NCBI GenBank assembly: GCA_037783545.1
Contig: JBBELK010000445.1
Location: forward strand, 124,001 to 188,000
Direction: 5' to 3'
Length of the DNA stretch: 64,000 nucleotides
DNA from: Henricia sp. BOLD:AAB3569
Taxonomy: Eukaryota; Echinodermata; Asteroidea; Spinulosida; Echinasteridae
Part shown: positions 1 through 64,000 of the stretch, piece by piece
Layout: each line of letters starts with the position of its first letter
Position numbering within the stretch: position 1 is the stretch's first letter
Program-made: the position numbers and the translations under genes
The notes under the pieces: model-generated
The model's input: the letters and a program-made list of their open reading frames with translations, nothing else
What the model was told of the DNA's origin: nothing
Database searches by the model: none

Positions 1-250
1 TCGTTATAATTTAGTTACGATTCTTCCCGATGAAGAATCGGGTACATCTGCGACAAGCCACGACCACTCATGATACTCCGTGTCAACCTTCGAAAAGCCG
101 TGTTTACTAATAATCTCAGCAAAATTTCAGTGATTTTGTGCTTGTACATATTGAAATTTATTATCCTTGCAACTTGAGAAAAACCTAGGAGAAAATTCAT
201 ATTTTGTTTAAATTGTCATATTGGCTATAGTTTTGTACACGGGGTGCAAG

Positions 251-341
251 GACGACTTGACCTGGGGACGACTTCGACCTAGGTGGCGCGTTGACTCGGG
301 GACGAGTTGACTCGTCTCCGAGTTGACTCGGGGACGAGTTG
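251..341. repeat. CGAGTTG-type minisatellite
   Basis: Imperfect tandem units built on GACGAGTTGACTCGGG. A related array lies at 48379-48680, and the flanking text (TTTTGTACACGGGGTGCAAGG) resembles flanks at 48560 and 49835, so this is one dispersed family. No coding potential. Confidence 0.6.
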
Positions 342-2227
342 TCCCATTTCGCGTACATGTACGTACTACCATGTAGGTAGGTACTACGTAACGTGTGTTT
401 TTTTTTGCCACACGAAAAGCATTGTTAGCGAGATTATAACTTGAAAAATGGTTAATCAATAAATTTATGTGGAGTTAATCTATAGAACTTTGACTAATAA
501 TGTTTCTTGTATTTCTGGTGCGAATAATAACTTTCGCTTTTTTTGTGAATGCTACCTATATTTATATGGACGATTCCAGAAGCTCGCCGCCGCCGCTGGT
601 TGGTTACAATTTATGAATAATTCATTACCTCCGTTGCTATTGAATTATTCAGCACAGAGATGGTAAAGGCGTCCGGGGCGAACAATCTGCTGTATGAATG
701 TTAGTCTTTCCTCAAGCGCTAGCAAAACAGTGCACAAAACAAACCTCGCCACGGACGCCTTGACTAAAGGCTAGTCCTAACGCCAAATGGGGCCTTTTTC
801 AACAGGGCCACTGTACGCAGGAGTTGGGGAGTGCGTTAAAGGGGCACTGTTGCAAGAGGATGCGTCAAACCCAACGATTTCGACACGGCAATTTATATTT
901 TTTTGAAAATACAATCGTATATAGGACATTGCAAATTTAAAAAATATATCAAATAGGTACTGTTCCACAGATAATCGAGGCCACAGTTAACATATTTGCC
1001 AGTTTAAAACCCGCCGCGTCGGGAAAATAATATTTTAAGAAGTAAATTCTTTTGAATGAAAAACAAAAACGGGTGAAATTAAAACACTGCTTGTTGGCTG
1101 TAAGTTGATCGTGTGTTGAACAGTTTATTGGCCTAAATCTCGATGGCTCAGAAATCTTCGGAAATAATCTGCAATAATGACAGATATACAACAAAAAAAA
1201 GTAAATGTCTTTACTTTTACCATCCCTGACAAAGAAAATCGCTCACACGAAGTCTGAAAGAAAAGAACTCGCAAAAAGCAAATACTGTACACCGGGCGAC
1301 TGGGGCATGCACAAAAACATATAGGACAATTAAGAGAGAAACATTTTTTAATTTGTGACATAAATTCCCCTTCCCTCCCAGTGGGTTAACATGTCAACTT
1401 CAACATGTTAAAACCAGCAGCACTGTCAGAATGATAAAATCAACACGATAAAGCGCCGAACATATATGGTGCATGTACCAGGCTATTTGCTCATAAGTGC
1501 GCGTGCGTTAAGAATAATCTACCCGTATCTGCATACAGAAGTAACGCATGCGCACTAATTTCCCCCCTTTTTCGGGGGGAGATTTGTAAAGCCACACGCC
1601 TAGCCTTTGCGATTTAGCGGCCAAACGGAAACAGGACAATCAGATGCGAAAAAATCAAACAAGTTTGATCTGCCCCAGTTGTTTGGTGTACGGTCAGACT
1701 GGCCCAATGTTTCAGCGCACACCTTTCCGGTATGTGGGCCGAAAGGCCGTTTAGCTGGTAAATTGCAGCAAAGATGTACGGCGGGGTTAAGGAACCCACT
1801 CTGAAAATCGGGCTAACCGATGAAAGTTTCACCATAAAAGATCGATAACAGAAAACTTATAATCTTTCGGAAAGAGCAACTGCTGCAACTGCTTCTAGAT
1901 TATTTACAATAATCTGCAGAAGGTTTGTATACAAAGATCGATTACAACACGACATCGCTTTGTATCGCATAAAAATGTAAATTGGAATTACTATGTATTT
2001 TTCTGCAAACAACTATATACCAAAACGTTAGATTCAAAGTGTAGGTAAAGGTTAACACATAATTATGAGATTGTTTGGACCTACAATGCATATTAAGACA
2101 GTGAGATATATTTGTTTTGCAGTACACATTCCACTTACTGTGATCCGTTATTCTGCACAGTCAGAGGACTGTATAAATTTCACAAAACTTTTGTGATTCA
2201 CAAACAGGGATTTTCTTCTATCTGTAG
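342..2227. other. Upstream region of the avidin gene, no confident gene
   Basis: No recognisable protein and no clear repeat family. A short reading frame starting at ATG 500 would encode a hydrophobic, signal-peptide-like start (MFLVFLVRIITFAFFVNA) and could be spliced in phase 1 at 602/603, but the donor (GTTACA) is poor. It is noted only as a weak candidate for the missing first exon of the avidin gene. A C-run/G-run hairpin lies at about 1561-1580. Confidence 0.4.
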
Positions 2228-2341
2228 AGTGCTCGATTTGCGGTAAGTGGTACAACGAACTTGGATCACAGATGATCATTAACGGGTCCGTAAACGGCAT
2301 CTTCTACGGAGATTACTACACTGCAGTCGGAAAGCCTGAAG
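2228..2341 (+). CDS. Avidin exon a (strands 1-3)
   Basis: Acceptor TTTTCTTCTATCTGTAG, then AG|TGC in phase 1; donor GAAG|GTGAGG. Encodes the CSIC-GKWYNELGS segment with the N12 and S16 contacts, an NGS glycosylation sequon, and the Y33/T35 equivalents in GDYYTAVG. Confidence 0.88.
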
Positions 2342-5300
2342 GTGAGGGAATATGGAACGACATAGCTATCTTCGGGAGCACCACAACGCCGCCTTTATCA
2401 TTTCATCATTTCATTCGCCAATTTCATCATTACATTCGCCAATTTCATCATTTCATTCGCCAATTTCATCATTTCATTCGCCAATTTCATCATCCATTCG
2501 CCAATTTCATTATTCCATCCGCCAATTTCATCATTCCATCCGCCAATTTTATCATTCCATCCGCCAATTTCATCAATACATTCGCAAATTTCATCATTTC
2601 ATCATTTTATTCGCTAATTTCAACGTTACATTCGCTAATTTCAACGTTACATTCGCCAATTTCAACGTTACATTCGCCAATTTCATCATTGCATTTGTCA
2701 ATTTCACGTTGCATTCGCCAATTTTACCCTTCCATTCGCCAATTTTACCCTTCCATTCGCCAATTTTACCCTTCCATTCGCCAATTTTACCCCTACATTC
2801 GCCAATTTCACCCCTACATTCGCCAATTTCATCATTACATTCACCAATTTCATCGGTTTTACATGGCGATTTGCCCTTGTTTGCTAGTAATCGATTCAAT
2901 ATTATTGGTTTTAGGAGTAATCATTGTACGCGACGAGTTCGCCGTTTCATTCTTCAGTTTCATCATGCCATGCGGCAAATTCACCGTTCCATGTGGCAGA
3001 TGTCTGGTGAACCAAAGTAAAGTAGGCCTAGGATTCAGCCTAGTAATTCAGCCTAAGATTCAGCCTTGGATTCGATATCTAAAATACATGCGCCAAAAGA
3101 TTACAAAAAGTGTGTTAATAAAAAACAAGTCAACGAATTTTTAAAACTTCGGACGACCGAATAGGAATTTCCGTTTTCTTTTGAAGAGTTGGCATCATGT
3201 TTTTTCTTCACAAACGTACACCGGAGCAACGCACCCGGCCGTGTGTGCGTTCGGGCTATTTGCCGTGCTGCGCGGGGCAAATATCCTACACTCTACGGTA
3301 GCCTGCCGTAGCACGCGCTCGCTCCCGTCTCCGGATTCTCGAAACAACTTAAACATTTATGTTCGAATTTTCATACCTATGTTCAACTTTGTTTCATACC
3401 TGTATAAATAGTCTCTCTTTTGTCAATTACTTTTAAATATTGGGGGAAATCAGAGTTGAATTTGGCGCAGTTCTGCAGTAAGAAACTTTCATGCGGCTGG
3501 ACACAAAACTAACTCGCAAGACCATGTGACTTTTCGGAACCAAAATCTGGTTCCGAAAAGTCAAGTGACCTTGAATTTTTGAAAATTGCTCAAACGGCCA
3601 AATTTGACGGCGTCTTTTCAGGATATATCTAATTTACTCTGGAAAGCACTTCAGAATAATGTATGGGTCTATTTCGAGCCCAAAATAGCCCAACAAAGCC
3701 GGTGTGTTCCTTTAACAACAACAACAACAACTGGAATCAGTAAAACTGCAATAGCCCCACGAGGTAAAAGCGGTTTTTTTTTCACGACTTTGCTTACTTG
3801 CAACATAATGACGTTTGAACTGAAAACTGCAGTACGGATGTACAGTGAAACTTGTATATAGTGGCCACCCAAGGGACCGACAAAACGTGGCCAGTATAAG
3901 CAGGTGGCCCTTATATAGAGGTTTAGCGTACACATGCAGGAATATTCAAACATCAAAAAACATACCACAGTGCATGTCTATAGTTGAAAAAGTGTATGAA
4001 AGGTTTCCTCATTAAAAAGTTGAATATTGTTCAGTTTGTTAAAGCTTTTCATAAAATTTCCCAGAGCAGCTTGATTAATTTACTGTGTGTGGCCAGATTA
4101 TCCAGGTTCAACTGCCATAGGATTGTACACACAGAAATCCTGGTGCCCTGGCCGCGTTATGGAGGGGGCCTAATATCAAGGTTCCACCTCCATATGTTTG
4201 TGTACAAACTTGTTTGGGACCAAACAAATGTGGCCACTTTAGACAGTGGCCTCTTTATAGAGGTGGTCCGAAGAGCACGTTTCACTGTACTTTCTTCAGT
4301 CCTCTCACAAACGTATGTATATCCACGTCTTTGGAAATGAACAACCTTCTTTTTTGGCCTTTAACTACACCCATTCATTAATTAGGCACTAATTAGTGGT
4401 GCGAATCAGCCGGTTCCAAATTGTTTTAAAGATATGGTAATGATCTAAAAGTTTATACTAAAAATTTGAAAATCGTAAACACAAAGGCCGGTACACTTTT
4501 TCTTTGAAGAAGACCGGTTGGCCTCAATGTGTCCGTTTCTTTTGATGATTAACACGTTTTTGCACATTTTCCCCACGTACGTAATTGGTAGTATTATTAA
4601 ACTTGTAGATTGTTTGAAATAATTATTATATTGCAAAAATGTGCATTTTTTCTGGAGTTTCAAAAATTCGTTGACTTGTTTTTTATTAACACACTTTTTT
4701 AAAAATCTTTTGGAGTATGTATTTTAGATATCGAATTATAGGATAAATCTTAGGCTGAATCCTAGTGCTGAGTTGAAATGGTACATTACCAAATGGGACG
4801 GTGAAATTGCCGCATGGCATGATGAAACTGAAGAATGAAACGGCGAACTCGTCGCGTGCAATGATTACTCGCAAAAACGAATAATATGGAATCGATTACT
4901 AGCAAACAAGGGCAAATCGCCAAGTACAACCGATGAAATTGGCGAATGTTATGATGAAATTGGCGAATGTAATGATGAAATTGGCGAATGGAAGGGTAAA
5001 ATTGGCGAATGGAGGGGTGAAATTGGCGAATGCAACGTGAAATTGACAAATGCAATGATGAAATTGGCGAATGTAATGTTGAAATTGGTGAATGTAATGA
5101 TGAAATTGGCGAATGTAATGATGAAATTGGCGAATAAGATGATGAAATTATGAAATTGGCGAATGTAAGGGTGAAATTGACGAATTTAATGATGAAATTG
5201 GCGAATGTAAGGGTGAAATTGGCGAATGGAATGATGAAATTGGCGAATGTAATGATGAAATTGGCGAATGGGATGATGAAATTGGCGAATGGATGATGAA

Positions 5301-7585
5301 ATTGGCGAATGGAATAATGAAATTGGCGAATAAAATGATAAAATTGGCGAATGAAATGATAAAATTGGCGAATGTAATGATAAAATTGGCGAATGTAATG
5401 ATGAAATTTATAAAGGCGGCGTTGTGGTACTACCGAAGATAGCTATGGCGTTCCATAAGGGAATCTATCCCACGTTTTTTATGATTGCGCACTTATAGAT
5501 TCGATTATCGATCTGATATAGCTGTTGTCATAATGTGAAAAAATATATGACTTTGCCAAAATCTATTTTCAGAGATTAGTTTTCACAACAATAGCCAAAC
5601 AATACTATTTTCTTTATCACGAGCCTGTTCAAAAAAGATAAGTTCTAGGCTGCGTTCCAAATACGCGAACGGTTTGTTAACGTTGGCGCCAACGTTTGCT
5701 CAATGTGTAATGGATTGTTTGCCAGAATACGTTGTCAAGATGGCTGCGCCCATAGTCACAGCAGTCGAACGGACGTTGCAATGTAACTCTCTGCTGCTTA
5801 CCAAATTTTTAAAGAAATGTGACACGTTACTATTGATTGTGTATTGCCAGCAATAAGGGAAAAACCACGAAAAGTGCAATTTATTTGTTATTTTCCAAAC
5901 TACAAACCATCGTCTGTCATCTTTCATGTCATGGGCGCCATTTTGAAATGACCCGCGAACATCGCGAACAACCTAAAAGTTTGTTGGCCAACGTTGGCGA
6001 ACCGTGGTGGCGCACAATTCGTTCCACTCGAAATTGTTGGCCAACAAGGTTGCCAACGTTTGCAAACGTTCGCGTATGTGGAACGCAGCCCTGGTGTTAT
6101 TTTCAGTGCCAATGGAAGGTTGGTTCGTGCTGAAAACTTGTCAAACATGGCCACGTGACGTAATGACATGTATTTACTTGTATCAATGTGGTAACACTTT
6201 AGAAGAAACACGTCGAAGCATTGTATACTGACGCATCCAATCTGTACAATACGACAGATATGAAGAAACATATGCTGATTGGTCAAAGTTCTACCGGCCC
6301 AGAGCAGCTAAGATTCGGTTTTACGGTGATATGGCCCAACGGTGGGTCAGTGACCAGCTGGACCGGTCAGTCCCTGCTTTGCGGTGACAAGCAAACGCTG
6401 ATGACCACGTGGATTCTGACGTCAAAGGTTTCCAAATGTGACGATAACTGGAAGGCAAATAGGTAAACTCTGAAACGAACATAATAAACACGCATTGTTT
6501 ACTTTAAAGGCACAGGCTCGTCAGCAAAGCGCGCGCGCCAAATTCGTGCCACCAAATACGCAGCTCCATGTCAAAGGCATGGAGCTAGCTGCGTATTTCG
6601 TGGCACGAATTTGGCGCGCGCGCATTGCTGACGAGCCTGTGCCTTCAATCAAATGGCGTGACCCTTGAGCTCATGGCAGCCACCAAAATTACGACGTGCA
6701 CATGTCACCTTTTGTCAGATGGTGCTTTCGTAATTGTTACGTCTGCAATGGAATTTTGACCGACCGGTCACTTTGTTCCTGTTTTCCATACATTTTGGTT
6801 TAAAAATGACATTGTGGTGAGATTGCCTTTGATTAAATAAATGTGTGCATTCGCAGAGGCCCATGGGGTTGGATGACAAAAATTGCCAGCGAAGTGTGCG
6901 TAAACTCGGCAAATTGTTTAAACCTATTTTCACGCGAACGTTGCAAACGTTTGCAACGTTCGCCAACAACAGGTACCCGGCTTTCCATAGATGAGTGCAC
7001 ACAAGCTAAAAGTCAAAGTTGTAAGGACGTTTTGTGTACGGGTTTCCCGTCGGTTTGTTGCTACGACGGGAATTCCAATGATTTCTGGCCAGTATGCCTG
7101 GTATGCTATCTACTACACGACATCGGCTTTAACTTTACTGTATTATCACTTTAAGATGACGAAAAGGAGGTGCAATTTTGGAAGTGGGAGGAACCCCTCG
7201 GAGAAATCTCCTGAGAAACCAACGCAGACGAGTATAGGGAAATGAGGCCTTCCCTTCATAGGCTTAGGCACACTTTCTTGGCAATGTTTGCCATACAATC
7301 CCACGAGTCTTTGCGAATGCAAAACAAGAAGCGCTTGGATTTGAAGAGAGAGGCCTTTAGATCCAGATTCGGATTCCATGTGCATGTGTGCATTTTAAAT
7401 CTCTCCAAACTTTAAAAAACATAATTATTTCCAATTTACCTTCTGTCTCGCAAAGGATTGGTCAGGACATTTTCACACGCACCAAGGTAAAGGATGGGTC
7501 CGGTCGGAAGGGCAACACCCATAACCCACGTGAGTTTGCCCGCCATCTCGAACAAGAAGAGATAGACGATCAGCTGGATTTGTAA
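2228..7585 (+). CDS. Avidin-family biotin-binding protein (three visible exons; first exon missing)
   Basis: Exons 2228-2341, 6258-6462 and 7456-7585 join in phases 1-1-2-stop with GT/AG borders (GAAG|gtgagg, cgacag|AT, AATAG|gtaaac, cgcaaag|G). The joined frame reads like an avidin barrel: CGKWYNELGSQM, FYGDYYTAVG, FGFTVIWPNGGSVTSWTGQ, TTWILTSKV, DDNWKANRIGQDIFTRTKV. Compared with chicken avidin, the biotin contacts N12, S16, Y33, T35, W70, S75, T77, W97, L99 and W110 are all present. N118 is D, as in streptavidin. F72 and S73 are replaced and C83 is S, so the C4-C83 disulfide of avidin cannot form the same way; other cysteines exist (CSIC, LLC, KC). A roughly 30-residue charged tail follows the last strand. 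The product is presumably secreted, but the signal exon was not found. The incoming phase of 1 would also fit an upstream EGF exon, as in sea-urchin fibropellins. Family assignment is strong; exon 6258 start and 3' tail are less sure. Confidence 0.88.
2396..2860. repeat. 21-bp minisatellite, left arm of FB1
   Basis: About 20 copies of a 21-bp unit (CATTCGCCAATTTCATCATT plus one base) with single-base variants and some 18-bp units. Units are contiguous, with no spacers. Confidence 0.9.
3843..4287. mobile_element. Tc1/mariner-like MITE nested in FB1
   Basis: Ends CAGTGAAAC... and ...GTTTCACTG, flanked by TA on both sides (3841-3842, 4288-4289). Both subterminal regions carry a GTGGCCAC motif and an 'AGAGGT' block. 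A fragment of the same family lies at about 59400-59925. No transposase frame. Confidence 0.7.
4918..5408. repeat. 21-bp minisatellite, right arm of FB1 (inverted)
   Basis: The same 21-bp unit as in the left arm, read as ATGATGAAATTGGCGAATGTA, more than 20 copies with 18-bp and 15-bp variants. The unit order differs from the left arm, so the arms are not a perfect mirror. Confidence 0.9.
5648..6090. mobile_element. 443-bp MITE in the avidin intron
   Basis: Terminal inverted repeats of about 24 bp: GGCTGCGTTCCAAATACGCG at the left, CGCGTATGTGGAACGCAGCC at the right. The interior has several GCCAACGTTTGCAAACGTT-type palindromes. A solitary related stretch lies at about 6930-6975. Confidence 0.75.
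6258..6462 (+). CDS. Avidin exon b (strands 4-7)
   Basis: Chosen acceptor is cgacag at 6257, with a TACTGAC branch-point-like motif about 28 nt upstream. It gives a loop length close to that of streptavidin (GKPED-MKKHMLIGQ...FGF). An alternative acceptor at 6218 keeps phase but adds 13 residues. Carries W70, S75, T77, W97, L99 and W110 equivalents. Donor AATAG|GTAAAC. Confidence 0.88.
6507..6645. mobile_element. Near-perfect palindromic MITE (139 bp), copy 1
   Basis: AAGGCACAGGCTCGTCAGCA at the left and its complement at the right, arms of about 62 bp joined by a short loop in CCATGTCAAAGGCATGG. A second copy is at 16559-16700. It lies in the avidin intron between exons b and c. Confidence 0.85.
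7456..7585 (+). CDS. Avidin exon c (last strand, C-terminal tail, stop)
   Basis: Acceptor CCTTCTGTCTCGCAAAG with a good pyrimidine tract. The first base completes the AGG codon split from exon b, giving NRIGQDIFTRTKV. A possible further donor (ACCAAG|GTAAAG at about 7486) would end the coding differently; read-through gives a 30-residue polar tail ending DDQLDL and a TAA at 7583. Confidence 0.85.
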
Positions 7586-7978
7586 CATGGGGATGACTAC
7601 GTGCAAGACATTAACTTAATTTCCATCTATATTTGAGCAACCGATAACAAGATCTACTGGCAAAACAGTCCAGAATTTGGTTTTATAACAATTGTAAACG
7701 TTAAAAAAATATGAAAAACATAATTTTGTAATGAATAGAATAGTAAGCGTCGAATATTGATAATCACAGTACGTATCCATACTTTAGGACGCGACGCGAG
7801 TCACGCGACAGCAGCTTTCATCTGTGCGCACGCGCGAAAACCCATCTACAAGTGCCCAAAATCATGCAAATGAGGTGGCTTAAACCACGCAAATATGCAA
7901 ATGGTGCCCAAAACTATGTAAATGAGGGTGCCCAAAACTATGATAATGAGAAGGCGCGACCGGCCTCCGTTTCCTATC

Positions 7979-8103
7979 TGGGCTGCTTTCGAACGCTCGT
8001 CCCTGGTGCTCCTAGGCGTTGGGAACGTTACGTCACACACATGCGTACATATGGAGCAGCATGGAGCACCAGGGATCCCTGGTGCCGCGCTCGAAAGCAG
8101 CCC
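7979..8103. mobile_element. Short MITE with GGGCTGCTTTCGA ends
   Basis: Left GGGCTGCTTTCGAACGCTCG and right CGCGCTCGAAAGCAGCCC are inverted; both arms also hold a CCCTGGTGCTCC block. About 125 bp. Confidence 0.65.
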
Positions 8104-8280
8104 TTGTTGTTAATAGAAATATGTGGCGTGACGTCACCGGAAAGCAATCAATATACGAGATCGCAGCTATTCGATGATACGTCGTGCAGCATATGTTGGT
8201 TTCGTACAACACCAGTCCTGTTTTATTCAAACCGTTTTGTGATTAATACGAACGTTTTCAGATGTGTGATTATACTTAAC

Positions 8281-8320
8281 GGTGGTGGTGGTGGTGGTGG
8301 TGGTGGTGGTGGTGGTGGTG
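8281..8320. repeat. (GGT)n microsatellite
   Basis: Thirteen uninterrupted GGT units. Apparent polyglycine/polythreonine frames here are not genes. Confidence 0.95.
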
Positions 8321-8896
8321 CACACATGTAAGCAAACCGTGACGTCATTATGGCCTAGGTCTTTTACTAAGTTAAACATGATACACATTTGGAATTTTGC
8401 CTTATTATAATTTTCACTCAGATCTTTGAAACGATACGAGCAAACACGCATCCTTCATATTTGTTACAAAACAAAGGTATTTTCTGAAGACCCTTGATGT
8501 GTCTCTGTTTAAGTATTTTGAGATTCCTGTCAAGTTCAAGTAGTCGTATAACTATATCTTGGTGGAGGTTTTTGAATTTCAGCTTGATCTTTTGTCCTGT
8601 GTTTGGTTTCAAATAAAGACATTGTTTGTTGCATTGAATCTTACCTTGTGCTGGTAAACTTGTTAAAGAGGAAAAAACTACAGCCACACCCCTCTAACAA
8701 AATATAATAAATAAAATAGAAAAACAGGATATAAATGTATCCATCATAATCATCAACTAACATCAGCAACTGCGAATATCCCACTGCTTAATTAATCATT
8801 TCCTTATACAGGTCTATCAATTGTCCGTGTATTTCACCAAACTTTTCTCTTGGAAAAGTTTGTGATTCACCAACAGGGATTTTCTTCTATCTGTAG
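8321..8896. other. No recognised gene
   Basis: AT-rich sequence. A lysine-rich 89-residue minus-strand frame (8418-8687) matches nothing I recognise. From about 8824 the text is intron-like sequence shared with 2180-2227, upstream of avidin exon a. Confidence 0.5.
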
Positions 8897-8970
8897 AGTG
8901 CTCGATTTGCGGTAAGTGGTACAACGAACTTGGATCACAGATGATCATTAACGGAGAATACTGCACTGCA
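8897..8970 (+). pseudogene. Duplicated, broken avidin exon a
   Basis: Starts after the same acceptor (CTATCTGTAG) as the real exon and is identical to it from AGTGCTCG to ATCATTAACGG. It then lacks 24 nt (8 codons, removed in frame between two ACGG repeats), resumes at AGA-TACTGCACTGCA with changes, and loses homology at about 8970. The deletion removes the GSVNGIFY segment, so no barrel could form. The homologous upstream intron is also present, so this was a DNA-level duplication rather than retroposition. Confidence 0.85.
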
Positions 8971-8975
8971 AAGTG

Positions 8976-9968
8976 TCTTGCCCAAGGGCACACTCGAATG
9001 GCCATCACCTGGATTCAAACTGACAACCTGTAGAATTGAACAGGTATTAAATATGACATCTTAGACTGCTCTCCTTTACTAGTAACATGTTGTATACTAT
9101 GTATAATGCAATTAAAACTAGCGTTTTTCAGCAAACTATTGACCTTTTACAAAAATTCAAAAAACCATGAAGGAAAAAAGATACCAAACCAAATTTTATA
9201 CCAAAGATAGATTGGATACAGTATTTTAAGATATGTAAGTTTCAATCGCTTGGGTAGTGACCTATCGGGGGAACCACCCCTCAGAAGAGGAGGCTCATTT
9301 TGCCGTTTTTCCTTGCGGACCCACTTTTAAACCTTGACCACGCCCCCAAAAAGGGTGGAATTGCTTTGTCCTTGATATTAAGCAAACCCATGTGCCTAGT
9401 GTGTGTGCATATAAAATATAAAGTCAATCCGACCATCCATGTGGGCACCATGGGGAGCCAAAAATGAAATAAAGTTACCACGATAATCAAAAATGAGAGA
9501 TTTCGGGGAGCGACATCTCGAAAAGGAAATGTGGTACCATACTTTTGATAACAGAATCATGCAGATTGGATGCCAATCTATGTGTATATCAATTTTCAGG
9601 TAAAAATTCCCAAGCAATTTTGAGCTATACAGGCCTCCAAAAATGTTAAAAAATTCAATGGCACGGCTACGATTGGGAAAAAGTGGGTAGGGTAGGCATT
9701 TTCTGGAGGTCACATCTCAGCAACGAGTTGGAGTTGGCCTCTAAAATTTTGTACATGTTCATGACATAGGTTAAGGTATTTTTAGAAAAAGTTTCGTCCA
9801 AATCTGAGTCGGACCCTGACCAATTTTCTGAAATTTTAGGTGATTTCACACGGAATGACCCCCTTCCCTAAAGTTTTGTTTTTTACTTTCAGAGCATTTT
9901 GAAGAATGTCATTTTAAAGCACCTTCAAGTCGATACGAGCTGAAAAGTAGACGATTATCGAAGCGCAC
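8976..9968. other. Repeat-like DNA without genes
   Basis: Begins with a common interspersed-repeat tail (CTTGCCCAAGGGCACACTCG...GGATTCAAACTGACAACC). The stretch 9240-9900 is free of recognisable proteins; a 105-residue minus-strand frame has no family features. Confidence 0.5.
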
Positions 9969-10142
9969 GGGCTGGTTCATACTTCTCCGCCGAACTCACT
10001 CGCCGCATACTCGCCGCACTTTCGCCGAGTGTAGTCGCTGCAGAGTTAATACTGACCGCGCACTGTTGAACTTGTTTGACCCTACTCGGCGGACAAAATT
10101 TCCGTTCCGCACGTAGGTCGCCGAGCGAGTATGAATTGGGCT
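9969..10142. mobile_element. MITE with GGGCTGGTTCATACT ends
   Basis: Left GGGCTGGTTCATACTTCTCC and right AGTATGAATTGGGCT form imperfect inverted ends; the interior is rich in CGCCGA motifs. About 175 bp. Confidence 0.55.
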
Positions 10143-10938
10143 TGAGCCTGTAAGCCGCACGCAATCCGCGCGGGAAGTCATAAGGCTTCGAGTTTTCGCA
10201 GCGAAACCAACGGAGTGAAAACGGCATTCGCCGCGTTTTCAGGTTTCATCCACCAGACTAGCCTTGCAATCCGCACCATCAGATGGACACAAGTCGGCCA
10301 ATATGTGTTGGTTCCCTTACCAATTAAGCTTCATTGAATCAGTCCTGGACAGCACGCACCAAGCCATCATTAATCATAAAGTCCTCAAGACTCCTTTTGG
10401 GTGAGAAGCTGTCAATATTAGACTAATCCTCGTCGAAAGTGGCCAACATGAATCATCATACACCTGACATTCGTCTGCATGTCTTTTTCATTATTTTGCC
10501 GACTTTATCGCATCACGTTCTGTTAAAGGAATCTCCATTATCTCGGACAAGGACAATTTTCACAGGATGGGCACTCCGCATGCGTTACCCGGCCACTATA
10601 GGAGTTCACCATTGCATGTGCCACAGCTATAAAACGAATCTCGTGCACTATACGACCTACAGAAAGCTGATTGACATTTTAGTACGTGTCAGTTGCGATA
10701 CGCACCTTTTCCTAGGACAAGCACGTATAGATCGGAGAGGCATCGGAAGCGGGTTCTGTATCACACGTCGGGAGGAGGAGAACCGGTTGCAACCGGCGAC
10801 ATGCACAGAACACTTATTTTAACAAATTATCATTTATCCTTTGCTATGAATCTTTAAGGTGCTACAGAGCCATCGCGGCTAAAGTATAATTATGTCACTT
10901 TTCTTCGTTTTCAATGCAAACTTTGTCCTCGCATTATA
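10143..10938. other. No recognised gene
   Basis: The 127-residue plus-strand frame 10439-10822 has no recognisable domain, no signal peptide and no splice context. Confidence 0.45.
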
Positions 10939-11071
10939 GTACAAATCACATGACATTGTACTTAAAGTGGGCGTATGTGACTGCAGCTATCCCAGAATAA
11001 AACAAGATAACATAGTCCTGGTGTCACGTTGTTTGACTTGATGTTACAGTACATCGGGGCTGAGATGAGAT
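10939..11071 (+). repeat. 133-bp direct repeat, copy 1
   Basis: Runs from AGTACAAATCACATGACATT to GGGGCTGAGATGAGATT. The second copy (13525-13657) is fused directly to the truncated family exon at 13658. Confidence 0.85.
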
Positions 11072-11880
11072 TTATAAATTCTCTTCGGCATGCAATAAGA
11101 AGAGAATTGTTATCTCATCGTAAGTGTGAGAGCACCTGTTGATGGGTGTTACGTAAGGTCTAAAGGTTTGATTGTGGTGTACTGGTGCGTATATATATTG
11201 CGCCGTGTAATGTGGTACACTTGCATGGGCGGTTGCAAGTCATTCGCAGGCAGTCACAGCGTCACACACAGTTCATTTTTTTCAAGAAAAATGGTCTTCG
11301 TTCTTATATAATTTCATTGAGCATTTCCCCAAAGGCGGACACATCGCTTTTATGTCTTTTATCTTAATCAAAACATTTTAATCGTATGTCTGTAATTCTG
11401 CACTAAATCCCGACTGCACTAAATCCCGACTTTTTTACGCGGCAAAGTTCAAACTGATAAAGCACGCCCAAACCACGCGCATAGTGTAATGTAAGGCCGT
11501 GTCCGAATTGTTTGGCTGCGGCTTCGAGTTGCACGCGGGTCTATGGTGGTGACTGCAGCTGCATCCCATGGACTCGTGTGCGATGTCGAGCCGCGACCGG
11601 GTAGTTCGGACACGGCCATATTTTCCCCACGCCCGCGTCATGCATATAATAAACATACGCCCGCAATCCCAGCGCGCGTTTTTGCGTTCGCGCGTCCCCC
11701 AACTTGATGCACAGGTAGAATGTTTCGAGAATGCCTGACGAGTGGAGGTATCCACGAAACAGATTTGTCGGAATAAAATATGGTGAACTAAAACCTATCC
11801 TAGTTTGTAATTGATTTTGTACCGCTCCTTGTGTAAAGTAGAGCACTCTCCGAAGTTGAATCGGTTTACAAACACGTATA
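11072..11880. other. No recognised gene
   Basis: Overlapping minus-strand frames (11435-11846) lack family features. No clear repeat structure. Confidence 0.4.
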
Positions 11881-12547
11881 TTACTACTAATTCATGAATA
11901 GGAAGACCGATTTGGGGTTAAACAATAGTGTTGGGACGACCGGTCGCGTTAGGACGACCGGTCATCGGTCATCCTAACAACAATGGCTCCAAAAAGCATC
12001 TTAATTAGGTCAAAAACCATTTTTATTAGGTTTGTAACCATTTCTATTAGGGTACGCACCATTTTCGTCTAGATTGCAAAAAATTGTTTTATAGAGATTT
12101 TCAGGAGAAAATTAGTGTCCATTTACGATCTTTTTACCGAGAATTTTGTGGTTTTAGTGGTCACCGGCGGGATTCTAGCCAAAAGTGTCGTCCTATTCGG
12201 GGTTCGGCGGTTATATATTACTACTAATTCATGAATAGGAAGACCGATATGGGGTAAAAAAGGAGTGTTGGGACGACCGGTCGCGTTAGGACGACCGGTC
12301 ACCGGTCATCCTAACAACAATTGCTCCAAAAAGCATCTTAATTAGGTCAAAAACCATTTTTATTAGGTTTGTAACCATTTCTATTAGGGTACGCACCATT
12401 TTAGTCTAGATTGCAAAAAATGTTTTTATAGAGAGTTTCAGGAGAAAATTAGTGTCCATTTACGATCTTTTTACCGAGAATTTTGTGGTTTTAGTGGTCA
12501 CTGGCGGGATTCTAGCCAAAAGTGTCGTCCTATTCGGGGTTCGGCGG

Positions 12548-12549
<2 letters not shown>
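11881..12549. repeat. 337-bp tandem dimer
   Basis: Two head-to-tail units begin TTACTACTAATTCATGAATAGG at 11881 and 12218, over 95% identical by eye. Each carries ACGACCGGTCGCGTTAGGACGACCGGTC near its start and ends TCCTATTCGGGGTTCGGCGG. No reading frame spans both units. Confidence 0.9.

Positions 12550-12600
<51 letters not shown>
12549..12600. repeat. (TA)n microsatellite
   Basis: About 26 TA units directly after the 337-bp dimer. Confidence 0.95.
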
Positions 12601-12604
<4 letters not shown>

Positions 12605-12649
12605 GTTTGACAATCTTTCAGTATTAAGTACATGGCATTTGACAATGTT

Positions 12650-13460
12650 GATGGCCGGAGTGGTCCAGTGGTAGCCATGTTGAACAAAGGATTTCAACGT
12701 CGTGAAACTCGTGTGTACATGCTGGTATATAATTAGGGTGCAATTGCAATAATCGTGTATCTATACAATGTTTAAATACTGAATTATAATAAGGTGGTCC
12801 ATAGCACTTTCGCTCTGAACTAGTGTTATAAACGAACAACTTTACTAATATTATACTTTGTTTGCTCGTATTTTCCTCGAGAGATGTTACCCTGGAGTCA
12901 GCCAGTACGATTCTGGCTGTTCGATCGCCGGAGGGGGTCAGACAGGAATTTTCCCAGGGTATTTTTCTGTTTCAGTTTTAATCTCTCTTTTTTTCGCCTA
13001 TCTCAGGGTACGTATTTCGAGCTAAATATTCAAAAAATCCACTTTCACATTGGACAAGGCGATGGCCAGAGTTAATTGTCCTGTGGTAGCCATGTTGAAC
13101 AAATGATTTCAACGAGTCGTGAAACTCGTGTGCACTTGGTTGTATTTTGTTAGGGTGCGTTTTCAATATTGGTATGTATACAATGTTTAAACACTGAAAT
13201 ATAACGAGGTGGTCTATAGCACTTTTATTATAAAACATTGCTATAAACGAACAACTTACTTTGTTTGTTCGTATTTTCCTTGAGAGATATTACTCTGGAG
13301 TCGGCCAGTACGATTCTGGCTGCTCGATCGCCAGAGGGGGTCAGATAGGAATTATCCAGAGTAATTTTTCTACTTTTAAGTTTTAATCTGTTTTTTCGCC
13401 TATATCTCAGGGTACGTATTTTGAGCTAAATTTTCTAAATATCCACTATCATGTTGATTC
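12650..13460. repeat. 411-bp tandem dimer
   Basis: Units begin GATGGCC at 12650 and 13061. Shared blocks include GGTAGCCATGTTGAACAAA, GTGAAACTCGTGTG, GGCCAGTACGATTCTGGCTG and CTCAGGGTACGTATTT. Several indels; older than the 337-bp dimer. Confidence 0.8.
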
Positions 13461-13524
13461 AACTGGTTTAACAAGTTGTGATCGCACTTTTCCAGAGCCA
13501 GATTTTTGTAATGTATATTATGTA

Positions 13525-13657
13525 GTACAAATCACATGACATTGTACTTAAAGTGGGCGTATGTGACTGCAGCTATCCCAGAATAAAACAAGATAACATA
13601 GTCCTGGTGTCACGTTGTTTGACTTGATGTTACAGTACATCGGGGCTGAGATGAGAT
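13525..13657 (+). repeat. 133-bp direct repeat, copy 2
   Basis: Same sequence as 10939-11071. Its right end is the fusion point with the relic exon, with short microhomology around GATTAC. Confidence 0.85.
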
Positions 13658-14076
13658 TACCCGAGAACACGGACATGTGGTACGCTGTGGCGGATAGTCA
13701 AGCCGTGGTCACTGAGATGGACGTAACTCAACAACGTTTGCTGCCCAGGGCGTCAACTCGACCCGAAAGACCCCATCGCCACCGAGGAGTCTTTTTCGCG
13801 CAATGACCGCGAGGCGCAGGCAGGCGCTTGCGCCATTCTGGCCGCTCATCCGTGCACCTTTGCGGAGCTGAAGGCGGCCCACGTGAGGGGTTTAGCATGA
13901 ATGGCTGGTCGTACTTTGCGAAGCCAGGTCGTGACGCCAAACTGCATTCCGGCAGCAATGGCTGTGGCTCATATAGTCATACACCAAACGAGTGTTACGA
14001 AGGGACCGTGGCAAACACACCAAGATCGTATGCTTCCGGGTCGGTCGTTTGTTGTCCAAACATTTACGGTGCTTAA
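13658..14076 (+). pseudogene. Relic of the PAN-like gene family (truncated last exon)
   Basis: Homologous to the last exon of the four intact genes, from the LPENTDMWY codons to the TAA at 14074-14076. The first 130 or so bases of the exon, and exons 1 and 2, are absent; they are replaced by the 133-bp repeat. Inside, about 30 bp are deleted after the MDVTQ codons (about 13733), shifting the frame, and one C is missing near 13891. The surviving bases agree best with the copy at 37407 (for example GATGGACGTAACTC), and the 3' flank through about 15690 also matches that copy's flank, so this is the remains of a unit of that type. Confidence 0.9.
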
Positions 14077-16202
14077 GTGCATGATCACCGTTAACGCACA
14101 AAGTAAAATAATGAACAAACCTGCTCGGTATTAATTAATATAGACGACGGGACGATAAAGTGTAACTAGATTTATTCTGTTTAATGGAACTCGATTTTTG
14201 GGGGGCGGGGGGTGGTCTAAAAAGGCTGGCGATTAGGCGATGTGCGATTTGTTTATATCTAAAGCGCCCTCTGTTGAAAATTGGTCGTCGTTATAAGCGT
14301 GCATCTTGTATTGCACCAATTTGGTTTATTAATAAGTCCAAAGGTCACAATTCAAAGACGATTTGGCATTCGACCGAATTCCTAAACCAAATTTATGTAA
14401 AACATGATGCGTGCGCATAACGGCGGCCATCGTCGCATCAAAGGGCACGTCGTCTGTTGATATGGCTGTCTACCAATACAAACGCGTGTTTGCTCATTGC
14501 AAGATGATTGGTTCTTTAATTGAACTCCTCTAATTATCATGAACGGGTATTTGCATATTTTACGAGGGTTACAATTGGTGTAGAAGCAATGCCAGACTTC
14601 GTTTAATTTCTTTGAATGGACTTGGATTATTCCAAATAGTTATTGTTTTAGTCGCATAAAGAAGTGAAATAAACATAATAGTTGTAAGGCTAAATGCGTC
14701 TACTTGTGTCATTAGTAATTTTGAAACCCGCGCAGTCTTCGTCTAGTCATCTGTATACTAAATATGCCTGTGAAAGGAAAGGAGTCGGTGCATCGGACGT
14801 TGTTATATATAAAACGTGCAAAAGGTTTTGGGTGTGGCACCTCGAAAAATGTTGTTTGCTTTGAAATGATCGAGACGACGAAAAAAATGACCAACATTTA
14901 GTTATCGAACAATTACTGTCAATATTTCGAATTGGTGCGATCCGGCAACAATTCAGAGCGAAGACTTGCCGGAGCCCGACTTCCTGTGCTCTGTCTGAAA
15001 CGCGCAACGCACAGTGCTCCCTCCGGACCGGTCCCCTGTCCAGTTTCTTCTGTTTCCTCTGTCTCGGAAAGTCTTCTCAGACAGAAAAGAGATTTGACAG
15101 GCCACTAGTCCAGAGGGCGCGCTGCCCGCACCACAAACCAAACATGGGAAGTCGGACCTACGCAAGTCGCAAAAACGGCCGTATAAAAAAACAGCTTTTT
15201 CATAGGGTTGCCGCTTTCCCGTCCCCCTATCCTTGTGGAGACATGGCTTTGTTCTCGTGCACACAACCCTCTAAAAACTGGTTTCAAAATCGTCGTAGCG
15301 CTCCTATTTAAACCATAATTATTTTCTTGGGCTGAAATTTCGACCGTACTTACCTTATTTTATACACTCGAAATTGTAGCGATCAGAATATTTTGGAAAT
15401 TCCTCTTTTTTGAGTAAAATCCATTTTTCTATTTTTTGACATCCTTGTGGAGACCTTTTCATCCTTTAGAAATGTCCTGGTGGAGACCTTTTGATCCTTT
15501 TGTTGCCTATTGTACCCATGTCTCCACAGGGTATACCGAAAACGGGAAACCGATGTCTGAAATAGAAAATGTTTTGTCGTTAAAATAAAGTAAATGCTTT
15601 AAAATTTAGTTAGGAGAAACAAAAATCAAATTTGCTGAGAACCACGGACTGTATATTGTTAAGAAATCATTTTTGCAATGCAATGGACGACCAGTGCAAA
15701 ACATGTACACCTTGTTAACGGATGCATATAGAAATTTGTATTTCAATGCGACAAAATCCCCAGCCTGGGGATGAAAAATGTGGTCAAATCCCCACCTATG
15801 GGGTGGGGCAGCCCAAGGGGGAGGGTGGGGGAAACAATTGATAGGTGCATAATGGAAACAACCGGTCTCGAAGATATCCGTGTAACCATGTTACGAAGAC
15901 TCCACCCTCTCTTTGGCCACGATTGACGGCTACCAGATGACATGCTAGCTCATGGCACCCTTTAATAAGCTGCGCATCAACATAGGAGGACTCCATATTC
16001 TGACGTCGCCTGAAGGAGACCCAGGGGCCGCCCGCGTAATTTTTTTTACACCACTGCTAGGAAAAAATGAGGGGTTTTGTACCTTTTTAGCGTCTTGAGA
16101 GGAGACTATATAATAGGTTAGGGTTCAGGGTTAGGGTTTATGGAAGGTTATTTTAAAGGAATTTAGGGTTTTGAATGCGGTCAGTTTGCAACCAGCTTCG
16201 TG
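14077..16202. other. 3' flank of the relic unit
   Basis: Shares 3' UTR and downstream DNA with the intact units, including AATAAA at 14668-14673, the block at about 14980-15160 that recurs at 39030-39240 and 58830-59030, and the block at 15550-15690 that recurs at 39280-39410. The stretch 15740-15860 (AATCCCCACCTATGGGG type) recurs at 39470-39560 and 39650-39880. No gene of its own. Confidence 0.6.
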
Positions 16203-16455
16203 GTCTGGTTAGAAGAGAGCTCGACTTGTAATCATAAGGTCCCTGTTTCGAATCTCAGTCATGTTTAGGTTTTTCCGAAATTTCTCGGTTTCTTCTTTTT
16301 CTCTAATTGTGAGAGTAAGAGTTGTGACTATTTCCGAGATTATCACTTGAGAAGTATCAGTCATTGGGAACTTAGACTCTATTCGGGTTGAAAAATTGGG
16401 GTGTACCCCTCGCTGCGGTGTAAAGAAAAGAAACGCGGGTCGCCCAAGCACCACC
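16203..16455 (+). repeat. Possible tRNA-derived SINE
   Basis: The head GTGGTCTGGTTAGAAGAG resembles a pol III A box and GTTTCGAATCTC, about 45 bp on, resembles a B box. The anticodon stem does not pair well, so this is not a working tRNA. The body continues to about 16455. Only one copy is seen here. Confidence 0.35.
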
Positions 16456-16558
16456 TGGGTGTGCTACCTGGAAGCTGACCACCGGACACGAGTACGACAG
16501 CTGTGACAGTCTGCATCTCATCGTTTGGTCTGGGCGGCTCAAAGTCCGCCGTGATGGA

Positions 16559-16700
16559 TTAAAAGCACAGGCTCGTCAGCAATGCGCGCGCGCCTAATTC
16601 GTGCCACGAAATACGCAGCTCCATAGCAAAGGCATGGAGCTGCGTATTTCGTGGCACGAATTAGGCGCGCGCGCATTGCTGACGAGCCTGTGCCTTTAAG
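16559..16700. mobile_element. Near-perfect palindromic MITE, copy 2
   Basis: Same family as 6507-6645: AGCACAGGCTCGTCAGCA ends and a GCGCGCGC block in both arms. Flanked by TTAA-like bases. Arms are almost identical, suggesting recent activity or strong hairpin conversion. Confidence 0.85.
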
Positions 16701-16822
16701 AGAACGATGATGATAATTGTATTTGTGTACACGGGTCATTACATCTTTAAAACTTTTAAGATGTTTTTGCCCATAATAAAACATCCTTTAGATCTCAACA
16801 TTCAGTCCGGTAACATTGTTTC

Positions 16823-17990
16823 CTGGATTCAGCACCCCAAAACTACTTTGGCCGCCATAAGACATTTTCAATCACATAGTACAGATTGGCTACTTTTTAA
16901 AAATTAATACCACAACATTGGCATGCTACCAAGTTTTAATTTGTACAAAAACCATTTTAAAAACATTTTATGCTTTCTGCCAAAAAGCATTTTTGCACTC
17001 GAAATACAGCTTTTTGTACTGTTATTTTTGGATTCAGCACCCCAAATTAAGTAAAGTGACATGTTACCATGTTCTGTTGGAGAATGTTTTCTTTTTTCTT
17101 TGTTACAAAAAACAAATCTGTGTTTTTTTTGCGCAAAAAACCCCCCACATTTATACCCTCAAAATGCAGCTTCATAACCGTCATTTTTAGATTCAGCACC
17201 GCTAAATTAGGCATGTGGCATGTTTCCATCTCCTCTTTGAGAATGCCTCTTTTTACCCAAAAGTAGTGTTTTTATAAACCATTGTTTTAAAGGCAGTATA
17301 CATCATTGGTAATCTCGAAAATCAGAAATGTTCACAGATTTACGCCTATAACTTACACAATATAAACGTGATGACCGTAGAAATCTTCCCCTGAAATGGT
17401 TTTGTCTGAAGTGCTATAGTCTTTGAGAAATGAGTAAAACAATTAGTTTTCGTCTCATGAGACGAAAATTCAATTCGCCCCAAAACCATTTCGCTCAAGT
17501 GCCATTTCGTCCCAAACCACTTCGTGCACAGGCCGTGGTTCAGGGCGAAATGGTTCAGGGAGAAGTGGTTTTGGGGCGAAATGACTGCAACCCTTTTTTG
17601 ACTGTTTTCTCAAAAGTTAGACGAAGTACGGAGCTGGTTTTTGCTCAGGTTGGTTTTAATCATGCATATCTTCCATCACACAGGGGGATAAAACTATTTG
17701 TAACAGTTTACCAATCATGCATGTATACTATCTTTAATATTTCCCCCAAAAGAACCTTTGCCCTCAAAAAACATCTTGGACACCGCTATTTGTGGATTCA
17801 GCACCCCAAATTAAGTAAGAGTGGCATGTTACCGTGTTCTATTTGAGGAAACAGGGTTTTTCTGTGCCAAAAAAACTTGTTTTTCAACAAATGTTTAGAT
17901 TTTTTTTGCCAAAAATCCCCTTTAACTAAAAATACAGCTTCGTAACCGTAATTTTTGGATTCAGCAACCCAAAGTTAGGTAAAAAATTCC
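16823..17990 (+). repeat. Degenerate tandem of about 160 bp
   Basis: The landmark TGGATTCAGCACCCCAAA recurs at about 16823, 17030, 17190, 17793 and 17957 (spacings 207, 160, about 600, 164). Each is followed by a GGCATGTTACC-type block and a T-rich stretch. A palindromic MITE splits the array. Confidence 0.6.
17477..17582. mobile_element. Palindromic MITE splitting the 160-bp array
   Basis: CGCCCCAAAACCATTTCG at the left is mirrored by GAAGTGGTTTTGGGGCG at the right, with two further CATTTCG/CGAAATG pairs between. Confidence 0.6.
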
Positions 17991-18951
17991 TTTTTGAAAT
18001 GTCGCATATTCTATTGGGAAAACTAGTTTAAGTTATCATTTTTTAATATTACTTTTAAGCCAGGCTCGTTGCTTATCAATTTTTGGCATGCCAACAAGAA
18101 ATGCATAACTGTGTCAGGTATACTCCGCATTTGGAACACAGGTCATTACATAGGCGTAGGAGACGGGGGCTGCCACATTTGAGACCGAGTGACTCCCCCT
18201 ACCACACCAATACCTCTGCCCCTAAACTGTGAAAAGAAATTCCTTGGATGTTTTACACGCAATAGCGGAACAATGGAAGGGGAGAGAGTCATTCGGGCTC
18301 ATATCTTGCACCAAATGTATACTCATTGACTTATTCACGACATTTATCTGAAGAAAAAAAGGGGTTGCAGATGTTTCTGAGCTAAGCCTCATCAAGTCCA
18401 GGCATGGCAAACCAGATAGGTGTTTACATCACAATGGCGTAAATATCATCTAGAATCGCTGAAATAATTAAATAACAAAATGTTGCTCTTACATAATGCA
18501 GTTCGATATGTGACAAAGGGACTCCCCAAGCTACTGCCCGTTACCTCAACACACTCTTCCTTTGGTTAATGTCCACCCCTACCCCAAAACCTGAAGGGAA
18601 TTCCTAAGTTTAAAAATAATTTCTTGGATGTAAACGTAATTCAGACACAATGGGGGAACAATTAATGGAAGTGAGTGTGGGGTACCTCTGTCACATATAT
18701 TGTGCATGTGCTGCATGTATGTTTATCCTACCTAACAACAACCAGACCTATTGTATGCAAACATTCAAGCTTTAGAAATCGAATTTAAGTGACAGATTAA
18801 TGTCACTAAAAACATCCATGACGAATTTTGGATTCATTAAACGACCTATTACACGACACCCATTCTTTAATTAGGCCTACATGCCACAGCTTATGCAATT
18901 AAAATATCAATAGGCTTTCCAACACAAAGCCCACGCATGTAGAGTTATACC
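17991..18951. other. Upstream flank of copy 1
   Basis: Contains a diverged CAGCACGATA-type MITE (about 18500-18710) and a block (18720-18950) repeated before the later units at about 24585-24815 and 34950-35178. No gene. Confidence 0.5.
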
Positions 18952-19113
18952 CAGCACGATATGTGGCAAAGGGACTTCCCCCCAACGCCCCTATACCTCA
19001 ACACACACTTTTGTTAACGCAGCAACACCCCCTAAAAATTGAATTCCTTGGATGTTTGATACATAATGGGGGAACAATGGTAGGGGCGAGTCCCTCTGCC
19101 ACATATCGTGCTG
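18952..19113. mobile_element. CAGCACGATA MITE, copy before PAN-like gene 1
   Basis: Begins CAGCACGATATGTGGCAAAG and ends CTCTGCCACATATCGTGCTG, a 22-bp inverted repeat; interior CCTCAACACAC...GTTAACGC...GAATTCCTTGGA...AATGGGGGAACAA. Further copies or pieces lie at 19136-19316, 24816-24985, 25003-25034 with 29319-29475 (split), 27200-27540 and 35178-35750. Confidence 0.8.
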
Positions 19114-19135
19114 CATATGTGTAGAGTAGTATACC

Positions 19136-19316
19136 CAGCACGATATTTGGCAAAGGGACTCCCCTATAACGCCCCAATACCTCAACACACTCTTCCTTTT
19201 TGTTAACGCACCCCTCTCCCCAAAACTGAAAGGAATTCCTTGGAAATTCCTTGGATAAGTCAGACACAATGGGGGAACAAAGGTAAGGGGTGATACCCTC
19301 TGCCACATATCGTGCT
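19136..19316. mobile_element. CAGCACGATA MITE, promoter-proximal copy
   Basis: Ends CAGCACGATATTTGGCAAAG and CTGCCACATATCGTGCTG. The same copy precedes exon 1 of genes 1, 2 and 3 at the same distance, so it was part of the unit before tandem duplication. In gene 2 it is split by the 4.28-kb element. Confidence 0.8.
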
Positions 19317-19484
19317 GCATATGTAGAGTATATAGACACTTGCTTACCAAACCAGCTGTTGGAACAAAAATTTAAAAAAACCATTCAATCTATAACTCAG
19401 TTCTATCTAGGCAACGCACATATCACGGGATAAAGAAAATAGGCCTGCTTGGCTGAAGAAAAGAAAAAATCCCGCCAAAAAATG

Positions 19485-19490
19485 TATAAG
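19485..19490 (+). promoter_or_regulatory. TATA box of PAN-like gene 1
   Basis: TATAAG, 76 bp before the ATG, in the conserved context CCGCCAAAAAATGTATAAGAAGACAGGG (pieces). The other copies have TATATAAG. An initiator-like TTCACAGT about 30 bp downstream suggests a short 5' UTR. Confidence 0.65.
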
Positions 19491-19560
19491 AAGACAGGGT
19501 TCTCGAGGCATAATTCACAGTTGTACTCGTGAGTCAGTAGACGAAACAACGTGATACATA

Positions 19561-21106
19561 ATGGGTCCCAGGTTATCTTTGGTTTGTGTGCTGATGCTGT
19601 TTCTGCATCTGAAAGGCGGCCATGCTGTGGGGGAAAAGACCACATGGTTCCGCCAAAATGACGGCATCACACACTGTGTTCGTTTGAGCAACCCCAGCGG
19701 TGTCCACGCGGACCTGTCTATGTTGCAGTGCAGCGAAAAATGTGCATGGGACGATGGCTGCTTCTCATTCAGTTATTCGGACCCCCAGAGACAGTGTGAA
19801 CTGACCGGGGCTTCGGGGATGTTGATCCCACCTGTACCTAAAGGAAGTTTTGTTACTTTTTACCACACGTCGCAGGAGGTAAGTTGAAATGGGAAATAGT
19901 TGAGTAGTTGACCATGGCTTCGTACGCGGTGTTCAAAACGTATGGATAACTGCAGAAATCTGGGGTACTTGTGAGAATTCTTCCCACTCCTAAACTTGGG
20001 TTTTACATCAAATTACTGCACTTACTAAAAAGCTTTCCATAGCAACAGCTGATTTTTAAAATAATCAACTTTCCAATTATAGCTAGTTTTAAGTGTCCTT
20101 GGGCCTACCGCGGTGTCATTGGTCGTCGTGGATGTGCTAATTCGACGCTTCATAGGTCTTTTTTTTATTTAAATTTTTTTTCCAGGAAATTGTTCTTGAT
20201 TTAGTCTAATGAAACACCAGTAGTTTGTCGATATCCGCGCCAATATTTTGCTTTCCTTTTTTTTCTACAGGGTGTCGTTCTCGAAAAACTTTCCGTCATC
20301 AAAACTAAAGGTAAGATTATGCTAAAAATACAGCCAAGGGGTCGATTTCACGTGGGAATTTTTTTACAGGTATTGGGGTTTCTGTATGTCGTCGGCACGC
20401 CGATGTTTCCTTTTTTAAATTCCATGCTATATATGGGCCTATCGCATTTCTAGTTCTGCATCCCCAATAAAACCCATGCCAATTTTCCTTTTATCCAAAT
20501 TGTCTTTTGCCCCCAACTTAATTAGGTCTACCTAGTACTGGACTCACTGGAAGCACTTTCGACACGCAAGCTTTGGCCGCTGCCGAGTGTGAAGGCTCTC
20601 TACACTTGTGCGAGCTGTGGGAAATTCAGGCGATCGTCGAAGGCAACACTGCGGAACTACCCGAGAACACGGACATGTGGTACGCTGTGGCGGATAGTCA
20701 AGCCGTGGTCACCGGTGTGGACGTGACTCAACACGGCCTACCGATGGTCAAGCCTTCGCCCGGTGTTTGCTGCCCAGGGCGTCAACTCGACCCAAAAGAC
20801 CCCATCGCCACCGAGGAGTCTTTTTCGCGCAATGACCGCGAGGCGCAGGCAGGCGCTTGCGCCATTCTGGCCGCTCATCCGTGCACCTTTGCGGAGTTGA
20901 AGGCGGCCCACTTGAGGGGCTTTAGCATGAATGACTGGTCGTACTTTGCGAAGCCAGATCGTGACGCCACACTGTATTCCGGCAGCAATGGCTGTGGCAG
21001 ATACAGTTTTAAGCCAAACGAGTGTTACGAAGGGACCGTGGCAAACACACCAAGATCGGATGCTTCCGCGACGGTCGTTTGTTGTCCAAACATTTACGGT
21101 GCTTAA
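19561..21106 (+). CDS. PAN/apple-like secreted protein, copy 1
   Basis: Exons 19561-19878, 20271-20310 and 20526-21106 (phases 0 and 1) give 312 aa. Residues 1-22 are a signal peptide (hydrophobic LSLVCVLMLFLHL). Residues 25-105 resemble a PAN/apple domain (CSEKCAWDDGCFSFSY...QRQCEL). The 40-nt exon encodes GVVLEKLSVIKTK. The last exon encodes a domain not recognised, with two halves each ending in a CCP motif (VCCPGRQ, VVCCPN). PAN domains bind protein or carbohydrate; a secreted recognition or structural role is inference. Intron 2 is only 215 bp because about 470 bp present in copies 2-4 are deleted. Copy 1 has one extra codon (KGG for NG) and eight replacements in exon 1 relative to copy 2. 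Confidence 0.87.
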
Positions 21107-21688
21107 GTGCATGGTCACCGTTAACGCACAAAGTAAAATAATGAACAAACTTGCTCGGTATTAATTAATATAGACGACGGGACGATAAAGTGTAACTAGA
21201 TTTATTCTGTTTAATGGAACTCGATTTTTGGGGGGTGGTCTAAAAAGGCTGGCGATTAGGCGATGTGCGATTTGTTTATATCTAAAGCGCCCTCTGTTGA
21301 AAATTGGTCGTCGTTATAAGCGTGCATCTTGTATTGCACAAATTGTTTATTAATAAGGCCAAAGGTCGCAATTCAAAGACGATTTGGCATTCGACCGAAT
21401 TCCTGAACCAAATTTATGTAAAACATGATGCGTGCGCATAACGCCGGCCATCGTCGAATCAAAGGGCACATCGTCTGTTGATATGGCTGTCTACCAATAC
21501 AAACGCGTGTTTGCTCATTGCAAGATGATTGGTTCTTTAATTGAACTCCTCTAATTATCATGAACGGGTATTCGCATATTTTACGAGGGTTACAATTAGT
21601 GTAGAAGCAATGCCAGACTTCGTTTAATTTCTTTGGATGGACTTGGATTATTCCAAATAGTAATTGTTTTAGTCGCATAAAGAAATGA

Positions 21689-21694
21689 AATAAA
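21689..21694 (+). promoter_or_regulatory. Polyadenylation signal of copy 1
   Basis: AATAAA in GAAATGAAATAAACATAATAG, about 580 nt after the stop and conserved in position in all copies and in the relic. Confidence 0.6.
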
Positions 21695-21899
21695 CATAAT
21701 AGTTGTGAGGCTAAATGCGTCTACTTGTGTCATTAGTAATTTTGAAACCCACGCAGTCTTCGTTTGGTCATCTGTATACTAAATACGCCTGTGAAAGTAA
21801 GCGAATTAGTGCATCAGACGTTGTTAATATATAAAGCGTGCAAAAGGTTAATTAAGTTTGCGTGTTCCCATGAAACGGCGTTTGATGTATTGAAGCCCT

Positions 21900-22140
21900 G
21901 GGGCCAATTTCACGGCGCTGTTTAGCACAACAATTTGTTTAGCACAGATTTTCTTTGCTCTGTAAAATGAGTTAACAGCCAAAATTGTATATCAAATTGT
22001 ATTTTTAGGAACGGGAGCAAAATATCAGTAAATACACATCACATACGATTTTGGCAGGCAACCCAGTTTTGCAAAATAACGCAAAGAAATTCTGTGCTAA
22101 GCAATTTTTTTTGCTAAACACCGCCGTGAAATTGGCCCCT
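21900..22140. mobile_element. GGGGCCAATTTCA palindromic MITE (downstream of copy 1)
   Basis: Ends GGGGCCAATTTCACGGCG and CGCCGTGAAATTGGCCCC. The interior pairs TTTAGCACA/TGTGCTAAG and GCCAAAATTGTA/ACGATTTTGGC. The same family occurs at 32520-33186, 40028-40222, 59442-59681 and 59683-59874. It serves as the ancestral empty site for the TTAA element at 32596. Confidence 0.85.
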
Positions 22141-23702
22141 GGTCGCAAAAGTTAACCTGTCATCCCGAAATACATATATTTATATTTAAAAAACAAGAAG
22201 TCCATGTGTATTTCGGGAATAAATGTTAACTTGCCATGTTAAAGATATACAGTCCGTTTGAATTGATACCTCGACACTCTTTTTGTCAACGCACCCCGCC
22301 GCCCCCCACCCCCAACAAAACTGAAAGGAATTCCTTGTATAATTCAGACACAATGGGGAACGAAGATATGGAATACCCTCTGCCACATATATACAGTCCA
22401 TGCGTTTTTCAATTGATAATTTGAGAAACAAAAGTTGGTTGCTTTGAAATGAGAACGAAACAAAGTACCAACATTTAGTTATCGAACAATTACTGTAAAT
22501 ATTTCGAATCATTGCGGTTCGCCAACAAATCGGGGCGAAGACTTGCCCAAGTCTGACTTCCCGTGCTCGGTCTGAAACGCGCAACGCCACCCTGCCCCCT
22601 TCTATTTCTTCTGTTTCCTCTGTACAGATGGGTGTTTACATCACATACAATGGTGTAAATATCATCTAGAATTGCTGAAATACTTGTAAAATAACGAAAT
22701 GTTGCTCTTACATAATGCAGTTCGATATGTGATAAAAGGGACTCCCATATAGACTGGTTCCCGTCCACATATTCCACACAGGATAATATATATTCGCAAT
22801 AAGCCAACGAATCTATAGGGATCGGGAACCAATCTACCCATCTTCTGCCGCAAGAGTATTTGTTCCACCGTACCGAGTTTCACAAAACCCTTGCTGAAAC
22901 GAGTTGATCTAGGCTGTATTCAGAAATATATATGAACATTGATTAGCAAGTGACAGTGATCGCAACTGACCAATCACGCGGCGCGCATGTTGCTCCTCGG
23001 TCACGTCATCGCGGTCCCGATATACTTGTTTGCGCGACATTCAAAATTGCAGCGTAGCTACGGACGATGTTGCCAACAGCAAGAGCCAATCACGCGCCTC
23101 GCTCCGTTTAGTGGTAGCGTCCACTTTTACTAGGGGGTGGGGTCTAATGTTTCAATTAACAGTCACTGTAAGGACGTTTTACGTATAAGCCTATCTTTAT
23201 TCAGATGAACTACGTTTAGCTTTTAGCGAGATATAGTAAGTCTTCCTTCAGTTACGAACATGTATATTGCTGCAAGATAAAATGATAAACATGTACATAA
23301 AATTGTGGTAATTGCGGCTACGATGTCGCAAGATACAACGCGCGAGATGATTGTTCGAAACGACTCCCTTAAAAGGTCAAAAGTGCCAGGTCAAACAAAT
23401 CCCTTGTCTCTCATTGGTCGAACAGCCCGAGGCCCTTAAATACAGCTTATCTCAACCCGATGCATGCAGCAAAGGTTTTGTGGAACTCGGTGTGCAGCAA
23501 AGACCCTTGCAAAAGGAAGATGACACTTTTCCCTTTGGTTAATGTACCACCCCTACCCCCAAACCTGAAGGGAATTCCTAAGTTTAACAATAATTTCTTG
23601 GATGTAAGCGTAATTCAGACACAATGGGGGATTATTAATGGAAGTGATAGATTGGTTCCCGATCCTAGCACTTATTGCGAAAATATAGGGATCGGTAAAG
23701 GA
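22141..23702. other. 3' flank of unit 1
   Basis: Unit-specific flank with a CAGCACGATA-type relic (22250-22400, CCCCACCCCC run) and blocks collinear with 33187-34600 after gene 2. No gene; short frames are shared repeat text. Confidence 0.55.
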
Positions 23703-24282
23703 TAGACTGGTTCCCGCTCCACATATTCCACATACAACGACTGAATATGAGGACCGGCTACTGTCGTGTTTAAAATAGCACTTTAAGCATTTTGCATGCA
23801 TTTATTTTTAGGAGCACATACATGTAACCGTTAATTTTCAAAGCGCGCTGCGCGCTATATATGGCCTGAGTGTACAACAATTTGAAAGGGGTTATTCCTT
23901 ATTTGACCAATACAAATTTAATATATTAACCTTAATTTATTAAATATGCCCATTTTATGTAGGCTAGCATCAAAAAGATAATTCAAACCTTGTCTGCATC
24001 ACCCAGTGAGCTCCTACGGTTACCGTAACTATAGCCACCGCGTAGTTTTAAATCCGCGGCATCGCCATAAATACACACGCAGCGCTAGCGGCACACGTAC
24101 GTGCACGCGACGTCAATTCAAATTCTCGACGATTAACGGTAACGTCCGGACGACCGGACGTGCATTTGGGTAACTTCGGGAACCTTCGGAAAAAGAAGGA
24201 ATTCCTCCTGTTTCAAAATGGCGAAATTGCCGGACCTTAAATTCAGTCTAGTCAAAGAATTTTTGGTCCGGGTACCAGACTA
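23703..24282. mobile_element. 580-bp MITE with 9-bp target duplication
   Basis: Ends TAGACTGGTTCCCG and CGGGTACCAGACTA, flanked by GGTAAAGGA on both sides (23694-23702, 24283-24291). The paralogous position after gene 2 has a single GGTAAAGGA (34601-34609), an exact empty site. An inverted relative is at 62245-62850. A 9-bp duplication suggests a Mutator-like or related group; no transposase is present. Confidence 0.88.
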
Positions 24283-27239
24283 GGTAAAGGACAGCCATGC
24301 ATGACGGGAAGAATTCTGCCCGGTCACGTGATTGTTATTTCCTTTTTTAGTAAGTGCGTTATTTTGTAAATAAAGTAAAATTGCCTAAAGCAAAGGGTTT
24401 TGCAAATGTTAAAATATAAAGCACACAATGTGCACGCTCAAAGACGACAAATCACAGATCAAGATGAAGCGCTCTTTACCTGTCCCTATATTCTCCTATG
24501 TGGAATAAATGGACGGAAACCAGTCTATGGAAGTGAGTGTGCGGTACTCTCTGTCACATATTGTGCTGCATGTATACGTTCATTTATCCTACCTATAACA
24601 ACAACTAAGCCTATTGTATATACAAACAGTTCAAGCTTTAGGAATCAAATTTAAAGTGACAGGTTAATGTCACAAGAAACATCCATGACGAATTTTGGAT
24701 TAATTAAACGACCTATTACACGACACCCATTCTTTATAGGCCTACATGCCACAGCTTATGCAATTAAAATATCACTAGGCTTTCCAACACAAAGCCCACG
24801 CATGTAGAGTTATACCCAGCACGATATGTGGCAAAGGGACTTCTCCCCTAACGCCCCTATACCTCAACACACACTTTTGTTAACGCACCAACACCCCCTA
24901 AAAACTGAATTCCTTGGATGTTTGATACATAATGGGGGAACAAAGGGGTTGGTGGGGAGTCCCTTTGCCACATATCGTGCTTCATATAGAGTAGTATACC
25001 CAGCACGATATTTGGCAAAGGGACTCCCCTATAATAGTCTGGGAGCCCAGACCGATTTGTTCATCATCACGAGTACAAAAGGTCTGAGGCGTGGAATCAA
25101 TAGGTGGGGCAAGTGTGACCTCCGAATGGCATTTCTTAAGTTGCAGATCCTGTACCTAAGGGAGGGGGGAGGCCCCCTTTTGACCCCAAAATCACTTTTA
25201 TAAACATTTTCGAGTACATCGATCAACCCTTCACCAAACTATCCTCTGGTGAACCCTAATCAATGATCGGCATTTCTTAAGTTGCAAATCCTGTACTTAG
25301 TATGCTTAAGAAAGCCCTTAATTAGCAGTAATTAGCGGTTTAATTATCATATCGAGTACATCAACCAAACCAACGGTAATAATTTCTCTGGGGTTTCCTG
25401 AGTAATGAATGACCTTTCTTAAGTGTCAAATCCTGTACCAAATCCCCTTAAGAAAAGGTCAAAGGTCATTCATTTGCAGTACACACAACAGCCGTCGGCA
25501 AAAAGCCCATTTGTTTTGAACGGGTAGCGCTATGAGCAAACGGCTGTTTTGTGTTTCATCCGCGGTTTAATCTCCGCTCGTTTTATGCGGACTCAGGCGA
25601 AGTTATCTGGCACTGGGGTGGTTGAAATAATTCTGCAGAGTACACTGGCCAAAGAAAGACGTTCTTAGTTCAGCTTCTGTGGCGATTTCACTCGGGAGAA
25701 TATCAAATTCAAAATTTACAATTGCAATATTTGTCACCGTCAAAAGCCGCCGATTACATTATGGAGTGCCGAAGTGTGAGGTGTTGCCACGGTAATTGGC
25801 TCCAAACATCATGGCTGTCAGATAAAACACCATTCAAAAGCACAGGGAAACGGTTCAGTGATATTTAGCGTATACCAATTCCCAGCATTGCCTTGAGTGA
25901 CGTATTTTCCTCGGTATAGCTCAAATGCATCGCAAGGCGACTTTATCACAGGTCAGCAAACAACGGCTAAAGCTGCATGTTTCTTCCTTTTTTGCCAAAT
26001 ACGTTTATTAGAGCTAAGCTGTTTCCCCTATGAAACGGTCTTAGATGCCCACCGTGCATCCTCAGTCGTTCCGATGTCCGCTTATGCTTTTATGGTAACA
26101 CTCCTTATGAGAAATCTGTAGTGTTCTGCACTAGACGTGATGTGTATCACCACATGTGCTCACCGGAACATGTGCACACCAAGACATGGTGGCTTATGTT
26201 AGAGTTGGCATGCACTCTTTTTCTGCATTCCACTATTTAAAAATGGGCACCCGTCAATTCGTGACAGTATGGATTATTTTTTTTCAAATCTCTGTGCGGG
26301 TTTATGCATTTTCTGAAACTTTACATACGCCACAAATGGCTGTCTCCGTGCACCGTGCAAGTCATAACATATTAAAATACATGCTGTACGTCCTTTATTA
26401 ATAATGAATCAAAATTTTAATTATTTCAGAGAAATACTACTAAAGATGTTCAAAGCAATGGTAACAAACACGACATCATAATTAGTTATAGCTGTAAGTA
26501 CTTTTTGGTATCTGATAAAAGTGCGATTATACATTTGCATAGATGGGATACTTTAAAAAGCCATACTGATTATGACCATAACATTTTATTGAGTTACAAT
26601 GGCCCTTTATAATTCTATAATGACCTCAGTCTGATTTATTCGATAAGTCATTCATTATTCAGGACACCATTTAACTCTTTTTGGTTTGATTGTCGATTGT
26701 AAGACAGTTGTCATTTTGATAGGAATTTCATTTGATTATGGAATTATTGGGGATTGGGTAGTCTTGGGGTACCAAACGACGTAGTTAGGGAGGAAAGCAC
26801 ATATGTAAACAAATGGTGATGTCATTATGTTTCATGGTCCATTAATTTGGGATTAAAAATCCTGTGTTCACGTCTGGAAAGCCAAAAGGCAGGGGAAAAC
26901 CGTACTTGCACCAACCCGACAGGCGTGATCGAGTGATGACGTTCTGCTGTGTGATGGGCATTTTTTTAAACTATGGACCTGGCCACCATTGTTACGTCAG
27001 TTGTCAGGGTAATTGGGTCTAAACAGTACTAAAGTAATATCGCGCGTCATTGTTTGTTGCTAAGGTTACTAGGTCAACACTAAAAAAAATCTGGACTTCT
27101 TCCATGGGCTAACTTAATGGCTGGATTCACATGGAATTTTTTCCCCGTATATTTTACGAGCGTCGCTTTCAGGGAAAAGGTCGGGGGACAAATAAATCCA
27201 GCACGATGTGACAAAGGGATTGCCCCACGTCCTCCTATA

Positions 27240-27384
27240 GACCGTATCGAATAGCCGAATTTCGTGGGGCAGTTTCTTTGTTCCTTGAGGACATGCATGA
27301 TATGGTTGCCCATATTGTGCTTCCATTGTTGAACGGTTAAAGTAACGAAAGGTGCCCCACGAAATGGCGGCTATTCGATACGGT
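27240..27384. mobile_element. 145-bp MITE nested in the 4.28-kb element
   Basis: Ends GACCGTATCGAATAGCCG and CGGCTATTCGATACGGTC, flanked by TATA on both sides. It is inserted in a CAGCACGATA-type MITE (about 27200-27540), so three transposons are nested here. Confidence 0.8.
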
Positions 27385-27591
27385 CTATATCTCAACACGC
27401 TCTTTCCTAATTTGTTAACGCGGCAACATCACCCCCTAAAACCTGAAAGGAGTTCTTTAAATTCCTTGAATATTTCAAAGACAATAGGGGAAATCACAAT
27501 GGTGGGTGGGGGTGGGTATATACACTCTGCATAATGAAGGGCCGGTGGATTCACACTGTCGAGGAAAAACGCCAACGCGAAGTGGCTTGAG

Positions 27592-27740
27592 CACTGCAGC
27601 CGATTTCACGAAACTAAATACGCAGTTGCGTAAGCCCACTTGCACAACATTTTATTGCGAAGATAACACACAAGCTATGGGGCTTGCGCCATTTGTCAAA
27701 AGTGCGCAAGCTGCGCAGTGTTTCGTGAAATCGACTGCAG
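27592..27740. mobile_element. MITE with CTGCAG-CGATTTCACGAAAC ends
   Basis: CACTGCAGCCGATTTCACGA and CGTGAAATCGACTGCAG are inverted ends; the interior is rich in TGCGCAAGC-type pairs. About 150 bp. Confidence 0.6.
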
Positions 27741-29640
27741 GTCATTATCTTTAGGTGTCAGAACCATAAGGCTCGAATTTTGGTCACGGCAAAGGAGTTA
27801 TCTTGCCACGAAAGTCACATTTATGGATTTGTTTTGTTTTCGTCGGTTTTTGATGTCCTTAAAGTAACGACGGAATACTCGACAAAGCACTTCGCGTTTG
27901 CGATTTACGTGCATCTATAAGACCTCCCTATTCGCCTTTTCGCGCGTAAATGCGACGCGCGTCGCTTTGACAAAAAGTGTCCTGGTTGTTGGGTGGGGCG
28001 ATTTGGAGTAAAACGACGCGTTGAAAACCAAATGTTTCGCGTCACGATCACGTCAAGAGTTTTTTTTTAGCCATGCAGAACATATACGTCAAAAACGCTA
28101 GCGAAAAAAAGGATCGGCTTTTCGTTAATCATGAATGCACATGGACTTGAAATTTACCATGCGTCGCCTGACATACTGCGCGTACCGTGCGGATCCGTTC
28201 CATACCCAGTGTGGACTACCCAAAATACTATTTTCCCCAAAATACTCTATCCATGGGAATAAAACAATTCCAATCTCCAATTTAGATGTGGTAGCAAACG
28301 ATTTTTTGGTGCAATCATTGTTCATGGAACCAGATAATAATTTACAGAATGTCTTTTTGAACGACATAGGCCTATACGGATTGAGAGCGCGAAATTTCAG
28401 AATGGTAACGAAAAAATTGAGCACCACGCCACCACCACCACCACCACCACATGTGGCTACTGGCTACGCTGCTGGGTGGAATACCTGGACGGTCATTTAT
28501 GAATACACTCAAACTATAACTTGACGATAACTTTAGAATTTAGGAACTAGTAACGTCCCATGAATGCAACGTGTCTATACAGAATCCGTGGCGGAAATTT
28601 GCTTTGACTGCTTGCGTTGTCCATAGTCTCACCTGGTAGGCCTACTGACATTTTCTCGATTGAATTCGCTACAGAAGTTGAACTAAGAACGTCTTTCTTT
28701 GGCCAGTTTATACTCTACAGAATTATTTCAACCACTCCAGTGTCAGAGAACTTCGCTTAAGTCCGCATAAAACGAGAGGAGATTAAACCGCGGATGAAAC
28801 ACAAAACAGCCGTTTGCTAAGAGCGCTAGCCGTTCAAAACAAATGGGCCTTTTGCCGACGGCTGTTGTGTGTACTGCTAATGAATGACCTTTGACCTTTT
28901 CTTAAGGGGATTTGGTACAGGATTTGACACTTAAGAAAGGTCATTAATTACTAAGGAAACCCCAGAGAAATTATTACCGTTGGTTTGGTTGATGTACTCG
29001 ATATGATAATTAAACCGCTAATTACTGCTAATTAAGGGCTTTCTTAAGCATACTAAGTACAGGATTTGCAACTTAAGAAATGCCGATCATTGATTAGGGT
29101 TCACCAGAGGATAGTTTGGTAAAGGTTTGATCGATGTACTCGAAAATGTTTATAAAAGTGATTTTGGGGTCAAAAGGGGGCCTCCCCCCTCCCTTAGGTA
29201 CAGGATCTGCAACTTAAGAAATGCCATTCGGAGGTCACACTTGCCCCACCTATTGATTCCACGCCTCAGACCTTTTGTACTCGTGATGATGAACAAATCG
29301 GTCTGGGCTCCCAGACTATAACGCCTCAATACCTCAACACACTCTTCCTTTTTGTTAACGCACCCCTCCCCTCTCCCCAAAACTGAAAGGAATTCCTTGG
29401 AAATTCCTTGGATAATTCAGACACAATGGGGGAACAAAGGTAGGGGGTGATACCCTCTGCCACATATCGTGCTGCATATGTAGAGTATATAGACACTTGC
29501 TTACCAAACCAGCTGTTGGAACAAAAATTTAAAAAACCATTCATTCTATAACTTAGTTCCAGGCAACGCATGCACATACCAGTGAGATGAACAGAATAGG
29601 CCTGCTTGGCTGAAGAAAAGAAAAAATCCCGCCAAAAATG

Positions 29641-29648
29641 TATATAAG
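29641..29648 (+). promoter_or_regulatory. TATA box of PAN-like gene 2
   Basis: TATATAAG, 74 bp before the ATG, followed by AAGACAGGGTTCT as in the other copies. Confidence 0.7.
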
Positions 29649-29714
29649 AAGACAGGGTTCTGGAGGCATTACAGTTGTACTCGTGAGTCAGCAGACGAAA
29701 CAACGTGATACATA

Positions 29715-31736
29715 ATGGGTCCCACGTTATCTTTGGTTTTTGTGCTGATGCTGTTTCTGCATCTGAACGGCCATGCTGTGGGGAAAAAGACCACATGGTT
29801 CCGCCAAAATGACGGCATCACACACTGTATTCTTTTGAGCAACCCCAGCGGTGTCCACGCGGACCTGTCTATGTTGCAGTGCAGCGAAAAATGTGCATGG
29901 GACGATGGCTGCTTCTCATTCAGTTATTCGGACCCCCAGAGACAGTGTGAACTGACCGGGGCTTCGGGGATGTTGCTCCCACCTGTACCTGAAGGAAGTT
30001 TTGTTACTTTTTACCACACGTCGCAGGAGGTAAGTTGAAATGGGAAATAGTTGAGTAGTTGACCATGGCTTCATACGTGGTGTTCAAAACGTATGGATAA
30101 CTGGAGAAATCTGGGGTACTTGTGAGAATTCTTCCCACTCCTAAACTTGGGTTTTACATCAAATTACTGCACTTACTAAAAAGCTTTCCATAGCAACAGC
30201 TGATTTTTAAAATAATCAACTTTCCAATTATAGCTAGTTTTAAATGTCCTTAGGCCTACCGCGGTGTCATTGGTCGTCGTGGATGTGCTAATTCGACGCT
30301 TCATAGGTCTTTTTTTTTATTTAAATTTTTTTCCAGGAAATTGTTCTTGATTTAGTCTAATGAAACACCAGTAGTTTGTCGATATCCGCGCCAATATTTT
30401 GCTTTCCTTTGTTTTTTACAGGGTGTCGTTCTCGAAAAACTTTCCGTCATCAAAACTAAAGGTAAGATTATGCTAAAAATACAGACAAGGGGTCGATTTC
30501 ACGAAGCGCAATAACCATCCTTCGTAACTCGAGATGCACTATACGGTTGTTTCACACGGAGCCTTTTCGCGCGTAAATTCGACATGCGCGTCGCTTTGAG
30601 AAAGAGCTGCGTGGAGGGAATTCGGAGTGAAAATATTCACTAAAAATCGCAGCACTTCGCACCCAAGTTGACTCTGTCGTTTTCAGTGTGTCGTTTCATT
30701 CCAAATTCTCCCCCTTTTCAAAGCGACGCGTGACGTGGAATTTTTGCGCGAAAAGGCTCTGTGTGAATCCAGCCTTGCCCGTCGTATGGTGCTTACGAAG
30801 GATCGTAGAACACTTATATTGTAATTGCCACCAATAGTAAAAACCCAAGGTTGACAAAGCCGGGTAACGTTTCATAATTTCCCACACTCGTGGCCGAGGA
30901 AACGCCCATACATGTTCGCAGATTAACACAAGCAAAAATAAACCATTTGGGAATTTGTTTACAGGTATTGGGTTTCTGTATGTCGTCGGCACGCCGATGT
31001 TTCTATCTCAAATTTTCCAACGTGATCCTCGTACGTTTTTTAAATTTTAAATTCCATGCTATATGAGCCTATCGCATTTCTAGTTCTGCATCCGCAATAA
31101 AACCCATGCCAATTTTCCTTTTATCAAAATTGTCTTTTGCCCCCAACTTAATTAGGTCTACCTAGTACTGGACTCACTGGAAACACTTTCGACACGCAAG
31201 CTTTGGCCGCTGCCGAGTGTGAAGGCTCTCTACACTTGTGCGAGCTGTGGGAAATTCAGGCGATCGTCGAAGGCAACACTGCGGAACTACCCGAGAACAC
31301 GGACATGTGGTACGCTGTGGCGGATAGTCAAGCCGTGGTCACCGGTGTGGACGTGACTCAACACGGCCTACCGATGGTCAAGCCTTCGCCCGGTGTTTGC
31401 TGCCCAGGGCGTCAACTCGACCCAAAAGACCCCATCGCCACCGAGGAGTCTTTTTCGCGCAATGACCGCGAGGCGCAGGCAGGCGCTTGCGCCATTCTGG
31501 CCGCTCATCCGTGCACCTTTGCGGAGTTGAAGGCGGCCCACTTGAGGGGCTTTAGCATGAATGACTGGTCGTACTTTGCGAAGCCAGATCGTGACGCCAC
31601 ACTGTATTCCGGCAGCAATGGCTGTGGCAGATACATTTTTAAGCCAAACGAGTGTTACGAAGGGACCGTGGCAAACACACCAAGATCGGATGCTTCCGCG
31701 ACGGTCGTTTGTTGTCCAAACATTTACGGTGCTTAA
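29715..31736 (+). CDS. PAN/apple-like secreted protein, copy 2
   Basis: Exons 29715-30029, 30422-30461 and 31156-31736; 311 aa. Same layout as copy 1: signal peptide, PAN-like domain, linker exon, double CCP-ending C-terminal domain. The last exon differs from copy 1 at only two of 581 positions (S to N, S to I). Intron 2 (694 bp) carries a GCCTTTTCGCGCG MITE at 30545-30774 and a phase-compatible 66-nt stretch (30965-31030) that could be an optional exon. Promoter block is directly downstream of the 4.28-kb insertion, so distal regulatory DNA is displaced by about 4.3 kb relative to copies 1 and 3. Confidence 0.87.
30545..30774. mobile_element. GCCTTTTCGCGCG MITE in intron 2 of copy 2
   Basis: Ends GGTTGTTTCACACGGAGCC and GGCTCTGTGTGAATCCAGCC, with CTTTTCGCGCG/GCGCGAAAAG next to them. 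Present in degraded form in copy 3 (about 36820-37005) and copy 4 (51210-51365); relatives at about 27925 and 61925. Confidence 0.8.
30965..31030 (+). other. Candidate optional exon in intron 2 (copy 2)
   Basis: TTTACAG acceptor, 66 nt without a stop in the required phase, and a GTACGT donor. Inserting it keeps frame and would add 22 residues (starting IGFLYVVGTPMF) between the linker and the last exon. The same stretch is intact in copy 3 (37218-37283), broken by a frameshift in copy 1 (about 20371) and ends in a stop in copy 4 (57061). Either an alternative exon under weak constraint or a decaying one. Confidence 0.4.
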
Positions 31737-32302
31737 GTGCATTATCACCGTTAACGCACAAAGTAAAATAATGAACAAACTTGCTCGGTATTAATTAATA
31801 TAGACGACGGGACGATAAAGTGTAACTAGATTTATTCTGTTTAATGGAACTCGATTTTGGGGGGTCTAAATTGCTATTAGGCGATGTGCGATTTGTTTAT
31901 ATCTAAAGCGCCCTCTGTTGAAAATTGGTCGTCGTTATAAGCGTGCATCTTGTATTGCACAAATTTGGTTTATTAATAAGGCCAAAGGTCGCAATTCAAA
32001 GACGATTTGGCATTCGACCGAATTCCTGAACCAAATTTATGTAAAACATGATGCGTGCGCATAACGCCGGCCATCGTCGCATCAAAGGGCACATCGTCTG
32101 TTGATATGGCTGTCTACCAATACAAACGCGTGTTTGCTCATTGCAAGATGATTGGTTCTTTAATTGAACTCCTCTAATTATCATGAACAGGTATTTGCAT
32201 ATTTTACGAGGGTTACAATTGGTGTAGAAGCAATGCCAGACTTCGTTTAATTTCTTTGGATGGACTTGGATTGTTCCAAATAGTTATTGTTTTAGGAAGT
32301 GA

Positions 32303-32308
32303 AATAAA
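32303..32308 (+). promoter_or_regulatory. Polyadenylation signal of copy 2
   Basis: AATAAA in GTGAAATAAACATAATA, in the conserved 3' UTR position. Confidence 0.6.
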
Positions 32309-32519
32309 CATAATATAGTTGTGAGGCTAAATGCGTCTACTTGTGTCATTAGTAATTTTGAAACCAACGCAGTCTTCGTCTGGTCATCTGTATACTAAAT
32401 ATGCCTGTGAAAGGAAGCGAGTCTGTACATCAGACGTTATTAATATATAAAACGTGCAAAAGGTTAATTAAGTTTGCGTGTTCCCATGCATGAAACAGCG
32501 TTTGATGTATTGAAGCCCT

Positions 32520-33186
32520 GGGGCCAATTTCACGGCGCTGTTTAGCACAACAATTTGTTTAGCACAGATTTTCTTTGCTCTGTAAAATGAGTTAAAGTTG
32601 CATTGCCCGTGTTTCGGTGAAAGGATTAAAAAATAATTTACACAAGCGAACGAATTTAGAAAGCTTATACGTGTCTCTGTAACGAAAAATATCAAAAACT
32701 TAAATTTTCGACGTCGGGAATTGGAGATACAAGCCTTTTTCTTGAAACGTGCTTCACATGTTGTACATGTGCGCGTACGCTCATATGTACACATGTACGC
32801 GCACATGTACATTTACGTCATAACCCTGTCGATTAAATGACCTGCCAGCCATTTAATCATTTCTTGTTTTTAATCGACTGGCATTAATCCTTGACGGATT
32901 TTTACGTTCTTAGTACCAAATGAAAGCTGATAACTTTTTCTATTCTAGAAAAATATCTATTTAACTTTAAAAAAAAAATTGTACGCCCAAATCGGCCCAA
33001 ACACGGGCAGTGCAACTTTAACAGCCAAAATTGTATATCAAATTGTATTTTTAGGAACGGGAGCAAAATATCAGTAAATACACATCACATACGATTTTGG
33101 CTGGCAACCCAGTTTTTCAAAATAAAGCAAAGAAATCATGTGCTAAGCAATTTGTTTTGCTAAACACCGCCGTGAAATTGGCCCCT
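32520..33186. mobile_element. GGGGCCAATTTCA MITE split by a TTAA element
   Basis: The same MITE as 21900-22140, here interrupted after GAGTTAA by the element at 32596-33017. With the insert removed, the two copies are nearly identical. Confidence 0.85.
32596..33017. mobile_element. 422-bp piggyBac-type MITE (TTAA target)
   Basis: Ends AGTTGCATTGCCCGTGTTT and AAACACGGGCAGTGCAACT, flanked by TTAA on both sides (32592-32595, 33018-33021); the empty site in unit 1 has a single TTAA. The interior carries a GTACATGTGCGCGTAC palindrome. Superfamily placement rests on the TTAA duplication. A half copy is at 43382-43556. Confidence 0.87.
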
Positions 33187-35177
33187 GGTCGCAAAAGTTA
33201 ACCTCATCCCGAAATACAGATATTTATATTTAAAAAAAAGAAGTCCATGTGTATTTCGGGAATAAATGTTAACTTGCCATGTTAAAGATATACAGTCCGT
33301 GCGTTTTTGAATTGATACCTCGACACTCTTTTTATCAACGCACCCACCACCCCCACCCCCCCCCCCCCCCCCACCCCCATCTCCCAACAAAACTGAAAGG
33401 AATTCCTTGGATAATTCAGACACAATGGGGAACGAAGGTAGGGAATACCCTCTGCCACATATATACAGTCCATGCGTTTTTGAATTGATAATTTGAGAAA
33501 CAAAAGTTGTTTGCTTTGAAATGATAACAAAAAAAAGTACCAACATTTAGTTATCGAACAATTACTGTCAATATTTTGAATCATTGCGGTCCGCCAACAG
33601 ATCCGGGCGAAGACTTGCCCAAGTCTGACTTCCTGTGCTCGGTCTGAAACGCGTGAATGTTGCTCTTACATAATGCAGTTCGATATGTGACAAAAGGGAC
33701 TCCCATACTGCCCATCTTCCTGCCGCAAGAGTATTTGTTCCACCGTACCGAGTTTCACAAAACCCTCGCTGAAACGAGTTGAGCTAGGCTGTATTCAGGA
33801 ATATATATGAATATTGATTAGCAAGTGACGGTGATCGCAACTGACAAATCACGCGGCGCGCATGTTGCTCCTCGGTCATCGAGTTGCCGATATACTTGTT
33901 TGCGCGACATTCAAAATTGCAGCATAGCTACGGACGCTGTTGCCAACAGCAAGAGCCAAGCAAGAGCCAATCACGCGCCTCGCTCCGTTTAGTGGCAGCG
34001 TCCACCTTTACTAGGGGTGGGGTCTAATGTTTAAATTAACAGTCACTGTAAGGACGTTTTTGAATAGATACGTATAAGCCTATCTTTATTTAGATGAACT
34101 ACGTTTAGCTTTTAGCGAGATATAGTAAATCTTCCTTCAGTTACGAACATTTATATTGCTGCAAGATAAAAAAAAAGAAGATAAACATGTACATAAAAAT
34201 ATCCCCCGCCCCCTATAAAATTGTGGTAATTGAGGCTACGATGTCGCAAGATACAACGCGCAAGATGATTGTTCGAAACGACTTCATTAAAAGGTCAAAA
34301 GTGCCAGGTCAAACAAATCCCTTGTCTCTCATTGGTCGAACAGCCCGAGGCCCTTAAATACAGCTTATCTCAACTCGATGCAGCAAGGGTTTTTTGGAAC
34401 TCGGTGTGCAGCAAAGACCCTTGCGAAAGGAAGATGACACTTTTCCATTTGGTTAATCCCTACCCCCAAACCTGAAGGGAATTCCTAAGTTTAAAAATAT
34501 TTTTTTGGATGTAAACGTAATTCAGACACAATGGGGGATTATTAATGGAAGTGATAGATTTGTTCCCGATCCTAGCACTTTTTGCGAAAATATAGGGATC
34601 GGTAAAGGACAGCCATGACGGGCAGAATTCTGCCCGGTCACGTGGTTGTTGTTTTCTTTTTTAGTAAGTGCGTTATTTTGCATTGACATTTGTAACCCGG
34701 CCGTGCGTGTCGAACATTATCTAAATGTAATTAAAGTAAAATTGCCTAAAGCATAGGGTTTTGCGAATTTTAAAATATAAAGCACACAATGTGCACGCTC
34801 AAAGACGACAAATCACAGATCAAGATGAAGCGCTCTTTACCTGTCCCTATATTCTCCTATGTGGAATAAATGGACGGAAACCAGTCTATGGAAGTGAGTG
34901 TGCGGTACTCTCTGTCACATATTGTGCTGCATGTATACGTTAATTTATCCTACCTAACAACAACTAAGCCTATTGTATATACAAACAGTTCAAGCTTTAG
35001 GAATCAAATTTAAAGTGACAGGTTAATGTCACAAGAAACATCCATGACGAATTTTGGATTAATTAAACGACCTATTACACGACACCCATTCTTTATAGGC
35101 CTACATGCCACAGCTTATGCAATTAAAATATCAATAGGCTTTCCAACACAAAGCCCACGCATGTAGAGTTATACCCA
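33187..35177. other. 3' flank of unit 2
   Basis: Collinear with 22141-24815 but lacking the 580-bp MITE (empty site 34601-34609). Contains a C-run (about 33352-33372). No gene. Confidence 0.55.
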
Positions 35178-35750
35178 GCACGATATGTGGCAACACACTT
35201 TTCCCTTTTGTTGTTGTTGTTGTTGTTGTTGTTGCTGTTGTTGTTAATTTATGGCATTTTCGGCAACTATAAGGCCCTTTATGCCATAAACTATACCGTA
35301 TTAGCTTTAACTATACTTTATTATCAACTTGAGATGACGAAGAAGGAGTTGCAGTTTTAGAAGTGGGAGGAAAACCCCCAGAGAAATCCCCCGGGAAAAC
35401 CCCACGCGGTCAAGTAGGGACTGCAAACCCAATCCACATACACGCCCCGGATTCGAACTTCCCTTTTGTTAACGCACCAACAGCCCCTAATGGGGGAACA
35501 ATGGTAGGGGCGAGTCCCTCTGCCACATATCGTGCTGCATATGTGTAGAGTAGTATACCCAGCACGATATTTGGCAAAGGGACTCCCCCTAATGCCCCTA
35601 TACCTCAAGACACTCTTCCTTTTTGTTAACGCACCGCCTCCTCTCACCCCCAAAACTGAAAGAAATTCCTTGCAAATTCCTTGGATAATTCAGACACAAT
35701 GGGGGAACAAAGGTAGGGGGTGATACCCTCTGCGACATATCGCGCTGCAT
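35178..35750. repeat. Rearranged CAGCACGATA MITEs, (GTT)n and a GAAAACCCACGCG repeat
   Basis: A broken CAGCACGATA MITE starts at 35178, then (TTG)n at 35206-35246. A repeat ending GTGGGAGGAAAACC...CCCACGCGGTCAAGTAGGG...GGATTCGAAC (35350-35460) has relatives at 7150-7250 and, inverted, at 43250-43375. The promoter-proximal MITE copy follows at about 35558-35750. Confidence 0.6.
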
Positions 35751-35911
35751 ATATAGAGTATATAGACACTTGCTTACCAAACCAGCTGTTGGAACAAAAA
35801 TTTAAAAAACCCATTCATTCTATAACTCAGTTCGAGGCAACGCACATACCAGTGAGATGAACAGAATAGGCCTGCTTGGCTGAAGAAAAGAAAAAATCCC
35901 GCCAAAAAATG

Positions 35912-35919
35912 TATATAAG
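35912..35919 (+). promoter_or_regulatory. TATA box of PAN-like gene 3
   Basis: TATATAAG, 81 bp before the ATG, in the conserved promoter block. Confidence 0.7.
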
Positions 35920-35992
35920 AAGACAGAGTTCTCGAGGCATAATTCACAGTTGTACTCGCGAGTCAGCAGACGAAACATTAACGTGATACATA

Positions 35993-37987
35993 ATGGGTCC
36001 CAAGTTATCTTTGGTTTTTGTGCTGATGCTGTTTCTGCATCTGAACGGCCATGCTGTGGGGGAAAAGACCGCATGGTTCCGCCAAAATGACGGCATCACA
36101 CACTGTGTTCTTTTGAGCAACCCCAGCATTGTCCACGCGGACCTGTCTATGTTGCAGTGCAGCGAAAAATGTGCATGGGACGATGGCTGCTTCTCATTCA
36201 GTTATTCGGACCCCCAGAGACAGTGTGAACTGACCGGGGCTTCGGGGATGTTGCTCCCACCTGTACCTGAAGGAAGTTTTGTTACTTTTTACCACACGTC
36301 GCAGGAGGTAAGTTGAAATGGGAAATAGTTGAGTAGTTGACCATGGCTTCATACGTGGTGTTCAAAACGTATGGATAACTGGATAAATGGAGTACTTGTG
36401 AGAATTCTTCCCACTCCTAAACTTGGGTTTTCCATCGAATAACTGCACTTGCTGAAAAGCTTTCCAACAGTTGATTTTTTTTTTTAAAATAATAAACTTT
36501 TCAATTATAACTTGTTTTGAATGTCGCTTAGGCCTACCGCGGTGTCTTTGGTCGTCGTGGATGTGGTAATTCGACGCTTCATAGGTATTATTTTTTTTTA
36601 AAGGTTTTTTTTTCCCAGGAAATTGTTTTTAAAAGTTAGCCTAATGAAACGCCAGTAGTTTGTCGATATCCGCGCCATTATTCTGCTTTCCTTTGTTTTT
36701 TACAGGGTGTCGTTATCGAAAGACTTTCCGTCATCAAAACTAAAGGTAAAATATTATACTAAAATTACAGACAAGGGGTCGATTTCACGAAGCGCTATAA
36801 CGATCCTTCCTAACTCGTAAGCGCGTCGCTTTGAGAAAGAGCTGCGTGGAGGGAATTCGGAGTGAAAATATGCACTAAAAATCGCAACACTTCGCAACCA
36901 AGTTGATTCTGTTGTTTTCAGTGTGTCGTTTCATTCCAAATTCCCCACCTTTTCAAAGCGACGCGTGTGGATTTTTTGCGCGAAAAGGCTCAGTGTGAAT
37001 CCAGCCTTGCCCGTCGTAAACGTATGGTGCTTACGAAGGATCGTACGCTTAGATACAAGTTGAAACTACCTATATTGTAATTGCCACTAGTAAAATCCCA
37101 AGGTTGACGAAGCCGGGTAACGTTTCATAATTTCCTACACTCGTGGCCGAGGAAACGCCCATATATTTTCGCAGATTAACACAAGCAAAAATAAACCATT
37201 TGGGAATTTGTTTACAGGTATTGGGTTTCTGTATGTCGTCGGCACGCCGATGTTTCTATCTCAAATTTTCCAACGTGATCCTCGTACGTTTTTTTTTTTT
37301 AATTCCATGCTATATGGGCCTATCGCATTTCTAGTTCTGCATCCCCAATAAAACCCATGCCAATTTTCCTTTTATCCAAATTGTCTTTTGCCCCCAAATT
37401 AATTAGGTCTACCTAGTACTGGACTCACTGGAAACACTTTTGACACTCGAGCTTTGGCCGCTGCCGAGTGTGGAGGATCTCTACACTTGTGCGAGCTGTG
37501 GGAAATTCAGGCGATCGTCGAAGGCAACACTGCGGAACTACCCGAGAACACGGACATGTGGTACGCTGTGGCGGATAGTCAAGCCGTGGTCACCGGGATG
37601 GACGTAACTCAACACGGCCTACCGATGGTCAAGCCTTCGCCCGGTGTTTGCTGTCCAGGGCGTCAACTCGACCCGAAAGACCCCATCGCCACCGAGGAGT
37701 CTTTTTCGCGCAATGACCGCGAGGCGCAGGCAGGCGCTTGCGCCATTCTGGCCGCTCATCCGTGCACCTTTGCGGAGTTGAAGGCGGCCCACTTGAGGGG
37801 CTTTAGCATGAATGACTGGTCGTACTTTGCGAAGCCAGGTCGTGACGCCACACTGTATTCCGGCAGCAATGGCTGTGGCTCATACAGTTTTAAGCCAAAC
37901 GAGTGTTACGAAGGGACCGTGGCAAACACACCAAGATCGGATGCTTCCGCGACGGTCGTTTGTTGTCCAAACATTTACGGTGCTTAA
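35993..37987 (+). CDS. PAN/apple-like secreted protein, copy 3
   Basis: Exons 35993-36307, 36706-36745 and 37407-37987; 311 aa. The linker exon reads GVVIERLSVIKTK (two changes). In exon 1, SGVHA is SIVHA, as in copy 4. The last exon differs from copy 2 at about 13 codons, roughly half silent. Intron 2 (661 bp) keeps the degraded GCCTTTTCGCGCG MITE and the intact 66-nt candidate exon (37218-37283). Its 3' flank is the one shared with the relic at 13658. AATAAA lies at 38557-38562. Confidence 0.87.
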
Positions 37988-38556
37988 GTGCATGATCACC
38001 GTTAACGCACAAAGGAAAATAATGAACAAACTTGCTCGGTATTAATTAATATAGACGTCGGGACGATAAAGTGTAACTAGATTTATTCTGTTTAATGGAA
38101 CTCGATTTTGGGGGGTCTAAAAAGGCGATGTGCGATTTGTTTATATCTAAAGCGCCCTCTGTTGAAAATTGGTCGTCGTTATAAGCGCGCATCCTGTATT
38201 GCACAAATTTTGTTGATTAATAAGGCCAAAGGTCACAATTCAAAGACGATTTGGCATTCGACCGAATTCCTGAACCAAATGTATGTAAAACATGATGCGT
38301 GCGCATAACGCCGGCCATCGTCGCATCAAAGGGCACATCGTCTGTTGATATGGCTGTCTACCAATACAAACGCGTGTTTCCTAATTGCAAGATGATTGGT
38401 TCTTTAATTGAACTCCTAATTATCATGAACGGGTATTTGCATATTTTACGAGGGTTACAATTGGTGTAGAAGAAGCAATGCCAGACTTCGTTTAATTTCT
38501 TTGGATGGACTTGGATTATTCCAAATAGTAATTGTTTTAGTCGCATAAAGAAGTGA

Positions 38557-38562
38557 AATAAA
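38557..38562 (+). promoter_or_regulatory. Polyadenylation signal of copy 3
   Basis: AATAAA in AAGTGAAATAAACATAATAG, in the same 3' UTR position as the other copies. Confidence 0.6.
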
Positions 38563-40027
38563 CATAATAGTTGGGCTAAATGCGTCTACTTGTGTCATTA
38601 GTAATTTTGAAAACCACGCAGTCTTCGTCTAGTCATCTGGATACTAAATATGCCTGTGAAAGGAAATGAGTCGGTACATCGGACGTTGTTATATATAAAA
38701 CGTGCAAAAGGTTAATTAAGTTCGCGTGTTTCCATGAAACGGCGTTTGATGTATTGAAGCCCTGGTCGCAAACGGTTAACCTGTTTCTATTAAAAAAAGT
38801 GAATGTGTATTTCGGGAATGTTACCTTATAAGATAAACAGTTAAAGATATACAGTCCGTGCGTTTTGGGTGTGGCACCTCGAACAATGTTTTTGAATTGA
38901 TAATTTGAGAAACAAAAGTTGTTTGCTTTGAAATGAGACAACGAGAAAAATGACCAACATTTAGTTATCGAACAATTACTGTCAATATTTCGAATTGGTG
39001 CGATCCGGCAACAATTCAGAGCGAAGACTTGCCGGAGCCCGACTTCCTGTGCTCGGTCTGAAACGCGCAACGCACAGTGCTCCCTCCGGACCGGTCCCCT
39101 GTCCAGTTTCTTCTGTTTCGTCTGTCTCGGAAAGTCTTCTCGGACAGAAAAGAGATTTGACAGGCCACTAGTCCAGAGGGCGCGCTGCACGCACCACAAA
39201 CCAAACACAGGAAGTCGGACCTACGCAAGTCGCAAAAACGGCCGTATAAAAACGGCTTTTTCACAGGGTTGCCGATGTCTGAAATACCAAATGTTTTGTC
39301 GTAAATAAAGTAAATGCTTTAAAAATTAGTTCGGAGGGGAAAAAAATCAAATTTGCTGAGAACCACGGACTGTATATTATTAAGAAATCATTTATTTGCA
39401 ATGCAATGGTCGTCTGCTTTTACATCTTGTTATCGGATGCATATAGAAATGTGTATTTCAATGCGAAAAAATTCCCACCCTGGGGCATACAAAATGTGGT
39501 CAAATCCCCACCTATGGGGAGGGGCAGCCCAATTAATAGGTGCATAATGGAAACCACCGGTCTCGAAGATATCGTATTTCGGCTTCTAGGGCTATTCACT
39601 ATGTAATGCGCCTATCAATTGTTTCCTCCTCCCCGGGCTACCCCACCTAAGAGGTGGGGATTGTCACTTTTTGCGTGACAAAATTCCCACCCCTAGGGCA
39701 ACATTTAGGTGACAAAAATCCCCACCCTCGGGTGCAAAACATGCGCAAAAATGCACAAAAATGCACAGATAATGGGCCAAATGCCCCACCCTGGGGCATG
39801 AAAAATGTGACAAAACCCCCACCTAGGGAGTTGGGTAGCGCGGGGGGAGGGGTGGGGGAAACAATTGATAGGTGCATAACTAAAAAAGGGAAAGTGTAGA
39901 TAGAAATACCGACGTTCATTTGAGGCATTCAGTGTCGGGGGGAAAACGCCACTAAATCAGGTCATGCCCCCAATCCCGACCGCACAAATTCGAATCATTT
40001 CAAGTACGCCCCTATTCCACAGGGACA
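38563..40027. other. 3' flank of unit 3
   Basis: Blocks shared with the relic flank (38850-39410 with 14820-15690). The stretch 39470-39890 is a palindromic CCCCACCCTGGGGCA-type repeat related to 15740-15860. No gene. Confidence 0.5.
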
Positions 40028-40222
40028 GGGGCCAATTTCATAAAGCTGTTTAGCAGAAAAAAATAAATTGCTTTATAAAAATGGGTTAATAGTCAAAATT
40101 GTAAGTCAACTTGTGTTCTTAGCAAGAATAGCAGATATTCTTGTCAGTGAAGAACACAAGTTGACACGCAATTTTGGATTAAGCACATTTTTCTGGTAAA
40201 CAGCTTTATAAAATCGGCCCCA
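40028..40222. mobile_element. GGGGCCAATTTCA MITE, diverged copy
   Basis: Ends GGGGCCAATTTCATAAAGC and GCTTTATAAAATCGGCCCC; interior pairs ACTTGTGTTCTTAGCA with its complement. Lies next to the LINE 3' end. Confidence 0.75.
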
Positions 40223-40248
40223 GGTTAGCTGTGTCTTCTATTATTCTA

Positions 40249-41790
40249 TTAGGCTACGTCCATCCGCTGTCGAATGAAGCCCTCCTCATGACGTTTCCAA
40301 TCACTTCTGTTTCTGGCCGTCCTAGTCCAAGTCGCTGTTCCCATATACGTAGTTATATCATCTCTCCATCTTTTCTTTGGTCTTCCTCTCCTTCGCTTTC
40401 CCATTCGTGGTTGCCAATCTGTTAATCTGCCTGTCCATCTATTATCCTGAATTCTTGCTACATGTCCTGCCCATCTCCATTTTGCTTCGTTTACTTTCTC
40501 TATGACATCTTTCACCCCAGTTTTCTGCCGAATTACTTCATGTTTTACTCTATCTCGTAGGGATAAGTGTAGCATCTGTCTTTCCATAGCTCTCTGTGCT
40601 GTTGTGAGTTTCTGTTCAAGTTCACTTCACTTCTGTTTCTGGCCGTCCTAGTCCAAGTCGCTGTTCCCATATACGTAGTTATATCATCTCTCCATCTTTT
40701 CTTTGGTCTTCCTCTCCTTCGCTTTCCCATTCGTGGTTGCCAATCTGTTAATCTGCCTGTCCATCTATTATCCTGAATTCTTGCTACATGTCCTGCCCAT
40801 CTCCATTTTGCTTCGTTTACTTTCTCTATGACATCTTTCACCCCAGTTTTCTGCCGAATTACTTCATGTTTTACTCTATCTCGTAGGGATAAGTGTAGCA
40901 TCTGTCTTTCCATAGCTCTCTGTGCTGTTGTGAGTTTCTGTTCAAGTTCTTTAGTTAATGACCAAGTTTCTGATCCATAAGTCATAGTGGATAGCACACA
41001 CTGATTGAATAGTCTCTTCCTTAGTGATATTGGCAATTTGTTGTCTGTTAGCATGTCTTTGTGTTGACCAAATTTCATCCACCCTGCTTTGATTCTCATC
41101 ATCACCTCTTCTCTCGTGGTGTCCTTCATTTTCAGTGTCTGTCCAAGGTACTTATAGTTGTTCACCTTCTCTAGTTTCCGTCCCTCTATTTCTATGTCTT
41201 CCTGGGTCTCAAAGTTTGTCATGTACTTTGTTTTGTCTTTATGCATGGTTAAGCCAATTAGCTTGCTTTCTTTGTTTAAGCTGGATAGCTGCTCATCCAT
41301 ACCTTTAATAGTTGTTGAAATCATTGCCACATCATCAGCGAATCGAAGGTCTGTGAGAGGTTCTCCGTCAATATTAACACCATTATCCAAGTCTGTCTTT
41401 CTAAACACTTCCTCTATAGTTGTAGTAAATATCTTTGGAGAAAGCGTGTCGCCCTGCCTTACGCCTCTCTGGATGTTGACAGTCCTGGATACATCGTTGT
41501 CAATATAAATACGGGCAGTTGCATCAGTATAAATGTCTTCTAGAATTCGGACATATCCTTCATCAACATTCACCTTTCTCAAGGCCTCGAACATGGCAGA
41601 ATGTTCTACAGAGTCGAATGCCTTCTGGTATTCGACAAATCCTAGGCACAGTTGGAGTTGGTATTCACAAGCCTTTTCAATCAGTTGATTGATTGCATGT
41701 AGGTGGTCTGTTGTTGAGAAGCCAGCTCTGAAACCAGCTTGTTCTCTTGGTTGGTTGTCGTCGAGCTGTGTCTTACTGACAAGCCATTAA
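40249..41790 (-). mobile_element. RTE-type LINE, 5'-truncated, with reverse transcriptase
   Basis: The minus-strand frame carries reverse transcriptase motifs: QAGFRAGFSTTDHL, a FVEYQKAFDSV box (usually FVDF.KAFDS), RGVRQGDTLSPK, the catalytic FADD, and YLGQTL. The C-terminus has HVARIQDNRW...RGRPKKRWRDDI, typical of RTE-like endonuclease-RT proteins. The endonuclease domain and the first RT blocks are missing; a stop closes the frame just upstream (about 41792). A 326-bp tandem duplication (40302-40627, 40628-40953) repeats the last 110 or so codons and shifts the frame of the first copy. It ends RQRMDVA and a TAA at 40249. Not autonomous. Confidence 0.88.
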
Positions 41791-42570
41791 GTGAGGAAGG
41801 CGGAGAGACATGATGAGATTCTGTTAGAGTCAGGTGAAAATGACGCTGTATAGAACAAAATAGACTAAGATCAAAAGTTCACTTCCTCTATAAATATTAT
41901 AAAACTAAGCTGGTAAATTGTAAGAGAGGGATATCCAAAACGAAAAGTACTAGAAATCTAGTTTGCAAAGTTTGTTTATATTTGGGAAAACTATAGTTTA
42001 AGTTATCATTTTTTATATTACTTTTAATAGTCCGGTCAATTTACGGGAAAATTGTGCCCGACCTAGAACTAATTGCAATATAATGCATTCCAACACTGGC
42101 TGGTGTGTAAACAATCACTCATTAACATACTAAAAATCTAATATTTTCTAATGAGTGGAAATGTGATTTTTTTTCACGCCAAATTCGCGGTAAATTTTGT
42201 ACTTTTTTTTTTTAAATCATTACATTAAGGGCGCTAATTCGTCTGTTACCTATCAGGAATCCGTGCATATTATGTAACAATCTTCGGGAAACACGACTAC
42301 TCGTAGCAGACGAAATATTTTCCGTCGTCTGCTAAAAATGAAGCATTATAAACGAAACAGACATTTTATTCTCACATTTCAGGGATTTTGTTCATAGTTA
42401 GTGGTCAAACAACTGCCCTATATACCTGTTATTCCTTCTTGTAAATTGGTTTGTAATAATTGTTAATTCTTGCTTGTGTGGACAAAATAGCTCATTGTTG
42501 TGTAGACAAATTATATAATATGGAGATGGTGATAAGGTCCATGCCAAAAACAACAAAGGAAAATCTATCT

Positions 42571-42602
<32 letters not shown>

Positions 42603-43381
42603 CACATGTACTTCTTGTATTGTAAATGTGCTTATTACAAAAATAAATCCCAAATTTCGACCATCATCATAGAAATAAGAGCGTTTTTATTAAGCGAGCA
42701 CCTGATTTGGACACTGCCGTCTGCTCGCAAGTGGTCGTGATTACCATGCACCTACCATTGCGAAACATGTAGGTTGGAGTACGTTACCAGACTAGTTTCT
42801 GAGACGTCGTCGTCTGCTCGCAAATGGTCCTACTAGTACTAGTGTTCTTTCGTTTTGAACCGTGTAGTGACCGTAGACGACGGCCATCCAATCAAATTTC
42901 CCGCTAGACAATAGAGACGGTAACTCGAAAGCCCTCCAATCATGTACGCGCATTATTCTGTGTACACAGTGGTTAATGGGGTACTTGCATTGTTGTCCTA
43001 TTTTCCCTTTTCTTTAGAATTCCTCTGTGGGGTACCACTGTTCCTTTTGAATTTCTTTATGGGGTACCATTGTTCCATTGTGTTTGGTACCCCACAAGTG
43101 TGTCCGTGTTAAACCATTGCGACACGCCCGGTGTTAATATTCGTGTATGAACATTGAATAACTAAACCCATGTAATGGTGCATGCTTCGTGTACGTGGAT
43201 CGCCACGTGCAAATATGAAAACACGTGAATGGGGCGGTTGGGTTGGCGTAGTGGTTTTTTCATCTCCTATCACCTGTTTGTGTATGTGGATTGGGTTTGC
43301 GGTCCCTGCTTGACCGCGTGGGTTTTCCCACATGTCCCGTGTTCTTCGTTATATCAAGTTATAATAGGGTATAATAGTTAA
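41791..43381. other. Gene-free repeats between copies 3 and 4
   Basis: Holds a (TA)n run (42571-42590) and a stretch at 42826-42955 that reappears inverted at 50100-50225 before gene 4. Also a GTGGGGTACC/GGTACCCCAC inverted pair (about 43028-43098) and the inverted GAAAACCCACGCG repeat (43250-43375). No gene recognised. Confidence 0.5.
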
Positions 43382-43585
43382 AGTTGCACTGCCCGTGTTT
43401 TGGCCGATTTGGGCGTCAATTTTAAAAAAAAAAGATAAATAGGTATTTTTCTAGAATATAAAAAGTTATCAGCTTTCATTTGGTACCAAGAACGCAAAAA
43501 TCCGTCAAGGATTAATGCCAGTCGATTAAAAACAAGAAATGATTAAATGGCTGGCAGGGGGGGGGGGGGGGGGGGGGGGGGGGGG
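43382..43585. mobile_element. Half piggyBac-type MITE ending in a G run
   Basis: Preceded by TTAA (43378-43381). Matches the right half of the element at 32596-33017 in inverse orientation, up to GGCTGGCA, then continues into 29 Gs (43557-43585). The other half is absent. Confidence 0.75.
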
Positions 43586-43848
43586 AAGGAAGTGTTTTTT
43601 AAAATTTGTTTGTTGTTTTACTCCATGTATATAGCTAAACACTTAACGTACAATGGAATTTAGATAGAACATCTCTGTTCGTCGATTTCATTTAGTTGCT
43701 TGTTCATTTATTTTGAATGGAAATCGTTCAACACAAGGCCGAAATTGCCACTCAAGGTGAGGGCTAAGATAGTTGAAGAAAGATGTAATTGCAATGTAGA
43801 AAGATATTTATCATTATAGGCATATATGTTAAACCGTTAACGTACCAC

Positions 43849-45735
43849 GACGTGGCCCGCCTATGTCGAAAGTTGAAGAACATGAGCGTCATTGAATGAA
43901 AACGGATCTAAACTTGAAATTTTACAGGGAATTCATTTTTTTGTGGTCTCACTTTCCGGAAAAACCGGGAAAGTTGTCTAATTTGCATAAATTTATAAAT
44001 TTCATACAATCCATTGATTCATCAATGGATTAATAATGTTTGAAAACACCCATATTTCCTAATATGCGCATTCTGAAGAAAAAAGAAACCCGCGCACCGA
44101 ATAAAGGCCCTTTAATTTAAGCGATAAATACCCCTTTGGCCCAGGCTAGGCTGGTTGAAGCTGACGACAGCAGACCCCTAGGAAATATAGAAACCAATAG
44201 CATGACCCGGTCCAAAAGGGCGGAGTATTTTTAAATGTTTTTTTAAAACACCCATATTTCCTAATATGCGCATTCTGAATAAAAAAACACCCGCGCAACG
44301 AATAAAGGTGAACGGCCAGCTTTACGGTCAAGAAATGTGGAGAAGTAGTGATGGGGCGAAGTGGCGATTGGCGAAGGGGCGATAGGGTGAAGGGGCGACA
44401 GGGCGAAGAGGCGATAGGTCGAAGTGGAAATGGGGTGAAAAGACCAGCATCGAAGGTAAAAAAATGTCTCCACTTTGCATTTGATCTGGACATGCTCCTT
44501 TAATAGCATTGTGCAAACTTTTAAAATAGTGTGACTTGCCTCAATTTCCAGTTGATAATGATGCTTAATGAGGGAAAACCCGATATCACGACAATAACAA
44601 GTCTAAATTTCAATGATAAACTCATGGTTTCTGTGTGAAAAGTCAATGAGCTGCCAAAGTTTACTCGAACACGACAAACACGCAGACTCCTCTGCAGCGT
44701 TGATGCACGATTGGTTTACCAGTGTAAGATGGCGCATGATTAATTGTGAACCTTCACAATAGTTTCTGGGAGTGTATGATTTTTCAAAGTGTATGAATAA
44801 TTGTGAGAACAACTGTACATGTATTAACCAATTGCTTACTTCTACTTGATGAGGATTTGCTCGGTGCTTCTTCTTTTAAGCAACTGCTATAGTTTTTATG
44901 TATTCGGCCCAACATTACGGCTTGTCACATCGGACGTCCCCTAACCCTGTTGCATTAAACCGATTTTTCTTTTTAATTTTTGAACTACGCAATCAATCAT
45001 GCGCCATCTCACACTGGTAAACCAATCGTGTTTTGCCGATGTGACATGTGCTGCGCTGCATCAACGCTGCAGAGGAGTCTGCGTGTTTGTCGTGTTCGAG
45101 TAAACTTTGGCAGCTCATTGACTTTTCACACAGAAACCATGAGTTTATCATTGAAAATTAGACTTGTTATTGTCGTGATATCGGGTTTTCCCTCATTAAG
45201 CATCATTATCAACTGGAAATTACCGCAGCTGTTTTGAGGCAAGTCACACTATTTTAAAAGTTTGCACAATGCTATTAAAGGAGCATGTCCAGATCAAATG
45301 CAAAGTGGAGACATTTTTTTACCTTCGATGCTGGTCTTTTCACCCCATTTCCACTTCGACCTATCGCCTCTTCGCCCTGTCGCCCCTTCACCATATCGCC
45401 CCTTCGCCAATCGCCACTTCGCCCCATCACTACTTCTCCACATTTCTTGACCGTAAAGCTGGCCGTTCACCTTTTTTCTTTGCGCGGGTTTTTTTTTCTT
45501 CAGAATGCGCATATTAGGAAATATGCATGGGTGTTTTAAAACAATATTTAAGGAAAATCCATTGAGGAATCAATGGATTGCATGAAATTTATGCAAATTA
45601 GACAACTTTCCCGGTTTTTCCGGAAAGCGAGACCTCAACAAATGAATTCCCTGTAAAATTTCAAGTTTAGATCCGTTTTCATTCAATGGCGCTCATGTTC
45701 TTCAACTTTTGACATAGGCGGGCCACGCCGTATAC
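43849..45735. mobile_element. Foldback element FB2, 1.9-kb palindrome
   Basis: Arms 43849-44745 and 44988-45735 with a spacer of about 240 bp. Outer ends read GTGGCCCGCCTATGTC and its complement. Each arm holds a minisatellite of 8-9 bp GGCGAAG/GGCGATA units (44350-44440 and 45350-45440). The left arm has an internal duplication of about 190 bp (AACACCCATATTTCCTAATA at 44042 and 44248). There is no coding frame beyond mirror images of the arms. Confidence 0.85.
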
Positions 45736-45750
45736 GTTGGAACTTATACC

Positions 45751-46078
45751 CTATTTACACCGAAATCCCAAGGGACTTGAGAGTGATTTACGAACAAAAA
45801 TTTGTCAAAATGGCATTTCCTCAGGAGTTGGTCGACAAGATCTTAAGTTCCTCCTATGTTACTTGTCAGAAGGTCGTAAGTTAGTCCTGAACACTCGCAA
45901 TAACTCGGGGGGAATTGCCATCGCTCGGCACAAGTTCCCCGACCGTATGGAACGGTTCAAAACGGTCGGGAAACTTTCTCGGTCGCCCCCTTGACAAAAG
46001 TTTCATGACCACTCACGAGTCCAAGAAATACAGAAGTCGACCCTAACTTGGTCGTGCTTCGGTTCGGTGTAAACATAG
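45751..46078. mobile_element. MITE with CTATTTACACCGAA ends
   Basis: CTATTTACACCGAAATCCC at the left and GGTTCGGTGTAAACATAG at the right are imperfect inverted ends. About 330 bp; the 85-residue frame inside is not a gene. Confidence 0.55.
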
Positions 46079-49000
46079 CATCAGGTATATAGAACGTTCC
46101 TGTTCGTGGATGCCCTTTCATATGGGTATGAGATGTACCGTTGACGCGCACCGAAGTTTAGATGTGACGGTTCTTTTCGTAAAACCTCCATTCTAGATCA
46201 TATGCATATAAGTTAAACCGTTAACATACATTGGAATTAAGTTAGAACGGTCCTGTTCGTGGATTCCCTTTCATATGGGTATGAGATGTACCGTTGACGC
46301 GCACCGGAATTTAGATGGGACGGTTCTTTTCGTAAAACGTCCTTTCACAGTCAGTCCGCAGCGCACACAAAAGTGCTTCCTTTTATCTGCACAGTATGCA
46401 AGCGTGACTTCAGCCAGTTGCAGTCTTGTATATTTAATGAGCTTGAACAGCCTGTCGAAAACCAAGGATTTCTCATTCATTTCTAGGGATCTGAACAATA
46501 AGAGTAGGATTTTCAGAAAGATGAGAAACATATCTGTCGTCGAGTATCACTATTTTATGTTTTTTTTATATTTTGAGTTGAGAAATATTCAAGAAAAAAC
46601 ACGTCAAAAAAGACGACAAAAGACACCCAAAACATCGGCAAATATCTCCCTTTGTCACTGCTATCAGCAGTCCATGTTTACCTTTTATACAAAGAATATG
46701 TAATATTCTACCCATAAATAATGAAAATTGTACGTACTTTTGTCTAGTCCAGTCAGGAAACAGCGAAATCCAACGGCATTCCCAAAAAACACAAACCCAA
46801 AATTACCGCCGTGGCACCGCATAGTTTCCCGTAGTCCGATTGGCTAACGATGACGTCATTGCTAGTTCCAGATTAGACTGGTTTCAAGTCCACCAATGTT
46901 TTCGTGGGTTGTACCATGGAGCTAGTTATTGGATGCATGTATAGGTCTACCTTGATTTTCTTTTCTCCTCTTCGAACAGTATAGTTAAGCCCCCATAAAT
47001 CGAGTTAAATTCAAACCGGTTTAAAAATTCTCAAAGCATCTATAGCCAAGTGTGTATTCAATCTTAGTTTTGATAATTTTTTCCTAAAAATCACTTAGCT
47101 AGGATCTGAAGCTTTTTTTTATGTTTACACAAGATTGAAGTAATTTCCTAATCTTCTGGTTCCTTGTTCTATGCCTCCATCTGCCCAAATAAATTTTAAA
47201 CAGTAATCAGTCCAGTTGGGAAAAGGATTATATGACACAGGAAACATGGCAGATTGTTAACGGTTCTTTTTAATTTATTCAATATCACACATCTTTGGAT
47301 ACTACACAGCAACTGATAAATAAATCTGTTAAAACAACTACATGACTTATGATTGACATATGGTGGATTTCAAAACCGTTATTATTGCCAAAAATGTAAC
47401 CATAATGAAAAACCACGAGCGGAATAGTCACAACAGGTTCTGTTGTTGCAGAGAGTGTATAATTACATAAATATTATAAAACGTTTTTTAAAACTTGATA
47501 ACTGCCACACATGTAAACACTGTCTGATTAGAGTTGCTAAAGTATACTGGATCAACTGTAAAAGACAAATACATGTATGACGATACAAAATATATGGTTT
47601 ATTGCTTGTACATGTATTTCAAGCTGCACAGATCCCAAAAATAAAATATAGGTTGTATCTCTCATCATGCAGCTGGTTTAAAATTATATACAGGTACATG
47701 TACATCTAAACTCTAGGTGGGACTTGCACTAACATGCATAACAAAAATGAAGTACAAGTTATTAATATCAGTTGACAATTTTGACATACATTGTAATTAA
47801 AATAGCACACTGGTACAAACCCTGCAAATAAAAGTCTTGCATATACACACACTGCCACATTTTATTATAGGATGAGAAACTGCAATTTAAGTACTGCAAC
47901 TTAATTACCGGTAAATGTATGTTTTTATGTTCATTGGCAGAATGCTTGACACTATGTCAAAAGACAAGTGAGTGAGTTAGAATGACTAAAATTACCAGGG
48001 ATAATTGCCGGAGTCTCTGTGAGGTTGTCAGGAGATGTGTCTCAGATGAACTTTGCGTTATCCTATGCCATTGTGCTTCTGATGCTGCATACATGTACAT
48101 AATAGCAGGTCCCCATGCATGATGACCACTGCAGTAATTTAAAATAGTTAAAACAAAATTAGTGAGCACTAATAATAACAATAAGGGGGAGGGGGAGGGG
48201 GTGTTGTGCCGTGCAGATTTAACCCACATTTTGAGTGGGGAAAATTTAACATTCCCTGAGGAAACACTTAAAAAATCGCAGTGGCTATATATAGTTACAG
48301 TAACCATAACGCGTTAAGAAATGCATATAGTTACGGTATTGCAACTGCAGCGTAAATCACTGCATCGATGATATCAGGGGGCGAGTCGGTCAGGGGGCGA
48401 GTTGGAAAGGGGCCGAGTACATAAGGTGGCGACTTGACCTGATTCCAACTTAATTACCAATAGGCATAGGCCTACCTTTAGAAAAACATAAGTGGGATAA
48501 ACAAATTTAAGATTTCTTTTAAATTGTGTTAAGAAAGACTTTTTGTCAGCCTGGCTCGTATGTTTTGCACTCAAGGTCTAAAGCCATGATCGACTCCCCA
48601 AATTTCCCTCAACTTTGAAGTCGAGTCGGTCAACGGACGAGTTGGTCCAACGGTCGAGTTGGTCCAATGGTCGAGTTGACTGTCATGAATGTGTTTAGGC
48701 GCATTTCTACAATGTCTGCGTGCACACGTACACGTACGTACGTACGTACGTGTGCAGCCACAGTAACATCGCACTGCTAAAAGGGTGAAATCTCGCGGTA
48801 AAATCGTAGCGCAAAAACCATTGAAAAAACTCGATCAGCAAGCCACATGGCACGTTAAACGAAAGCACTTGTCTTCATCTATCGGAAAAACGCTATTGTT
48901 TTCCAAAGTTTTGTCTAGTCCAGTCAGGAATCACAAACCAATTGACCCCCTCAAAATCCACGATACGACCCATCACTTCAGATTTACACAATTACCAACT

Positions 49001-50286
49001 AAACAATGACCCAAATTGTGACAAAATATACATCAATCGAAAGAGGAAGAATTATTCTACAAACTTACCCCGCCATCTTGGCCACCAACTACTCGTTAAA
49101 AACGCATGCGAGCAACGAAATAAGGCCAACGAAATCTCGCGAACATCCCGGACTTTCTCGCGGCGCGTTCACGCCAATGAGCTGTGCAGATAAAATTGGG
49201 CATTTGACCTCATTATCGGGGGCGCTGCGGACTGACTGTTCATATGCATAAGTTAAACAGTTAACGTATATCGTTGGGATTTAGGTACAACGGTCCTGTT
49301 CGTGCAGTCTTTCATATGCAGGTTTGGGTGAACCAATGACGCGCATCGTCTCCACCACTTATTTCGTTGAATTCAATATTCATGTTGAATTCAATATTCA
49401 TGTAAAGTCCGTAAGCATAAAAACACTCAAAGCAAAGCGCCTACCGAATTTCAAAGAAAAGCCGTTTTCCTCATATATATACAAAAGGTAAGAGTTGAGA
49501 AGTTGATCAGATTGTTTTTCTTTTAAAATGAGTCATCGTCATCAAGCATCAGGGAAATATTACCACGCACTGATACCCTTAGAGACCCCATGCGCTAAAC
49601 GCTAAACGACCCCAAAAGTTTTTCTTTAGTAAATTCATGACACTTTGGTATTGCCCTCCTAATTTTGCGTTTTTTATCATCAAACTAACACTTTTACAAT
49701 GTTTATGTTTCATAACAAGGAAAATCCTGGGTGTCCGTGCATGATAATGAATCCAGTATTGGAAAGTGCAGAGTTGGAAAGTGCAAATTTGAAGATTTTA
49801 CGAGGAAACAATTTTTGTAAAGCCTGCCTCGTATGTTTTGTACACAAGGTGTAAAGCCATGATGGACTACGCTATTCAATTATTTCCTAAAATCAATGGG
49901 TAGTAACAAAGCTTTATGAACGAAGATACTGCTGCAGGATTATCGACTATATTTGTTCTGCAAGTATCAACATCTTTGCATTTTTTACCCCGCGTGCTGC
50001 ATGCAGCGCGTTAATCCACGTACACGCTACATGCAGGTTACATCAGTTTAGTCATTCATGACATGAATTTAACACGGGGCGTGTCGCAATGCGCGTACGT
50101 CATTGGAGGGCTTTCGAGTACTAGTATACCGTCTATATTGTATAGCGGGAAATTTTATTGGATGGCCGTCGTCTACGGTCACTACACGGTTCAAAACGAA
50201 AGAACACTAGTACGACGTTTGCCTGTCCGTTTTGGAATTCCTGCATGCTTGGCTGATAAAACATAAATAAAATACCGCTAAAAATG
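46079..50286. other. Gene-free region upstream of copy 4
   Basis: A dispersed repeat with GTTAAACCGTTAACATAC...GGTCCTGTTCGTGGATTC...GATGTACCGTTGACGCGCACC recurs at 46080-46150, 46198-46330 and 49240-49345, with a remnant at 43620-43690. CGAGTTG minisatellites lie at 48379-48440 and 48618-48680, and an (ACGT)n palindrome at 48726-48757. The 142-residue frame at 46275-46703 starts inside the repeat and has no domain. Confidence 0.5.
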
Positions 50287-50294
50287 TATATAAG
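50287..50294 (+). promoter_or_regulatory. TATA box of PAN-like gene 4
   Basis: TATATAAG, 81 bp before the ATG. Upstream similarity to the other promoters stops about 30 bp before the box (near AAAATACCGCTAAAA), so only the core promoter was retained. Confidence 0.7.
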
Positions 50295-50367
50295 AAGACA
50301 GGGTTCTCGAGGCATTATTTACAGTTGTATTAATGAGTCAGTAGACGAAACATTAACGTTATACATA

Positions 50368-53300
50368 ATGGGTCCCACGTTATCTTTGGTTTTTGTGTTG
50401 ATGCTGTTTCTGCATCTGAACGGCCATGCTGTGGGGGAAAAGACCACATGGTTCCGCCAAATTGACGGTATCACACACTGTTTGCTTTTGAGCAACCCCA
50501 GCATTGTCCACGCGGACGTGTCTATGTTGCAGTGCAGCGAAAAATGTGCATGGGACGATGGCTGCTTCTCATTCAGTTATTCGGACCCCCAGAGACAATG
50601 TGAACTGACCGGGGCTTCGGGGATGTTGCTCCCACCTGTACCTGTAGGAAGTTTTGTTACTTTTTACCACACATCGCAGAAGGTAAGTTGAAATGGGAAA
50701 GAATTAAGTAGTTGGCCATGGCTAATTCATACGTTGTGTTCAAAACCTATCGATAACTTCAGAAATTTAGAGTACTTGTGAGAATTCTTCCCACTCCTAA
50801 AGTTGGGTTTTCCATCAAATTACTGCACTTACTAAAAAGCTTTCCATAGCAACAGCTGATTTTTAAAATAATCAACTTTTCAATTATAGCTCGATTTGAA
50901 TGTCGCTTAGGCCTACCACGGTGTCTTTGGTCGTCGTGGATGTGGTAATTCGACGCTTCATAGGTCTTTTTTAAAGGGTTTTTCCCCCAGGAAATTGTCC
51001 TCGATTTAGCCTAATGAAACACCAGTAGTTTGTCGATATCCGCGCCATTATTTTGCTTTCCTTTGTTTTGTTTTACAGGGTGTCGTTCTCGAAAGACTTT
51101 CTGTCATCAAAACTAAAGGTAAGATTATGCTAAAAAAATACAGACAAGGGGTCGATTTTACGAAGCGCTATAACGATCCTTCGTAAGTCGAGATGCACTA
51201 CTGTGGTTTCACACCGAGCCTTTTCGCGCGTAAATTCGACATGCGCGTGGAGAGAATTCGGAGTGAAAATATGCACTAAAAATCGCAACACTTCGCACCC
51301 AAGTTGATTCTGTCGTTTTTAGTGTGTCGTTTCATTACATATTCCCCACCTTTTTAAAGCGACGCATTGTTTTCGACAGCGACCATAGAGCTACAGCGAC
51401 CAACAAGACCTAGTTGAAGTGAGCCGCCGATTCGGCCAAATACGCGAGCGGCGTGCTCATTTAGCCGCCGATTCAGCCGCACATTCGAAAATGATGTAAA
51501 ATCAGAATACATACACCACAGGACGTTTGCCATCCGGGACTAAAAGTCTGAACAGTTTCCTCATTTTCCTACATGTCTCAACAGACTCTTCTTTAACTTA
51601 AAAAAACTTATCATTGAGTTTGATCCAGGACACAACTAATTTTGCTTTTGGCTCCAGCCACTCATTAATCAGTACCTAATTAAAGTTTTAAAGGGACCCT
51701 TCCCCAAGTAGCTGAAAATTAAATATTCTTTATTGTGTCCGCATTACAAAAAATACAGAAAATTGTCCTCCATTGGCAATTATAAACAACATACATCTCA
51801 ACAATAAAAATATAGAAGATACACACCAATTGCACACTCTACCTATAGTTTAAAAAAAAACAAAAACAAAAACCAATTATTTGTAACTCGGTGTACACAG
51901 AACAAAATATTATTATAGTTTGACTAATGAGTTAAAGAAATATATTGAGTTTGGAACAAACGGAGTGTTTTTGTTTGTGGTGGACGAAGTCGAAAACCTG
52001 AACGATTATAAACAAAACAGTTAAAAAGTGGATGAGTTGGGTCTTTCATTATTGTGTTTAGTTTAGCAGCCATTTGTGTTTCTAAGTGTGTATCCAGGGA
52101 AGGCAAGACTGAGCCAATAACACGCTGAGCAATTTTCTTTATCCGTTCAATTTTCATCTTGTTCTGTTGAGTAAGTGAGCTAAATGTGCATATGAGATTA
52201 AAGGTCAGCACACTTTGTATCAAGGACTGATAAAATAAGCACAAGATAGTACGGTCAACTTTGAATTTCTTAAGTTTCCTTAAAAAATACAAACGTTGAT
52301 TAGCTTTACTATACACAGTTCTGTGTTCCTAGTCCAGTTCAGTTTATCATCCACTACAGTACCAAGATACTTATATTCACTGACTCTTTGTACTATATAC
52401 GCTCATTTATCGTAAATGGTTCATAGGCCTGTCTTTAAACGCACGTCTTTAAAACAATTGTTTTCTTTTTTGTACAAATGTATAACTTTTCATGCATTTT
52501 CTAATAGATTCTACTCCCGGGCACACTTACTTTTGGTTTCAGCCTCAGCCGCAAATTATTTACTACCTAATTAAGGAGTTAAAGGGACCTTTTAGCTACA
52601 CTATGTGCATGTCTCGCTGGCGCAGTAGTTGGAGCAATTCTCCATCAAGCCATGGTATAGTGCCGCTTCGAGCACGCTTGGATTTGATTGGAGCATTAAT
52701 AACAGCCATAAAAATCGAGTGCCACATAAACCACGCTTCGTCAACATGTTGACATTTAAGAACATACTCCCATAAGCCTTTTTGAAGTATGGCTGCCTTA
52801 TAGAGGGCGCCCTTTGATTTGGGTAAAATAAACCAAAATGGCCGACGCTTGTACGTACGTTTGTGCGGGTGGGTGTACGTTTACATTTTTACTGACGGCT
52901 AAAGCCGCCTTTTTTAGTGCTTAATTACGGTAATGGACGGGTTAAAGATACTCATTTATCTACGGCACAGGGTATGTGTTAATCTGGCTGATTTAACCCA
53001 GCATTAAGGCATAGGCTGCGCCTAGCCCGTGGCCTACCCAACGCGCGCACGGTCATATCAAAATGATGGACACATGCAAAGGAAACCGACCCAAGTTGGG
53101 CTAGGCCTAGTGAAACTTAAGAATTTCTGCAAGCCTTGGTCTACTCTATAACGTGCTATGTTTTTGCCTAAAGCCTTAGCTTAGTAGGGCCTATTTTAAC
53201 TAGCTAAACGCTATGACTGTTTCCCAAACGACCAATCAGTGTGTTATGTTTTAATCTGTGTCTTTTGGCTCTTTTAATTATAGTCCAGATGAATAATGCA

Positions 53301-56300
53301 AATGACAGTTTGAGTTTACAAGCAGTAGATACTGCATGACTGGCTGAAAACCAACAATGTGCCTTATCATCATTCCTGGAAGAAATTGCAGCTTTTTCCA
53401 AATTAACTTGTTATAATAGTTAAATCTTGTATTACCAATCTTGAAAAAGAAGAAGAAAGAGTTGGGACCCAAATTTGTCCTTGTTATAAGCATTACTTTG
53501 TATTAACAGTGCTCTTATAATCAGTGTTAGACTATTTGTATGTAGTTTTCTCGACACAGGCTCTCAATTAATCACCGTTTTTAAGAATTTACCAATCGAT
53601 AGTACCATTAACTATGCATGCATAGATGCTCTAAAAATCACTCCATCTTAAGCTTCCATGTTATGGTACAGTCAAAACTCTGATAAGAGAACTGCTCATT
53701 GAACATTCTGCTCATAATGAAGAAAATTTCTTATTCTCCATCGTGTTCATTCCTCATTATTCATAAAGCTCGACTATGCAAGTTGTGAAACACTAAAAAA
53801 TACAGCTAGTACCTGAAATTTTGTTTTGGCCATGGACAAATGAGTGTAAATAAAAAGGCCAAGTGAAACAAGATAACTTGAAGCCGCACGACACTGAGTT
53901 TATTCATTGGCAAATCTGAAAATACAGACGTCAAAACTGTCAAAGAACTTTACATGTGAACTTCCAGAAACCACGGGAAAGAATTGATAACTTGACCATA
54001 TTGTTTTAGACCTTGGAAAGAATTCCGTACTCGGCCCGTCACATTTTCTAAAGTGCAAATGAAAAGAACAAATTTTGGAGGGGGGAAAAAGTGAAGATTT
54101 TACGAGGAAAAACTAAGAAATCTTCCGAGTTGTCTTATACGTTTAGTGCAGGAGGGTTTATGTGACGTCCGACTCGTAAATTCTTTCCAAAATATTAATG
54201 GTTAAATTATCAATTCTTACCCTATCGGACTTTAGAAACGTGCGTGAACGAATCAGCATTTTTTGAAGTACGACGTTTTCACGTATGCTAGGCAAAACAA
54301 TAACGAAAACGATCAAAATCTGCCACAAATAGACCAAAAGTTGTTCTTATACAATAGACAATTATCCTATTTCCAAAACCACGTACAATATTGGTCGTCA
54401 AGTTATCTCTAAACAATCAAACAGATGCAGTTTTGATAAGCATTTTAATACAACAACGTACACGCTATGCGGTAACCGTCTGCCATTTTTAGATGCGTTT
54501 ACCCAAATGACAGTGCGCCCTCTAGCGACAGGTATGGTATCCGCCATACCTCCAAAAGGCTTATGGAGCATTGCCAACGACACTGCGGGCATGCGTGCCC
54601 GTTTAACCCTTTGCGGACATGTTTTATCTTGCCGAAAGTTTTAGTTCAACAACCAACACATAGTATTTAGGCAAGCTTCAGTGCAAGGCCGAGGCTAGAG
54701 CTGTCGGCTGGCTTTAAGGGGTTGACTGGAGTAATGTTTTATTAAATAGACTTATAATATGAAAGAACTCTTGTTTAATTATTATTTTTCTATTAGCAAT
54801 TTGTATGTCTTTTATGTTCATATTTAAATATTTGTTATTTAGATTCAATGTTATACCGAATTTGTGTTTTTTGAAAATAAAATTTGACCATAAAGCCACG
54901 AAATAAATTTAAAAAATTTGGAATCCGACGTATACGTGTCACACCATGAACATTGGGCTTAATCACTCAATTGTTCTTTCCATTTGTTGTTACAGTGGCG
55001 GAAGCTAATTCGCATAATTTGCATATTTGTCAGCCAAATCGCATACTTTGCATATTTGTCAGATAATTTGCATATTCGTCAGATAATTTGCATATTTGTC
55101 TAAACACCTACTTGCTACTTGTTCTCTGGCCATGACCATAAAAACGTATTTTTCATATGTACATCACTGTATATACCTATAGTATACCTACACAGTTGTA
55201 TTGTTAAGACGGTTTTCCAAATGGTGGCCGCTAATTTGCATATCTGTGTTCACACTATTAACTCATAAACATGTTTATCGTGTACTGTGACCGTGCCAAC
55301 ACAGGTTTAGACACTTTATGTGCTTTGATTGGGCACCTAAATATAAAGTTACATTAAAAAGTAGAATTGTTCCTAATAACGGCAGAGAATTTGCATATTA
55401 CGCAAATTGACACTTTTCCACCAGATATATTTTCGTAAACTTTTAGTATGGTGTTCAGCAGACTTTACTGAAATGCATAGAATTTTAAACAATCTGTTGC
55501 AATTAGTGGTGAGTGTAGCCCTAATTCGACTGGACTATATACATTTTGGGGGCTAAAAGGTGAGTATAAATCAGCATAATGAACACGACAGCAAAGAGTT
55601 TATGTACATGCGAGTACACCCGGTGGTCAAAGATCAAGGGGCGCGTGACGGAAGAATGGCAGATATTGAATTCCGTAATACTTGTAGAAGGGTCCCTTTA
55701 ACTCTTTAATTAGGTATTAAATAATTTGCGGCTAAAGCTGAAGCCAAAATTAAGTGTGCCCGGGAGTAGAATCTATTAAAAAATGAATGAAAAGTTGTAA
55801 ATTTATACAAAATGAAAGGAACAAATTGTTTTAAAGACGTGTGTTCGAACATTTCGGTAAAAATCTTCACTTTTTTTTTACTTGGAGAAGGGTCCCTTTA
55901 ACTCCTTAATTAGGTAGTAAATAATTTGCAGCTGAAGCTGAAACCAAAATTAAGTGAGCCTGAGAGTAGAATCTATTAGAAAATGCATGAACAGTTGTAA
56001 ATTTGTACAAAATAAAAGAAAAAAATTGTTTTAAAAACGTCGTTTTTAATTTTTTAATTTTTTATTTTCAGCTACTTGGGAAAGGTCCCTTTAAACGTTA
56101 ATTAGGTACTAATTAATGAGTGGCTGAAGCCGAAAGCAAAATAAGGTGTGTCCTGGATCAAAATCAATGATAAGTTTTTTAAGTTGAAGAAGAGTCTGTT
56201 GAGACATGTAGGAAAATGAGGAAATTGTTCAGACTTTAGTCCCGGATGACAAAGATCCTGTGGTGTATGACAAGTATTCTGATTTTACATCATTTTCGAA

Positions 56301-57825
56301 TGAGCGGCCCGCTGAATGAGCGGCCCGCTCATTCGGCCGAATGGAACAACTCTTCCAAATTGTTGTACACTCATGCCATATAGCGCGCAGCGCGCTTTGA
56401 AAATGAACGGTTATGTGCTTCTAAAAATAAATGCATGACGTAATGCTTAAAGTGCTGTTTTAAACACCACAGTAGCCGGTCCTCATATTCAGTCGTTGTA
56501 TGTGGAGCGGGGACCAGTCTAGGGCGCGGCAAGCTAGAGCTAGACTGGTTCTCGATCCACATATTCCAAATACAACAAAAGAATATGAGTCGGGAATATT
56601 TTGGTCCGGCAACCAGACTACGCTGCAGGACTTCTTGCATGGACAGGGAAAATGGCAAAGTTCAAAGGTCACGCAGAGAAAAGTCGCCGCGCGCCGGCAG
56701 AAAGAAGTCGTCGCGCGCCGGCGGGGAGAAGTCGTCGCGCGCCGGCGGGGAGAAGTCGCCGCGCGCCGGCGGGGAGAAGTCGCTGCGCGTCGGCAGAGAG
56801 AAGTCGCCGCGCGCCGGAAAATAAGTTGCCGCGCGCCAGCAAAGAGAAGTCGCCGCACGCCGGAAAATAACTTGCCGCGCGCCGGAAAAATGGCAGATAA
56901 GGAATTCCATAATATTGTAATTGCCACTATAGTAAAATCCTAAGGTTGAAAAGGCGGGTAGCGTTTCAGAATTTCCTACACTCGTGGCCGAGAAGACGCC
57001 CATACATTTTCGCGGAATAACAAGAGCAAAAATAACGACATTTTGGAATTTGTCTACAGGTATTGGGCTTCTGTATGTAGTCGGCTCGCCGATGTTTCCA
57101 TCTCTAAAATATATTCCAACGTGATCCTGGTGCGGTTTTTTTATTCCATGATATGGGCCTATTGCATTTCTAGTTCTGCATACCTAATAAAACCTATGCC
57201 AAGTTTCCTTTTATCCAGAATTGTTTTTTGCCCCCCAAATTAATTAGGTCTACCTGGACTTACGAAAACAACTTTCGACACGCAAGCTTTGGCCGCTGCC
57301 GAGTGTGGAGGCTGGCGACACTTGTGCGAACTGTGGGAAATTCAGGCGATCGTCGGAGGCAACACTGCGGAACTACCTGAGTACACGGACATGTGGTACG
57401 CTGTGGCGGATAGTCAAGCCGTGGTCGCCGGGATGGACGTGACTCAACACGGCCTACCGATGGTCAAGCCTTCGCCCGGTGTTTGCTGCCCAGGGCGTCA
57501 ACTCGACCCGAAAGACCCAATCGTCACCACAGAGTCTTTTTTGCTCAATGACCGCGCGGCGCAGGCAGGCGCCTGCGCCATTCTGGCCGCTCATCCGTGC
57601 ACTTTTGCGGAGCTGAAGACGGCCCACCATATGAGGGGCTTTAGCACGATAGGCTGGTCCTATTTTGCGAAGCCTGGTCGTGAGGTCCGACTGTTTCCCG
57701 TCGGCAATAGCTGTGGCTCATACTGTGATAATCGAAACGAATGTTACGAAGGGACCGTAGCAAACACACCAAGACCGTATGATTCTGAGCCGGTCATTTG
57801 TTGTCCAAATATTTACGGTGCTTAA
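50368..57825 (+). CDS. PAN/apple-like secreted protein, copy 4 (divergent)
   Basis: Exons 50368-50682, 51079-51118 and 57248-57825; 310 aa, phases 0 and 1 as in the other copies. The in-frame ATG at 50284 overlaps the TATA box and is unlikely to be used. Exon 1 is close to copy 3 (SIVHA). The last exon is the most divergent: about 33 replaced codons and 16 silent changes against copy 3, plus one added codon. Changes cluster in two C-terminal stretches (around FSTIGWSYFAKPGREV and SYCDNRNECYEG), and a new cysteine appears in SYCD. All shared cysteines and both CCP motifs remain. Intron 2 is 6.1 kb because of foldback FB3 and a minisatellite; correct splicing across it is assumed. Signal AATAAA at 58499-58504. 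Confidence 0.83.
51720..52430 (-). pseudogene. CR1/L2-like reverse transcriptase fragment
   Basis: The minus-strand frame 51924-52316 reads KANQRLYFLRKLKKFKVD and FYQSLIQSVLTF, the C-terminal part of CR1/L2-type reverse transcriptases. Just upstream, in another frame, is YKYLGTVVDDKLNW, so one base is lost at about 52316. Only the 3' end of the element remains. It is inserted in the left arm of FB3, and is therefore younger than that arm. Confidence 0.85.
52608..52690 (+). repeat. tRNA-like SINE head
   Basis: CTGGCGCAGTAGTTGGAGC is a good pol III A box and CCGCTTCGAGCAC, 45 bp on, a weak B box. No clean cloverleaf forms. Probably a degraded SINE. Confidence 0.4.
55003..55110 (+). repeat. 20-bp tandem with octamer motifs
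   Basis: Four imperfect units of ATAATTTGCATATTTGTCAG; three contain the ATTTGCAT octamer. Further ATTTGCATAT words occur nearby (about 55230, 55388). Confidence 0.6.
56684..56890. repeat. 24-bp GC-rich minisatellite
   Basis: About nine units of GAAGTCGTCGCGCGCCGGCG plus four bases. Since 24 is a multiple of 3, every frame stays open, which creates several overlapping arginine-rich frames on both strands. It lies in intron 2 of copy 4, 360 bp before the last exon. Confidence 0.9.
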
Positions 57826-59441
57826 GTGCATGATCCCCATTAACACACATAGGAAATGAACAAACTTGCTCGGTATTAGACGACGGGACGATTTATTCTG
57901 TTTAATGAAACTCAATGTTGGGCTGTCTAAAAAAGCTGGCTATAGAGCTTCTCCACCGGCGGCCATGTAGAAATAGCACCACAAAGAACCTACTCATGCA
58001 TGACACACGGAGACAATGTGACTTCCCCCTGTCATGGCCGTCGTGCAAAGGCTCTATTAGGCGATGTGCGGTTTGTGTATATCTAAAGCGCCCTCTGTTG
58101 ACAATTGGTCGTCGTTATAAGCGCGCATCCTGTATTGAACAAACTTGGTTTATTAATAAGGCCAAAGGTCACAATTCAAAGACGATTTGGCATTCGACCG
58201 AATTCCTAAACCAAACTTATGTAAAACATGATGCGTGCGCATAACGCCGGTTATGTTTTGGGTTGTCGCATCAAATTTAAAGGGCACATACGTCTGTTGA
58301 TATGGCTGTCTACCAATACAAACACGTGTTTGCTCATTGCAAGATGATTGGTTCTTTAATTGAACTCTAATTATCATGAACTGGTATTTGTAGATTTTAC
58401 GAGGGTTACAATGCCAGCAATGCCAGACTTCGTGTAATTTCTTTGGATGGACTTGGATTATTCCAAATAGTAATTGTTTTAGTCGCATAAAGAAGTGAAA
58501 TAAACATAATAGTTGTGAGGCTAAATGCGTCTACTTAATTGTGTCATTAGTAATTTTGAAACCAACGCAGTCTTCATCTAAGTCATCTAGATACTAAATA
58601 TGCCTGTGAAAGGAAGTGAGTCGGTACATTATAGACGTGCAAAAAGTCAATTAAGTTTACGTGTTCCCATAAAACAGCGTTTGATGTCTTGAAGCCCTTT
58701 GATGTCTTGAAAGTTGTTTGCTTTGAAATGAGACAACGAAAAAAATGACCAACATTTAGTTCTTGAACAATTACTGTCGATATTTCGAATTGGTGCGGTC
58801 CGCCAACAATTCAGAGCGAAGACTTGCCTGAGTCCGACTTCCCGTGCTCGGTCTGAAACGCGCAACGCACAGTGCTCCCTCCGGACCGGTCCCCTGTCCA
58901 GTTTCCTCCGTTTCCTCTGTCTCGGAAAGTCTTCTGAGACAGAAAAGAGGTTTGACAGGCCACCAGTCCAGAGGGCGCGCTGCACGCACCGCACCACAAA
59001 CCAAACACGGGAAGTCGGACTATACGCAAGTATAAAAAACGGCTATTTCACAGGGTTGCCGACGTCTCAAATACATAATATTATTACATAATTATTGATA
59101 AAATACCTTGTACAAATTGTAGCCACTATATAATAGATGCAGCAATGCTTCAGAAACCTGAAAATTATATGCATGTTTTTATTGTGTATGAATCAATGGT
59201 AAAAACAAAGTTGCCTGTAGACAAGTTAAAAAAAACAATATTCAGTTGGAAATTGCTCCCAAAAAGGTATGATTTTACGCAGAAACAAATACTGTATATA
59301 TGTGGTGTTTGTTACCATTGCTATAAACACCTTTTAGTCGTTTTTTTTCTTGTCAACTCGTGAATTAAAATTTCGGGTAACTGCCAATGATGTATTGGGT
59401 CTTTAAGCAACCTCTATAAAGAGGCCACCTGTTTATGACCA
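57826..59441. other. 3' UTR and flank of copy 4
   Basis: Collinear with the other 3' flanks, including AATAAA at 58499-58504, with an extra block at 57940-58060. The shared GGACCGGTCCCCTGTCCAG block ends at about 59060, after which sequence is unique. No further gene. Confidence 0.6.
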
Positions 59442-59874
59442 GGGGCCATTTTCATGGCGTTGCTTAGCACGAAAATTTGCTAAGCACAGGATTTATTTGC
59501 TTTATAAAATGAATTACAAGCCAAAATTATACACCAACTTGTGTTCTTCGCAAGAGTAGAAGAATACCTTTCAATACACATCACATACGATTTTGGCTGG
59601 CAATCCATTTTTACAAAATAAAGCAAACAAATCCTGTGCTAAGCAAATTTTCGTGCTAAGCAACGCCATGAAATTGGCCCCAGGGGCCAATTTCATGGTG
59701 CACAAATTTGCTTAGCACAGGATTTATTTGCCTTATAAAATGGATTACAAGCCAAAAATATTCGCCATACACATAACTTATGATTATGGCGGGCAATCCA
59801 TTTTTACAAAATGAAGCAAACAAATCCTGTGCTAAACAAATGTTTGTGCTTAGCAGCGCCATGAAATTGGCCCC
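59442..59874. mobile_element. Two adjacent GGGGCCAATTTCA MITEs
   Basis: Copies at 59442-59681 and 59683-59874 in tandem, each with complete inverted ends. They sit inside a fragment of the CAGTGAAAC mariner-like family (59400-59441 and 59885-59925), so insertion was nested and then repeated. Confidence 0.85.
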
Positions 59875-60012
59875 AGTTCTTTACGGTCCCGAGGGTGGCC
59901 ACTATATACAAGTTTCACTGTACTTTGTTAAAATTTAGCAAAAAAAAAAAAATCTATATTTCTCTGAATCAACTTCAAAAGGGGGAACATCCAAAGTGTT
60001 AACATGGCTACC

Positions 60013-61229
60013 TTAGTCCGTCTCACATTCGCTGCTGTGCTGCTTAACTCGTAACGCCACAGTTTCATTCCAATCCAACCAGAAAGAGTTGGTGTCCACA
60101 ACGTACCTGTTCCATAGCCATCGCTTCTGATATTTGCCGCTCAAGTGGTAGGACCTTCTCGTCTTTAGGTTAGGGCACCGACACTGGTGCCGCATGCACG
60201 GAACCGTCAGCGTGACTTCCCCTCGTATCTCGGGAACATGCTGGAGCCTTCGGTCTACACCCAGCACTTGGAGGCGCACACGCCACTCTTTTCTGAAACG
60301 TCTGCTGGTAATTACTTGGCCTGAAAAAAACTAAACGTATGTAAATAGTGTGGTATGAATAAAGTGTTATCCCGTAGGATTTTCGTGATAACATTTATTT
60401 ATTTATATATTTTGCTTTATTGGGTTGATTTGAGGTCAAACTATGGGAAAATGATGGGTTTCAAATTTTTTTGCGGACCCTCGATGACACCCTCGGGGCG
60501 GGGTATCCAGTTCTTCCTGCTCCAGACTTGAACCCCATCGTTTTTCCCCCAAAGTAAAAAATTCATACGGGAGCTATTTTTGTGACATCCCATACCACAC
60601 TAAAATACATGGAGTTGAATTTTAATTTCCTAAAAATTTCCCTGAAAAAATCAGTGGCCTTTTAATATACGGTTAAAAACGCAATTGTACTCTCGCCGAC
60701 AGATTGAGGGGGCAAAGAGATTTCCTTAACAGTAATATATCCGCCAGTAACGTTTAGAACGTTTTTTGTGGCAAGGCTAATGATTCAGGCGGTGAGGGAG
60801 GGTATACGCAACTCTGCCTGAAGTGCTGATCCCTCTCTTTTATAGGGCGGTTTCTGAGACGCAATTCTCATGAGCATACAATCCAAAACCTTGATTAATT
60901 TTAACCTCCAAAACAACTTCCAAATAAGATTTGTTTTATAACTGACGTATATTTCATTCATAACAGTAGAGGCCCTTTATTTCCCCATGCATGCGTTGTG
61001 TTTAATCTAAGTGATTTCCCCCTCGGACCAGTAAAACACGCACCGTCGCTCCCGCTTATACCAGACGGATGCGCAAAAAGTTCCCTTTTTTTGGTGGGCC
61101 AACGTCAGCCCAATATTTATTGCTATATCGTGCATATAAGTTGGTGACTTACTTGACACAAACGGAATAGTTGGACCGTTGATTTCAACAGCTTTATTCT
61201 CACCGCGACACTCGGATGGATTTCCCCTC
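60013..61229 (-). CDS. NTR (netrin-like) domain protein, 3' end
   Basis: Two minus-strand exons: 61153-61229 (77 nt; acceptor TTTCACAACAG, donor CAA|GTAAGT) and 60013-60320 (308 nt; acceptor TTTTTTTCAG, stop TAA). They join in phase 1. The last exon has the NTR/C345C pattern: VITSRRFRKEWRVRLQVLGV, then CRCPNLKTRRSYHLSGKY, then VVDTNSFWLDW and a closing EC, as in netrins, sFRPs and procollagen enhancers. These are secreted or matrix proteins, so an extracellular role is expected. A further exon ending at 61330 (CGCTTCAG|GTAAGG) fits phase 2 but is very short. Which NTR protein this is cannot be told, because the upstream domains are not visible. Confidence 0.8.
60321..61152. other. Intron of the NTR gene
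   Basis: 832 bp between the two visible NTR exons. I see no repeat structure with clear ends and no other gene. Confidence 0.6.
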
Positions 61230-61352
61230 CTGTTGTGAAATAGCATTTTCAAAATAAAATTCAAAAAAATTATGGGTAGCTTTACACGTGCAATGAAAAG
61301 TAGTCCCTATAAAACAATGACTGCCTTACCTGAAGCGATCAGTAATAATCAT

Positions 61353-62244
61353 CGAAGCGTAACTATAGATTGTTATAGCCCGTGTTTACACTATGGCGGA
61401 CAGTATATTTGCTGCGGTCCGCGCAAATCTGAAAACTTATGGTGTTTACACATCTCGTTTTCCTAACCGCAAAGGTCACTGCTAAATTACGGGATCAAAC
61501 CAGTTAAATTTTAATATGGATTGAAAATGGCAAATCGGACTAAGCTGCCCCTTTTCTTGATTCAGGTATACACTTGCCGTCGATTCAGCTCCGCCTTTTT
61601 CAAAAATACACATGGACTGAATATCAGAGTCTGCATGATAAAGCCGAAACGCATGTTATAGTCATCATTTGAGCTCTAACCGTGTTGCACGACGTCTACC
61701 GAGTTTATGACGGCCAAATCTAACGTAATGCTGATGTGAAGGCAGCGAGCTTTCATGTACAGTTGTAATAAGGAAGTCGTCTTTGCCCTTTACTCGGCGT
61801 AATTAGCACCATTTGTCAAGTTCGGTTAAGCCGCTCACATTGACCGTTTCCTTCGGGATGATAATTGGTGTTGAGCATGATAAAGTGCTTTTTAATTACA
61901 CTAATCTTACACAATTCTTTCCAGGGTGAATTCACAATGAACCCTTTTGCGCTTAAATGCGACGCGCGTCACTTTAAAAAAAACGCGACGTGGAGGGAAT
62001 TTGGGGGATGATGACAAACTCGCCCGCAGTGTGTACACACATTTTGATGATAGCGTGTGAGGCATAGCAACAATATCCAAGGGGGCGGGGTTAATTGGGC
62101 AATCTCGGAACTATGCATTATAGCCTGTACCAACAGCGCCCAGTATGGGCATCTTCCTGTCGCAATATTTGCTATGCTGCAAATACCCCTGCGAAAGGAA
62201 GATGACTGTATGGGCGGCTGGGAACGAGCGAACTCACTCTGCGC
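61353..62244. other. No recognised gene
   Basis: Contains a one-ended GCCTTTTCGCGCG MITE remnant (about 61925-62010). Upstream NTR-gene exons may be hidden here, but I could not identify any. Confidence 0.4.
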
Positions 62245-62850
62245 TAGTCTGGTAGCCGGACCAAAAATGTTTTGACTAGACTGAATTTAAGGTCGGCAGC
62301 CGCCATGTTCCGCCATTTTGAAACAGGAGGAATTCCTCCCTTTTCCGAAGGTTCCCGAAGTTACCCGAATGCACGTCCGGTCGTCCGGACGTTACCGTTA
62401 ATCGTCGGGTACAATTTGTCACTGTTTCGAGAGTGTGTATGGTGATGCCACGGATTTAAAACTACGCAGTGGCTATAGTTACGGTAACCGTACGAATGGC
62501 TATAGTTACGAGATTGCAACAGCAGATTAAAAATACATGTACAATATGGAGCTCACTGGGTGATGCAGACAAGGTTTGAATTTTCTTTTTGATGCTAGCC
62601 TACATGTATATTAAAATGGGCATATTTAATATTTTAAGGTTAATATATTAAATTTGTATTGGTCAAATATGGAATAACCCCTTTCAAATTGTTGTACACT
62701 CATGCCATATAGCGCGCAGCGCGCTTTGAAAATTAACGGTTATGTGCAGAAAATAAATGCATGACGTGCTTAAAGTGCTATTTTAAACACCACAGATAGC
62801 CGGTCCTCATAATCGTTGTATGTGGAATATGTGTAGCGGGAACCAGTCTA
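62245..62850. mobile_element. 606-bp MITE, inverted relative of 23703-24282
   Basis: Ends TAGTCTGGTAGCCGG and CGGGAACCAGTCTA. Flanks ACTCTGCGC (62236-62244) and ACTCTGAGC (62851-62859) match at 8 of 9 positions, supporting the 9-bp target duplication seen at 23703. Internal blocks (GCGCGCTGCGCGC, GTCCGGACGACCGGACG) are shared. A partial copy is at about 56370-56570. Confidence 0.85.
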
Positions 62851-63617
62851 ACTCTGAGCGTCATAACCAACAATCGCCAAGAGAGGGCGCCACCACGAAG
62901 AATCGTAAAACGAAAGCTGTGGAACTGAGAGAATGGTAAACATAGCACCAAAATCCACGAAAATCAACGTTAAAATCGTTCATCCGAAAGTAAGTGAACG
63001 ATTGTAGTCTTCTAGGTAATGCCAAGAATGCATTCGAGGTACATGTAATTTGACTGGAGTGAGGTTTCTAAAGTAAAAGTGACATTTTACTTTCATACAT
63101 GTTTGCACTTTACTTTCTGCCCCATTCTGTTTCTTCCTCCATGAGTAAACAAACGGTAGCCTAGAGCTCCGCATAGACAATTATACATGTAGATGGTAAT
63201 TGGTATGATATAGCAGGCTCCGTATATTTGGCCACAGGGGTGTATGGAGAACCTACTTTTAGAAGGCTAAAAGTGATTTTCTGATGTTTAGGCCAATGAA
63301 ATTAGATTACTACCATGTCATGAGGCATGACTACTTACTAGTTTCTCGTCAACCACTTTTCAAATTTTGATGAGGTTTTTTTTCCATTATTCATTATTCA
63401 TTATTTCTTATCAATGAAAAATACAACCCGTTATACATACACTAACTGCTATTTTGAAACTGATTTTGGCTCTAAAAGTCGCCCAGAAAGTTAGTGCCAG
63501 TAGGCCTATCATCAGTTTCGTGGAGTTATACCTGTAGCTTGTGTTTGAAGGAAGAACTTGAGATGGCAAAAATCATGGAAAATGTCAAACTAAAGGAGTT
63601 TTGAAAGAGCAATACAT
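62851..63617. other. No recognised gene
   Basis: AT-rich; probably 3' UTR or downstream DNA of the minus-strand gene that follows. No clear AATAAA was found on the minus strand. Confidence 0.4.
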
Positions 63618-63917
63618 TTAATTTGGCAGGCCTTTACGGCCCCCATGGCCGGCCCAAGAGGGTGTGCATTCCATAAGATCGGTACAATTCCTACCCACAA
63701 AAGTCTTCTCTAGATGCACGTGTTCCAAAATCCGTGGACGCTGCTGTCCCTGTTCCTGTATAGTGTCAACCAATGCACAGTTCCGATTGCGAAACCACTC
63801 CGTTGCTTCGTCTATGCCATCGACCAAACCGGCCTTCAGTTCGTCGAAAAGTTGAATAAAAGAATATGAATCGCTCACATCCCCGATGTCTACAACCTTC
63901 CATTTATCCACACAAAA
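63618..63917 (-). CDS. Terminal exon of an unrecognised minus-strand gene
   Basis: Acceptor GTGTGTCTTTTGCAG, then 99 codons in phase 0 and TAA at 63618-63620. The protein starts FCVDKWKVVDIGDVSDSYSF, continues through an acidic helix-like stretch (LFDELKAGLVDGIDEATEWF) and ends GGRKGLPN. Composition and lack of repeats suggest real coding sequence, but I recognise no family. No signal or membrane segment is visible in this part. Earlier exons lie beyond the window or just before its end. Confidence 0.55.
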   Translation of the reverse strand, partial: FCVDKWKVVDIGDVSDSYSFIQLFDELKAGLVDGIDEATEWFRNRNCALVDTIQEQGQQRPRILEHVHLEKTFVGRNCTDLMECTPSWAGHGGRKGLPN

Positions 63918-64000
63918 CTGCAAAAGACACACAAATCTGCATGTGAATGCGCGCCAGAAAACAATCGATCTACGGTACCAACCTCGTGACCACGGCAAAA

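Follow-up and report, generated by a model that had tools for sequence, protein, structure and literature searches.

Does this stretch of starfish DNA hold a working avidin gene, and of what kind? The window, by which we mean the whole stretch of 64,000 nucleotides that was analyzed, covers positions 124001–188000 of contig C445 (JBBELK010000445.1) of Henricia sp., within an assembly of 740.7 Mb (labelled G000). The original prediction, which was made from the letters alone, described an avidin-like barrel spread over 5.4 kb with nearly all of its biotin contacts conserved. We rebuilt the exons, compared the product to known avidins, and compared the gene to its relatives in the same genome.

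Structure of the gene

The features in and around the gene are as follows, with positions in the window and a slash at each splice cut.

2228–2341, + strand: avidin exon 1 (CSICGKWYNELGSQMIINGSVNGIFYGDYYTAVGKPE); acceptor CTGTAG/, donor GAAG/GTGAGG, phase 1 at both ends; the phases are shared with the paralog on contig C209
6258–6462, + strand: avidin exon 2 (DMKKHMLIGQ...NWKANR, last codon split), which carries W70, S75, T77, W97, L99, and W110
7456–7585, + strand: avidin exon 3 (IGQDIFTR, D118, a C-terminal tail some 30 residues long, and a TAA stop), as supported by the spliced product, the profile search, and the comparison with C209
1600–2227, + strand: block 5' of exon 1, with 92% identity to C209 over query positions 4–628
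2351–5457, no strand assigned: inverted-repeat element of 3.1 kb, with minisatellite arms (ATTCGCCAATTTCATCATT-like) and AGGGAA on both flanks
8866–8960, + strand: partial duplicate of the start of exon 1 (CSICGKWYNELGSQMIING, then unrelated sequence), which is a fragment

The outer coordinates that had been predicted were exact: 2228 is the first base past the exon-1 acceptor and 7585 is the last base of the stop codon. The three exons also join in phase, as predicted, but the boundary of exon 2 had to be corrected. We moved its acceptor to 6258 (CAATACGACAG/AT) for two reasons: an acceptor at 6203 is out of phase and runs into stops, and the cut in the C209 paralog falls at the corresponding place (CAATACGCAG/). 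Another acceptor that keeps the frame, at 6219, lies in a poor context. Within the three exons, there is no in-frame initiator codon ahead of the avidin domain, so a 5' exon outside of these three is needed.

The wide spread of the gene is mostly due to the 3.1 kb element in intron 1. This element begins 9 bases into the intron and leaves the donor intact. At the corresponding site, C209 has a single AGGGAA, which is an empty site. The end sequence of the element has at least 38 further matches in the genome (the listing covered 40 of the 72 candidates, and two of these 40 are the window locus and its copy on contig C1). Some of the further matches, among those listed, are inverted pairs that lie several kilobases apart. 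The outer end (about 52–61 bases) is 95–100% identical in other listed matches, on C372, C164, C84, C2, and other contigs. Intron 2 contains a short inverted-repeat insert (6502–6648), which has a relative upstream of the C209 gene and matches in both orientations. Also, part of the block upstream of exon 1 (about 1604–1794) resembles a dispersed repeat, mostly at 81–82% identity.

Elsewhere in the window, we saw an array of secreted-protein exons as open frames (19555–21103, 29709–31733, 35987–37984, 50260–50688, and 57244–57822). An exon with a signal peptide and a PAN domain occurs at 19555, 29709, 35987, and 50260 (PF00024, 8.5e-6 for the first copy), and an exon of 193–194 residues with no Pfam match occurs at 20522, 31152, 37403, and 57244. 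Copies one to three closely resemble one another, and the copy at 57244 is less similar. On the minus strand, 40548–41786 is a reverse transcriptase open frame (PF00078, 1e-22), which is a fragment of a retroelement.

Family membership and the biotin pocket

Against the Pfam family for avidin (PF01382, with a cut-off of 24 bits), the corrected spliced protein scored 113.1 bits (E = 1.3e-32) across profile positions 2–116 of 116, or the entire domain. The version with a longer exon 2 scored less (103.3 bits), and the C209 paralog matched the family with E = 2.4e-34. We also searched the PDB, using figures from the best 60 of 163 distinct matching sequences. Leaving aside engineered multi-domain constructs, the nearest among the matches listed were chicken avidin and its variants (1vyo, E = 1.9e-21), and next among the matches listed were xenavidin (3.9e-20), BBP-A (8.4e-17), and single-domain streptavidins (from 6.7e-17). 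Both searches gave matches far better than expected by chance and support the prediction of an avidin-family gene. The window protein scores closer to vertebrate avidins than to streptavidin: chicken avidin reached 79.7 bits in the PDB search, versus about 60–65 bits for single-domain streptavidins. The score against the streptavidin equivalog from NCBIfam (NF047623) was 72.5 bits, below its cut-off of 300 bits. In our alignment, the protein is 44% identical to chicken avidin and 34% identical to streptavidin, which is as expected of a distant avidin and agrees with the prediction that it is distinct from both. We conclude that this is a true avidin gene and a new member of a known family.

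The avidin barrel has eight strands. We considered 19 contact positions, in the numbering of chicken avidin. The window protein has the same residue as chicken avidin at 12 of these (N12, L14, S16, Y33, T35, V37, W70, S75, T77, W97, L99, and W110) and is unlike chicken avidin at positions 38, 39, 40, 72, 73, 79, and 118. Its W79 and D118 are as in streptavidin. All ten of the pocket residues that had been named were found in the alignment, and the predicted streptavidin-like aspartate at 118 was correct. The C209 paralog also retains all 12 of the chicken-like contacts and agrees with the window gene at 15 of the 19 positions. One claim did not stand: PNGGS had been described as an altered L3,4 loop, but it comes after W70, that is, in the loop past strand 5 (by strand numbering). 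The L3,4 stretch is instead GKPEDMKKH.

The cysteine pattern has changed, as had been claimed, by the loss of C83 and the gain of C7. In chicken numbering, the window protein has C4, C7, C86, and approximately C105, while C209 and two EGF-linked avidin domains from the same genome have C4, C83, C86, and approximately C105. Because position 83 of the window protein is a serine, the classic C4–C83 disulphide is without one of its partners. The retained pocket residues suggest that the protein would bind biotin, as was predicted.

Avidin loci across the genome

A Pfam search of the genome scored 12 candidates, and the 9 matches listed are on C445, C1, C209, and C767. A protein search with the C209 product, for which 14 of 15 candidates were listed, led to the same four contigs, and the last three matches were weak.

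C1 has a near-identical copy of the C445 locus (99.8% identity over a block of 10.6 kb), with additional sequence at several places, including a further 4 kb. Because the three exons do not differ between C445 and C1, these copies give no allelic evidence on selection. C209 has three open avidin exons with the same phases as in the window, without the intron-1 insert, and the homology between the window and C209 is confined to 1585–7773.

C767 encodes two avidin domains behind EGF repeats, as in fibropellins. Ahead of these domains, we found 4 EGF patterns in 10.0 kb fetched and 7 in 7.4 kb fetched. In these two domains (C767a and C767b), the pocket tryptophans W70 and W110 are replaced, the first by R and the second by R or K. 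In contrast, both the window gene and C209 have tryptophan at 70 and 110, and a regular-expression search for EGF patterns came up empty on C445 (22 kb), C1 (30 kb), and C209 (20 kb). Because these two genes keep both tryptophans and have no EGF pattern nearby, we consider them to be of the stand-alone kind.

We also looked at the mitochondrial contig of this assembly (C2104; 16,221 bases). Its COX1 has AAA at an expected Asn and ATA at an expected Ile, in what we take to be conserved motifs. Echinoderms and flatworms use this code (genetic code table 9), and the presence of fibropellin-type genes makes an echinoderm the likelier of the two. Amphioxus had also been considered as a source and was rejected. 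On C955, COX1 occurs three times at a spacing of 16,221 bases, which is the length of C2104. This triplet is probably a concatemer of the mitochondrial genome that was made in assembly.

Divergence of the barrel exons between paralogs

The window gene and its C209 paralog have the same residue at 99 of 148 aligned codons (72 of 115 in the domain). At the nucleotide level, they differ at 23/112 bases in exon 1 (20.5%), 43/205 in exon 2 (21.0%), and 11/130 in exon 3 (8.5%). For noncoding sequence, we forced seven segments to align and found 167 differences in 1869 positions (8.9%), in an alignment that takes in a stretch of intron 2 of non-homologous look. In six noncoding blocks selected by BLAST similarity, the differences were 3.4–9.6%. 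Of the 246 nonsynonymous sites in exons 1 and 2, about 62 differ, and a Fisher test of this proportion against the 167/1869 noncoding differences gave p = 8e-12.

A counting method gave dN = 0.233 and dS = 0.104, for a ratio of 2.25 (bootstrap 95% interval 1.26–4.72; P(dN ≤ dS) = 0.001 from 2000 bootstraps). The ratios by exon were 7.5, 2.3, and 0.7 (0.72) for exons 1, 2, and 3, and exon 1 has just one synonymous change. By likelihood, dN/dS was 2.86 for all 148 codons (p = 0.0076), 3.87 for the 115 codons of the domain (p = 0.0024), and 3.17 for the 106 domain codons that remain without an indel loop (p = 0.013), with no excess of amino-acid change in the C-terminal tail (omega = 1.30, p = 0.77); these p values are from four fits and are uncorrected for multiple testing. 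The selection result as a whole is for one paralog pair, with 148 codons and about 9 synonymous changes. The barrel-coding exons have diverged beyond the introns, which is a sign of pressure to change.

The excess might reflect selection to alter the surface of the barrel while the pocket is kept. Of the 19 pocket positions, 4 have changed, versus 39 of 96 in the rest of the barrel. This contrast is not significant (one-sided Fisher test, p = 0.086), which leaves "pocket kept, surface changed" as an interpretation of the data and not a test that was passed. For the EGF-linked pair (C767a and C767b), omega was 0.04 over 107 codons; because t was 5.69 and synonymous sites are saturated, we take this value simply as a sign of purifying selection.

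Fast exons do not seem to be a general trait of avidins, because in the chicken avidin family, the divergence of exons only is about that of introns only, according to an excerpt of the source (PMC1082904), unlike the window/C209 pair.

Could the amino-acid excess be a statistical accident, or the outcome of relaxed constraint together with gene conversion that held the introns and synonymous sites alike? The numbers are small (with so few synonymous changes), flanking regions can appear young because of conversion tracts, and the six noncoding blocks were picked for their similarity. On the other hand, relaxation alone cannot bring dN to a level higher than the intron rate, the differences in exons 1 and 2 amount to 20–21% of bases compared to 3–10% in neighbouring blocks or 8.9% in the forced alignment, and the likelihood estimate is still well above 1 (omega = 3.17, p = 0.013) without the indel loop. 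We therefore think that accident or conversion is unlikely, and we prefer pressure to change as the explanation.

Putative sources of the signal peptide and the 3' end

We found no phase-1 signal exon in the conserved block at 1600–2227, either by eye or by script, and none within the homology shared with C209 (1585–7773). A scan of 32 kb upstream on C445 for a signal peptide followed by a phase-1 donor gave one match, and the same exon was the sole match in 41 kb upstream on C1. This candidate, MKGFVCLVLACVGVALCK at C445:116487–116541, has the donor GTAAGT, lies 9.7 kb upstream of the avidin exons, and is a strong prediction. It has 8 more relatives, evenly divided between C139 and C756. We followed three of these relatives, and each has the signal exon, then cysteine-rich modules (such as GQYSYYCDPSPGYCRPGTYCEVSVGRCLPLSRRSEEK), and then a terminal coding exon; the 3' sequences of two of them contain AATAAA. 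By homology, the candidate signal exon belongs to another gene family. On C139 and C756 (L035–L040), this family consists of small, cysteine-rich secreted proteins whose module exons are repeated and which bear a weak, sub-threshold resemblance to Dickkopf_N (E = 0.027). In one comparison of this family to C445, an intron was 85% alike and the match stopped at the exon boundary.

The window also has a trace of this family downstream of the avidin exons:

8177–8789, + strand: pieces like the 3' end of the cysteine-rich secreted-protein family, with AATAAA at 8612, by homology to C139 and C756, where the coding exons are open

On both C445 and C1, the locus around the avidin exons has an open signal exon and one module exon, whose reading frame is incompatible with that of the signal exon. 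A protein search around these exons found no further modules and no terminal coding exon. The avidin exons thus lie within a decayed cysteine-rich gene, whose strand they share and whose phase they fit. Because the sole strong signal exon found upstream lies in this decayed locus, the avidin signal may be borrowed. A borrowed signal exon seems plausible, and the avidin gene may use the 3' end of the cysteine-rich gene as well as its signal exon. Between the avidin stop in the window and 8612, there is no AATAAA or ATTAAA, whereas C209 has ATTAAA 111 bases past its stop.

C209 does not share this arrangement, as the signal exon of C445 has no match there in 30 kb at the nucleotide level or in 20 kb at the protein level. 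In the 21.8 kb upstream of the C209 gene, the signal candidates were weak (3 among the matches listed). The best one (MKVIILLLIGLTSS..., 6.4 kb upstream) has a donor score of 3.9, and we found no second copy of it in the genome.

These observations lead us to speculate, tentatively, about a chimeric origin. An avidin block with no signal exon or poly(A) end of its own might have landed in a gene for a cysteine-rich secreted peptide, on the same strand and with matching phase, and taken over its signal exon and 3' end as the modules of the host gene decayed. The result would be a chimeric secreted avidin, with the surface of its barrel under diversifying selection and its pocket fixed. We consider this possible but doubtful. 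If true, such a pattern would be expected for a protein engaged in an arms race against microbes.

Alternative explanations for the locus

The explanation that we favour, with good confidence, is a secreted stand-alone avidin gene with the three exons in the window and at least one 5' exon outside them, probably with a signal peptide, whose product most likely sequesters extracellular biotin for defence or egg protection. The mature protein is predicted to be an avidin barrel with three pocket tryptophans, 12 of 19 contacts as in chicken avidin, and the tail of about 30 residues. It would be secreted by way of the upstream exon MKGFVCLVLACVGVALCK. We infer biotin binding, oligomer state, and biological role from the sequence, and a secreted biotin-sequestering protein of defence or of the egg is likely.

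Another view of the locus is that these exons are a transposed or stranded segment with no usable 5' exon, that is, a dead or dying copy. The homology to C209 does end at 1585 and 7773 with no signal exon found inside; intron 1 has taken up a 3.1 kb element, and the C1 copy another 4 kb; a partial exon duplicate lies downstream; no polyadenylation motif of either form precedes 8612, whereas C209 has one close to its stop; and the cysteine-rich locus around the avidin exons has decayed. Yet the three exons are open and are identical in two assembled copies, the splice sites and core contacts are intact, and even the donor next to the insert is preserved. Also, a dead copy is expected to have dN near dS, and the changes instead concentrate at amino-acid-changing sites. 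We consider a dead copy to be quite unlikely, and the gene is probably functional. It seems more improbable still that the domain has lost biotin binding and works as a module for structure or adhesion, like the fibropellins of sea urchins. According to an excerpt of the source, fibropellins do not bind biotin (PMC8033661), and this genome has two such genes. But the same excerpt describes chicken avidin with W110 changed to K and W70 changed to R, with fibropellin as the template, and biotin binding was virtually abolished (PMC8033661). The window gene and C209 keep both of these tryptophans, and no EGF pattern was found in the stretches that we searched around them or around the C1 copy. The secreted stand-alone avidin remains our preferred reading.

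Comparison with known avidins

The window gene has the avidin domain and the core contacts in common with chicken AVD and AVR and with BBP-A and BBP-B. It differs from chicken avidin by D118, W79, the loss of C83, the gain of C7, and a longer C-terminal tail. Chicken avidin genes have four exons and three introns, according to an excerpt of the source (PMC1082904); the window gene would match this layout if the upstream signal exon belongs to it and is the sole extra exon.

Amphioxus (Branchiostoma japonicum) Bjavd1 and Bjavd2 are likewise avidins of invertebrate deuterostomes, from another phylum, and we liken them to the window gene by description only. Strongavidin is presumably a sea urchin protein. 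It is counted among the verified avidins in an excerpt of a published source (PMC8033661). The sea urchin fibropellins have the same domain, and the two EGF-plus-avidin loci on C767 are of this type; the window gene differs from fibropellins in having W70 and W110 and in having no EGF pattern nearby. Streptavidin shares D at 118, W at 79, and Y at 11 with the window protein, but the identity is just 34% and the equivalog score is below the cut-off.

Among the titles and abstract openings listed, in which subscription papers (older work on chicken avidin-related genes among them) were mostly not represented, we found no report of an avidin dN/dS ratio greater than 1. An excerpt of a 2026 paper on fish avidins states that dN/dS could yet reveal diversifying or purifying selection on avidin genes (PMC13425791).

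What role avidins play in animals is not settled, and this pair of paralogs provides one dN/dS test from outside the vertebrates. Within one genome, we see a barrel that changes faster than its introns while the core contacts are kept, alongside EGF-linked copies that lack the pocket tryptophans at 70 and 110. What merits following is the excess of amino-acid change in the barrel. If orthologs confirm it, then the defence hypothesis would gain an evolutionary signature, and the sites that are changing would point to what the protein meets.
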